Shown: positions 1 through 64,000 of the stretch, piece after piece
Layout of the letters: each line of letters starts with the position of its first letter
How positions within the stretch are numbered: position 1 is the first letter of the stretch
The notes under the pieces: generated by a model
What the model was told of the DNA's origin: nothing
Databases searched by the model: none
The model's input: only the letters and a program-made list of their open reading frames with translations
Program-made: the position numbers and the translations under genes
DNA from: Limonium bicolor
Taxonomy: Eukaryota > Streptophyta > Magnoliopsida > Caryophyllales > Plumbaginaceae
Assembly (NCBI GenBank): GCA_023374045.1
Contig: CM041776.1
Coordinates: 139,627,296-139,691,295, forward strand
Reading direction: 5' to 3'
Length of the DNA stretch: 64,000 bases

Positions 1-2278
1 AAGTTTGAAGCTTAAATTAAGCTTAAACTTAATATACCTTAATTATATAAACTTACTCCTTAAATCAAGACAATTCTTGTACTTGATTTCTCCTTGAATT
101 CCAAGCTCTCCAAATGTGATCTTGATGAAGAATTTTCGGCTCCTTATACATATTTAGGAGATCCATTTGTTAGACTTTTAACCAAGATTTATAAATAATA
201 TTTGAAGTAATTTTATAAGAGTTTACCTTAGGAATTTATCAAGGTATTTTTGATACACCTTGGGATGATTGTAGATCCAAGTTTCCTTCATGAAATAATG
301 AAGAGAACATAGATTTAGGAGGTTTTAAATTTTGAAAATTGCTTAAGGAATTTTCTTAAGATTTTCAACATGAAAATTTACCTTAACTTGATCTTGTTGT
401 TCCTTGTGTTGTTGTTGAATCTAGGAACCTCCTTGGACCATGTAAGCTTGGCGAAAATTAAGAGAGTTGCTAGGATGATTCTTGCTTCAAGACTTAGTAG
501 ATTTGACTAGGAATTTACATAGAAATGGTGTTAGAACTTAATTCACCATTAATAGAGCTTTAAAGCTCTAAGTAATAACTTAACAAAGGAAGAAAAAAAG
601 AGAGAAAGGAGGAAGCTTACTCAATCGGCCAAGTGAGTGGCAAGAAGGAAATGGAGCCTAACTCACGTATGAATAAGGTAGGAAAAGACCATGAATCAAA
701 TGGAATTATTTGACACAATTATTGTCAAATTGTTTAATCTATCTTTTATTTAATAATTGGTGTTTGGCTCAATTAAATTGTCTATCATTTAGACATGTTT
801 TCGGCTGAATGGAAGAATTATTGGAGCTTATTTGACAACGGAAACTAGAAGACAACACTAGTTAGGTAGGTGTAATACTTTTACAATTTAAATGTTGTTT
901 TTGTTCTTTGTCTTCTCCTTTGATTGCTCACGTGAATGGGCATTGAATGGGCATTTGATTTGATGATTGAAGACATTAGATAATGGCTAGGTAGCTAGAT
1001 GATTTATCTTGATTTTATAAGGCAACAATGTCTTCTTTTTTCCTTATTGAAATCGGTACATGAATTGTAGATAGCCATTTGATTTGTCAATGTCAACATT
1101 AGACATAGGCAACTAGCTTAATTAGGTACATGTTCCCTTGAATTAATTTAGTAGCAATTATACTCCCCTTTCTTTTGATTCCAATCGACACCCACATGCC
1201 CATTTGATCAACTTGTTTTCTTTGTTTGCAACTTGCTCAAAGTAGATTCTAGTCATATGTTTTATTCCATTATTTTAGTTTTAACTTGTCTCTTTGTTGT
1301 GTCTTGTAGGTCATACGTAGGTGGAGTCTTATTTGACTGCAATTAATTGCTACACTAACATATAATACATGCTAGGTGAGTCACATTATCCATAAGACAT
1401 TATTTTTGCAAAAATCCTAGTTAATTACACCTAAACTGGCGCATACTATGGAGGTCAGATGGAGTTGATTTTTAACTTGATTTTTGTTACACTATATTGT
1501 ATTAAGACCATACTAATATGTGTAATACGTTCCAGAATTTATTTGGTACATTTATATGACGGTAAAAGATGAAAGTTTTAAGGTAAAATGCTAATTTTAG
1601 GTACCTTTTTGACTCAAAAATCGCCCCTGTTTGTGCTATGATTTTAGAACTGGAATTAATTGATTTAGATGTTCAATTTATCCACTTTTAAGATTATCAA
1701 CTCGTGGCTCCTCAAAAACTTCAAGGCAATTGCGTAAAACGCATTTTTGTGACACCCGAAGGTGCGTTTTTGTGCATTAAGAAATTTTCTGATAATTAAT
1801 TAGTCGCTATGAGTTCCAAATGTTTAATGACATTGTTTATAGTCAATAATAATATGTTAAGGTGTTACATTGAGTTATATGGGGTTATAACAACTCAGAA
1901 CACAACTCCCGGGCTAACTGGGCAAAAAGGAGCGTTAAGAAATTCGTCCGAGCACTTTGTTTATTTTTGAGGAAGTAGCTCGTGCATTCTCTTTATAATT
2001 TTGAATAATGATGTTAGGAACTCTAAGAATTAATTTTATAGGAGTTCGTGCCACCTCGGCACTCCTCCTAGGTATTCCCGAGGGTTTTTGGGGCCCCCAT
2101 AAGGCATCTCTTAGCACATTGCGTTTAACTGAGAATTTAGCTTGAGAACTTCATATAAGGTGTTATGGTGCATTTGGAATGAAGTGTAAAGCTTTACTTC
2201 ATCCTATAATGTATTTCCGGGACTTTCGGGCTTTCAGGGCCTTTAAGGAAACTCCCGAGCACATTGTATTTTTACTCA
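1..2278 (-). repeat. Left part of a minus-strand LTR (host element A), cut by the window start and by the AlkB element
   Basis: AT-rich sequence without a credible gene. It resembles the other minus-strand LTRs here. A purine-rich stretch near 580-660 is the reverse of their CT-rich leaders. The segment near 1720-1790, with GCGTTTT and GTGCATT motifs, resembles the U3 palindromic region of the other LTRs. The LTR resumes at 16424 after the inserted element and ends at 16679 next to a polypurine tract. The outer LTR end lies before the window, so its length is unknown. The assignment rests on the shared duplication at 2279/16419 and on motif similarity. Confidence 0.7.
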
Positions 2279-2283
2279 GTTTT
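2279..2283. repeat. Target-site duplication GTTTT, left copy
   Basis: GTTTT directly precedes the TG of the 5' LTR at 2284. The same five bases follow the CA of the 3' LTR at 16419-16423. A five-base duplication is normal for Ty3/gypsy integration and shows that the two LTRs belong to one insertion. Confidence 0.93.
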
Positions 2284-2603
2284 TGAAATACCCCGTAATT
2301 AAAAATAGTGATTAATTAGGCTAATAAGTAATTTAGAAGCTTAATTAAGTGTAAATAATTATTAGGGAACAAATTCCGAAGAAAACGGACCTTTAAAACG
2401 GTTTAAAAACATTACCGAACCTTAAAGCGCGTTTTTCGAGGTAACCGGGAAAACGTGTCTTTAAGCGGGTCAAATAGACTCGTAACAGTTTTGGTCAACT
2501 AAATATTCATTAATAAATATTAGTGAAGCTGTAGGACCAATAAAAATCAATAAAACGAGAGATTAGTAAAAACTGTCAAAAACGGGAAGTTGTGGGGTAG
2601 AAG

Positions 2604-2611
2604 TATAAATA
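2604..2611 (+). promoter_or_regulatory. TATA-like box of the 5' LTR promoter
   Basis: TATAAATA lies about 320 bp inside the LTR, 30-40 bp upstream of a TG-microsatellite and CT-rich leader that resemble plant 5' UTR sequence. The 3' LTR has the equivalent near 12921. Transcription start is inferred, not shown. Confidence 0.55.
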
Positions 2612-4167
2612 ATTGAAACTTATGTGTCCACTTTTAAAATAAAAAGTGAAGATTGTGTGTGTGTGTGTATGCTAGCCGATGGGCTCTTTCCCCCCCCCTC
2701 TCTCACACACTCACTCACTATTTACAAAAGACAAAAATCATAAAAGTAACCCTCACCTCACTTCCTACTCTCTCTCCTCCCTATTCTCTTTTCCCTCACG
2801 TGAACAAGCACCCCACACCCTCTCTTTTCTCCTTTCTTCTTCCCCATGCGATTTCCATGGCTGCTTGAGAGAACCCCCACAAAATACCACTTCTCTCCTT
2901 TGTAACTCTCTCCACACTCTTCCAAAAATTATAAAAACACCACCATTGCAATCCTCTCCTCAAGAGCTACATTTTCATCCTTCCAAAATCCAAAAGCAAG
3001 CATTTTCGATTTTGAGGGTATACCCCATTTGGAGTCTCAACACCACCATTAGAAGGCCCTTGTTCTCCTTGTTCTTCTAAGGTAAAAATCTTCTTGGAAA
3101 CTCCATCTTTTCCTAGCTTTATGGGCAAAACGAAAATCTAGTTAAACTCTTGTTTGCCCCTCTTGTACCCAGCCGATTTTGGCTCCTTTGGAAGGTGGGG
3201 AACCTTGTTCTTGAGCTGCTCCAAGTATTTCATAAACCCTTGGAAGGTAATGAGATTCCTAAACCCTAGAAATTTGATTAGAGCTTATATAATGCTTAGG
3301 GTGAGTTTAGTATTAAAATTGTGAATGTGAATGGGTGGTAGTTTAGATTGTGGAGTGCTGTAACCGTTGAGAAGAGGAGGAAGAAGAAACAAGAAGAGGA
3401 AGAAAATCTAGACGGAAAACAAGGTAAGAATACTCATTGTGTAGCTTGGTAGATATTTGTATATGTAACAGATTTTTAGTAATGAAAATTGGTATTGTAA
3501 AATGATAATGCATTAGTAGTATAATGTGTAAGAGAATATAAGTATTTTGAACCTTTAAAAGATGTGTAAAACTTGTTGAAACCGGATTGGGAATTAGTGT
3601 TTGAGTGCAGGAAGTTTTATGAGTGTTTTAGTATCGGTATTTGGATATGGGAGCTTGTGTATTGATGTTATTGTAACAGGTGAGATAAGTATTGAAATAT
3701 GAACTAAACCATGTGGTGAGTGTATAGAAATACAAGAGAGACTATGGCAAAATTTGCCTAGGATTAGAACACTTAGAGAATTAAACTAGGTGACTAAGGT
3801 GAGTGTGTAACAGATTTTGATTTAAATAAATAGTGGGTAAGTTGAGAGAGATAGATAATGGATTCTAATGTATTAGAGGTGTTAGAAATGACATTAGAAG
3901 AGGGAGTTGTAGATGGAGAGAGTTAGACTAAAATCTGTAGCAAAACACAACTAGGAAACAACTAGTGAGAGTGTTGGGTTGAAACTTGGAAAATTATGTG
4001 AGTGAATGAGTATAGGATGGTGTAAGGAGTTAATGAATGAACTAAGGTGTATTAGGAGGTTTAATTATTGTTAAATCATGTAGGAACTTGGGAAAATGAT
4101 TAGGAAAAGATTGGATGGGAATTGAGAAGGATTTGGAGTTCAAAAGGAGCAATTAAAAATAAGTACT

Positions 4168-4503
4168 GGGCTGGACCGACCCTAGGGCCGACCCTAGCAG
4201 GGTCGGTCGACCCGAAAATCTGTAACCTCAGAAGCTTCTGCATCCGACCGACCCAGTGGGCCGACCCTGCCTGGGTCGGTCGAGTGGGAAATTTTGGTCG
4301 GAAATGTTTCTGCATCCGACCGACCCAGGGGACCGACCCTGCCTGGGTCGGTCGAGTAGAAATTGCGAGTTGGATATCTTCTGCAACGGACCGACCCAAT
4401 GGACCGACCCTGGCTGGGTCGGTCGAACTTGAAAATTCTGTAATCGAAGTCTCTGCACCCGACCGACCCATGGGTCCGACCCAGGGAGGGTCGGTCGGGT
4501 CAA
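4168..4503 (+). repeat. GC-rich tandem palindrome cassette in the 5' LTR
   Basis: Five units of roughly 70-80 bp, each with two CCGACCC-type half sites, then GGGTCGGTCGA. Each can fold into a GC-rich stem. The surroundings are AT-rich. The repeat leaves several frames open on both strands, which explains the long ORFs here; they look compositional rather than coding. The same cassette is at 14460-14803 in the 3' LTR, and different-sequence versions occur in other LTRs of the window. Confidence 0.85.
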
Positions 4504-4521
4504 TCAAAAAAAAAAAAAATA

Positions 4522-4523
<2 letters not shown>

Positions 4524-4560
<37 letters not shown>
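4524..4560 (+). repeat. TA dinucleotide microsatellite
   Basis: A run of TA repeats right after an A-tract at the end of the palindrome cassette. The 3' LTR copy near 14825-14850 is shorter, as expected for a slippage-prone repeat. Confidence 0.85.
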
Positions 4561-4562
<2 letters not shown>

Positions 4563-5616
4563 GTATATACATACATATATATATGTACATGTATGAAAGC
4601 ATGCCAAAGCTAAGTAAGAAAGTAAAACTTAGGTAATGAAAAATGAGTAAGTAAAGTGTAAGTGTAAGAAATATAAGGACATAGTAAGTATGAGTTAAGT
4701 AATGATAGTTAGATTAATCATTTAATCGTATGTATATAATAGGACTTGATTTGTGACACCGGAAGCACGTTTGGAAGTACGTACAACGGTGAACGGTATG
4801 GATTCCTCATGCCCCGGGTGCTATCTTGGTTACTCTGATTTGTGTGTTGTGTGCTAATTGATCACCAAATAAGATAAATGCACGAATCGGAGTTAATATG
4901 CATACTTGTGAATATGTACTGTTGTGTGATGTTGTTTATTTTCTTAATTCTTAGTTTGTATAATTCATGAAATGTTTGGATGAATATGAATGCGTGTATG
5001 TATGTTGTATTGTACCGTGACCGTTAATTATTGTGTTTGGACTTCTAACTTGTTCCTAACAAGCTAACCATCCTAACTTAAAATGGTAATTAAATTGGAA
5101 TGAGTAGAAGTCCGATATAGTTTCGGCCACGCGTGAGGATGCGGAGTCACGAGAGGTTGGCTCCAATTCCTGACTCTTAAACTGGTCCGCGGCCCAAATC
5201 CCTTAAGTGGGTAGCATCCCGGATTAGTGAGTCAAGTAAATCCCGGATGTGGGACGGTGTAGTCCCCAAGGCCGGAGGTCCCGACGACTTGACTTGAGTA
5301 TAAGTAAGTAAGTAAGAATGAGCAAGTAAAGTAATTGAAAGTAAGTGATTGTAAGTAAGAAGAAGTAAGTAATGAGTAAAAGAGTAAAGCATTCCGATTA
5401 ACCCGGATGCTCAATTTGGCTAACCTTGTGAAGGTAAGTAAGTTGTGTGCTACTACATTGTTGCCTTGAATTATGTAATGGATTGTATAGCATGTATATT
5501 GTATGAAGAGCATGTATGTATGAAATAAATGAACTGCATGTTTAGTGGACGTCAAATAGTCGGCGTGCCCTAGCTAGCACGCGGTATATGCGGAGTCCAT
5601 ATGCAGCGTTTGCTGA

Positions 5617-5648
5617 GCCCCTTGGGGCACCATTTTTACTACACGCAG
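5617..5648 (+). promoter_or_regulatory. Hairpin plus 3' splice-site-like module in the 5' LTR
   Basis: GCCCC-TT-GGGGC (5617-5628), then a T-rich stretch and ACACGCAG ending at 5648. Good donor-like sites lie upstream (GAAG|GTAAGT with the intron starting at 5434; ACAAG|GTAAGA at 3424). The arrangement GCTGA, C-run, G-run, pyrimidine tract, CAG recurs 300-480 bp before the LTR end in other LTRs here. Use as a splice acceptor is inferred. Confidence 0.5.
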
Positions 5649-6131
5649 GTACTCGAGATTGATGAAGATGCTGAGGACATAGCTCTATTTCTTTATCTTC
5701 TTTTTGATGTAAACACTGAACTTATGATGGGTGTACTAAGTAGTACAGGGCTACAGTTTTTGATTAGCCGGTGTACCATGGGGTACACCTTTTTGGATAT
5801 TGGGAAAGGAGCATTGGTATAGATGAGTAGCTTTAGAAACTCATTCTTTTGGTAAGCTTGAAAGATTGTAACTGAATATACTTTAAATACTCGGTGATCC
5901 AGGATGTAAGTATTTGGCACATGTTATTTTGGTAAGTAATTTAGTAGCTCGGTACGTTATGTTCATCAGACCGTGACTGTAAGTATTAGTAGCCTAGCTA
6001 GCCGTATGGGCGGTTAGCGGCATTGTTTCACCCGCCGTAGTAAGTATGTATTAATTCCGCTGCGAACTCGTAGGATTAATAGGACGATTAGACGGTAAGC
6101 ATAGGATTAGCGGTTGGGGTGTTACAAAAAG

Positions 6132-6159
6132 TGGTATCAGAGCGTAGTAACGCTCTGAT
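6132..6159 (+). promoter_or_regulatory. tRNA-iMet primer binding site embedded in a hairpin
   Basis: TGGTATCAGAGC (6132-6143) is the standard plant initiator-tRNA-Met primer site, five bases after the LTR end. Its 3' half forms the left arm of a perfect 10-bp stem: ATCAGAGCGT (6136-6145) pairs with ACGCTCTGAT (6150-6159) across a four-base loop. The dead-pol element has the same arrangement at 28971-28992. Confidence 0.92.
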
Positions 6160-6202
6160 GTCCTTAGTACCGAGCATAGGGGATTACCGAGTTAGGATTC
6201 AA

Positions 6203-6282
6203 CCGTCTTAAGACGGATACCTAGAAACCTAACTAGGAACTACCGTTGTTAACGACGGATACCCTTAACGTTCTTATGAACG
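6203..6282 (+). promoter_or_regulatory. Series of small hairpins in the gag leader
   Basis: Between the primer site and gag lie CCGTCTTAAGACGG (6203-6216), CCTAG/CTAGG arms (6220-6237), CCGTTGTTAACGACGG (6243-6258) and CGTTC/GAACG arms (6269-6282). This is where retroelements often keep dimerisation or packaging signals; that role is inferred from position only. Confidence 0.5.
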
Positions 6283-7017
6283 ATACCTTGCTTAAATTCC
6301 AAGACCTTTGAGTCCTATCTTGCAAGCCTAATGTAACTGTTAAACATTCAGATGTCAGGACGAGGCCGAGGCCGACCTAGAGGCGAAGCCTCAGATGGAA
6401 CCGGCGCACAGACGATAGCTGAAATCGTCGCCGCCACGGTAGCACAGATGCTACCACAAGTTATACAAGCTGTACAACAATCCCAACAAAACCAACAAAC
6501 TCAAACGGGGCCAATCCCTCCCCCTCCACCCAGAGAAGCTAATTGGGTGAAAGCTGTAGCGGAACTCCGCCCTCCTTGCTTTCGGGGCGAGAGTGATCCG
6601 GCTAAGCTAGAAGCATACATCTCCGAGATGGAGACTGCTTTTGAAACACTCGAAGCTCCTGCTGGAGTTCGAGTCAGAGTAGCCGCCTACTACTTGAAGG
6701 ATGCGGCCATGGATTGGTGGAAACTGGTGAAGCACGAGCATGTCAGCGACCCCACCTTCGATTGGGATTCCTTCGCATCTCTCCTCCGATCCAAGTACTA
6801 TCTGGAGCATGTAAAAACGAAGAAAAGGCTAGAGCTGGACGCCTTAAAGATGACAGACAAGATGTCTGTGGATGAGTACTACCGCACCTTCACCTCCATT
6901 CTCCGTCTCCTCCCTGACCTTGGATACACCGGCCAGGTGTTGGTCGATCGCTTCTATGGCGGTCTGAGCCATCGCCTTCGGTACGGTATGGGCTACACCA
7001 GATTTACCTCCCTTCAG

Positions 7018-7134
7018 GTAAATAAACGGTTAACCCCTAGTATCATTTCAATTCCTTAAGTTCCTTGAAATCTTTGAATCTTTTCCCTTATCTTTTCCTT
7101 AAGCGAGAATCCCGGCTAATACCTGAAATTTCAG
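7018..7134 (+). other. Apparent intron 1 of gag
   Basis: 117 bp, CTTCAG|GTAAATAA ... ATTTCAG|GAGTG. It is T/A-rich with in-frame stops, between two parts of gag that join in phase 0. No transcript evidence. Confidence 0.7.
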
Positions 7135-7408
7135 GAGTGTTATCACGCGGCTTCTCGCGTTGAGATCACTTGCCAACTGAGGGATGAAGAAACCGCGCTG
7201 AAGCGCAAGGCCAATAACAAAAATACCAGCACTGAGGAGCAGAACCAGGGTAAAAGCTGGAAGAAGAAGAAAGGGAACTTCTTTTCTCAGAAGAAGTCCC
7301 CAAGTGAGAGCGGTGCCCATGCTGAGCAGGGCAAACCAGCTGAGATCCTTCAGCTTGGTTATTCTGCACCAGTGGCAGCTAAGCCACTGAGATCACACCC
7401 TCCTAAGG

Positions 7409-7491
7409 GTAAATTCTACTTCCAATTTGTATTCGTATAAGTATCATTTCTAGTATACCCACGCACACATGTGCTAACCCTCTAACCTCAG
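7409..7491 (+). other. Apparent intron 2 of gag
   Basis: 83 bp, CCTAAGG|GTAAATTC ... TAACCTCAG|GTTCT. Its removal joins the lysine-rich gag segment to the zinc-knuckle exon with the split codon intact (phase 1). A stop interrupts the unspliced frame. Confidence 0.68.
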
Positions 7492-8094
7492 GTTCTACTA
7501 GCTCCGGAGCCGCCAAAACCTTCTCCGACGGCCGCACCTATGTGTGCAGAAAGTGCAACCAGGACCACCCTGGTAAGGATTGCTACGGGAGGGAGATCAA
7601 ATGCTACAACTGCCAGAAGCTGGGACACAGCATTAACAGTGCCCGGAGAGTGGGAAGCAGAAGGGAAACTTTCAAAACTATAAGCAGAGAGAGGGCAAGG
7701 AGGTGGCATCTGGCGATGCACCGGCCCAGCAGGCACCTCAGGGACAGGGATCCCGGGGTCCTCAGAGAGGCGCACCCCAGAGGCAGCCAGTTCGCATGTG
7801 ATTGACCGCGATGGGCCCGGTTCGAAATCCGGCCAAGGTAATCACCTAAACCTTTAATCCTTGAAATAGCATGCCTAGTAGTAGAGTAACTGTATGATGA
7901 ATGCATGAGTAAATAAATGAAGTGTATACTAAGCATGAATGAAGTAGTTGAAACTAGTACTCACCGTAGATGAAATTTGTAACCATAGGAAACTTTAGTA
8001 TCTGTTACCCAATACCGGTAACCTTGAATCAAGAAGAGATCGACATGACCAACCACGACTACACCAACAACAGTGTCAGGTCATCCGCCCAGGT

Positions 8095-8727
8095 ATGATC
8101 TTATTAAGGGGATACCTGACACCCGAAGCGCAAATCTCAATTATTCGACGATGCAACGAGCTAGGAAACGGGTCAAGGTGGATTTTACACACCCGAATTC
8201 CCCGGTGGAGCGAAGATGAAGCTGAAGATGATGTGCTTGGGAAAGGACTGGAATCCTTATACCAAACATACCAGGAGACACGACAAACAAGATGGGGCGA
8301 CACCACCGACAATACCACCAGAGTTTCAGACCCTCATCACTCAAGCAGTAGAACTTGCACACAATGTGAACCTGAACCAATCCCCGCACTTGAAGCGGAC
8401 CTTTGTATCGTCAACTTCTACGAGAAAGAAGGACGACTTGGGTTACACCAAGACAAGGACGAGACAGCGGAATCTCTTGAACAAGGAGTGCCCGTAGTGT
8501 CTTGGTCCATTGGTGATGACGCCGTATTCCTGTATAGCGAGCAGAAGCGTGTGGACCTCGCAGAGAAATTGGTATTGAGATCAGGAGATGTCCTCATCAT
8601 GGGTGGAAACTCACGGATGCTGTATCACGGGATCAACAAGATCAAGTTGAATACGGCACCGCCGGCAATAATCAATGCCACACACATGAAACCAGGACGC
8701 CTGAACCTTACCTTTAGAAAGTATTAA
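8095..8727 (+). CDS. AlkB-family Fe(II)/2-oxoglutarate dioxygenase carried by the retrotransposon
   Basis: 210-codon ORF. AlkB proteins oxidatively remove alkyl or methyl groups from nucleic-acid bases. The core is clear: LCIVNFYEKEGRLGLHQDKDE holds the HxD metal ligands (H118, D120); VPVVSWSIGDDAVFLY follows; LRSGDVLIMGG and YHGI give the distal metal His (H178); RLNLTFR near the C-terminus gives the 2-oxoglutarate-binding arginines (R202, R208). The N-terminus (residues 1-24) also fits. Residues about 25-95 do not: the adjacent frame there carries family-like MMCLGKDWNP, so two compensating one-base shifts (near 8163-8168 and 8365-8385) leave the ORF open but scramble the substrate-lid region. 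It looks closest to the plant nuclear AlkB group with an HQDKDE core, suggesting capture of a spliced host mRNA. It lies between gag and protease in the same orientation. The true start may be upstream by splicing; 7999-8094 is open in frame. Confidence 0.92.
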   Translation: MILLRGYLTPEAQISIIRRCNELGNGSRWILHTRIPRWSEDEAEDDVLGKGLESLYQTYQETRQTRWGDTTDNTTRVSDPHHSSSRTCTQCEPEPIPALEADLCIVNFYEKEGRLGLHQDKDETAESLEQGVPVVSWSIGDDAVFLYSEQKRVDLAEKLVLRSGDVLIMGGNSRMLYHGINKIKLNTAPPAIINATHMKPGRLNLTFRKY

Positions 8728-8796
8728 ATTCCTAGTATCATGTAATCCATTAGTAACGTGTATTAGAGACACGACATGTATGATGGTTGGTTTATC

Positions 8797-8802
8797 AATA
8801 AA
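8797..8802 (+). terminator. Possible poly(A) signal after the AlkB ORF
   Basis: AATAAA lies 70 bp past the AlkB stop and before pol. It could be a relic of the captured mRNA's 3' UTR or could end a short gag-AlkB transcript. One hexamer is weak evidence. Confidence 0.3.
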
Positions 8803-8888
8803 GAGCAGTGTTGATTTAATTCCACTTGTGTCCACCATCAATACTTATCCAATTGTGAATCCAATAGGTTGTGGACTCGGTACCGAAG

Positions 8889-9412
8889 GTAACCTGAGCA
8901 TCCTCACCGAAGCACAAGCCGGCAGAAGCGGCACCATTCTAACGGGAACCTTCCCAGTAAATGGCATTGATGCCAATGTTATTCGACTCCGGCGCCTCTC
9001 ACACTTTCGTATCACCATCCTTTGTGAAGAGGTTGAAGCTAGATGCGGATGAGCTACCGAACTTCATGGTTACTCTCCCATCGAAGGAGCGAGTAAAGTG
9101 CACCAAATACTATCAATCAGCCACAATCCAAATCAAAGGCGAATCGTTTCCCTTTCCTTCATCGAATTCAACGGATTGGGATTCGACGTAATCATTGGGA
9201 TGAATTGGTTGGAGCGGCACAAGGGTAGAATCCTCTGCGCCGAGCATCGTTTGCTGCTCAAGAGTCCTTCTGGGGTTACCGTATCTTACCGCCAGAGACC
9301 GAGAGAGCCTTCGACCACACTTATATCTGCCATGGCTATGTACCGGGAGCTCAGAAAGGGCCAAGAAGTATTGTTATGTACAAGACCTGGAGAGAGATCC
9401 AGAGTTCAGTGA
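8889..9412 (+). pseudogene. pol: Retropepsin-like aspartic protease, frame-broken
   Basis: Cleaves the gag-pol polyprotein. The lead-in GNLSILTEAQAGRSG is open from 8780. The active site LFDSGASHTFV (DSG at 8985-8993) is one frame over, with a one-base break just before it near 8980. A second break near 9155 shifts to the frame with FDVIIGMNWLERHKGRI, the usual end of plant Ty3 proteases. Three frames are therefore needed to read it. Key residues are intact. It follows the AlkB block and runs into the RT lead-in. Confidence 0.85.
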
Positions 9413-10254
9413 GATGTACCTATTGTATCTGAGTATCCTGATGTATTCCCTAAGGAGCTACCCGGCATGCCACCACCGAGAGCAGTGGAATTTGAGATTG
9501 ATCTTGCCAGGTACCGGTCCCATTGCTAGGGCACCGTACCGCATGGCACCTGCTGAAATGACCGAATTGAAAGAGCAGTTGAGAAGACTTACTTAGACAA
9601 AGGGTTTATACGCCCGAGCGTATCACCCTGGGGAGCACCGGTTCTCTTCGTGAAGAAGAAGGACGGTAGCCTCCGGCTATGCATTGACTACCGCGAGCTG
9701 AATGCGGTCACAGTCAAAAATAAATACCCACTACCACGTATGATGATCTATTCGACCAGTTGAAAGGAGCCTCAGTCTTCTCCAAGATCGACCTCCGTTC
9801 AGGGTACCATCAGATTGCAATCAAAGAGCAAGACATTGAGAAAACGGCATTCCGTACCAGATATGGCCACTACGAATTCACAGTGATGCCATTCGGTTTG
9901 TCAAACGCACCGGCAAAATTCATGGACCTCATGAACCGTTTATTCAGTGAGCAGTTGGACACTTCGGTTGTGGTCTTCATCGACGACATCCTTGTATATT
10001 CTAAATCACCAGAGGAACATGAAATCCACTTGAGGAAAGTGCTTGAGACACTGCGCGAGAACCAGCTTTATGCGAAGTTCTCCAAATGCGAGTTTTGGCT
10101 TGATCAGGTATCATTCCTTGGACATGTCATCTCGAGCGCAGGTATCTCAGTTGACCCTTCTAAGATAGAAGCTGTACGATCATGGCCTAGACCCAAGACT
10201 GTTACCGACATTAGGAGCTTTCTTGGTCTAGCCGGTTACTACCGGAGATTGTAA
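9413..10254 (+). pseudogene. pol: Reverse transcriptase domain, frame-broken
   Basis: Copies the element RNA into DNA. The lead-in near 9410-9500 reads as the YPDVFP...LPGMPP segment common to plant Ty3 pol. [17 protein letters not shown] follows at 9535-9580 in another frame, and [21 protein letters not shown] at 9630-9690. The main block (9760-10254, continuous) has [11 protein letters not shown], the [11 protein letters not shown] and PFGLSNAP motifs, and the catalytic FIDDILVYS with its Asp pair at about 9982-9987. It then runs to [15 protein letters not shown] and [10 protein letters not shown]. Breaks occur near 9500, 9590, 9735 and 10250, all small indels. The catalytic residues are present. 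Confidence 0.92.
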
Positions 10255-10790
10255 GGGACTTCTCGAAAGTCGCCAAGCCCATGACTACATTGATGAAGAA
10301 AGATGCACCGTTTGTATGGACAGACGAGTGCGAGCTATCATTTCAGAAGCTGAAAGACTCATTGACCTCAGCGCCCGTCCTTACTCTTCCAGAGGGCACA
10401 GAGGGATTTGAGGTATACTGTGATGCATCAGGCAAAGGAATGGGATGCGTACTCATGCAGCATGGCAAGGTTGTTGCTTATGCCTCCCGCCAGAAAAACA
10501 TGAGGAGAATTACCCGACTCACGACTTAGAGTTAGGAGCCATTGTCTTCGCCTTGAAGATATGGCGACACTATCTCTATGGGGTAAGCATCACCATCTAC
10601 TCCGATCATAAAGCTTACATACGTATTCACTCAGAAAGAACTCAACTTGAGACAAAGAAGATGGATGGAGTTTCTTCAGACTATGACATCAACTTACAGT
10701 ATAAGGAAGGGAAGGCTAATGTGGTAGCCGACGCCCTGAGCCGTCGAGCACACTCGCTCCATTCGCTACTCGCTTCTTCTAGCTTGGTTG
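10255..10790 (+). pseudogene. pol: RNase H domain, frame-broken
   Basis: Degrades the RNA strand during reverse transcription. The connection segment (DECELSFQKLKDSLTSAPVL) and YCDASGKGMGCVLMQ, with the first catalytic Asp, are in the 10281-10529 frame. THDLELGAIVFALKIWRHYL, with the catalytic Glu, and the YSDHK Asp follow in the frame of 10445-11110. A second break pair around 10615-10665 garbles the segment after DHK. The frame then recovers at YDINLQYKEGKANVVADALSRR, the standard end of the domain. Confidence 0.88.
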
Positions 10791-12263
10791 ACGAGGTGCG
10801 AGACGCTCAGTTGAGCGACCCTTACCTAACCGAAATCAGACACAAGATCGAGAATGGTACATTTGAGAAGAAAAAGTATGATTTTAAGCTACATGAAGAT
10901 GGTTTGATTCGGTTGAATGGCAGGCTATGCGTCCCCCGAAGCAATGCTGAGCTAAGGGATCGCATCCTGCGAGAGTCACATAGTTCTACATTATCAGTCC
11001 ATCCGGGAGCCTCCAAGATGTACAAAGACATGAAGAGGTACTTCTGGTGGTCTGGAATGAAGTCAGATGTGACAGAATTCGTATTGAGATGCTTACATGC
11101 CAGAAGGTAAAATTTGAACACCGTAGACCGGGCGGAATGGTACAATCATGCCAATTCCGGAGTGGAAATTTCATGATATCTCCATGGATTTTGTTGTAGG
11201 ACTCCCACCTGCTAGGGGAGGACTCAACATGATCTGGGTTGTAGTAGATCGCCTTACCAAGGTTGCCAGATTCATACCGATGAAGGACACCTGGAAGGTA
11301 GTAAAGCTAGCTGAGCTTTTTGATAAGGAGATTATCAGACACCACGGAGTCCCTAAGACCATAGTATCTGACCGCGACACCAGATTTCTTTCGAGATACT
11401 GGAGAGCTACAAGGGAAGCGTTGGGTACAGAACTGAAGTTGAGTACCGCCTTCCATCCTCAGACCGACGGTCAGACAGAAAGGACCATCCAGACACTGGA
11501 GGACATGCTTCGGGCATGTGCCTTGGACTTTCAGGGGAGTTGGTTAGATAAGCTTCATCTTATCGAGTTCTCGTATAATAATAGTTATCACGCCTCGATT
11601 AAGATGTCGCCTTTCCAAGCTCTATACGGTAGACCTTGCCGTACACCCTTGTGTTGGGATGAGTCAAGTGAAGCGGTCATAATAGGACCGGAGTACCTTG
11701 AGCAAGTGCAAGCCGAAGTGCAACAAATCCGAGCTAACATGAAGGCAGCCCAAGATAGACAGAAATCCTATGCGGATGTGAGACGACGCGACCTTGAGTT
11801 CGCCGTGGGCGACCAAGTGTTCTTGCGAGTTTCACCTATGAAGGGTGTCTTCAGATTTGGTCAGAAGGGCAAGCTAAGCCCAAAGTTTGTAGGGCCGTAC
11901 ACTATCACCGAAAGAGTTGGTTCAGTAGCCTACAGGTTAGCACTACCTGAGGACTTGGGACGTGTCCATGATGTATTTCATGTGTCACAACTCAAGAAGT
12001 ATATGGCTGATCCTTCTCATGTGTTGGAGCCCGAGAGACTATCCATTGAGCCAAACATGAGATATGTCGAAACCCCAGTGAGAATCCTTGATAGGAAGAC
12101 CAGAGACACTCGCCATAAGTCTATACGAATGGTGAAGGTCCTATGGTCTAACCATGATGTCGAAGAAGCGACATGGGAGTTGGAAGATGCCATGAAGGCT
12201 AAATACCCAGTTATTCATAGACTAGAGTCTAGTGTATACGGGTACGGGTCGTACCCCTTTTAA
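10791..12263 (+). pseudogene. pol: Integrase with chromodomain-like C-terminus, one frame break
   Basis: Inserts the cDNA. The zinc-binding domain (HPGASKMYKDMKRYFWW, ending at Cys near 11095) is split from the core by a one-base break near 11098 that displaces the second Cys of its CxxC pair. The core (11148-12263, 371 codons open) has D in SMDFV, D in SDRDTRF and E in QTERTIQ, with spacings of 60 and 35 residues, a complete DDE triad. The GPY module (KFVGPYTITERVG) and a tail with VKVLWSNHDVEEATWE follow, resembling the group II chromodomain that guides chromoviruses to heterochromatin. The stop TAA at 12261 overlaps a polypurine tract. Apart from the break this is the best-kept part of pol. 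Confidence 0.94.
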
Positions 12264-12273
12264 GGGGGGTAGA
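12262..12273 (+). promoter_or_regulatory. Second polypurine tract overlapping the pol stop
   Basis: AAGGGGGGTAGA, identical in core to the tract beside the 3' LTR. It begins inside the pol stop codon. The same duplicated arrangement is seen after pol or pol relics in four other elements of this window. Confidence 0.7.
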
Positions 12274-12598
12274 ACCCTTTGCTTTAGCATTGCTTCGGGG
12301 TAAGCATTGCATTTTGTATGGCACATGTAGTGCAAGTGAATGTATGGATGTGTATGTATGTGTAATGTGTATGAATGATGTGTATTGTGATGGTAATGGT
12401 GTATTTGTATTGTATGGTATGAATGGAATGATGGATTGTGTATGTGAATTGTGATTGTGTATGTTGAATGTGTATGCTTGCAATGTGAATGAAGTAAACA
12501 CCTCATAGGTGTAGTAAGACATTATGGACAATTGGTTTGCATAATGAGTAGAATTATAAAACTATTAACCTTGAGCAACTTTGAGGGCAAAGTTTCTT
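12274..12598 (+). other. TG-rich spacer between pol and the 3' LTR
   Basis: Low-complexity TGTATG/GAATG-type sequence (12300-12500) followed by ordinary AT-rich sequence. ORFs on the minus strand arise from this composition. No gene seen. Confidence 0.75.
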
Positions 12599-12610
12599 AA
12601 GGGGGGTAGA
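12599..12610 (+). promoter_or_regulatory. Polypurine tract for plus-strand priming
   Basis: AAGGGGGGTAGA followed by one T and then the 3' LTR at 12612; standard position. Confidence 0.9.
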
Positions 12611-12611
12611 T

Positions 12612-15600
12612 TGAAATACCCCGTAATTAAAAATAGTGATTAATTAGGCTAATAAGTAATTTAGAAGCTTAATTAAGTGTAAATAATTATAGGGAACAAA
12701 TCCCGAAGAAAACGGACCTTTAAAACGGTTTAAAAACATTACCGAACCTTAAAGCGTTTTTCGAGGTAACCGGGAAAACGTGTCTTTAAGCGGGTCAAAT
12801 AGACTCGTAACAGTTTTGGTCAACTAAATATCATTAATAAATATTAGTGAAGCTTTACCAATAAAATCAATAAAACGGAGATTAGTAAAAACTGTCAAAA
12901 ACGGAAGTTGTGGGTAGAGTATAAATAATAAACTTATGTGTCCACTTTTAAAATAAAAAGTGAAATTGTGTGTGTGTGTGTGCTAGCCGATGGGCCCCCC
13001 CCCCCTCTCTCACACACTCCTCACTATTTACAAAAACAAAAATCAATAAAATAACCCTCACCTCACTTCCTCTCTCTCTCCTCCTATTCCTTTCCCTCAC
13101 GTGAACAAGCCCCCACCCCTCTTTTCTCCTTTCTTCTTCCCCATGCGATTTCCATGGCTGCTGAGAACCCCACAAACCACTTCTCTCCTTTGTAACTCTC
13201 TCCACACTCTTCCAAAAATTATAAAACCACCATTGTAATCCTCTCCTCAAGAGCTACATTTTCATCTTTCCAAAATCCAAAACAAGCATTTTCGATTTTG
13301 AGGGTATTCCCCATTTGAAGCTTCAACACCACCATTAGAAGGCCCTTGTTCTCCTTGTTCTTCTAAGGTAAAAATCTTCTTGAAAACTCCATCTTTTCCT
13401 AGCTTTATGGGCAAAACGAAAATCTAGTTAAACTCTTGTTTGCCCCTCTTGTACCCAGCCGATTTTGGCTCCTTTGGAAGGTGGGGAACCTTGTTCTTGA
13501 GCTGCTCCAAGTATTTCATAAACCCTTGGAAGGTAATGAGATTCCTAAACCCTAGAAATTTGATTAGAGCTTATATAATGCTTAGGGTGAGTTTAGTATT
13601 AAATTGTGAATGTGAATGGGTGGTAGTTTAGATTGTGGAGTGCTGTAACCGTTGAGAAGAGGAGGAAGAAGAAACAAGAAGAGGAAGAAAATCTAGAAGG
13701 AAAACAAGGTAAGAATACTCATTGTGTAGCTTGGTAGATATTTGTATATGTAACAGATTTTTAGTAATGAAAATTGGTATTGTAAAATGATAATGCATTA
13801 GTAGTATAATGTGTAAGAGAATATAAGTATTTTGAAGCTTTAAAAGATGTGTAAAACTTGTTGAAACCGATTGGGAATTAGTGTTTGAGTGCAGGAATTT
13901 TATGAGTGTTTTAGTATCGGTATTTGGATATGGGAGCTTGTGTATTGATGTTATTGTAACAGGTGAGATAAGTATTGAAATATGAACTAAACCATGTGGT
14001 GAGTGTATAGAAATACAAGAGAGACTATGGCAAAATTTGCCTAGGATTAGAACACTTAGAGAATTAAACTAGGTGACTAAGGTGAGTGTGTAACAGATTT
14101 TGATTTAATAAATAGAGGGTAAGTTGAGAGAGATAGATAATGGATTCTAATGTATTAGAGGTGTTAGAAATGACATTAGAAGAGGGAGTTGTAGATGGAG
14201 AGAGTTAGACTAAAATCTGTAGCAAAACACAACTAGGAAACAACTAGTGAGAGTGTTGGGTTGAAACTTGGAAAATTATGTGAGTGAATGAGTATAGGAT
14301 GGTGTAAGGAGTTAATGAATGAACTAAGGTGTTTAGGAGGTTTAATTATTGTTAAATCATGTAGGAAACTTGGGAAAATGATTAGGAACGATTGGATGGG
14401 AGAGATGGATGGAGTGTCAGGTCTCGGCGTGCTCACTGCCAGCTCGCGTCAATTAAAAATAAGTACTGGGCTGGACCGACCCTAGGGCCGACCCTAGCAG
14501 GGTCGGTCGACCCGAAAATCTGTAACCTCAGAAGCTTCTGCATCCGACCGACCCAGTGGGCCGACCCTGCCTGGGTCGGTCGAGTGGGAAATTTTGGTCG
14601 GAAATGTTTCTGCATCCGACCGACCCAGGGGACCGACCCTGCCTGGGTCGGTCGAGTAGAAATTGCGAGTTGGATATCTTCTGCAACGGACCGACCCAAT
14701 GGACCGACCCTGGCTGGGTCGGTCGAACTTGAAAATTCTGTAATCGAAGTCTCTGCACCCGACCGACCCATGGGTCCGACCCAGGGAGGGTCGGTCGGGT
14801 CAATCAAAAAAAAAAAAAAAATTAAATAATATATATATATATATATATTATATGTAAATACATACATATATATATATGTACATGTATGAAAGCATGCCAA
14901 AGCTAAGTAAGAAAGTAAAACTTAGGTAATGAAAAATGAGTAAGTAAAGTGTAAGTGTAAGAAATATAAGGACATAGTAAGTATGAGTTAAGTAATGATA
15001 GTTAGATTAATCATTTAATCGTATGTATATAATAGGACTTGATTTGTGACACCGGAAGCACGTTTGGAAGTACGTACAACGGTGAACGGTATGGATTCCT
15101 CATGCCCCGGGTGCTATCTTGGTTACTCTGATTTGTGTGTTGTGTGCTAATTGATCACCAAATAAGATAAATGCACGAATCGGAGTTAATATGCATACTT
15201 GTGAATATGTACTGTTGTGTGATGTTGTTTATTTTCTTAATTCTTAGTTTGTATAATTCATGAAATGTTTGGATGAATATGAATGCGTGTATGTATGTTG
15301 TATTGTACCGTGACCGTTAATTATTGTGTTTGGACTTCTAACTTGTTCCTAACAAGCTAACCATCCTAACTTAAAATGGTAATTAAATTGGAATGAGTAG
15401 AAGTCCGATATAGTTTCGGCCACGCGTGAGGATGCGGAGTCACGAGAGGTTGGCTCCAATTCCTGACTCTTAAACTGGTCCGCGGCCCAAATCCCTTAAG
15501 TGGGTAGCATCCCGGATTAGTGAGTCAAGTAAATCCCGGATGTGGGACGGTGTAGTCCCCAAGGCCGGAGGTCCCGACGACTTGACTTGAGTATAAGTAA

Positions 15601-16418
15601 GTAAGTAAGAATGAGCAAGTAAAGTAATTGAAAGTAAGTGATTGTAAGTAAGAAGAAGTAAGTAATGAGTAAAAGAGTAAAGCATTCCGATTAACCCGGA
15701 TGCTCAATTTGGCTAACCTTGTGAAGGTAAGTAAGTTGTGTGCTACTACATTGTTGCCTTGAATTATGTAATGGATTGTATAGCATGTATATTGTATGAA
15801 GAGCATGTATGTATGAAATAAATGAACTGCATGTTTAGTGGACGTCAAATAGTCGCGTGCCCTAGCTAGCACGCGGTATATGCGGAGTCCATATGCAGCG
15901 TTTGCTGAGCCCCTTGGGGCACCATTTTTACTACACGCAGGTACTCGAGATTGATGAAGATGCTGAGGACATAGCTCTATTTCTTTATCTTCTTTTTGAT
16001 GTAAACACTGAACTTATGATGGGTGTACTAAGTAGTACAGGGCTACAGTTTTTGATTAGCCGGTGTACCATGGGGTACACCTTTTTGGATATTGGGAAAG
16101 GAGCATTGGTATAGATGAGTAGCTTTAGAAACTCATTCTTTTGGTAAGCTTGAAAGATTGTAACTGAATATACTTTAAATACTCGGTGATCCAGGATGTA
16201 AGTAGTTGGCACATGTTATTTTGGTAAGTAATTTAGTAGCTCGGTACGTTATGTTCATCAGACCGTGACTGTAAGTATTAGTAGCCTAGCTAGCCGTATG
16301 GGCGGTTAGCGGCATTGTTTCACCCGCCGTAGTAAGTATGTATTAATTCCGCTGCGAACTCGTAGGATTAATAGGACGATTAGACGGTAAGCATAGGATT
16401 AGCGGTTGGGGTGTTACA
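12612..16418 (+). repeat. 3' LTR of the AlkB element
   Basis: Starts TGAAATACCCC, ends GGGGTGTTACA, same modules as the 5' LTR: TATA near 12921, CT-rich leader, palindrome cassette 14460-14803, TA repeat about 14825-14850, hairpin 15909-15920 and CAG acceptor-like site ending 15940. The first ~750 bp lacks many single bases present in the 5' copy. A roughly 50-bp patch at 14402-14450 is unlike the 5' LTR. Confidence 0.95.
14460..14803 (+). repeat. GC-rich tandem palindrome cassette in the 3' LTR
   Basis: Five CCGACCC / GGGTCGG units, base-for-base like 4160-4503. Overlapping ORFs on both strands are a by-product. Confidence 0.85.
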
Positions 16419-16423
16419 GTTTT
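16419..16423. repeat. Target-site duplication GTTTT, right copy
   Basis: Matches 2279-2283; host LTR sequence resumes at 16424. Confidence 0.93.
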
Positions 16424-16679
16424 AGATGAGGTCCTGTGTTCTAAGGGTCATATAATGATCGTTGATTAACTTCATATGAAGTTTATAGTTTACATAACTT
16501 GTTTAGCTAAAGGTCGGGCTTTAGCGCACGTTTTTGACCTTAAGGAGTTTTGGTGCGTTTTAACGCCCAAGTGTTTATATACTTTCTTAGGGTTTCATAA
16601 TCCCCCAAATAATATTTATAATTCCTCCAATAATATTTATTTACTTATATTTAATTATTTAAATGTTAGGGGTATTTCA
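16424..16679 (-). repeat. Right part of the host element A LTR (U3 start)
   Basis: Continuation of 1-2278. It ends GGGGTATTTCA, the reverse complement of the TGAAATACCCC start, followed by a pyrimidine-strand polypurine tract, so it is the U3 end of a 3' LTR on the minus strand. Confidence 0.8.
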
Positions 16680-16680
16680 G

Positions 16681-16692
16681 TCTACCCCCCTT
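16681..16692 (-). promoter_or_regulatory. Polypurine tract of element A
   Basis: TCTACCCCCCTT on + (AAGGGGGGTAGA on minus), one base from the LTR end. Confidence 0.85.
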
Positions 16693-17192
16693 AAAAGGAC
16701 TTCGTCCCGAAGTCATAACTTATTCTTGTTCATCCTATGGAATCATGTTCCTCCTTATCTACTCCCTGTATTCTTATCATTATTGGGTGTCAATACTATA
16801 TTGGCACTTCTACGTTTGTCTGTAATCCAAGTCTATGCAATTTGTTCATGTACATAACCTTACTCATGATAATCCATGTAATTATAGTATAAGTACTTGG
16901 TAAATACTGTAAAACCATACATGTTCCAACTTCCTAGCTATCCCACTCGGTCATCACTGCACAAGTGCAATACCAAATCCTCAGTCCTACAGAGTGCAGA
17001 AGCGTAAACCCTTGGCAGTGAATCTCTTGTGTGATTATAGGAATAAATATAAATATACTGTAAAGTAATTAAGTTCTTCGTAAACATCCAAGTGTTACAT
17101 AGACACAGCCATAACTTATTCTAGTGTCACATAGGACACAACAATAACCATACAAGTGTCTCATTGGACATATCATTGATAACCAACCATTG
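16693..17192 (-). other. Spacer between LTR and pol of element A
   Basis: No gene seen. A block at about 16920-17040 closely resembles 63055-63165 in the last element of the window, so it is element-derived. Repeated ACATAGGACAC-type words occur at 17100-17210. Confidence 0.6.
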
Positions 17193-17289
17193 TCACGTAG
17201 GACATATCAACAACCATTCAACCAATTGCACACATGCGCAACAATCAAACACAAATAACCATACACAAAACCAATATAGCATGTGGTGC

Positions 17290-17301
17290 TCTACCCCCCT
17301 G
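17290..17301 (-). promoter_or_regulatory. Second polypurine tract of element A
   Basis: TCTACCCCCCTG on +, directly after the chromodomain coding region; 609 bp from the LTR-adjacent tract. Confidence 0.6.
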
Positions 17302-17897
17302 AAAAAAGGGTTACGCCCACGTACCCCACAAGTATACACAAAACTATAAGAAAGTGACGTATACTTGTCTCGCATGGAGTCCTCTAACGCCCATGTCGCC
17401 TCCTCAGTGTCATGGTTTGACCAAAGAACCTTGACCATCCTAATGGTCTTGTTCCTGGTCTCCCTAGTTTTGGAATCTAAAATGCGTACTGGGGTCTCCT
17501 CATATCTAAGTGTGGGATCTAACTCGAGTGTCTCGGGCTCTAAAATATGTGATGAATGAGGCACAAACTGCTTTAGTTGTGAAATGTTGAACACATTGTG
17601 CACTCTCCGAAGTTCGACAGGTAAATTCTAACCTGTAATCTAATGGGCCCACTCGCTCCGTAATAAGGTACGGTCCTACATGCTTCGGCTAAGCTTGTCT
17701 TTCTGCCCAAATCTAAAAATTCCCTTTATAGGTGAAACTCTAAGGAAGACTCGATCGCCTATTGCAAATTTGAGATCTCTCCTACAGACATTAGCATATA
17801 ACTTCTGTCTGTTTACTAGATACAACTCTCAAGAATCTATACATTCTCTGACATGTTTCATAGTGTATTAGTATGTTTTTATATTTGAATCACGTGT

Positions 17898-17902
17898 GTA
17901 TG
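17898..17902. repeat. Target-site duplication GTATG of element B, left copy
   Basis: Identical to 35753-35757, bounding the TG at 17903 and the CA at 35752. Confidence 0.88.
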
Positions 17903-18199
17903 TGTAACACCCCAACTCGGTCCAATCATGGTTATCGCAAACTTATCATCATATATATAAACTCTGCAGCGGATTTAAATACATTCCAGGACATTGCCAC
18001 GGTCTGACTACAGAATATACCGAACATTAGTACAACAAACCTTAACCAATACATAACCTTCTACAATCCCCTCACATCCTATACATCTCACTAACTCAAA
18101 ATTGCCATACGAGTGTACATGCACAACTCGTAGGCCACACTTAACCCATAACACTTGTACCCCATCTTTCTCTCGTGACGGCCGCCTCCTGACGTTTAC

Positions 18200-18230
18200 C
18201 TGTGTAGTAAAAACAGCCCCCAAAGGGGGT
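18200..18230 (-). promoter_or_regulatory. Hairpin plus 3' splice-site-like module in element B LTR
   Basis: On the minus strand GCTGA is followed by a CCCCC/GGGGG stem, TTTTTACTACACAG and then GTAAACG. Same order as 5617-5648 but different stem sequence. The acceptor-like AG corresponds to + positions 18200-18201. Confidence 0.5.
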
Positions 18231-19547
18231 CAGCACGAATACTGGTACGATCCTCTCATGGCCCCCAAGCTAACGTGGCTACGACGACTAATTGTCGATA
18301 GCATGGGGGTTGATTAGATGCACAACATAATAGTAAATGCTTTAAACAACAATCCAAATATGAACAATCAAAGTTCAAACAATTGAACGACTTAAATGCG
18401 TTCTCCTAATTAGAGAGTTAATTATTTAACTCCTTAAGTTACATTTCCTCTTAATCTTAGTCCATCCTTATCTTACCTCATTCTTAGTCTTATCTTAATC
18501 TTAGAAAATAACCATCCTTTAAAAAGGAATGGATGTAGCTTATCTCAGTCTTATAATGCAAACCATCCTTTAAAAAGGAATGGTTGCAACTTATCTCAAC
18601 CTTATCTTAATCATAGAATACAAACCACTCTTTTAAATAGAAATGATTGTATCTTATCTCAATGTTTATTTTTGTCTTGTAAAAAGCAACCCTGGCCAAT
18701 GAGCTATTAACTCCATTGGTTGAATAAACAACTTTTCTTATAATTTAGGATTTAGGTGATCCTACCGCACCATCTTAATGCCACCTACCTTGGACTGTAT
18801 GCCCAATGTAGCTGAGCCGGCAACCGACCCTAGGCAACAAGTCCAAAGACAAGTCCTTAAGCGGAAGTCGGTTCTGCTATAGATACCGACCCCCTTTTTC
18901 CTTAGCATGCATGAACGGAGTCAGTCCCGGGTTCCTCACTCCCCCCTTAAGTTCTAGTTAGTAGAAGTCTCAAGACAATGTTTGTTGGTTAACCTCTTTC
19001 GGTTTATAACAAACTAAAATTAGGGAGCGTTCCTTAGTCTCACTCAATTCCTTACTAAACGTTGGTTAGTAAGTTCTCACGGTAAGTTGTGTTAGTTTTC
19101 AAACATCACACAACAATTCGATAAACATAATGTTCCGGTTGCATGCTTTATCTTGTTTAGTGGGCACACAAAAACAAATAGCACACAAGCCGAGGGACAC
19201 CTCGTTAGCAAGCAGGTCACAAGAAGAACTGTACCGTTCACCGTTGGTCGTTCGGTTGCTTACTCTCTTTCGGAGTCCAAATTCCAAGTCCTAAAACATT
19301 CATTCAGTTTTAGGTTGTTAATAACTTATCTCAATTCAACTTACTTAACTTACTAAACCCTTAATGATCCCCACCTAACACCTCTTAAGTTTTACAACTT
19401 AATCTTACAAACTTAACCTTAAACTTTTAAGTTTATACTTAACTTAACCCCTTAGGTCTTTATACCTCTAATCATCATTGCCCTCTTAATGGGGTACCAT
19501 TAATACCACTAAACTCTCTTAGGGTTTTTTTTTTTAATCTTAAGGGT

Positions 19548-19732
19548 CGTCCGACCCACCGTCCGACCCAACCAACTGGGTCGGACCATTCCAGAAATTT
19601 TCCGTCTTCTAAGCCTCACCTGTCCGACCCATGTCCGACCCAAGTCCTCTGGGTCGGACCGTTCCAGAACCCTTCACTGGCGTCTAACAGAGGCCGTCCG
19701 ACCCAAACTTGGGTCGGACCCCTGGGTCGGAC
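19548..19732 (+). repeat. GC-rich palindrome cassette in element B left LTR
   Basis: Four GTCCGACCC / GGGTCGGAC palindromic groups in AT-rich surroundings, preceded on the + strand by a T-run. The right LTR counterpart (30639-30822) has point changes that break some pairings. Confidence 0.8.
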
Positions 19733-20173
19733 GCCACCAGAACATGTCCAAAAATTGTTAAATCTTCACCAAACTTCTCCTAAAGCCTCCTAATGTGTTC
19801 TAACATCATTTAGACCCTTTAACCCGCCTTTAATCATCCTCCAAACTCATTAAAATAACCTCCAAAGATCTTCTTAAACATTTACTAAATTCTTGCAAAA
19901 ACTTCCAAACACTTGTTAGTCAATTCCTTATATTTCCAACATGTACATTTTGTCTAAAACTTCAACTAACCAAAGTGTTTCTTTTCAACCCATATAACTC
20001 CTCCTTAACATCATTACATTCCATCTTTGCTTTGTTAAACCTTCCAAGGTCATCTTGCATGTCCATGCACAACTTCTCTTCTTTTCATTTGTTACTCATC
20101 ACTCTTAAACTCTTGAGCTTACTTATACATTTCTTTCCATTACCTTAACACCTTGCCATTGTTCTTCATTTAC

Positions 20174-20176
20174 CTT
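20174..20176. repeat. CTT duplication flanking the CACTA element, left copy
   Basis: CTT here and at 21421-21423. The uninterrupted sister LTR (31258-31265) has a single CTT, giving a clean empty site. Confidence 0.9.
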
Positions 20177-21420
20177 CACTAGTGGAAAAAATGTTTTGAA
20201 CCACGGTTATTTTGCCTATATACCACGGTTAGGAACCGTGGTTTATGCTCGCGTCGTATATTCACAAATTGAGATAAACGACGGTTCATAACCGTGGTTT
20301 AAAGTAAGCGAAAAAACCACGGTTTGTCGAAACCGTCGTTTAAGACCCCTTCTCCCGCAAACATTCATTGACTTTATACCACGGTTGTGAGTCTGAACCG
20401 TGGTATATAGTGCATTATAAATGACGGTTTTACTTAAAACCGTGGTATAAAGTCTATAGAAATCAACAATAAACCACGGTTATATGTAGAACCGTGGTTT
20501 ATAGTCTGCGATTTTTTTCCCAGTTCGCCGGCGCTTTAGCGCCGCCACCTTCGATGTAATTTCTCAACAGAGAGCGCAAACAGAAGAGAATGAACAGGCC
20601 AAAACATGTATGTTACTTGTTTGTGTATTAGGGTTGCTAAATAATGAGTGAAGTTACATTATGTTCCTTGTTCGTCGGTAGGTTGCAAAATTACCGTGAA
20701 AGAGAATGAGAGAGGGCGATTTACAAAAATTACAGAAATTACAGAGGCGCAGAGCATGTCCTTGTTCGCCGGTTAGGTTTGCAAAAATTACAGAGGCGCA
20801 ACATGTGTTCCTTGTTTTCCAGTATGGCGAAGAGCATGCATGTTCGCCGGTGGGTTGAAAAAATTACAGAGGCGCAGAAGAAGAAGAAAAAGAAGAAGGA
20901 GAAGAGTTGTAGAGCATCCTTGTTCGACAGTGTAGGTTGTAAAAGAGTGAGGAGAAAATATATATAATAAGAGAGAGAAAGAGCCGCGTTAATTTTCGGT
21001 GAAAATTTGAATTCCCGCTAAGACTATATACCACGGTTCTAACAAGGAACCGTCATTTAAAGTTTTTTGACCACGACGAAAAACGACGGTTTTGACAAAA
21101 CCGTGGTATATAGAAACCCTATATACGACGGTTCTCCAAGAACCGTGGTATATTCACTTCGGCATGTACTATATACCACGGTTGCCCTGAAAACCGTGGT
21201 ATATTCACTTCGGCATGTACTATATACCACGGTTGCCCTGAAAACCGTGGTATATAACTAACCTATATACGACGGTTCCGGAAAAACCGTGGTATATGCG
21301 CTTTGGTATGCACCTTAAACGACGGTTTCTTTTAAAACCGTGGTTTATAAACTTTAAACCACGGTTTTCCATTTAACCGTGGTTTAAACACCGTCATTAA
21401 AAACATTTTTTCTATTAGTG
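20177..21420. mobile_element. Non-autonomous CACTA DNA transposon with palindromic subterminal arrays
   Basis: 1,244 bp with inverted ends CACTAGTGGAAAAAATG / CACTAATAGAAAAAATG and a 3-bp duplication, as for the CACTA (En/Spm) superfamily. About 20 copies of ACCACGGTT or its complement AACCGTGGT are packed in both subterminal regions (20205-20510 and 21020-21395), mostly as facing pairs 10-25 bp apart that can form hairpins. The middle (20520-21000) has no transposase. It includes a GCCGGCGCTTTAGCGCC-like GC palindrome and tandem TTGTTCGCCGG words. A 62-codon ORF (20779-20967) is low-complexity and not credible. Transposase must come from elsewhere. Confidence 0.92.
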
Positions 21421-23408
21421 CTTGACCATGCAACACCCTCCTTAGATATTTCCACCTCTTTTATGCAACTTACTCACCATTCTCATGATCATACACTCTT
21501 ATACGTTTCTAGTCATTTTCCTTGACGACTTACAACATTCTCCTACAATTTTCACTTCCATCACCCAAGTCCACAAATTACCATTTAAACTAAACCTTAC
21601 TAGTCCACTACTAACATCACCACCTCTTACACAAACTTCCCGAAACTCTCATTGTTTTACTCTGTAGTTCAAACCTAAATCATCTCAAAGAATTTTACAT
21701 CATTTCCTCCAGATTTTTGCGCAGGTCCTACCATTCCTCATAACATGACTTTGGTGTGTTCAATACACCCACCAATCCTCTAATTTCCTCCTAGACAATT
21801 CTAGGTCATTCTAACCTCAAGAACTCCTTATCTAACTCATTTCCACTCAAATTCCTCATAATGATCCCTAGTGAATCCTAGGGCATATTAACTCACCACT
21901 ACCACTTAAACACTTTGTTTTCTACTCAAATTTCGCCATAGCTCCTCTAGCATATTATCATGCCCAAATGCATTGTTTTCCTCATTCAACCATCTCACAC
22001 ACATCAAGTTCTTTCCCATCATATCTTCTCACCCAAACCAACTCAATCACATCAAACTAAATATATTGCAATAATCTTAAATTGCATAGCACTAAGGCTC
22101 TTAAATGACATGGCTCTTAGGCCCTTAAATGACTTAAACTTAAACACTGAATTTCCCACATATAAAAGCTTTCAACCTGCAAATACACCCATCAATCTCA
22201 TAGTAGTTATAATGCTCTTAAAACTCATCTTAAACTTATATTACTAACTCATTCCCATTGGCTCCTTAATCACAAGTTCATAAGCTTGTTTAAGTTCTTT
22301 TTCATAGGTTATATAACCCAATACACAATGTAAGCTCTAAGCCACATTGGTACCCACCTAAACTCATCCCTTGAAACTTAAACCACCATTAGGTAAGCAT
22401 TACCTTGTTTTCTCAAGCTCATCTTAACTTCCTCCTTAGACCTTTTCCCTTGGGGATCTCGGCCACCATCTTAACTTCCCTTGCCAATGTTCTAATCAAT
22501 ACACAATGACTCTCATGAGTGCTAAATAATACACTAACCTTAAGGAGTAAACCCTAGGTTGAAAATGTGTTTTAAGGTATTAAATTGAATGTTTTACCTT
22601 GGATTCTCAAAACAAGCTTGGATATGAATCAAGTAGGACCTCCTCTAGACCTTGGAGAATAGAATCAAGCTAGAACAATGGATAAAACAAGGCTCCATGA
22701 GAAGGTAGTTTTCGGTCATGGTGAGGAAGTGATGGAAACATGATTTTTCTTACATATTCCTTACCTTAAGAGAATGGAGAAGCCAATGAACTCTCCAAGC
22801 TTGAATTTCCTCCATCAATGGAGTTTTCTCTTGGCACCGAAATGGAGCTTTGAAGGATTTGAAAAGATAGAAAGCTAGAGCTTGAGCTAACTAAGAATAA
22901 TATGTGTTTAGTTTTTGATTTGGAGCTAAAATGAAGGTTTGGTGAGCATTTGAAGATGGAGCTTCCATGGAGGCAGCCCTCTGGGTTTTGGAGCAGGAGA
23001 GGAGAAGAAGAAACCGGGAAGAAGAGAATGAATGAAGAGGAGGAGAGAAGGTAAGCTAAAGGTAAGATATTTACTTTTTAAAAGCAAATAGTAAATTTCT
23101 CTTATTTCTCTTTTCTCTTCTTAGGTTAAATGACTCATGTGGTGACTCACCACCTAAAAACCAGCCACCCCTTAATAATCAAGACATTTATGGTCTTGGT
23201 TGACCAATTGATTAGCTTATATTGACTTAATGCTAAACTAGCACTACTTGGTTACTATTCACAAATTAGTGCACATATTTCTGAAATTTTTGATTTCCCA
23301 TTGATTTAGACTTCCTAATGTGATACTAATTAGTACCCATGTTGATTAAGGTGTAATCATGGGCATTTAGCCACTCAAAACTCACTTCTAAGACAATTTC
23401 TCAAAAAG

Positions 23409-23432
23409 GTGCTTTAAGGAGTCTTAAAGCAC
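23409..23432 (-). promoter_or_regulatory. U3 dyad of element B left LTR
   Basis: GTGCTTTAAG and CTTAAAGCAC arms around a 4-bp centre, about 270-290 bp inside the LTR start. Repeated at 35460-35483 and 49637-49660, with variants in other LTRs. Likely a protein-binding or structural element; role unknown. Confidence 0.5.
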
Positions 23433-23703
23433 ATTTTGTGTTTAAGCTTGTTTTTGAGCTTGGTTTTCTTTGCTAATTGATTTAGAATGTCCATTAGCAT
23501 ATTACTAAAGTCTTATAATGGTATTTGGGTGCTAATCAAAGTCACTCCAAGCTTAGAGCACGTTTTTGCCCAAATTGCCCTTAAGGCGTTTTCTTGTGTT
23601 TTCCTTGGTTTAAATTGTCTACCAATCTTCCTAAGGCATATTATAGCCTTACCACATCATAAATTGATGTTTACTTAGCGTACCTAGGTTTGGGGTATTT
23701 CAA

Positions 23704-23715
23704 TCTACCCCCCTT
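23704..23715 (-). promoter_or_regulatory. Polypurine tract of element B
   Basis: TCTACCCCCCTT on +, one base from the 3' LTR end at 23702. Confidence 0.88.
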
Positions 23716-23954
23716 AAAAGAACTTTGTCCCCAAAGTTCCCATGCATCTTATCTTATTAGAATACATGTCTTACCTCATTCCATAGATCATATAGACCAT
23801 ACTTATGTATACTTAAACTCATTGAATCATTAGATCCACCATATGCTTATACTTAAATATCACACAACATGCTTACGCATGTATAGCACTCAAAATTCCC
23901 TTTGTTCCTTTTGATGATTAAAACATTCACATAATTTCCAACGTATTCTCCCAT

Positions 23955-24075
23955 GTCACCGGTCCGTAGACAATGGCTCATTCGTCCTCGTCACCATGGG
24001 CCAGAATACAAAACACTCTGCTCTCCCCATGTCACCGGTCCGAAGACAAAGGCTCGTGTGTCCTCGACTTCATGG
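23955..24075 (-). repeat. Two copies of an ATGTCACCGGTCCG motif in the 3' untranslated part of element B
   Basis: ATGTCACCGGTCCG followed by AGACAA.GGCTC and CGTCCTCG occurs twice, about 75 bp apart. Related copies are at about 48995-49120 (element C, opposite strand) and once at 61373-61410. Conserved noncoding sequence between pol and LTR; function unknown. Confidence 0.6.
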
Positions 24076-24200
24076 GCGAGACTCAGTAAAAAGGTAATCC
24101 TTTTTACGAGGTCATGTGAGGAATAATTCCTCTAATTAAAAATACAACCAACTCCAATTTCATTTTATCCTAATGCCTCTATCCTTAGCGTGATTTAATT

Positions 24201-24300
24201 GTGACCACTGGTAGGGAGTTTCAGGAATCATCCAACCCTGATGTGATCAGCATCAGTGTCGAACTATCCTTCCACTCCAATTTGTGTTCGGTTTCCCTTG
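24201..24300 (-). other. Conserved block with a hairpin between pol and 3' LTR of element B
   Basis: GAATCATCCAAC...CTGATG/CATCAG arms (24238-24256) then AACTATCCTTCCAC...TTTGTGTTCGG. Close matches occur at 36608-36712, 61677-61770 and reversed at 48765-48870. At 36645-36663 both arms change together (CTGACG/CGTCAG), keeping the pairing. It also leaves an antisense ORF open (24256-24474). Confidence 0.65.
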
Positions 24301-24862
24301 ATCCCTAGAAAATCATGTTCCACCTCCCACGTCATTTTCAAACATCAAATAATTCACTCATGTCCAATTTTCTATCTTTTTAGTCTTTCTAGTCGTAATC
24401 ATTACATCTCCAAGGTGTGGACTCGGTCCATCTACATTCCCGATTCATCTCTTAGTAATTACCTCAAGACTTAAATTCCTACTAAGTTCTATATCCGTCT
24501 CATACCAATTCTCACCATCTTATATCTCATAGCATTACTATCTTCTTCCTTATATTCATATCGAACAGTATCCCATAGTGTTATCTTATTCTTATCTCAC
24601 ACATAGTCTCATATCGACTCATACCTCATATATTCCTTATTTCTTAAATCTCCTTAATCCTCTTCCTTAATTCTCTTAACTTGTACTCACACCGGAGTCA
24701 ACAAGATAGGTACTTAAAATGTATGGTATTCACATCTTTTGTGTGCAATAACCATGATTTTATCTCAAAATGTTTATGTAAAACATATTCTCAAATTATT
24801 TTGTGCTATGCACACCGTAGTTTATGTACTCTGTACACAAACATACGCTAAGCGGTTTTCGC

Positions 24863-24874
24863 TCTACCCCCCTT
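24863..24874 (-). promoter_or_regulatory. Second polypurine tract of element B
   Basis: TCTACCCCCCTT on +, just downstream of the chromodomain relic in sense orientation; 1,159 bp from the LTR-adjacent tract. Confidence 0.65.
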
Positions 24875-24884
24875 AAAATGGATT

Positions 24885-25360
24885 ATGCCCACGTAATCAA
24901 CATTATATCATCCTTGAAAATAAGTTCAAGATGTCTAATTCTTACCAAGCATTCTAGCTTCCATGCCGTTTATCTCACTTATAATTTGATCAGAGGGTCA
25001 TAACTATGCTATTGACTTAGTCTCTACATCGAGGATTCTTAACGGTACTTATACCATATTCTAATCTTAGTTTGGTCTAACCTCAAGGGTACTGATCTGC
25101 TAGCTTCCGCTGCACGACTCTGATAGTTTTAGGCTTATTTGCCTCTCTTATCCTTTTACAGTATTGTATATTTTTCTCCTGCGTGCTTATGGTTTAGCAC
25201 TAAAGGTCCCTCAATGGTCACGTGTTATCTTTATATATACACGGCCTTGATGAGTTGTAGCTCGTCTATCCAGTCTTCCTGGAGATCTAATGTTTGTATT
25301 CTTAGTGTTTTCTCAAGTGTCTAAATCGTTCTTTCCATCTGACCCTTGGTCTGAGGATGA
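24885..25360 (-). pseudogene. pol: Integrase and chromodomain relic of element B
   Basis: On minus from 25360 a degraded core reads HPQTKGQMERTI, then a stop, then a stretch alignable to TLE..LR...LDLQ.DW.DEL of the intact integrase in the AlkB element, with further stops. Nearer the tract, about 24965-24990, a line alignable to LWSNH...TWE has TGA in place of the Trp codon. The catalytic Glu context survives but the frame is beyond use. Element C carries the same TGA at that Trp. Confidence 0.72.
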
Positions 25361-28300
25361 TTCTTAATCTGAAACTACTGTTTAGTGCTTATTGCGCTTT
25401 ACAGCTTAATCTCTTACATCTTAAGACATGTCCAATGTCTGCATTTAACAATCCGTGCTCTTCGCATTTCATAGTCCTTAATTATTTGTTCTCTGATTCC
25501 TTTGTGTTGTTGATTCAACTGAATTCTTCTCTTCGACTGTTTGTGGTAGTAGCTGCTCTTGTCTGATCTTGCGTCGTTGTCTGTGGTACGGAGTCGACTA
25601 CTTCCCGTGTTCCTTACACCACTCGTTTACATGCATGGGGTACCTTACTGGTACATTACTACTTACCCAACTAACTCATAAATGATCGTGTTAGGCCTGC
25701 AAGCCCCTGTGGGGTGCAGTCATCCCACGTCTCGTTTTAGTAAACTCATAGTGTTCGTCACACGTTTAGCTATTGCTAATTATGAAGTATTCTGTTGTCG
25801 ATCTACTCTTTCATCGTTCCATAATAACACTTATTGTTCTTCTTGAACTTAATCAAGGAAAATTTATTTATTGTGTTCTTAAGTATGGTATGCTCTAGTT
25901 CTTTCTGTATCCCGTACTGATTTGGTCTCTTAGTGATTGAGGTCTCTTTCCATAGAGCCTCTTATCTTCTTTCTCATATTTGTTTTACTAGAAATGCACT
26001 TCCAGTTCCTTGAGGAATGGGTAGTGTGCTTCCTGTGAAATCTTACCTAACCAGGTCCAGACTACTGGCATCAATGCACAGTTCGTCTACCATCTTATTT
26101 TCTTACTTATATTGGTCTTAACTCATAAATCTCATTGCCTCTGTGTCAATATTTGACGGCTCATACCTAACAGTCGCTTTACCGCGCACCACGACTTAAT
26201 CCCCCTTATCTAACTATTGTACTCATGACCACTACTACCGTGGTAGTTGGCCCTTACCATGTTGCCCATTAATGGTGCAACCTCTTACTCACTTATTCTA
26301 ATGTCTTACCTTATACTCAATCCCCTCTTGGTGTAAACACACTAGGAGTTCTCTCATTCCGGTGTATGGCGGTTGTCGTACCGTGTTGTAAAATAGTTGA
26401 CTCTTGATATGAAGATGTTCTGCTTAAATCGTAGATTCGTAAATAGGCTGATTTCCCTCGCATTCTTCCATCCTTATGACGTTGCTTACCATGTAATTTA
26501 ACCGGTTCCTGAAGAAGTCATCCACTGAATCACAAGCTCTTCTGAGCATTGGTCACTTGACGTGCCATAATGTGCACTTACAATGTTTATCTCTGACGAT
26601 CACTAATTCTTACATCCTGGGTGTTGGATATGGGGTCTATCTCTGCAACCTACCTTATTACTCAAGTGTATCTGATATGTTCTAAGGTAATCTCAAGTTT
26701 ACAGTTTGCATTCTCTAACAAAAGCATATTATATCTCTAACAAGTGAAAGCCCTTTTTGAGGGGTTTATTCCCACTCATGGCTTCACAACAAGGAGAGGT
26801 ATCCCCACCCTAAAAGGTATGGTTCGTTCTCCGCTCCTGCCAATGTACTATCTCATTGTTCTCATTGGTACCCTTTCTTGGTAATATTTTCCCCAATCTA
26901 AGTTATAGGTTTGTAACCGTTCACATCTACACATTGTAGTTCCTTCATGGCTTGAATTAGCTCTTTTACAACTTACTGCGCCTTGAGCTCTGATGTGGTT
27001 AACATCCTTGGCTCGTAGGCTCTTAGTGCTTAATGCCTCAGTTCATTACTTGTACTCTTACTCATCTGTAGGTTATCCTCATAAGCTTCTGGTCCTTTGA
27101 ACACTATCCACCGTTAGGTTACATACTAAATGTAGTGTTGGGTTTCATGGTAAGTCGCTGCATCCTGCTTCCTGTTATGGAAGTTTATTCAGGTGATCTG
27201 AGGTTACTTAGTGTCCTTGACGATACTGCCATTTTATTAGACTTATGTCTTTTAGCAAATAAGGCTAAGTTCGTATTAGGCTTTTGCCTTACGGTGTCCA
27301 AGTCGGACATCGTCCCGTCATCTTATACTCCCACCTCAACGCTTCGTTCAACTTCCGTTGACTACGCCACCCGTTGATGATTGTTCACACTTGGGTGTTA
27401 ATGAGTTAGCAAACAGTACTAGCTGTCGTTCATCAGTTTGTTCGGCTCGACCAAGCCCACTCTGTGGGGGTAGTCCTCTGAGCTTTTCCTTTCCAGAGTT
27501 GTACGTCTTTAATCCTTAGTAGATTACTGCTTAAGTTTATTCCTTCTGTCCCTGTTTCTGGGGTTCACAACATCTTCATTGTAGAATGTTTGTTATTGGT
27601 ATTCTTAATGGTCACTCTGGGAGTCTTATCCTGTTTTCGTTGGAAGTCGTTGCGTCAACAGTCTCAATCGTACCTTATAATACACCCCTTGTATATTATT
27701 GCCTATATAGTGTTTTGCTCAGATTACTGAGCGATCTCTTAGGTTTTTACTCTCGGAGTTCGAGATTGGTGATCTTACCGTACCGTCGGTTGTTGTTGCA
27801 GTAGGTTATACCGTTGCAAATTTTAATATCGTTTAGTATTCTGTCCAAGTTCAACTCCCTGCTGACTGGTGTATCCACACATTTCATCATGGTCAGGCCG
27901 TCAGGCCCTTCCAAGGTCTCATCCTTCCGTTCTTATGGATTTGCAATCCGGTATTAATATGTGTTACAACTGTAGGGTTCTCCTATCTTGCCATGATGGC
28001 TTTCCGTGTAGCTTAACCGTGGTAGCACTTGCTATGGCAAGTGCGCCATGCAGGATGGGTTATTGGTACAAGGTACATTAGTAGTGATACTTCCTTCTAA
28101 TTTCCATGTAATTGGTAGTCCTCGGGACTCCTTCGATAATCTCTTATTTTGGATAACTGACCATCCGGCAGTTTCCTTGTCGTCTTGATTGTGCCCTCAT
28201 TTATCAGGGCATTCCTCTTCCTGAGGGAATCCCTCATTATTTTCTTATGTCTTAATCCTCGCTCCCGTTCCCACACATTTTGTCGTGGTCACTAAGTAAT

Positions 28301-28980
28301 GGTTCTCCCTTAGGCACTACATCGTAGTCCTATTCCGGTATTCAGTCTGTATGAGTTCCCACCGTCGTCCACGTTATGTCGGCCAGGTTTGTAACCTTCT
28401 TCATTGTATGGGGTTGGAGTTCCGGTTCTTAACTGGACTTTCCAGTAATCTTATCCCTTAAGCTTTGTATTATCCCATTGATATGCTCATTCGGACCACT
28501 GTCCGGTACTCATGTCTCTTATCATTTTCTTATCCATTGCACTCGTAGTGCTTTCCTTATCATTGGTATTGCGGGTTATTTCGACTGTGTAGCATGTCGA
28601 CCCATGTTGCCGGTAATTACCGTTCCCTTACTGATAGAATTCCATTGGTTGCGCCTGTTTCACCGATGCGCTCCATTAAAAACCTCCAACTTCTTCGTAA
28701 CTGTTGAGCAACAAGATGTTTCTCGTATTGTCTGTTGTTAACTAACTACCAGATCGGGTTTTCCCGATTAAGAGAAGGCTTTCTTCTCTCTGGCGTTTGT
28801 TCCCCATATTCAGGGTTAGGGATGTGGAGGGCGGGTCTAGGTACTATGGATATCCGGTAAACACCGGGAAGTCCTAGCTAACGCACCTCTCACTCTAACA
28901 CTCAATCCTTAGCCCATAACTCAAACTCAACCTCTGTATTCTCCTAAGTTCGGTAATTCTTGTCTTCAGAGCGTAACTAC
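25361..28980 (-). pseudogene. Decayed gag-pol body of element B
   Basis: 3.6 kb aligning in reverse to 44822-47600 of element C. No sense ORF of note. RT and gag are not recognisable by eye, although position between primer site and integrase relic implies that origin. Open frames on the opposite strand (for example 27135-27377 and 28478-28741) are antisense; the 27135 one has a counterpart in element C (45577-45942, minus). Confidence 0.6.
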
Positions 28981-28992
28981 GCTCTGATACCA
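28981..28992 (-). promoter_or_regulatory. tRNA-iMet primer binding site of element B, in a hairpin
   Basis: GCTCTGATACCA on + is TGGTATCAGAGC on minus, five bases from the LTR at 28998. Adjoining bases complete 10-bp arms TCAGAGCGTA / TACGCTCTGA (28966-28987 region), as in the AlkB element. Confidence 0.92.
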
Positions 28993-30638
28993 CTTTTTGT
29001 AACACCCCAACTCAGTCCAATCGTGGTTATCGTAAACTTATCATATATATAAACTCTGCAGCGGATTTAAATACATTCCAGGACCTTGCCACGGTCTGAC
29101 TACAGAATATACCGAACATTAGTACAACAAACCTTAACCAATACATAACCTTCTACAATCCCCTCACATCCTATATATCTCACTAACTCAAAATTGCCAT
29201 ACGACTGTACATGCACAACTCGTAGGCCACACTTAACCCATAACATTTGTATCCCATCTTTCTCTCGCGACGGCCGCCTCCTGACGTTTACCTGTGTAGT
29301 AAAAACAGCCCCCAAAGGGGGTCAGCACGAATGCTGGTACGATCCTCTCATGGCCCCCAAGCTAATGTGGCTACGACGACTAATTGTCGATAGCATGGGG
29401 GTTGATTAGATGCACAACATAATAGTAAATGCTGTAAACAACAATCCAAATATGAACAATCAAAGTTCAAACAATTGAACGACTTAAATGCATTCCCCTA
29501 ATTAGAGAGTTAATTATTTAACTCCTTAAGTTACATTTCCTCTTAATCTTAGTCCATCCTTATCTTACCTCATTCTTAGTCTTATCTTAATCTTAGAAAA
29601 CAACCATCCTTTAAAAAGGAATGGATGTAGCTTATCTCAGTCTTATAATGCAAACCATCCTTTAAAAAGGAATGGTTGCAACTTATCTCAACCTTATCTT
29701 AATCTTAGAATACAAACCACTCTTTTAAATAGAAATGATTGTATTTTATTCAATGTTTATTTTTGTCGGGTCAAAAGCAACCCTAGCCAATGAGCTATTA
29801 ACTCCATTGGTTGAATAAACAACTTATCTTATAATTTAGGATTTAGGTGATCCTACCGCACCATCTTAATGCCACCTACCTTGGACTGTATGCCCAATGT
29901 AGCTGAACCGGCAACCGACCCTAGGCAACAAGTCCGAAGACAAGTCCTTAAGCGAAAGTCGGTTCTGCTATAGATACCGACCCCCTTTTTCCTTAGCATG
30001 CATGACCGGAGTCAGTCCCGGGTTCCTCACTCCCCCCTTAAGTTCCAGTTAGTAGAAGTCTCAAGACAATGTTTGTTGGTTAACCTCTTTGGTTTATAAC
30101 AAACTAAAATTAGGGAGCGTTCCTTAGTCTCACTCAATTCCTTACTAAACGTTGGTTAGTAAGTTCTCACGGTAAGTTGTGTTAGTTTTCAAACATCACA
30201 CAACAATATGATAAACATAATGTTCCGGTTGCATGCTTTATCTTGTTTAGTGGGCACACAAAAACAAATAGCACACAAGCCGAGGGACACCACGTTAGCA
30301 AGCAGGTCACAAGAAGAATTGTACCGTTCACCGTTGGTCGTTCGGTTGCTTACTCTCTTCCGGAGTCCAAATTCCAAGTCCTAAAACATTCATTCAGTTT
30401 TAGGTTGTTAATAACTTATCTCAATTCAACTTACTTAACTTACTAAACCCTTAATGATCCACACCTAACACCTCTTAAGTTTTACAACTTAATCTTACAA
30501 ACTTAACCTTAAACTTTTAAGTTTATACTTAACTTAACCCCTTAGGTCTTTATACCTCTAATCATCATTGCCCTCTTAATGGGGTACCATTAATACCACT
30601 AAACTCTCTTAGGGTTTTTTTTTTAATCTTAAGGGTCA

Positions 30639-30822
30639 TCCGACCCACCGTCGACCCAACCAACTGGGTCGGACCATTCCAGAAATTTTCCGTCTTCTAA
30701 ACCTCACCTGTCCGACCCATGTCCGACCCAAGTCCTCTTGGTTGGACCGTTCCAGAACCCTTCACTGGCGTCTAACAGAGGCCGTCCGACCCAAACTTGG
30801 GTCAGACCCCAGGGTCGGACGC
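30639..30822 (+). repeat. Palindrome cassette in element B right LTR, partly eroded
   Basis: Counterpart of 19548-19732. Changes such as CTTGGTTGGACC for CTGGGTCGGACC remove stem pairs. Confidence 0.75.
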
Positions 30823-33164
30823 CACCAGAACATGTCCAAAAATTGTTAAATCTTCACCAAACTTCTCCTAAAGCCTCCTAATGTGTTCTAACATCATTTA
30901 GACCCTTTATCCCACCTTTAATCATCCTCCAAACTCATTAAAATAACCTCCAAATATCTTCTCAAACATTTACTAAATTCTTGCAAAAACTTCCTAACAC
31001 TTGTTAATCAATTCCTTATATTTCCAATATGTACATTTTGTCTAAAACTTCAACTAACCAAAGTGTTTCTTTTCAACCCATATAACTCCTCCTTAACATC
31101 ATTACATTCCATCTTTGCTTTGTTAAACCTTCCAAGGTCATCTTGCATGTCCATGCACAACTTCTCTTCTTTTCATTTGTTACTCATCACTCCTAAACTC
31201 TTGAGCTTACTTATACATTTCTTTCCATTACCTTAACACCTTGCCATTGTTCTTCATTTACCTTGACCATGCCACACCCTCCTTAGATATTTCCACCTCT
31301 TTTATGCAACTTACTCACCATTCTCATGACCATACACTCTTATACGTTTAGTTTTCATTTTCCTGACGACTTACAACATTCTCCTACAATTTTCACTTCC
31401 AGCACCCAAGTCCACACATTACCATTTAAACTAAACCTTACTAGTCCACTACTAACATCACCACCTCTTACACAAACTTCCCGAAACTCTCATTGTTTTA
31501 CTCTCTAGTACAAACCTAAATCATCTCAAAGCATTTTACATCATTTCCTCCAGATTTTTGCACAGGTCCTACCATTTCTCATAACATGACTTTGGTATGT
31601 TCAATACACCCACCAATCCTCTAATTTCCTCCTAGACAATTCTTGGTCATTCTAACCTCAAGAACTCCTTATATAACTCATTTCCACTCAAATTCCTCAT
31701 AATGATCCCTAGTGAATCCTAGGGCATATTAACTCACCACTACCACTTAAACACTTTGTTTTCTACTCAAATTTCGTCATAGCTCCTCTAGCATATTATC
31801 ACGCCCAAATGCATTGTTTTCCTCATTCAACCATCTCACACACATCAAGTTCTTTCCCATCATATCTTCTCACCCAAACCAACTCAATCACATCAAACTC
31901 AATATATTGCAATAATCTTAAATTGCATAGCACTAAGGCTCTTAAATGACAGGGCTCTTAGGCCCTTAAATGACTTAAACTTAAACACTGAATTTCCCAC
32001 ATATAAAAGCTTTCAACCTGCAAATACACCCATCAATCCTATAGTAGTTATAATGCTCTTAAAACTCATCTTAAACTTATATTACTAACTCATTCCCATT
32101 GGCTCCTTAATCACAAGTTCATAAGCTTGTTTAAGTTCTTTTTCTTAGGTTATATAACCCAATACACAATGTAAGCTCTAAGCCACATTGGTACCCACCT
32201 AAACTCATCCCTTGAAACTTAAACCACCATTAGGTAAGCATTTTACCTTGTTTTCTAAGCTTATCTTAAATTCCTCCTTAGACCTTTTGTTGGGGATCTC
32301 GGCCACATCTTAACTTCCCTTGCCAATGTTCTAATCAATACACAATGACTCTCATGAGTGCTAAATAATACACTAACCTTAAGGAGTAAACCCTATGTTG
32401 AAAATGTGTTTTAAGGTATTAAATTGAATGTTTTACCTTGGATTCTCAAAACAAGCTTGGATATGAATCAAGTAGGACCTCCTCTAGCCCTTGGAGAATA
32501 GAATCAAGCTAGAAAAATGGATAAAACAAGGCTCCATGAGAAGGTAGTTTTCGGTCATGGTGAGGAAGTGATGGAAACATGATTTTTCTTACATATTCCT
32601 TACCTTAAGAGAATGGAGAAGCCAATGAACTCTCCAAGCTTGAATTTCCTCCATCAATGGAGTTTTCTCTTGGCACCGAAATGGAGCTTTGAAGGATTTG
32701 AAAAGATAGAAAGCTAGAGCTTGAGCTAACTAAGAATAATATGTGTTTAGTTTTGATTTGGAGCTAAAATGAAGGTTTGGTGAGCATTAGAAGATGGAGC
32801 TTCCATGGAGGCAGCCCTCTCGGTTTTGGAGCAGGAGAGGAGAAGAAGAAACCGGGAAGAAGAGAATGAATGAAGAGGAGGAGAGAAGGTAAGCTAAAGG
32901 TAAGATATTTACTTTTTAAAAGCAAATAGTAAATTTCTCTTATTTCTCTTTTCTCTTCTTAGGTTAAATGACTCATGTGGTGACTCACCACCTAAAAAGC
33001 AGTCACCCCTTCATAATCAAGACATTTATGGTCTTGGTTGACCAATTGATTAGCTTATATTGACTTAATGCTAAACTAGCACTATTTGGTTACTATTCAC
33101 AAATTAGTGCACATATTTCTGAAATTTTTGATTTCCCATTGATTTAGACTTCCTAATGTGATAA

Positions 33165-33169
33165 TAATT
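33165..33169. repeat. TAATT duplication flanking the solo LTR, left copy
   Basis: TAATT here and at 35378-35382. The sister LTR near 23320-23335 lacks the insert. Confidence 0.88.
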
Positions 33170-35377
33170 TGTAACACCCCCAAACACTGGCCTAGGAGTT
33201 AGGGGTATTACACGCCGCGTATTATTACTTAATAACGCAAGGCTCTAATATTCAAACGCAAATAAGCAAATAAGTTCCAAAACAGAATACTTAAATAAAG
33301 TATAATCAAGATGATGTCGCAACATCCCAAAAGTTTACAGAACCCACCAAACTAATATCAGAAGCGGAAGCTAACAAAGAGGCCCAAAGGCTCAAATTCA
33401 AATACAAGTCTCAATGAAACAATTAACAACAAGAACTAAACTCCAGAGCTGAAAGTGACCCTCGCTGATCAATCTGCAATGTTAGGTAAAGTAGGGGAAT
33501 GAGCACAACTATGCCCAGTAGATGACTAACTTCATCAACCAGCATGCTCAAAACATTTTACAGAATGTTAACAAATCAGAAGGAGTCAAAGGAACCCAAA
33601 AGCATGTCAGAAAACAGAACAGAAGTCCATACGATAGAGGACTAAACAGAGTCAGAAGCGGATAGAAGCAGAAAACAGAGTGGGACACTAGCGATCACAG
33701 CATACAGACAGAACGAGCAACCAGCTCGTGAACAGAACGAGGAAACCCCACTCGTGAACTGAATAGGTGTAAACACCCGTGAACAGAACGGGGAACATCA
33801 CCCGTAAACAGAAGGATCCTACATAGCGCGCTACGAGACAGCGAAACCAGCCATCCAAAGGCTCAGACACAGAGATAACTAGGTCCCAAAATAGAAGCTT
33901 AAATACAGATAAGCATATGTGCACCAAAGGCACCAGAAAGCACATAGATGGCTTGGAAATCAGAAGGGGAATCCAACCCCGCAAACGGAAGTCAAAACAG
34001 AGCTCAAACGAGCAAGTTATGGTCAAAACAGAACCATGTCCGAACTTGTGTCCGGACATCAATGTTCGGACACAAGTCGAGACTCAGAAGTCGAAAACAG
34101 ACAGATGTCCGAACATGTGTCCGAACTACCAAGTTCGGACACAGGTCGAGCATTAAAACAGTAGAAGAGACAGAGGTGTCCGAACATCAAAGGTCGGACA
34201 GATGTTCGGACGTTGCTCGGAAATCAGACACGCGCAGAGTCCGAACTTGTGTCCGGACATCCATGTTCGGACACAGGTCGAGACAAAATCAGAGAATACA
34301 GAAGGCTGTGTCCGAACTTCAAAGCTCGGACGGAAGTTCGGACACAGCGAAAACTTCAGAAAATTAAAGCGCAGAAGGGCATGTCCGAACTTCAACGGTC
34401 GGACAGAAGTTCGGACACGCCGAAAAACACAGAGAACAAAGGCGATTTTTACACAATCAGAGGCAGTAAAACAATGTCAAAACATCATACAATTGTAGAA
34501 AACAACCTTGGGGGTTTGTGGCATTAAAACATCATCAAACAGACAGTTGCAATCACCATACCAAGACAGAACACAATCAATTGCAGAATCGGAACGAAAC
34601 TCGCCAAGGCCGAACACACTAATCGAATCCATCAGCCACCTACCTCAATTACAGCAGAGAAGTCTCTGAATCCGAACAGCAGACGACCAACACCGACACA
34701 GCAGTAACGATGACCCAAAAGCACAATGCGAAACCTCTGACTGAACACAATTGCAAATCCCAAATCAGAACGCAAACCTAAACCTGAAACTGCAGTTCGA
34801 AACTGAAATGCCATTCTCACCTGAATTCTTACCACGCACTCGCAGAGAACACCGATCACAGCCGAATTCAACAACGGAACGGGCAGTATCTGATTCCTTG
34901 TCAGATTACCGAAGATGAATCAGAAAAGAAAGGTCTTAGAAACTGGAGAATTGAAGAACGATAACTCAACCGCTTACCTAAATCAGCACCGGACTTCACA
35001 ACGGGGAAGAATTTGACAGCAGAACCCAAATGGCAGAATTACCAACAGCAGGACTTGGCTGATTGGAAAGAACAGAAACTTTGGAAAGAGGGGATAAGGA
35101 AGGAGCGTAGCGGCGGTTTTCAAACTGAGGAGCAGTGAGGGGAAAATAATGACGATCGTGAGAATGTGATTATAATGTAGGGGGTTAATGGAAGAAAATA
35201 AATTACTAGAGAGAATTAATATGAGATTAACTCACCAGAAAGTAAAACGGATGGGGAAAAATACCTCCTCGTCCCCAACTTCTTTAATAAGGACTTCCAT
35301 GTCCTAAATTCAGAATGGACCACTTAACGAATCATTGTAACGAAATAAAATATATAACCAAATCTTGGGTTATAACA
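33170..35377 (-). mobile_element. Solo LTR (2.2 kb) inserted in element B right LTR
   Basis: Starts TGTAACACCCCC and ends TTATAACA, TG...CA, with TAATT duplications and no internal region. It is best read as a solo LTR left by LTR-LTR recombination. Minus orientation is inferred from the TGTAACACCCC end, which marks the 3' end in the other LTRs. It contains a CAG-type acceptor-like site near 33475 (minus) and a six-unit palindrome cassette (34037-34419). Long ORFs at 33917-34527 on both strands derive from the cassette. Confidence 0.88.
34037..34419 (+). repeat. GTCCGAAC-type palindrome cassette in the solo LTR
   Basis: About six units of the form GTCCGAACTT..GTCCGGAC....GTTCGGAC followed by ACAAGTCGAGAC or similar, roughly 65-75 bp apart. 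Same architecture as the GGTCGG cassettes with different sequence; closely related units at 54217-54534 and 58866-58970. Confidence 0.85.
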
Positions 35378-35752
35378 TAATTAGTACACATGTTGATTAA
35401 GGTGTAATCATGGGCATTTAGCCACTCAAAACTCACTTCTAAGACAATTTCTCAAAAAGGTGCTTTAAGGAGTCTTAAAGCACATTTTGTGTTTAAGCTT
35501 GTTTTTGAGCTTGGTTTTCTTTGCTAATTGATTTAGAATGTCCATTAGCATATTAATAAAGTCTTATAATGGTATTTGGGTGCTAATCAAAGTCACTCCA
35601 AGCTTAGAGCATGTTTTTGCCCAAATTGCCCTTAAGGGTTTTCTTGTGTTTTCCTTGGTTTAAATTGTCTACCAATCTTCCTAAGGCATATTATAGCCTT
35701 ACCACATCATAAATTGATGTTTACTTAGCATACTTAGGTTTGGGGTATTTCA

Positions 35753-35757
35753 GTATG
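35753..35757. repeat. Target-site duplication GTATG of element B, right copy
   Basis: Matches 17898-17902. Confidence 0.88.
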
Positions 35758-37299
35758 GGTGAATGTGATCTATCGTCCTGTACGTTGCCAATATTATCTT
35801 TTGGCTTATTTAAACTATCGTGTGTAACACACTTCCATTTATCACCACTTGTAGTTGAAATCATTGGCGTTCGGGTTTGTATTAATATTGGGGCATACTT
35901 TAAAATCCCTCTCTTTGATCTTTAGGTCACCATCTTGTGGTTCTGTATTTGAGTTTATTGTCGCCATACTCGATTTCCATTTTCATTGTAAGGTATGAGC
36001 TACAGTTGAGCCGTGCCTCTTATGTATATTATAGAAATGTTTCTTGATTATTGATTCACTAATTGTCGGTAGTACATACACAATTATTACTGTCTGTTCG
36101 TCAGGTTTACCACAGTGGGGCTCCTGTTTAGTGTTTCTAACAAGGTACAATTTTTTTTCCTCAACTGAACCTGTTCTTACGATTTGAATCAACTCATGTG
36201 TGTATTAGTATAAAGTTTTACTCTTTACATCCTACCATGTTTATAGGTAGGTTCCCATTTAATATATTGGGTTTGAATTCATAAAGAAAGACTTAAAGTC
36301 GATTTTTCCTTCCGATGGCAATATGGCCATAACTTAGAAGCTAGTTTGAGAATACTCTTATCATAAGTAATTGTCTCTTGAACTCATATTTAATTTATTA
36401 ACATAGTTCATGGGATAATAATGGTTAGTATTTCCCTCATAATTGATTATTTTTCCGATATACGCGGAGTTTGTTCTAGCTATTTAATCTCCTCAGGGTA
36501 ACCTGGACAACTTAACTCTTAATTTACACCCTCTATATCTCATATGCTTATTAGTCAAATTTTATATTAGACTTAAGAATAAATACTTACGTATTACTGA
36601 AATATTTGTGACCACTTGTAAGGAGTCTCAGGAATCATCCAACTCTGACGGGGTCAGCGTCAGTGTTGAACTATCCTTCCACACCATTTTGTGTTTGGTT
36701 TTCCCTTGATCTGACCAGGATCAAGTTCGACCTCCCACATCAAATATCAAACAATCACATAATTGTCATTTTCAAATTTTATCTTATCAAACTTTGTGAC
36801 GTGGTGAGTACTACATTTTCTCTTGACCACTATACTATTAATCTAATATATGTTATAATCCATACTCGAATCTAGTGTATTCCCAAATCCCCGGTACCAT
36901 ATTCCCTTGATCAAATCATCAAGCGGGGCAGCCAGTTTTTCCTCTTGGCATAAAAGATAAATTCTTATTAAAGCATCTAGGCTCATACCGTCTAATAATT
37001 ATATCCATCAATCATTTCAACTCTTAACTCCATCATACAAGTAATAAGTTTCTTCATGTACTTGCACACCTTAGAATACTCTCTCCTCTTAAAAGGCTCA
37101 TTTAATATTTCACTTATCAGGGCTTGATTATTGCCTATACTTCGATTATCATCATTTGGAGCAAAGACAGTCACAGTTAGACTTCAAGAAAAGTTTTCAT
37201 AACCCATCCACAATTACAGTTCCATAAGGTACTATTTCCTCCGCCTTAAAGCTTGGTTTTCTTTATTCATCTAAACTCTATAAATCAGGTGAACCATAC
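35758..37299 (-). other. Host element sequence to the right of element B
   Basis: 1.5 kb without a clear gene. By the GTATG duplication it should continue element A upstream of its integrase C-terminus; a weak match to the integrase segment before the GPY module may lie near 35830-35890. It also holds the conserved hairpin block (36608-36712), which elsewhere lies after pol, so another unseen junction may exist here. Identity not resolved. Confidence 0.45.
36608..36712 (-). other. Conserved hairpin block, covarying copy
   Basis: GAATCATCCAACTC, CTGACG/CGTCAG arms (36645-36663), then TTGAACTATCCTTCCAC and TTTTGTGTTTGG. Against 24201-24300 the stem has a T-A to C-G compensatory change. Confidence 0.6.
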
Positions 37300-40200
37300 T
37301 GTAACACCCCTACTCTAATCGGCTCCTAATCATCTTACTTAACAGTATAATCGCAGCGGTAATATCAACAATTGAACTACTGGTGTCACCGTTCTTACTC
37401 GCCCATACGAGTAATAACGTGCTTCCTGATATAACCTTAAATACGAAACAATTTCTCGCAATGACAACAAGAGATCGATCTAACCTTCCCAAACCAATAT
37501 AAAATACATTCACAGTGAGCATTCTAAGTATTCCAATCCTATACACGTTTCTAAGTCGTATCAAAATGTAACAGTGCATATTAAAACAACTGTAATTAAA
37601 CTACCCAGCGTCCGTCTCTTTGCCGACACCGGAAGCTGCATACCTGCAAAACTGGTTGTTTGTGGTATGGAATCAGCCCCTGCTCAGTATGTTACTACAT
37701 GACTGTCATGCCCCCTCGGACCCTCAGTTATTTGGTCGAGAGCATGCAATTCATTTTCATGCAAGTAGTTTAATATTAAAACTGTAAAGCAACCATATAT
37801 AGTAGTAAACTCAAATAACCAACAAGCCCCCGGCTTCACACATCGCATCGTAATAAACCACTGAAAGCGTTACAACGCTTATATGAGTACAGAGACTCCA
37901 TTCCAACAAACACTTAATAGTTCATAATTGAGTTCAGCGACTCACCCGACCAAACAATCCACCATAACCACACATGAGTTTGCGACTCGACACAACCAGT
38001 TCACAACACACAATATGAGCACAATGGCTCATTCAAACAAATCCACCAACATACCACACATAACCACAAAGCACAACCAATGAACAACAAGGCGAAACAA
38101 CGAGAATTATAGACGAGTATAAACTCTCGTCTATGGCATGCAAGCCCAAATAATGTACGAGTTAGCATAGTCGTTCGTAATTGTTCAGTCATGTCTAATG
38201 ACAACGTCTCGTTAGAACGACGTGTCCCTAAGTTACCCATCTCTTATGGTGGGTCACCCACGACAGTAGCCACTCCAGCGGTAGAGTCTCCGACCTACGA
38301 ACGTTCTGTAGTTCGTTGGAAATTTATCCTGATACTTACGGTTACCACACGGTATCCTAGTATCGTTAATGGACCATAGTTCACAGCAAGAGCCACATCC
38401 TCTTGATAAACTTATCTATACCATCGCATCGTTTTATTATTTTTCCTAACACAACAGACTGAGGTCGTTAGTCCAATCATGAGTATGTCGACTCGGGATC
38501 CAGTGTTAGATACGAGAGCGGCGTTAAAGAGGCCAATGCTCCATATATAAGTCTCAGGTAATATATATATCTTATAATCCTGATGCTACAACGTTTACTT
38601 ACGTTTCTTATATTACACATATAAGATAGCATCATTGCCGCTAGTTCGTTTTATAATATGTTCATATATACGAACGGTACTGTTATCGTGCAACAGTAAT
38701 ATTAAAGCATTAATACACAACTCAAACTTATTAATTCACACAAGCAGACATTCAATCTTATCACTGATTTTCACACAATGTTTGAAATGAGGAAATCCTC
38801 AGAGACAATCAAGCCACATAAATAACATACCGTTCACCCAGGAAGTATTACGGTGGAGTATGATTCAGCTAGATTCGATGCTCCTCGCGTCGTCTCTAAC
38901 AGTCTAAAATACATACCCCGTACCGTCGCTATTACCTCCCGGTTAATCCCCCGTATTAACTGTTAACGTTTTGTCGGGTTTTCAGCTTAACTCGGAATTC
39001 GGAAAAAAAAACGTTATATTACATGCGTAGTCTTGTCTTGTACATTAACTTACTTAATGTTGAACTTGTTATCGCATGTAACTTAACATACCCTTGTATG
39101 TCGTATAGTTTGTTTCTATATTGTATGCATGATTCTTTATCATGATTTATACATCTCGCCTTAGTATTTATTTCTAAGGTTTGTTTTTTTTTTCCTAAGT
39201 TCAATGTGGTATAATATGTAAACAATACTTTCAATTATATAAATCCTTATTATCACATGTATACTCCTAACATTAGGATTCCATATCCAATGTTTGTAAT
39301 TCTTTTTCCTTTCACCTTTCATCATTTTAAATTATGATAATACATGGTTATCAAACCATACTATATTTTTCCACCATAGCATTTATTTATTTATATACAT
39401 GTATTGTGGAACTATTTATTATATGGTAAGTCTTAATATGTATATTCATTCTTTTTAATGAATACCTCTCATATTATAAATGTTATAATTCCTATAACAT
39501 TAAAACAATATTATAAATTCCATTTAAAATATTAATATTTCCGAACAGCACCTTTGTTCTTAAATATTCACAAAATCCACCACATAATTAATATAATGTT
39601 ACATTATAGTTATATAACATATATTATGACATTTATGTCATTAAAACAATTATAACATATAGTTGTAAATTGTTTTAAAATACCAAACAGCCCTTATATT
39701 ATAATCCTTAAACCTTAATATAATTATAACATATGGTTATATTTTTTTTTAAATAACCGAACAGACCCCCTAGGTCTATTCTAATTATTTTTCCACCACT
39801 TAAATTTCTATATTCACCAAATTCCCCTCTTTATAACATATAGTTTTCTAATATCATCAAAACTATATATTATACATATATCTTGATAAAACCTTATATA
39901 TAACTTCAAAAATTACCAAACTATACCAAAAGGTTATAAACATCATTACTAACCTTATACTTTCTCTAAATCTCGGTTTTACCACATATGTTACCCATTT
40001 GTAACAATATTATGAAATATCTTATATTATACTTATATAATTCATATAAACTCCAAATTTAACCAAATCAACTTCTAAAAATTCCTAATAACCTAAGGTT
40101 TGTACTAAACTCCATTTAGTACCCCAAGTTTTCGGAAATCACAATATAGCCCCATCCCTTATAAATCTTTTACAATTTAATAACTATCTTAGTATAAGGT

Positions 40201-42348
40201 AGTATTTTAATTCCTTAAATTCACCAAACCTGGTCAAAGTCTCCTATATAGTCAACTTTGACGTCTAATACCAAATTGGACCCAAACCTTTCGGTAATTA
40301 CAAAACTTCACCTATACTTTTCTATTTTTACAATTTTGACACAAAACTTTATAAATGTTATAATTTTTATTAAATTCATTTAAAAACCCCTAAATCCCTC
40401 TAAATTAAGCCCACGGCTTTGTATTTTACCAATAATTATGGTTTGGCCCCAAAATTAATTATATAAGCATAAATCTAACTAAATAAGCTTATAAACTTAA
40501 ATTAAAATGGCCTAATGACATGGCCTTATTACAACCTTGAACTTGCAAAATAAATTACACTTTAAATGTCTCAAAATATAGTATATACTCACGGCCTCAC
40601 CATAGATTAAATATTTTTCCACATAATGTCATAATTTGACCATTATGTTAATTAATCTCTTAAATGACTAGCTTAATTTATCTTAGTCATTTTTTCCATT
40701 TTTAGGTTAATATAACCCATATATTAAACTCCACTCTCGGTATAATAATTATATATGCTAGGAAATCATAAAATCATAAGTTTTAAGGTGTTTATACCTT
40801 GATTTCTCCTTGTATGAATTCGGTCACTTGAAGGGAAATTCACCACATCATTTAGACATGTTTAATACACCAAAATAAGATATGGTTATACTCCAAGCTT
40901 GAGCTTAACCATAAGGAACAATTAATGTAAGATTTAAGGCAAAATCACCTTAAAAATAAGGGAGCTTCAAGAGGAATTTGGCCTGTTTTAAACACACCAC
41001 AAGGTGTTAAATTCACTATATAGGCATAGGAAATAGCTAGACAACAGCAAGCTGCCTTGGTATTAGGTTTTACCTTGGAAAAATGCCTTAAAGAAGGGTA
41101 TTTCCTTTGGATCTCGGCCACCCTTGCTCCAAATGGTTAACCAACTGATTGAACATGTAAATATGAAGATTATGAGTGTATAAACTCATAAAAATCAAAC
41201 GAAGATCGGATGAAGAGTAGAGAAGCTTAAGGTATGTTTTTACGTTAAAATGCAAATTTGGGAAACCTTGGTCCCTATACTTGCTTCAGCCGAGCTTGGA
41301 TGTTGTTCTAACCTTAAAACACTGAGAATAAGCCATAGGAAGTGATGAGACACGAGATCTAAATGTTGGTAGTGAAAAGATGAAGAAAAAGAGCTAAAAT
41401 AAACCTTAAAACATTACCTTAGAAGCTTAGGAGTTAGATCTGTCTTACATTCTCAAGAACAGAGCTTGAAAGGGTCTGGAAGATGAGTGAGCTCGGCTGG
41501 AATGGAGCTAGGAGCAAGAGAATGATTGGAATGAGGCTTAATAATTGAAAAAACAACTTTTGATTAGTTTATTGATTTGTAATGACTAATGACTCATCAA
41601 GGGATAAGAGCCATCGGTTAATGGAGGGGAAAGCTGGCCTCACACGGTTTAGGGACTGATTGAAACAATCATGGAGCAAAAGAGTGTATTGTTTAATCAT
41701 AATATTAGAAAGGTAAAGGTGGTCTCCTTAATTTAAGGAGTGGTGTTGGAGACTTGTCTCTTGTATGTGCAAGTGGTGAATCCAGCCTCTTCTTACTTGT
41801 GGATGCCGATTTCATGAGGTCCAAGGGGTCAACTTTGACCTCTTGACCATTCTTAGTCAATGTTGACTCAAACGGGCCCCCTTTTAGGGTTTTATTAATA
41901 TTTTAATATTAAATTTGCAAAAATTTGTAAACTTCTGGAATTAAATTTCTAATATGATATAATGTGATATAATATCATATTTAAAGGTAATTATAACCTT
42001 TAAGCCCATTGAAAACCAATTTAGAAGGCAATTTCACAAAAATGTGCTTTAAGGTGTTTTAGTGCACATTTTGTGTTGCAAGGTGTTTCTGAGCTTGGTT
42101 TTCTTTGAGAACGGTTTTGTTGTGTTCCTTGCTTCATTATAATACTTAGGAATCCACTTTGGATCCTATTTGAGGTCATACAATCTTTATGGTTCTTTAA
42201 AGCACATTTTTGGCTTTATCGATCTTAAGGCATGTTTTGCCTTGTTAAGATCTTTTAGATTGTTCCCCAATAATATTTAGATGTTTATTAACCATCTTAG
42301 ATCATTAATAGATCATTTAATTAAGTTTTAAAGGTTAGGGGTATTTCA
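37300..42348 (-). repeat. 3' LTR of another minus-strand element (element D)
   Basis: Starts TGTAACACCCC, ends AGGGGTATTTCA, 5,049 bp, followed by a polypurine tract. Acceptor-like TTTTGCAG on minus at about 37644. Very AT-rich at 39000-40700 with many TATAT words, and a U3 palindromic region near 42040-42080. It was inserted into the sequence ending at 37299; no duplication could be checked because the other end is not in the window. No gene seen. Confidence 0.8.
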
Positions 42349-42349
42349 G

Positions 42350-42361
42350 TCTACCCCCCTT
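42350..42361 (-). promoter_or_regulatory. Polypurine tract of element D
   Basis: TCTACCCCCCTT on +, one base after the LTR end. Confidence 0.85.
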
Positions 42362-42575
42362 AAAAAGGCTTCATCCCGAAGTCCTTAATCATCTACAGTT
42401 CACCTAAGGAATCAAGTTCCACTAAGTAACCAAACAGTCCATCGCTAGGGAGTAACTCCCACTAGGTTCAGACCAAGTCTTTATGTATCACATTTGATAC
42501 AGCATCCATCTCATTCCATATAGTCAATAATCATGACACATTCATTCATAAACAACACTAAACAAGGTGCAAAAC
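42362..42575 (-). other. First bases of element D internal region
   Basis: Resembles 16693-16760 of element A just inside its tract (AAGGCTTCATCCCGAAGTC). No gene. Cut at 42576 by the next LTR. Confidence 0.65.
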
Positions 42576-44321
42576 TGTAACACCCCCGAATAAACATTCA
42601 ACAGTACAAAACCAACTCCGGTCATATTGCATGATAACTAAGCAGCGGATTCTCGAATCTTTCGGGTGCTACAGATGCCAACCACCCACGTGGTTGACAG
42701 ACCACACTACCCATACTAAGTTACGGTCTGCATGACTGGAACGTCCCTCAACCAAACTTTTATACAACATAAGATACAAATCTGAATACCGAGGTCCTAC
42801 AACAAGAATACCGAATATAAACTAAGAATTACATCTCGGGTTTAGCATCAACCCATATATTACATGTGCTACTACAAACTTAAAGGTCGTGCCCCGGTGG
42901 ACTACCCCCATGGTAGTCACCTGCCTACACTCCGTCACGTTCCGGATGATCACCTGTAAAAATAAAGGACTCAGCAAACTATGCCGAGTATGAACGTGTG
43001 AAGCCCGCATGTTACCGGGCCACACGACTACTTGGTCGAATATTATTAAGTCAATTTACATGCTATAATAAAGCAGTAAAGTACACATCAGCACATCATG
43101 ATATCATACACACCCATCGGTAGCAAAGCAATATCAGTAAACATCCAAGCATAACAGGCTGGCATCTTAGCCCATCAAACACGCAGCCAAGCACAACAAA
43201 CTGCTAATATAGCAAAACAATCATGTAAGTCATCAGACGTGTGCGTGAGTTGTTTACCAATGATCCTCACTATGGGATCGTTCGAGCATTGTGTGTTCAT
43301 TTCTTTCTCTTGTTCCCATGATGTGTATTTTCTTTCTCTTTCCTTGCACCAGGTCTGGGGATATAGTTTAGATCCCGTGACCATATCATATTGGTGCCAA
43401 TCTTTTCTTGTTTCTTAAAGAATCACTTTTATGAATTTTCTTATTTACTTGGTCTCATTACACATGTTTCCTTCCATTCTCTGGCACCGAGCCCGGGGAT
43501 AGGGATATAGATAGATCCCGAGACTTTATGATGTAGGTGCTAATCATTCCTTGTTTCTTTATAGGTTACTTGTGAATTTTCTTATCACCACACTTTGGGG
43601 AATGTCTTGTCCACAGCCAATCCTCCATTCCCGGATAGCTCTTTCTCTCTATGTGTTTTCAAACGTTACTAGCCACTGCTCCGGATACTAAGGGTCCGTA
43701 TCCCTATTCCTTCTCAATGTTACTAGCCTCTGCTCCGGATACTAAGGGTCCGTATCCCTATTCCTTCTCAATGTTACTAGCCTCTGCTCCGGATACTAAG
43801 GGTCCGTATCCCTATTCCTTCTCAACGTTACTAGCCTCTGCTCCGGATACTAAGGGTCCGTATCCCTAATCCTTCTCAATGTTACTAGCCTCTGCTCCGG
43901 ATACTAAGGGTCCGTATCCCTAATCCTTCTCAATGTTACTAGCCTCTGCTCCGGATACTAAGGGTCCGTATCCCTTTCCCTTCTCAACATTACTAGCCTC
44001 TGCTCCGGATACTAAGGGTCCGTATCCTATCCATTCTCAATGTTACTAGCCTCTGCTCCGGATACTAAGGGTCCGTATCCCTATCCCTTCTCAACGTTAC
44101 TAGCCTCTGCTCCGGATACTAAGGGTCCGTATCCCTATCCATTCTCACTGTTACTGGCTTATCATCATCTTTGATAACTCGACACCATAGTGGGTGTCTT
44201 TAGAGGTCCTCTATAGTTAAGAGGGGTTTTCTTTTTGTATATTCTTTTGTTTTATCTACGTGGTTCGTCATGTCTCACCAAGGAGACTTGCTCTTCATTA
44301 GGATTAATAAATAGACACCAT
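42576..44321 (-). repeat. Start of a further minus-strand LTR (element E), running into the gap
   Basis: Starts TGTAACACCCCCG after AAAAC. Acceptor-like TTTTTACAG on minus at about 42957, preceded by a CTCGGCA/TGCTGAG-type hairpin in place of the C/G-run one. The LTR end is not seen before the N gap. It includes related 150-180 bp segments at 43310-43620 and the 54-bp array. Confidence 0.7.
43679..44157 (+). repeat. Tandem array, nine copies of a 54-bp unit
   Basis: Unit CTCCGGATACTAAGGGTCCG then TATCCCTATTCCTTCTCAAT then GTTACTAGCCTCTG. Copies begin near 43679, 43733, 43787, 43841, 43895, 43949, 44003, 44056 and 44110. Each has GGATAC/GTATCC arms. 54 is a multiple of three, which keeps a frame open (43651-43869), but the sequence is a noncoding LTR array. 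It ends close to the assembly gap. Confidence 0.9.
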
Positions 44322-44821
44322 NNNNNNNNNNNNNNNNNNNNNNNNNNNNNNNNNNNNNNNNNNNNNNNNNNNNNNNNNNNNNNNNNNNNNNNNNNNNNNN
44401 NNNNNNNNNNNNNNNNNNNNNNNNNNNNNNNNNNNNNNNNNNNNNNNNNNNNNNNNNNNNNNNNNNNNNNNNNNNNNNNNNNNNNNNNNNNNNNNNNNNN
44501 NNNNNNNNNNNNNNNNNNNNNNNNNNNNNNNNNNNNNNNNNNNNNNNNNNNNNNNNNNNNNNNNNNNNNNNNNNNNNNNNNNNNNNNNNNNNNNNNNNNN
44601 NNNNNNNNNNNNNNNNNNNNNNNNNNNNNNNNNNNNNNNNNNNNNNNNNNNNNNNNNNNNNNNNNNNNNNNNNNNNNNNNNNNNNNNNNNNNNNNNNNNN
44701 NNNNNNNNNNNNNNNNNNNNNNNNNNNNNNNNNNNNNNNNNNNNNNNNNNNNNNNNNNNNNNNNNNNNNNNNNNNNNNNNNNNNNNNNNNNNNNNNNNNN
44801 NNNNNNNNNNNNNNNNNNNNN
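44322..44821. other. Assembly gap, 500 N
   Basis: Exactly 500 N, a placeholder of unknown size. Sequence to the left is an LTR array, to the right the middle of element C; the true join is unknown. ORFs spanning it are artefacts. Confidence 0.99.
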
Positions 44822-47609
44822 ATGGCCAGTTATCCAAAATGGAAGAACATCGAAGGAGTCCCGAGGACTACCAATGTACCCAGTACCAACAGCCCATCCT
44901 GCATGGCGCACTTGCTGTAGCAAGTGCTACCACGGTTAAGCTATACAGAAAGCCACCATGGCGAGATAGTAGAACGCTACAGTCGTAATACATATTAACA
45001 CCGGATTATAAACCCATAAAAACCAGAGGATAAGACCTTGGAAAGACCTGACGGCTTGACCATGATAAGATGAGTCGACACACCAGTCAGCAGGGAGCTG
45101 AACTTGGACAGAATACCAAACGATATAAATATTAGCAACATTACAACCTACTCCAACAACAACAACAAACAGTACTGGTAAGAACACCAATTCCGAACCT
45201 GGAAGGGAAAAACCTAAGAGGTCGCTCAATAACCCAAGCAAAACACTACTACAGCAACAACATACAAATAATGCATTACGTAATACAGTGGAAACTGTTG
45301 ACAGAACGACTTCCAGCAGGAACGGGATAGAACTCCCGAGATGACCATTACGAATACCAATAACAACAATCTTCGTTGAATATGTTAGTAAACCCCGAAA
45401 ACAGGGACAGAGGGAATAAACTTAAGCAGTAACTTACCAAGGATTAAAGACATATAACCATGAAAGAGGATAGCTCAGAGGACTACCCCCACAGAGTGGG
45501 CACAGTCAAGACAAACAAACTGATGAACGATGATTAGTATTGATTGCCTACCTCATTAACACCCAAGTATGATTAATCATTGACGGGTGGCGTAGTCAAC
45601 AAATGTTGAACGAAGCGTTGAGATGGAAGCATAAGATGACAGGATGATTTCCGACTTAGACACCGTAAGGCAGATGCCTAATACGAACCTAACCTTAATC
45701 GCTAAAAGACTCAAGTCCTTAGAAGCGGAAATATTATTGGAGATAATAAGTAACCTCAGATTACCTGAATAAACTTCCATAGCAGGAAGCAGGATGTAGC
45801 AACTTACCATGAAACCCGATACTACATTTAATATGTAACCTAATGGTGGATAGTGTCTAAGAACCAGAATCTTATGAGGATAACCTACAGATGAGTAAGA
45901 GTACAGGGAGTGAACCGAGCACCGGCTCTCACCCAATGACATTAAGCACTAAGAGCCTACGAGCCAAGGATGTTAACCACATCAGAGCCCGAGGCACAGT
46001 AAGTTGTAAGAGAGCTTGTTTAAGCCATGAAGGAACTACAATTCGTAGATATGAACGGTTACAAAACCTATAAATTAGATTGTGAAAGTATTGCCAGGAA
46101 TGGGCACCAATGAGAATAATAAGATAGTACATTGTCAGGGGCAGAGAACGAACCATTCCTTTTAGGGTGGGGATACCTCTCCTTGTTGTGAGGCCATGAG
46201 TGGGAATAAACCCCTCAAAAAGGGCTTTCACCTATTAGAGATATAATACGCTTTTGTTAGAGAATGGAAACTGTAAACCTTGAGATTACCTTAGAACATA
46301 CCAGATACACTTGAATAATAAGGAAGGCTGCAAAGACAGACCTCATATCCAACACCCAGGATTTAAGAATCAGTAATCGTCAGAGATAAACATTGCGAGT
46401 GTACAACATGACACGTCAGGTGACCAACGCCCAGAAGAGCTTGTGATAAAACGAACGACTTCTTCAGTAACCGGTTAAATTACATGGTAAGTAACGTCCT
46501 AAGGGATGGAAGAACCTGAGAGAGACTGACCTACATACGAACCTGAGATTGAGCAGAACACCTTCATATTAGGAGATAACCATTTTACAACATGTACGAC
46601 AACCTCCAAACACTGAAATTAGAGAACCCCGGTGTGTTTACACCAGGAAGGGATTGAGTATAAGATAAGATGTTAGAATAAGTGAGTAAGTAGTTGCACC
46701 ATCAATGGGCAACATGGTAAAGGCCAACTACCACGGTAGTAGAGGTTGTGAGAACAATACCTATATAAGGGGATTAAGTCATGGTGCGCAGTAAAGCGAC
46801 CATTATGTATAAGCCGTCAAATATTGACACTAAGGCAATTAGATTTATGAGTTGAGACCGATATAAGTAAGGGAATAAGATGGTAGATGAACTGTGCATT
46901 GACCCAGTAGTCGAGATCATGTGAGGTAAGATTTCACAGGAAGCACACTTTCCATTTCTTAAGGAACTGGAAGTGCGTTCTTAGTAGAACAAATATGAGA
47001 AACAAGATAAGAGGCTCTATGGAAAGAGACCTCAGTTACTAAGAGATTGAGTTAGTATCGGAATATAGGAAGGAGCTAGAGCATACCATACCCAAGAACA
47101 CAGTAAATGGATTTCCCTTGATTAAGTTCAAGAAGAACAATAAGTGTTATTATGGAACGATGAAAGAGGAGATCGACAACAGAATACTTCATAGTTAGCA
47201 ATGGATAAACGTGTGATGGACACTACGAGTTTACTAAAATGAGACGTGGGACGACTGCACCCCACAGGGGCTTGCAGGCCTGACACGCTCATTTATGAGT
47301 TAGTCGGGTAAGTAGTAATGTACTAGTAAGGTACCCCATGCATGTAGACGAGTGGTGTAAGGAACTCGGGAAGTAGTAGACTCCGTACCACAGTCAACGA
47401 CGCAAAATCAAACAAGAGCACCTACGATCACAACAGTTGAAGAGAAGGAATACAGTTGAACAAACAACACAAAGGAACCAGCGAACAAATAATTAAGAAT
47501 TAGGAAGTGCGAAGAGCACAAATTATTAAGTAAAGACATTGGACATGTCTTAAGACGTTAGAGATTGAACTGTAAAGCACATTAAGCACTAAACAGTAGT
47601 TTAAGATTA

Positions 47610-48110
47610 AGAATCATTCTAAGACCAAAGGTCTGTTGGAAAGAACGATTAAGAATCATCTTACGAGAACACTAAGAATGTGAACGTTAGATCTCCAGAG
47701 AGACTGGATAGACAAGTTATAACTCATTAAGGCCGTGTATATGTAAAGATAACACGTGTCCAGTGAGAGACCAATATTCCTAAACTGTAAGGGGCAGAAG
47801 GATAGATAATACTATAAAGGATAAGAAAGACAGTTAGTCCTAAGATTATCAGAGTGGCGCAACGAAAGCTAGCAAATCAGTACCTTGAAAGGTTGGACAT
47901 ACCTAACGAACTAGAAAAAGGAATGATGTACCACACATCTTCCAATGGAACAAATATAAGATTTAGCAACTAAATGCTTTAGTACCTTTGAGGTTAGACC
48001 AAACTAAGTTAAGAAAATGGTATAAGTACCGTTAAGTATCCTCGATACAGAGACTAAGCCATTAACATAGTTATGACCCTCTGATCGAATCATAAGTGAG
48101 ATAGATGACA
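47610..48110 (+). pseudogene. pol: Integrase and chromodomain relic of element C
   Basis: 47633-47800 reads GLLERTIKNHLTRTLRM, stop, then LDLQRDWIDKL, alignable to the QTERTIQTLEDML...LDFQGSWLDKL part of the intact integrase, with several stops. At about 48077-48117 a line alignable to the LWSNH...TWE tail has TGA in place of Trp, the same lesion as in element B. Non-functional. Confidence 0.72.
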
Positions 48111-48199
48111 TGGAAGCTAGAATACTTAGTGAGAATTAGACATCTTGAACCTATGTTCAAGGATGATATAATGTTGATTACGTGGACGTAATCCATTTT

Positions 48200-48211
48200 A
48201 AGGGGGGTAGA
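48200..48211 (+). promoter_or_regulatory. Second polypurine tract of element C
   Basis: AAGGGGGGTAGA after the chromodomain relic, 1,154 bp before the LTR-adjacent tract. Confidence 0.65.
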
Positions 48212-49353
48212 GCGAAAACCGCTTAGCATATGTTTATGTACTGAGTACGTAAACTACGGTGTGCATAGCACAAAAGAATTTGAGAATTTGTTTTACATAA
48301 AAATTTTGAGATAAATTATGGTTATTGCACACAGAAGATGTGAATACCATACATATTAAGTACCTATCTTGTTAACTCTGGTGTGAGTACAAGTTAAGAG
48401 AATTAGTGAAGAGGATTAAGGAGACTTAAGGAATATATGAGATATGAGTCGATATAAAAGTATGTGTGAGATAAGAATAAGATAACACTATGAGATATTA
48501 TTTGATATGAGTATGAGGTAGGAAATAGTAATGTTATGAGGTATAAGATGGTGAGAAGTAGTATAAAACTGATATAGAACTTAGTAGGAATTTAAGTCTT
48601 GAGGCAAGTACTAGGAGGGGAACTGAGAATGATCGATGGACTGAGTCCACACTTTGGAGATGTATTGATTATTATTAGATAGACTAAAAAGATAGAAAAT
48701 TGGACTTGAGTGAATTATTTGATGTTTCAAAATGACGTGGGAGGTGGAACTTGATTTTCTAGGGATTAAGGGAAACCAAACACAAATTGTGGTGGAAGGA
48801 TAGTTCAACACTCATATTGCTGATCACATCAGGGTTGGATGATTCCTGAAACTCCCTACCAGTGGTCACAATTAAATCATGCTAAAGATAGAGGCATTAG
48901 GATAAAATGAAATTGGAGTTGATTGTATTTTCAATTAGAGGAATTATTCCTCACTTGACCTCGTAAAAAGGATTTCCTTTTTACTAAGTCTCGCCCATGA
49001 AGTCGAGGACGCATGAGCCTTTGTCTTCGGACCGGTGACATGGGGAGAGCAGAGTTGTTTTGTATTCTGGCCCATGGTGGCGAGGACGAACGAGCCTTTG
49101 TCTACGAACCAGTGACATGGGAGAATACGATGAAATTATGTGATTATTTTAACCATCAAAAGGAACAAAGGGAATTTTGAGTGCTATACATGCCTAAGCA
49201 TGTTGTGTGATATTTTAGTATAAGTTTGTGATAGACCTAATGATTCAATAAGATTGAGTACACATAAGCATGATCTATATGATCTATGGAACGAGGTAAG
49301 CCATGTATTCTAATAAATAAGATGCATGGGAACTTTAGGGACAAAGTTCTTTT

Positions 49354-49365
49354 AAGGGGGGTAGA
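49354..49365 (+). promoter_or_regulatory. Polypurine tract of element C
   Basis: AAGGGGGGTAGA, then T and the LTR start at 49367. Confidence 0.88.
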
Positions 49366-49366
49366 T

Positions 49367-52300
49367 TGAAATACCCCAAACCTAAGTATGCTAAGTAAAC
49401 ATCAAGTTATGATGTAATAAGGCTAAAACATGCCTTAGAAAGATTGGTAGACAATTTAAACCAAGGAAAACACAAGGAAACACCATAAGGGCAATTTAAG
49501 CAAAAATGTGCTCTAAGCTTGGAGTGACTTTGATTAGCACCCAAATATCATTATAAGACCTTATTAACATGCTAATGGACATTTTAAATCAATTACCAAA
49601 GAAAACCAAGCTCAAAAACAAGCTTAAACATAAAATGTGCTTTAAGACTCCTTAAAGCACCTTTTTGAGAAATTGTCTTAGAAATGGGTTTTGAGTGGCT
49701 AAATGCCCATGATTACACCTTAATCAACATGTGTGCTAATTAGTATCACATTAGGAAGCCTAAATCAATGGGAAACCAAAAATTTCACAAATATGTGCAC
49801 TAGTTTGTGAATAGTAACCAAATAGTGCCTAGTTTAGTCTTTAGTTAACTTAGTTTAGGTAATTGGTCAACAAAGGCCAAAAATACCCTTATTTAACAAG
49901 GGGGCCGATTTTTGAGAGTGGTGAGTCACCACATGAGTCATCCAACTTAAGAAAAGAAGAGAGAAATAAGAAAAGTTACTATTTGCTTTTTAAAACAAAA
50001 TATCTTCTCTTAAGCTACCTTTCTTCTCCTCTCTCTTCATTTCTTCTTCCTCCATCGGTTTTCCTACCCCTTCCCTGCTCCAAAACCGTGAGAGCCCCAT
50101 CCATGGTGCCTCCACCTTCAATTGTCCACCAAATACACAATATTACTCCAAATCAAAAAGTGAGCATAGATTTCTCTTAGTTAGGTCAAGACCTACCTTT
50201 CTATCTTTTCAAATCCTTCAAAGCTCAAGTTTGGTCCATGAGAAAACTCCATTGATGGAATAAAATCAAGTTTGAAGAGCTCTTTTTGTTCTCCACTCAT
50301 CCAAGGTAATGAAAGTGAAAGAAAAATCAACTTTCCATCATTTTTTCTATATGGCCGAAAATTTTCCTCTTAAGATACCTTGTTTTATCCCTTGTTCTAG
50401 CTTGATCCTATACTCTAAAGACTTGAGGAGGTCTTGCCTTGCTTCATTATGAAAGTCATTCCAAAATTCAAAGGTAAACATACACTTTTAAGCTTTAAAA
50501 CACATTTTTTGACCTAGGAATGATTCCTTAAGGTTAGTGTATTATTTAGCACTCATGAGAGTCATTGTATATTGATTAGAACATTGGAAAAGGAAATTAA
50601 GTTGGTGGCCGAGATTCATTCAAGAAAAGCCCTAAGGAGGAAGTTAAGATAAGCTTGAGAAAAACAAGGTAAATTGCTTACCTAATGGTGGTCTAAGGTT
50701 TAAGGGTGGTATTTAGATAAGCACTAATGTAGCTTAAAGCTTACATTAGGTAATGGGTTATATAACCTAGGAAAAAGGAATTTAAATAAGCTTGTGAACT
50801 TGTGAGTAAGGAGCCAATGGAGATGAGTTAGTAAGATAGGTATAAGGTGAACTATGAGAACACTTATATTGCTATGGGAGCATTGATGTGTGTATTTGCA
50901 GGTTGAAAGCTTTTATTGTGGGAAATTCAGTGTTTAAGTTTAAGTCATTTAAGGGCCTAAGAGCCATATCATTTAAGAGCCTTAGTGCTATGCAATTTAA
51001 GATTATTGCATTATATTGAGTTTATTATGAATGAGTTGATTTTGGTGAGATAATGTGATGAGAAAGGATTTGATGTGTGTGAGATGATTGTATGAGATTA
51101 ACAATGCATTTGGGCATGATAATATACTAGAGGAGCTATGGCGAAATTTGAGTAGAAAACAAAGTGTTTAAGTGGTGGTTGTGAATTGATATGACCTAGG
51201 GTTTACTAGGAGTCATTAAAAGGAATTTGAGAGGAAATGAGTTAACTAAGGAGTTCTTGAGGTTTAGAGTGACCTAGAGTTGTTTAGGAGGGATTGGAGG
51301 TTTGGAGGGTGTAATACGTGTACTAAGATTGTGTACTAAGGATTTGAGTGTTCATGATTGTATTAAGGGTGAGAAACCAAACGTTGGGTGTAGTAATATA
51401 CTAAGGAAGCCATGTCAAAATTTGGAGAGGAAACTAAGTGTTTAAGGTGTTCTAAGGAGATTTTATTACTAGGGATGTTCTAGTAAACATTAAGGGTTGT
51501 TTTGGTGAAAATGGATAAACTATGGAGTTCTTGAGTTCTAGGAAGACCTAGGGATGTCTAAGAGGGACTAGGGGATTCAATGGTGAATTTAAGCACCAAA
51601 ACCATGGTGAAGGAAGATAGGAAACTTGTACAAGTTTGAAGGAAAAATAAGTTATAATGACTTGTAAGGATGTAAGCATGTGCTAGATTATATATAGCTT
51701 TGAGAAGTTTGAGTAGAGCGAATGGGTATGCATGATGATGTTTGAGGAGTAGTTAAGATGATTGTGAAGAAACACTTTGGTTTGTTGAAGTTTTAGACAA
51801 AGTTTGCATGTTGGAAGTGTAAGGAATTAAGATATAAGTGTTAAGAGTTTAGTAACAACTCGAATAAAGATCAAGAAAATTTAGTATGAGTTTGATGGAT
51901 AAATTAGGAGGGTTTTAAGGTTCTAAAATGATGTTAAAACATGTTAGAATAATTTTGCAGAGGTTAGGAAAAGATTGGGCAAGATTTGAGGTTCAAAAGA
52001 AGTCAAAAATTGCAATTCTGTACAAGTTTAGCCTTGGTCCGGGTTTGTAACAAGTACCTAAACCCGGACCACATCAAAAACTGTCCAGAAACTAATACCG
52101 TGACTTGGTCCGGGTTTATATCCAAGTCCACAAACCCGGACAAGCCATTTTTACAAAGGAAGTGTGCTTTTTAGGTGGTAAATGAAGGGGGCTCATTGGG
52201 TAATGCCATTATAAGGTTGTTAAGAGTTGTTTGGTGGAGTTTTAAGGCCATTGGAGGTGTGAACAAGTGTGAGTTAAAATCAGAAGTAAGTAACATAAGA

Positions 52301-52799
52301 GGTTAAGCTTAAACTACAATGACTTAGTGGTATTTAGTTGGAAATCATTAGTGATTAAGTAAGGTAGGTTAATTAAAAGTAATTAACCGCCCAATTCGAT
52401 CAATGTTTTAGGGCTTGAGAATTTGGACTCCGGAAGAGAGTAAGCAACCGAACGACCAACGGTGAACGGTATAGTCTTCTTGTGACCTGCTTGCTAACGA
52501 GGTGTCCCTCGGCTTGTGTGCTATTTGTTTTTGTGTGCCCACTAAACAAGATAAAGCATGCAACCGGAATATTATGTTTATTGTATTGTTGTGAGATGTT
52601 TGAAAACTAACACAACTTACCGTGAGAACTTACTAACTAATGTTTAGTAAAGAATTGTGTGAGGTTAAGGAACACTCCCAAATATTGTTTTCTTAGTAAC
52701 CGAAAGAGGTTAACTAACAAACATTAACTTGAGACTTTCTACTTACTAGAACTTAGGGTGAGTGAGGAATCCGGAATGGTATCGGCACATGTGTATTGG
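49367..52799 (+). repeat. 3' LTR of element C, interrupted at 52800
   Basis: Starts TGAAATACCCC and follows the reverse complement of element B's LTR: U3 dyad 49637-49660, CT-rich leader 50000-50100 with CCATGG, donor-like CCAAG|GTAATG near 50304, cassette 52034-52143. About 1.1 kb of the LTR should lie beyond the inserted element, outside the window. No gene seen. Confidence 0.85.
52034..52143 (+). repeat. GGTCCGGGTTT palindrome pair in element C LTR
   Basis: Two units, each GGTCCGGGTTT...AAACCCGGAC, at the place where element B's LTR has its GGTCGG cassette. Confidence 0.75.
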
Positions 52800-53167
52800 T
52801 GTAACACCCCTACTACGCACGTAACATTACTTGAAATCGCAGCGGAATTTAAACAACTAAACAATAAGTAATCGATTGGTGCTACAACGCCGTCAACCAC
52901 CCACGTGGTTAACAAGGCTGAATAAATACAAGTGTATCGGTCTGATGAGCAGACTCCCGAGCAAAGAACTAATAACCACATATACATTAACATAATACCG
53001 AGTATTTACTTACATCCTTCACAGTATACTGTCACTGTAAACTATTCACAACCAAAATATATAACGCCACGGGAGCACAGGTGCATCCCGGGCCCAACAT
53101 CCAAAAGTAATCAAAAGTAAACCTGCATCCTAGAATCTAAAGCCATTCTGCTTCTTCGATCCTCATC

Positions 53168-53202
53168 CTGCAGTAAAAGAAATATGGAGCCCCCGAGGGG
53201 GT
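53168..53202 (-). promoter_or_regulatory. Hairpin plus 3' splice-site-like module in element F LTR
   Basis: On minus: a CCCCC/GGGGG stem, then TATTTCTTTTACTGCAG followed by GATGAGG. A good pyrimidine tract and CAG. Confidence 0.5.
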
Positions 53203-54216
53203 CAACAACCCTTGGCTGGTATGGTTAACGCGCAGCCCATCGGCTACCGGGATGCGCGCAACTAATTGTCGTGATGACATGGCATTCATTTTAAAACACT
53301 CAGCATATACATATATCATAACATGGGTATTGTACACAACATTACACATAACACACAAGAACAATTCCAATTAGGAAGTGAACCAATACAATTAGTTCCC
53401 ATGGAGAGCCTAGAGAATGTTGCCATACTCATGCTAAGCTCGTTACATAACTCGTTTCCGTCCTGTTAGATTGAACGGATAACTTAACACAAGGTGCCTC
53501 GGATATAGTGATCCAAGCACACCGAACAACACATAGTATGCCCTTGTGGCCCGACGTGAGTCAGTAAAATAGCCTTGGTTAAGCTAAAGGGAAGGTTGGA
53601 AACCAAATTGGAAAAAATCAACCATAACATACAATGAGAATAGAACAGGTTATGACATCGACTCCCATACTCACGCGTGGCCGGAACAGACCGGACTCCT
53701 CACTTCCCCCGTTAGCACTTGTTAGTAGTTCAACATTGAACTCAGTAAACAATTCACAATAATAGGTCAAGTCTTGTTAGACACACACAAGGGAAGAGAG
53801 AGTCATACTTAACAACATAATAATATTTAACAACTGTAACCTCTTTACATGGTTTAATCTTACAAAGTCATTAACACACAGAAAAACAAACAACACACAA
53901 GCCGGTGTAAACCGGTAGGCAACAGACTGCAAGAAAACCATACCTTGGTCCTTGCTTCGATTTGTTTCCACCGTGGGTCACCCCTATACATGATTAATAA
54001 TGTCGGTTAATTAAACATACTTGTTCGTCAGTAGTTTATTACTTTACATTTCTAGTTATTTTACTTTCACACTTGTTATTACTTTTCACCAATTTAATTG
54101 CCATTATAACACTCCTAACATGTCTTAATTAACCTCATATCATCATTACTAACTAATCACCATTTTTAGACAACTTTTTCTACCTTAAAACAAAGTTTTT
54201 GGTCCATACAGTGGCC

Positions 54217-54534
54217 TGTCCGAACTTTTGTCCGGACTTCCCAAGTTCGGACGCAAGTCGAGACTCAAAACTGAAAACAGATGCCTGTCCAAACTTGTGT
54301 CTGGACTACCCTAGTTCGGACGCAAGTCGAGACTCAAAACTGAAAATAGACGCCTGTCCGAACTTGTGTCCGGACTTCGGAAGTTCGGACATGGGTCGAG
54401 AAAATTTCAAAGTAGAAGTAGGTACGTCCGAACTTGTGTCCGGACTTCCCAAGGTCGGACACAAGTCGAGACTCTGTAAATTTTTACACAACAGGGCCTG
54501 TCCGAACGTCCATGTCCGGACGGATGTTCGGACA
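54217..54534 (+). repeat. GTCCGAAC-type palindrome cassette in element F LTR
   Basis: Five units like those in the solo LTR (GTCCGAACTT, GTCCGGAC, GTTCGGAC, then AAGTCGAGACTC). The last unit has GTCCGAACGTCCATGTCCGG. Confidence 0.85.
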
Positions 54535-56683
54535 AGGCAAAACACTCATTTTCTAAGCCTTTAAATACTTAACCAATTTCCACCCAAACCTCTAAGACTC
54601 ATAGTATTTCCTCCTTAAGTTTCTAAATGGTGTTTCATGCCTATTGTAGCCATTATACCAAAATATTTCCTCACCATTTACACATCATCTCTCAAGCATC
54701 TTTTCTTACACCTAATTCCTTATGTCATTCTTGTAGTTCCTCTTACAAGTTTATTCCTTCTCTTTGTTTACCAAAGTTGCATGAGTCCTAGAACAACTCC
54801 AAAATGACTTTGGTGTATTCATAAACACCCACTGTATTCTAAAACCTTCAAGACAATGTCTAAGTCCTTTTTTCCCACTAAAACATCTTAATACATAGTT
54901 TCTTTCCTAGTAAAATACCTAGCCCTTCACAAGACTTCCTAGTTTCCCAAAAATTCTCTTAAACACTTATAACCTCCTATACATTACCTAATTTTTGACA
55001 TGGGTTCTCCTAGAACATTACTAAGCCAAAACACATTGTTTTCTCCATTAAGCACACTAGAACACCTAAATTCACCAAGAACACTCTCACACACAAAGTT
55101 TCACCCAAATTACACTACATTACAATATAGTGCATAATTTAAATTGCATGGCACTTAGGCCCTTAAATAACATGGCTCTTAGGCCCTTAAGATGCATAAA
55201 TCTTAAACACTGAATTTCCACAATAAATTTGCTTTTGACCTGCAAATACAATCAACAATACATATGCCTTTTACTAAGCCCTTAAGATCATTCTTCTAAG
55301 TCATTCACCATTGGCTCCTTAGATAATTTTAACAAGCATTATAAGCTCATTTCTCCTAAGGCATTAAACTACATTAGGTTAGCATATTTACCTCTTTTTC
55401 CTCACAAACTTCTTTCTTGTTTCCTTGACTAAATTGGCAAGGCTTTTAGTTGCTTGTCAACTTCTAAACATTATACAGATGATATAATGAATATACAAGC
55501 TTTAAGCTTCATCTCATTATAAACCCTAGTTACATATATTGTTTTAAAGCATTAAGGTAGTTGCTTTACCTTGGTATTTGAAGAAAGTTTGAATATCTAT
55601 CAAGAGAGGACTCCACATAGTCCTTGAAAGGTTGGAATGAAGCTAGAACAAAGCAATATAATGAGCACCATCAATGGTGATTTTCGGTCAAGATAAAAAC
55701 ATGGAAGAAACATCATTGTTCTTTGAGATTCCTTACCTAGAAGCAAAGGAGATCAATAATATGTAGAAATATAAGCTCAAGCTCCTTCAATGGTGGAACT
55801 CCATGACACTGAAATGGTGGTCTTGAAGTTTTGAGAAGATAGGAATGAAGAACTTGATGAGACTAAGAGAATGATGGTGTTTGTTTTTTATTGGGTTAAG
55901 TGAGCTAGGAATTACAAGTGGTCAAAGATGGAGTTTTGATGGTGGTGGTGTATTACCATGAGAGAGAGCAAGAATGGAGAAGGTGAAGTGTTGGAGACGG
56001 TGGGAATGCAAGAAGGAAAGGAGATGAAGGGAAAGGTAAGTTGTTTAGATATTTAAGTAAAGTAACTATTTACTTTTGCTATTTTATTTTCTTTTCTATC
56101 TTATAAATTAACAAAGGGATGAGTCATCCCATAAGAAAACCGACCCCCTTTATTACATAAGGGGTATTTTAGTCTTTATTTGTCAATTTAATTACTTATA
56201 ATAACATATGTTACAAACTAGCTTATAAAAGTTACTATTCATAAAAACAAGGCACATAGAAGTGAAATTTTTGATTTCCTATTGATATAGACTTCTAAAT
56301 GTGATACTATATAGTACACATGTTAATTAAAGAGTAATGATGGACATTTAGCCATTCAAAACACATTTACAAGACAATTTTTCAAAAATGTGTTTTAAGA
56401 CTCCTTAAAGCACATTTTGTGTTTTAACTTGTTTTCAAGCTTGGTTTTCTTTGGTAATTGGTTTAATATGTTCATTAGTATATAAATAAGGTCTTGGTAA
56501 GTTCATTAGGTCTTAACCAAGCTTATCCCAAGTTTAGAGCACATTTTGGCTCTTATTGACCTTAAAGCACATTTTGTGTTTTCTATGGTTTAATTTGCTT
56601 ACTAATGTTTCTAAGAATCTTTTTAGTCTTAATATACCATATTTAAATGTTTAAACAACATACTAAGGTATGGGGTATTTCGA

Positions 56684-56695
56684 TCTACCCCCCTT
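56684..56695 (-). promoter_or_regulatory. Polypurine tract of element F
   Basis: TCTACCCCCCTT on +. The following 177 bp (to 56872) is element F internal sequence without a gene, cut by the next LTR. Confidence 0.85.
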
Positions 56696-57226
56696 AAAAG
56701 AACTTTGTCCCCAAAGTTCACACTTCCACATATCCTAAATATTAGAACACGGGAACACATATCAACAACACTTCCATAACAACATTAACATCATCTTTAC
56801 ATAACATCGGACACAAGGTCCAAATAACAAAACATCACAACATCATTCAGACTCAGCGGTCTGTAACATAACTGTAACACCCCAACTACTAACAACACAC
56901 TCAATATCATATCGCAGCGGAATTCTCAACTCATAACAACACTTAACTCATTGGTGTTACACGCCGTTAGCCAACCACGTGGCTAACAAGGCTAACATAC
57001 ATACATCGTACCGGTCTGATGGACTAAACTCCCGAGCAACTACACATAAATCCCGTTCCATGTCCAACAAACATTATACACTTACATTACACTGTACCGA
57101 GTATCTTCCAACTAACGCCGATACAATTTCGGCCTTACTACACCTACAATACATCCACGATTTTCATGACTACCACATACAACCACTACCCCGTCCTACT
57201 CTCGAACGGCTTCCAGTTCCTTGTAC

Positions 57227-57265
57227 CTGAAACAGGAAAAGAAGAAAGGGTGGCCCCCAGGGGGC
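57227..57265 (-). promoter_or_regulatory. Hairpin plus strong 3' splice-site-like module in element G LTR
   Basis: On minus GCTGA, then GCCCCC-T-GGGGGC (57253-57265), then TTTCTTCTTTTCCTGTTTCAG and GTACAAGG. The best pyrimidine tract of the set. Confidence 0.55.
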
Positions 57266-58865
57266 TCAGCACCTTTGCTGGTATGGTAATCCCGCAGCCC
57301 GCATGCTACCGGGCCACGCAAACTATTTGTCGTCTTAACATGCGGTTGATTTTATTTCAAACATGCACAAACTCACACACGTATTGCTTATAAGCAAACA
57401 TCCATTAATAGGACATAAAACAAGGTTAGCACACACAACATAACAACACAACTCACTTATTATCATATACCAACTTATTTCCATTCTTCTTAGAGAACAT
57501 AAACTATACTTAGGGAGTGCCGGGGTGATATAAGTCGGGCACAACATACATACATTTTCTTAACTTTGGTGTGGTGGCCTCATATAGGACTGATCATACC
57601 TCACACAATTTCCCCTAGCTCCAATAATGATGAGGTAGGTAAGCCTTGGTTAAGCTTGTGGGGGTGGTTGTAATTCAAGGGAGGAAAAACAACCGTAAAC
57701 ATAATAAAGAGGGAGTTGAAGCGAACTTAGGCATCAACACCCTACCAACATTAAACATGATTTCCCCCTAACCCGATTGGAAGTTGGGTAGGTAAGCTTT
57801 GGCTAAGCTAGTGGGAGGTCGAAATCCAATGAAGGAAAACAACCCTAACATAACAGGATGGGAGTTAATTCACATATAACATCAACTCCCAAACAAACGC
57901 GCGACCGGAACGACGGATTCCTCACCATACATAATATTACTTATTAGTTAAGGTTCCTTCTTGGAACTTATCACATACATACATTACATAGTTTTACTAA
58001 CTCGGTTAGACACATAAAGGAAATCACATCCCTTTTTAACAACATGGAAAACAGTACCCGATAACAACAACATACTAAACAAGGTCACATATATCACACA
58101 TAGTCACAACATATACTAACGCACAGATAGCCGTAGTTAGAACATTCCCGTGGGTTGGGACGTTTATTCCGAATACTGATCTCTTAGTGACCCTAAAGTG
58201 GGTTAGTTATAGTTTAACACATAATTAAGGTTAAACGGTACCGAAATTAATTACGCCACAATAATGAATTACTTTAAACTCATTTCATGTTTTATCTTGC
58301 AAGGTGGCAAACACACAGAAAAACACATTGGCATACAAGCCGGTGTAATCCGGTAGGACATAGGTTGCAAGAAAACCATACCTGTCACCGAGGGTGCACT
58401 CTAATGTGTCATCACATGTTCCTTGAATAATCTTTGAACAACTGGTAACATTGCATTTGTTTCCATTAAATCGGGGCAATACAATTGTTAAACGACTATT
58501 GCGCCCATAGTTAACCCCGTTATGCCGTTATACTTAATTTTACTCTCGTGATCTTAAGTTCACAACTCTCACATCAAACCTAACACTTGTTTACACATCT
58601 TAAGGCCTTTACATGTCACCAAAACAAGGCCTAACATCATTCAAAACCATTACCATCCAATCCCCCATCATTAGAAGGCTCAAGCACACTTATAGAGCAA
58701 AAAAAAATGGAGTTCAAAAGATTATTGGTCATTTTCAAATAAAAATATACCTAAACATATGCCAAAAACATGTCAAAACAGATAGTGCTTGAAAAGAGGA
58801 ATCCAACGCCGCAAACGGCACTCAAAACGGAGTTCAAACGAAAAAGTTATGCAAAAACAAAGGTT

Positions 58866-58970
58866 GGTCTGAACATGCGTCCGACCTTGCATGTTCGGAC
58901 ATAAGTCGAGAGTTCTGAAAATTTTCCGTTTGATGTCCAAACTTCAATGTTCGGACACATGTTAGGACAT
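58866..58970 (+). repeat. Short GTTCGGAC palindrome cassette in element G LTR
   Basis: Two degraded units. The left flank (GCAAACGGCACTCAAAACGG and GAGTTCAAACGA) resembles the left flank of the solo-LTR cassette at 33978-34020. Confidence 0.7.
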
Positions 58971-61676
58971 ACCGAAAACTGCAAAATCCATTACGGAAAA
59001 CAACTAGAACCAAGCCACAAATCCCCCACAAAACATACATAACTTATAGTAGCAAAATAGCTCATCGAAAACACATTTCAACGGGTTTTAACGCATCATA
59101 CACACATTAAAAACCAACCAAAAACATCACCAAATCAAAGAGTCAAAACACTCATTTTCTACCAAAATTTCGCCATAACCTCCCCATAAACCTTACATGT
59201 CCACTCCACCAATTTTCACCATTTGAAATCCTAATTAACCACACCTTATAAGGGTCCTATCAGCACATAACAATTCCTCAAACATCAACAACAAATAATC
59301 ACCATAAACTCCATAACCACAATATCAATCACAAACTCAAAACATTGGCTCTAAAGGCCCTCCATTCAACCATTAATTCACAAACCTCTCTAAAATCAAT
59401 TAAACACATTTCCAACACAGATTTTCAATCCACAATTTGGGTTTTAATTTGCTTACCCATCCCAAACACTTAAACAATATAAACAAGGTTAAGGTGTATT
59501 CCTTACCTTAATTTAACAAGTCTCCTTAATTTCTCTTGCTCCTCATCTCCTCCAAAAATCGGTTAAGAGGGTATGGAGTTTCCAAAACTACATCCCAACA
59601 TCCAAGAACACAAAACACACTCAATTAATTATCTAAACCCTTGGAATATCTCAATTCAATCAAAGGCTAGAACACAAGGTTAGGGTTTACCTTTGAGGCT
59701 TTAAAGGGATTCTCACCCTTGAATCAAGAAGGAAATTACTCCCACCATTGAAGGGTCAATTTGGAGCTCAAGAAAAGGAGAAAACAAGGTATCAAAAATG
59801 GTGAAAAAATCGATTACACCAAGAGATGAAGGAAAAATGACTTTTTCTTGGGAATTTTTTACCTTAGAAGGAAGAGGAGGCTCCAAGCTTCAATTGGTGC
59901 CATTTTCTCTTCAAATGGGGAAAACCCATGGAGGTCAACTTCATCCTTTTGACATCTTTGAAAGATTCGAAAAGAGAGGATGATAGAAGAACGATGAGAG
60001 GAAGAAGAATATGTGATTTGTTTTTGATTTGGAGCTCAAATGGAGCTTGGGCATGGCATTGAAGTGAAGTAGCATGGGGAGAAAGGGAGAAAAATCGGTG
60101 GCCTTGGGGAAAGAAGGAACCGGCTGGGAAGAAAGAGAGGAAAGAGAAAAAGAGAGAGAGGGAAAAGGAAAATAAGGAAGGAGAGAGAGAGAGTGGGGGT
60201 ATAAGTGGGTTTATTTTTGACTTATTAATTGTTAACTAGTCATGTGTGAGTGAGCTGTTACATTAATAAAACGGCCCACTACTGTAAACATGCTGGAGCG
60301 TTTTGTTTTTAACAGAAAACGCTCGTTTATTTACCCGGTTTAGCACTATTCACTAACCGGGACCGTTTTTGGAATTTTCTCATTCCTTTAATTTTAATGG
60401 TTATTAAACTCCCATTAATGTTTAATTATTGTTACAAAATCAACTATTATTTTTACGGGGTCATTTAACTGTTTAAGGTCACGTTTTCGGGTTTTCTCGA
60501 AAAACGCGCTTTAAGACTCCGTTAGTGTTTTAACACTTATTTGAATCCGTTTTCTTCCGGAATTTTTCCCACATGTTCTTAATGTGTAATTAAGGTATAA
60601 AAATATTTATAACCCTAATAAAGGTTATGTACCTCCTAAAATAATTAAATACGCGTTTCCACGTTTTTGTGATTATACGCATTTTCTTTTTCTTTTTGGT
60701 TTTCATTTCTTCACCAATGATCTTAAGGACTTAATTAGCCTTAGAAAATTATAATTACATAATTAATTAACACATTAAGGTTTGGGGTATTTCAATCTAC
60801 CCCCCTTAAAAGAACTTCGTCCTCGAAGTTCACACTTCCCTAGCGTCATTTGAATTAGAACACAGGGATTACTTGCAACATAAACTTCCATAACAAACAT
60901 ACTTTACATCACAACCTCGGACTTAACGGTCCGGGTAACACATCCATACATACATACATGACTTAACATACTTACATAGTATCCTCGGACTTAATGGTCC
61001 GGGTACCTTAACAACATTTGCACATACATAACAACCCTTAGACTCTTGGTCTGGGTAACATAACAACATTTAGACTCGTAGGTCTTGATAACATAACAAC
61101 CTTCAGACACATAGGTCTGGGTAATATAACACCTTCTGAACTTAACCACATTAGGACTCAAGGTCCAAAATAATAATTATTACACATACCACACAACATG
61201 TCTTAGCATGTATATCAACCAGAAATTCCTTTTCCATCTCTTCATGAGTTCGAGACCCATGTAGAGTACATATACACTGTGATCCCGCAGAACCGGTCGC
61301 GATGGACACTCTGGTCCCCGTTCCTTGGGAGATCAAAACAATTGCATACATCTTTAAAATATACTTCTCATGTCACCGGTCCGAAGACAAAGGCTCATAC
61401 GTCCTCAGCTCGTGAGCAAGTAATACGAAAATACTCTATATGAGGTTCAGTATAATGAAATCCTTTATTGGAAGGATACAAGTTGAAAATCCTCTACGAG
61501 GTCACATAAAGGTAGTCCTTCCTTTGAAAATACCACTTAAGAATCTTAAAGTATTTATTGAAGTTTTGAAAATACCAATTTAAAATTTGAAACCCCAATT
61601 TAAAATTCTTTTGAAACGCAATACAACTCCAAGTTCAATTATCATTAACTGCATCTTATTCTTGATGTGGTTATTT

Positions 61677-61770
61677 ATGACCACTTATAGGGAGTTTCAA
61701 GAATCATCCAACCCTGATGTGATCAGCATCAGTGTTGAACTATCTCCACCCCAATTTGTGTTCGGCTTCC
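61677..61770 (-). other. Conserved hairpin block in element G
   Basis: CTGATG/CATCAG arms identical to element B, with loop TGATCAG, in the same place between pol and LTR. Confidence 0.6.
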
Positions 61771-62315
61771 CTTGATCTCATGATAATCAAGTTCCACCTC
61801 CCACTTCAATTTCAACAACAGCTAATTCAAACATGTACCATTTTCTATCTTTAATCCTTCTAGTTGTAATCATTACATCTCCAAGGGATAGAACTCTGTC
61901 TATCAATCATCTTCCAGATTTATTTTAAATCAAGTTACCTAGGGAATTTAATTCTCACTAGGTTCTATGTTGGTGTCACACCTCTTCATAAATCACAATA
62001 CTGTATATATATGCTTTTATAAAAATACAATACACGGTTTTACATTTAGTATTGTATGAACATACATAGTCGGGGTTTAGTTCCCCGGGAGTTTCTTACT
62101 CCCTTATACTTATACTTTCACACACATCCGTTAACACAACAAACACACTTATCACAATGGTATTCGCATCTTCTGTGCGCAATTACCACAATTAACCATG
62201 AATGAATGCGTATGTTTATGTAACACGCGCACCGATCATCAAAACAAATCATTTTGTGCTATACATCATAGTTCACGTACACTTGTACGGTAAAAGACAC
62301 TAAGTGGTTCTGCGC

Positions 62316-62327
62316 TCTACCCCCCTT
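62316..62327 (-). promoter_or_regulatory. Second polypurine tract of element G
   Basis: TCTACCCCCCTT on +, 1,520 bp from the LTR-adjacent tract at 60796. Confidence 0.65.
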
Positions 62328-64000
62328 AAAAGGGATTACACCCACGTAATCAATCAGTTAATCACTTGTTTAGAACATTCTACCATCGTGAAGTGTTTTA
62401 TCTCCACGCGGTTTATTACACATGTGTTCTGGTTTGAGGATCTTAGCCATATTGGCGGTTTAGTCCCTAACCAAGACTTCTCGTTAGAGTTTATTTTAAC
62501 TCTTAACTGGTTTCGATCCTGGCCTGTGAGGCTTTTAGGCATCATTAGTTTGCCATTCACTCATGTTCACTATTCGCATTCATCGTTTGAATCACTGGTT
62601 CACCAGTTTCTGCTGCGCAACTCTTGATAATTTAGAGCTTAGTTTGCCCCATACATTATTCTTACTGTACCGTATATCTTCGATTATCACCTTCATCTTG
62701 GTAATAACTATTTCTCAACCGACGCGTGGTATTTCTTACCATGAGCGAACTCGGTGAGTTACAGACTTTCTATCCACTTCCATGATAATTTACTGTGTAC
62801 TGCTATGTATTTCACAATGTTTAACTTGACTACTTCCGACTTACTGTCGGTTGAGTTTGAGCTACTATGTATTGTGTAGTACTCTGTCGGTTATTTCCAA
62901 CACTTAAGGTATATTCCATACCGACATTTAATAATCGTGTTACTGTAGTCACTTATGTCAACCAGGTTTTTATTGGTACGACCGTGTGTCCTATACATCG
63001 GTTTTTATCACATCCTAAGTCTTTGTTCTTCCATCACAATTGACATCTCCCAAACTTCCTAGCTATCTCACTCGATCATTACCGTGCAAGCGCAATACCA
63101 AAACACTCAGTCATACAGAGTGCAGAGGCGTAAACTCTTGACAGTAAATCTCTTATGCGATAGCAATAGGAACTCACACTGTTTTCCTTATCACATAGTA
63201 CTGACTACTGGCTCATTGCCCAGTCTGTTTGTTATCACTTACCTTGTATGCCCATTGAGTTTCACTCATAATCTGTCTTATTTGCCACATATTATTAACA
63301 ATACTTATGCAACGGTCGCTTACTGCGCACCGGCCTCTTTTCATTGTATAACATTAACTTATACTGCATTCGCTATTATATTAGCCTCCGCCATTACACT
63401 GAGTTTCGCCACTTGTTTGGCTGATTGCTGAACACGCTATTCTTCGAGTCTTTATGCTCTTCGAGCGTTGTTCATTACACATTTAGCATCACACACCTAT
63501 GGTGGTTGTTATTAGACTTTTTACTCATCCGGTCTCCACAACTGGTATAACACTTCTTTTCGTATAACACTCATTCAAATCACTCTTAGGTAACAACATC
63601 ATAGTCCATTCCTAACATCTCTCTTAAACTTGGTTTACATAACTACCGCCGTTGCGGTCTCACAGTATCAAGAGGTATCCCCACTCTTAAAGCAGTGGTC
63701 GTTATCCGTTTCATACTTATATAACATAACTTTCGAAATCAATAACTTTTCTTAACACATTCTACTTAGGGCTTATAAGCCTTATTGCCTCGAGCTCTGC
63801 TCATTGTAGGCTGTTCACAACATTTACTTCTCCGTACATATTACACGGTTTATAGATTGTATTGGGCTCCGTGACAAGGTCATTGTTCCTTTCATGGCGT
63901 GCCCCTTCCAGGATGTCAGACTTCGTCCTGACGACTATGTGAACTGGGTGTTAGTTTCAGCCTTTGCGTTTCCGTCACGTATTGTTCAACCATTGTTGAC

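What the first reader, a model, noticed from the sequence alone, without database searches (positions are those of the whole stretch)
8095..8727. AlkB-family demethylase ORF carried by an LTR retrotransposon between gag and pol
The ORF has the complete AlkB core (HxD, distal His, RxNLTFR) and sits in the same orientation between the zinc-knuckle gag and the protease of an element with intact LTR, primer-site and duplication boundaries. AlkB domains are established in several plant RNA viruses (Flexiviridae relatives), where they are thought to counter base methylation, but they are not part of the standard Ty3/gypsy gene set. A chromovirus encoding one could remove methyl marks from its own RNA (m6A, m1A) or cDNA to avoid host silencing. 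Function is inference; the domain and its place are seen.
Basis: partly seen in the sequence, partly recalled or inferred. Interest (0 to 1): 0.95.

Follow-up and report, generated by a model that had tools for sequence, protein, structure and literature searches.

The report
Jumping gene carrying a demethylase gene
A retrotransposon, apparently from a plant, carries between its two core genes a gene of the kind that strips methyl groups from DNA or RNA; a similar case is known from orchids, but with a different enzyme type and a different kind of element.

Summary
The AlkB gene is real (PF13532, E=4e-35) and lies in sense between gag and protease of an LTR element at 2284-16418 (GTTTT duplications, primer site, purine tract, pol; chromodomain below cut-off). 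A gag search (604 candidates scored) gave one hit, on a contig of the same length (26,621 bp) as that of the top-scoring AlkB relative, so the two genes apparently travel together in a second genome. The window AlkB and six relatives from unnamed sources form a supported clade apart from 46 plant-type ALKBH1 rows.

Corrections: the 8095-8727 frame is not one intact gene. About 8166-8360 is read in the wrong frame, and more of the gene lies upstream (from near 7970) in another frame. Patchy deletions in the 3' LTR hint at assembly error rather than decay; undecided. AlkB-carrying Ty3/gypsy elements are published (Phalaenopsis, 2022), so the kind is known. New here: probable chromovirus backbone, rice-ALKBH1-like rather than ALKBH5-like enzyme, and position, perhaps inside a gag-pol intron. 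Function is inferred. The host genome search did not complete, so copy number, host and selection are unknown.

The parts
2279..2283 (.). target-site duplication GTTTT (left)
   Evidence: read directly; matches 16419-16423
2284..6126 (+). 5' LTR (TG...CA)
   Evidence: self-BLAST 97.3% to 12611-16418; ends read
6132..6143 (+). primer binding site TGGTATCAGAGC (complement of plant initiator tRNA-Met 3' end; tRNA identity recalled)
6352..7017 (+). gag exon 1 (capsid; PF03732, PF19259)
   Evidence: 63% identical to P0230 over 158 residues
7018..7134 (+). probable intron 1 of gag; the relative's listed gag frame also ends at this donor
   Evidence: donor rank 2 of 122, acceptor rank 4 of 205 in a rough scan; P0230 ends 3 residues after LQ
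7135..7408 (+). gag exon 2 (no Pfam family above cut-off)
   Evidence: open frame
7409..7491 (+). possible intron 2 of gag (weaker sites)
   Evidence: donor rank 7 of 122, acceptor rank 17 of 205
7492..7837 (+). gag exon 3 with CCHC zinc-knuckle region, interrupted by a frame change near 7641
   Evidence: zf-CCHC E=0.0031, below cut-off
7838..8867 (+). possible gag-pol intron that would contain the AlkB gene
   Evidence: donor rank 4 of 122, acceptor rank 9 of 205 in a rough scan; inference
7970..8727 (+). AlkB (ALKBH1-type) gene, spread over shifted frames; upstream part recalls the PFDIC stretch of plant ALKBH1 proteins
   Evidence: tblastn of P0002 in frames +1 and +2, matches from 7985
8868..9409 (+). 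protease region (LFDSGASHTF), frame-shifted
   Evidence: RVP_2 E=2.7e-5
9724..10254 (+). reverse transcriptase (longest open stretch)
   Evidence: RVT_1 E=8.6e-32
10424..11110 (+). RNase H and integrase zinc-binding domain
   Evidence: RT_RNaseH E=8.4e-13, Integrase_H2C2 E=2.4e-15
11127..12263 (+). integrase core, SH3_Tf2-1 and weak chromodomain
   Evidence: rve E=8.6e-6, SH3_Tf2-1 E=3.4e-26, Chromo 21.1 bits against a cut-off of 25.1
12599..12611 (+). polypurine tract AAGGGGGGTAGAT
12612..16418 (+). 3' LTR, with deletions crowded in its first part
16419..16423 (.). target-site duplication GTTTT (right)

Best explanation
The element is probably a chromovirus whose family carries an accessory gene derived from a plant ALKBH1-type gene and kept between gag and pol. 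Shown: the domain, its place and strand, complete element ends, membership in a distinct AlkB clade with conserved catalytic residues, and a gag and an AlkB relative listed with contigs of equal length. Inferred: one RNA serves as genome and message. With introns spliced out it encodes Gag-Pol; from RNA that keeps the 7838-8867 stretch, or is spliced to just before 7970, the AlkB protein is made separately. The enzyme oxidatively removes methyl groups from single-stranded nucleic acid of the element (genomic RNA, cDNA, or possibly the bound primer tRNA). Marks such as m1A or m3C block base pairing and stop reverse transcriptase (general knowledge), so their removal would favour complete cDNA. 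The copy in this window is probably young, and its broken frames may be assembly errors.
For: PF13532 E=4e-35 and gene order. Clean LTR ends, duplications and primer site. The six best AlkB hits (47-65% identity, unnamed sources) rank above every named plant protein in the listing; over the in-frame C-terminal 116 residues they are 65-75% identical, against at most 63% for the others. Clade of 7 rows with 98/87 support. One gag hit, with contig length 26,621 bp, the contig length also listed for P0001, the top AlkB hit. The relative's gag frame ends at the window's intron-1 donor. Model of P0001: pLDDT 94.9; OsALKBH1 TM 0.93-0.94, E. coli AlkB 0.80-0.83, ALKBH5 0.56-0.57. HQD[KR]DE in 6 of 6 relatives.
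Against: The window copy is frame-shifted in AlkB, gag and pol. Linkage in the second source rests on equal contig length; the contig was not seen. P0002, P0006 and P0004 are listed with contigs of 26,561, 23,054 and 9,956 bp, yet no gag from contigs of those lengths passed the gag search, whose word and length limits may explain this. No second copy could be sought in the host genome. The chromodomain is below Pfam's cut-off. The splice scan used recalled frequencies, its best donor (8093) and best acceptor (8584) lie inside the AlkB gene where they make no sense, and the acceptor at 7969 ranks 34 of 205. No substrate, expression or selection test was possible. That the host is a plant is itself an inference.
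Confidence: 0.58

Rival explanations
1. The AlkB segment is a one-off transduced host gene, caught in a single copy, with no role in the element.
For: Only one AlkB match in the window. Plant LTR elements do transduce host genes, usually in the sense of gag and pol and in one or a few copies (PMC7264820, parts 1-2 of 3 read). The frame is broken here.
Against: Six relatives form one clade with it apart from host genes, and a gag and an AlkB relative share a contig length. A recent one-off capture should be closest to the host's own gene.
Confidence: 0.15
2. A variant of the best explanation: it is an m6A RNA demethylase that frees the element's RNA from stress granules, like the Phalaenopsis ORF2 or AtALKBH9B acting on ONSEN.
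For: Precedent for a Ty3/gypsy AlkB with m6A activity in vitro (PMC9289625) and for ONSEN (passages of the review PMC12786077). Human ALKBH1 is reported to act on m6A too (listing of PMC13052853).
Against: Those two enzymes belong to the ALKBH5 group. No ALKBH5 chain appears among the 24 PDB sequence matches up to E=1, and the fold is nearer OsALKBH1 and AlkB than ALKBH5.
Confidence: 0.2
3. A variant of the best explanation: it removes DNA 6mA from the element's cDNA or integrated copy, as rice ALKBH1 does on single-stranded DNA, keeping the locus open.
For: Closest solved relative is OsALKBH1. Rice ALKBH1 has in-vitro 6mA activity on ssDNA and acts at R-loops (PMC10469495, passages).
Against: No substrate data here. 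In rice, loss of ALKBH1 had a limited effect on overall 6mA.
Confidence: 0.25
4. The co-occurrence is an assembly artefact or a later nested insertion of an AlkB pseudogene.
For: The 3' LTR shows patchy deletions and the window holds a 500-base N gap elsewhere. I did not test for insertion ends around the gene.
Against: Same strand as gag and pol, and the independent gag-AlkB contig-length match.
Confidence: 0.07

Closest known systems
Gypsy_Pa_2799 family, Phalaenopsis (Alvarado-Marchena et al. 2022, PMC9289625)
   Same: Plant Ty3/gypsy LTR element with an added AlkB/2OG-Fe(II) dioxygenase ORF; catalytic residues kept.
   Different: There: Tat lineage next to Ogre, 25.5 kb, Gag-Pol in one ORF, AlkB ALKBH5-like at the C-terminus of a 565-aa ORF2, many copies (8.6% of the assembly). 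Here: weak chromodomain, 14.1 kb, AlkB between gag and pol, ALKBH1-like, about 250 codons, copy number unknown.
Rice ALKBH1 (OsALKBH1; PDB 5xeg, 5xoi)
   Same: Closest solved structure: E=5.7e-44 for the window ORF; 52% identity and TM 0.93 for the P0001 model.
   Different: Host gene with a long N-terminus (the Oryza meyeriana protein P0022 has 366 aa); the element's version is shorter, has a shorter linker before the PIP motif, and falls in a separate clade.
AlkB domains of plant RNA viruses (flexivirus and closterovirus relatives)
   Same: AlkB carried by a parasite of plants.
   Different: Domain within replicase proteins and far more distant (16-20% identity for the named plant-virus rows among the 50 shown).
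Ogre elements
   Same: LTR element with an intron that separates coding regions and is spliced from only part of the transcripts (PMC6317226, passage).
   Different: Non-chromovirus; [quoted passage not shown]

Membership tests
AlkB / 2OG-Fe(II) oxygenase (PF13532) | Profile match above Pfam cut-off | tested here: met
   121-122 bits against a cut-off of 31.2
AlkB / 2OG-Fe(II) oxygenase (PF13532) | HxD...H iron ligands and RxNxTFR 2OG motif | tested here: met
   in the window ORF; HQD[KR]DE in 6 of 6 relatives, GRLNLTFR in 4 of 6 (P0004 ends before it, P0006 ends GRLNLTS)
Intact AlkB gene (this copy) | Whole gene in one open frame | tested here: not met
   the window copy changes frame inside the gene; the relative P0001 is whole over 210 aa and models at pLDDT 94.9
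Plant ALKBH1 type | Closer to plant ALKBH1 than to other AlkB homologs of known structure | tested here: met
   OsALKBH1 E=5.7e-44, E. coli AlkB 4.8e-17, human ALKBH1 4.2e-11
Plant ALKBH1 type | Nested among host ALKBH1 genes | tested here: not met
   separate clade of 7 rows beside 46 plant-type rows; 116 columns only, and a fast rate could also give this
Chromovirus (Ty3/gypsy) | PROT-RT-RH-INT order with integrase last | tested here: met
Chromovirus (Ty3/gypsy) | Chromodomain at the integrase C-terminus | tested here: inconclusive
   Chromo E=2.9e-4, 21.1 bits, below cut-off 25.1
Tekay/Del clade of chromoviruses | Place in an RT tree | not tested
   no reference RT set at hand; long LTRs and primer site fit from recall only
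Phalaenopsis AlkB Gypsy family | Primer site antisense to tRNA-Arg | tested here: not met
   TGGTATCAGAGC, initiator-Met type (tRNA identity recalled)
Phalaenopsis AlkB Gypsy family | Tat/Ogre RT and dual RNase H | not tested
   no RT tree made; no search for a second RNase H
Phalaenopsis AlkB Gypsy family | ALKBH5-like AlkB | tested here: not met
Demethylase | Enzymatic activity | not testable with these tools
   needs a protein assay

The most novel reading that the evidence does not exclude
A second, independent capture of an AlkB enzyme by plant Ty3/gypsy elements: a chromovirus lineage, present in at least two genomes and old or fast enough for its AlkBs to differ by about 25-35% in the catalytic half, keeps an ALKBH1-type demethylase inside an alternatively spliced gag-pol intron and uses it on the nucleic acids of reverse transcription, including perhaps m1A in its initiator tRNA-Met primer.
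Probability: 0.35. Interest if true: 0.8.

Novelty: new variant of a known kind. Interest (0 to 1): 0.6.

Why it matters
If AlkB enzymes of two different classes were captured by two different lineages of plant retrotransposons, base methylation of element RNA or cDNA is likely to be a real and repeated control point. The two classes make different substrate predictions (m6A RNA against m1A, m3C or single-stranded 6mA), so the question of which methyl mark hinders retrotransposons becomes testable with purified proteins. The probable intron arrangement would also show a way for an LTR element to express an accessory enzyme without fusing it to Gag-Pol.

Tried and rejected
Searches that led nowhere. 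Viral contigs with the window AlkB and with P0001: no relative confirmed. With alignment A2: 3 distant loci at 33-37% identity, not used. Genome contigs: 70 loci at 29-47% identity, whose titles name bacteria; I did not inspect their surroundings. NCBIfam gave only AlkB matches far below cut-off. Pfam on gag exon 2 alone found nothing above cut-off. Literature: of 10 answered searches, seven bear on AlkB or added ORFs in LTR elements; the rows listed showed one such case, Phalaenopsis, and none in a chromovirus. The library holds open-licence PMC papers only.

Rejected. Capture from bacteria: the window AlkB falls on the plant side of a 100/100 branch that parts the 8 rows I took as bacterial (P0067 names a bacterium, the others were taken by score or generic name). 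Close kinship with RNA-virus AlkB: 16-20% identity. Chance ORF: E=4e-35. Age from mean LTR divergence (K2P 0.0125): not used, since differences are patchy. The two LTR stretches compared (first 1 kb, 27 substitutions in 958 sites; last 1.3 kb, 1 in 1,342; Fisher p=7e-10) were chosen after seeing the bins; the bins between them hold 19 substitutions and 10 deletions in the 3' LTR.

Rows dropped: one search left P0004 out of the C-terminal set because its match ends early; I put its residues 95-184 back. Of 229 collected AlkB proteins, 60 plus the window went into the tree.

Full report
WHAT IS THERE. The window holds an LTR element from 2284 to 16418. Its LTRs (2284-6126 and 12612-16418) begin TG and end CA and are flanked by the same five bases, GTTTT. 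Five bases after the 5' LTR comes TGGTATCAGAGC, which matches initiator tRNA-Met (tRNA identity recalled), and a purine tract precedes the 3' LTR. Pfam finds gag (PF03732, E=4.9e-15), AlkB (PF13532, E=4.1e-35), protease (RVP_2, 2.7e-5), reverse transcriptase (8.6e-32), RNase H, integrase zinc domain and core, SH3_Tf2-1 (3.4e-26) and a chromodomain that scores below its cut-off (21.1 against 25.1 bits), in that order and on one strand. I call it a probable chromovirus.

THE ORF IS NOT ONE GENE IN ONE FRAME. tblastn with the relative P0002 finds two overlapping frames: +1 over 8068-8724 (E=2e-69) and +2 over 7985-8494 (E=2e-20). Frame +2 holds GGFYTPEF...MMCLGKDWNP, which belongs in the middle, and, upstream, GNFSICYP...MTNHDYTNN, which matches P0002's GPFDICYP...MTGRRDYSN. 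The string PFDI occurs in 51 of 115 collected AlkB proteins of 280 aa or more, host plant genes among them, so the element's gene seems to have brought along part of a host gene's N-terminus; in the window itself the string has changed. The gene therefore begins near 7970 (a candidate ATG) rather than at 8095.

DECAY OR ASSEMBLY ERROR. Gag, protease and RT are frame-shifted too. In the LTR pair, 31 of 34 gaps are deletions in the 3' LTR, 20 of them in the first 1 kb, together with 27 substitutions in 958 sites. The last 1.3 kb has one substitution in 1,342 sites and one deletion (stretches chosen after seeing the bins). Ageing should spread differences over both LTRs and along their length. 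The pattern looks like poorly polished sequence in patches, or exchange with another copy. I cannot decide without reads. The well-preserved LTR end suggests a young insertion.

A FAMILY TRAIT, NOT A ONE-OFF. The AlkB search (5.77 billion proteins, 1,862 candidates scored) gave 1,695 hits, of which the best 120 were listed. The six best (P0001-P0006; 47-65% identity over 59-100% of the query) have no name and come from unnamed sources. Named plant proteins that cover 94% or more of the query have 35-43% identity; shorter named ones reach 54-57% over 56-64%. Part of the gap to the window is due to its out-of-frame middle, so the fairer figure is the in-frame C-terminal 116 residues: 65-75% for the six, at most 63% for the rest. 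In the 20-row alignment the clade shares GDDxxFL, a KR turn and (I/V)NxTH before the last motif (P0003-P0006 being partial), which the other rows lack; a short linker is also seen in P0028. In a tree of 61 rows (the window and 60 of 229 collected proteins, chosen by me; 116 columns, so many forks are weak), the window and the six form one clade (98/87) beside 46 plant-type rows, 44 of them with plant names including a fern. The outer place may reflect age or a fast rate. A profile search with these sequences (only 8,000 candidates scored; 4,155 hits, best 120 listed) added no member that I recognised; host-type proteins follow at 44-57% to P0001.

THE LINK. The window's gag exon 1 was searched in the same database: of 604 candidates one passed, P0230, 63% identical, listed with a contig of 26,621 bp. 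P0001, the top AlkB hit, is also listed with one contig of 26,621 bp from the same source class. Two unrelated contigs of exactly that length are unlikely, so gag and AlkB of this kind very probably lie on one contig in a second genome. I could not see that contig; order and strand there are unknown. Against this: P0002, P0006 and P0004 are listed with contigs of 26,561, 23,054 and 9,956 bp, and no gag with those contig lengths passed. The search only sees proteins of 0.55-1.75 times the query's length that share exact words, so a single hit does not mean that the gag is rare.

INTRONS. Gag exon 1 ends at CAG|GTAAAT (7018), donor rank 2 of 122 in 6340-9000; an acceptor at 7134 ranks 4 of 205. 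P0230 ends three residues past the same LQ, so its frame closes at the same point unless a contig end cuts it. This supports a real intron in gag in two sources. A second (7409-7491) is weaker. A third possible one runs from 7838 (donor rank 4) to 8867 (acceptor rank 9) and would contain the whole AlkB gene. The scan used rough recalled frequencies; its best donor (8093) and acceptor (8584) lie inside the AlkB gene and are surely false, and an acceptor right before the AlkB start (7969) ranks 34. Ogre elements give a precedent for a partly spliced intron between coding regions (PMC6317226, passage).

WHICH ALKB. The nearest solved structure is rice ALKBH1 (5xeg; E=5.7e-44), then E. coli AlkB (4.8e-17), then human ALKBH1 (4.2e-11); no ALKBH5 chain is among 24 matches up to E=1. 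The model of P0001 (31-sequence alignment, pLDDT 94.9) matches OsALKBH1 at TM 0.93-0.94, E. coli AlkB at 0.80-0.83 and ALKBH5 at 0.56-0.57 (50 rows shown). Rice ALKBH1 removes 6mA from single-stranded DNA in vitro (PMC10469495, passages). Human ALKBH1 is reported to act on m1A, m6A, m3C and m5C in RNA and 6mA in DNA (PMC13052853, listing only). The HQDKDE run of E. coli AlkB is kept, as HQD[KR]DE, in 6 of 6 relatives and in 213 of 229 collected proteins. AlkB mutants D135I and E136L have been crystallised with m6A (titles); if, as I recall, these are the last two residues of that run, they mark it as part of substrate choice (inference).

MECHANISM. Most likely the protein works on single-stranded nucleic acid of the element's own cycle and removes methyl groups that block pairing, helping reverse transcription. 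This is inference from class and setting. m1A58 is critical for the stability of initiator tRNA-Met (PMC7475180, listing), and this element appears to be primed by that tRNA, so action on the primer is a bolder possibility, which might equally harm the tRNA.

KNOWN OR NEW. PMC9289625 (abstract to discussion read; not the references or supplement) reports the 2-ODD/AlkB domain only in two Phalaenopsis species among 121 angiosperm genomes screened, in Tat elements next to Ogre, 25.5 kb, ALKBH5-like, with m6A demethylase activity in vitro. The kind is thus known. Differences here are lineage, enzyme class, place and probable expression mode. The rows listed by seven literature searches show no chromovirus case; subscription papers and preprints were not searchable.

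LIMITS. The host genome search did not answer in 10 attempts, so copy number, host identity and selection are open. All functional statements are inference.

Noticed in passing
window 20177-21420: About 1.24 kb with CACTA...TAGTG ends and CTT on both sides, set into an LTR; the other LTR copy (near 31262) shows the uninterrupted site. It looks like a non-autonomous CACTA transposon.
   Followed up: partly
window 17903-33173: A second LTR pair (17903-20176 plus 21421-23335 against 28998-33173, about 97.6%) with a minus-strand primer-site-like sequence just before 28998; no AlkB match there.
   Followed up: partly
window 17196-17627 (-): Piece of another integrase end with a chromodomain-like stretch that by eye is very like the one in the AlkB element.
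   Followed up: no
window 12612-15200: Single-base and short deletions crowded in the first part of the 3' LTR against the 5' LTR, nearly absent from the last 1.3 kb.
   Followed up: yes
window 43662-44155 and 44322-44821: Tandem array with 54-base spacing followed closely by a 500-base N gap.
   Followed up: no
L004-L009: Six AlkB loci titled as acidobacterial or related MAGs match P0001 at E 4e-56 to 9e-47 (41-47% identity), against 3e-28 or weaker for the other 64: plant ALKBH1 may have its nearest bacterial kin there.
   Followed up: no
window 4150-4449 and 14450-14749: Repeat-derived pseudo-frames in both LTRs, rich in proline, glycine and tryptophan-valine-glycine runs.
   Followed up: no
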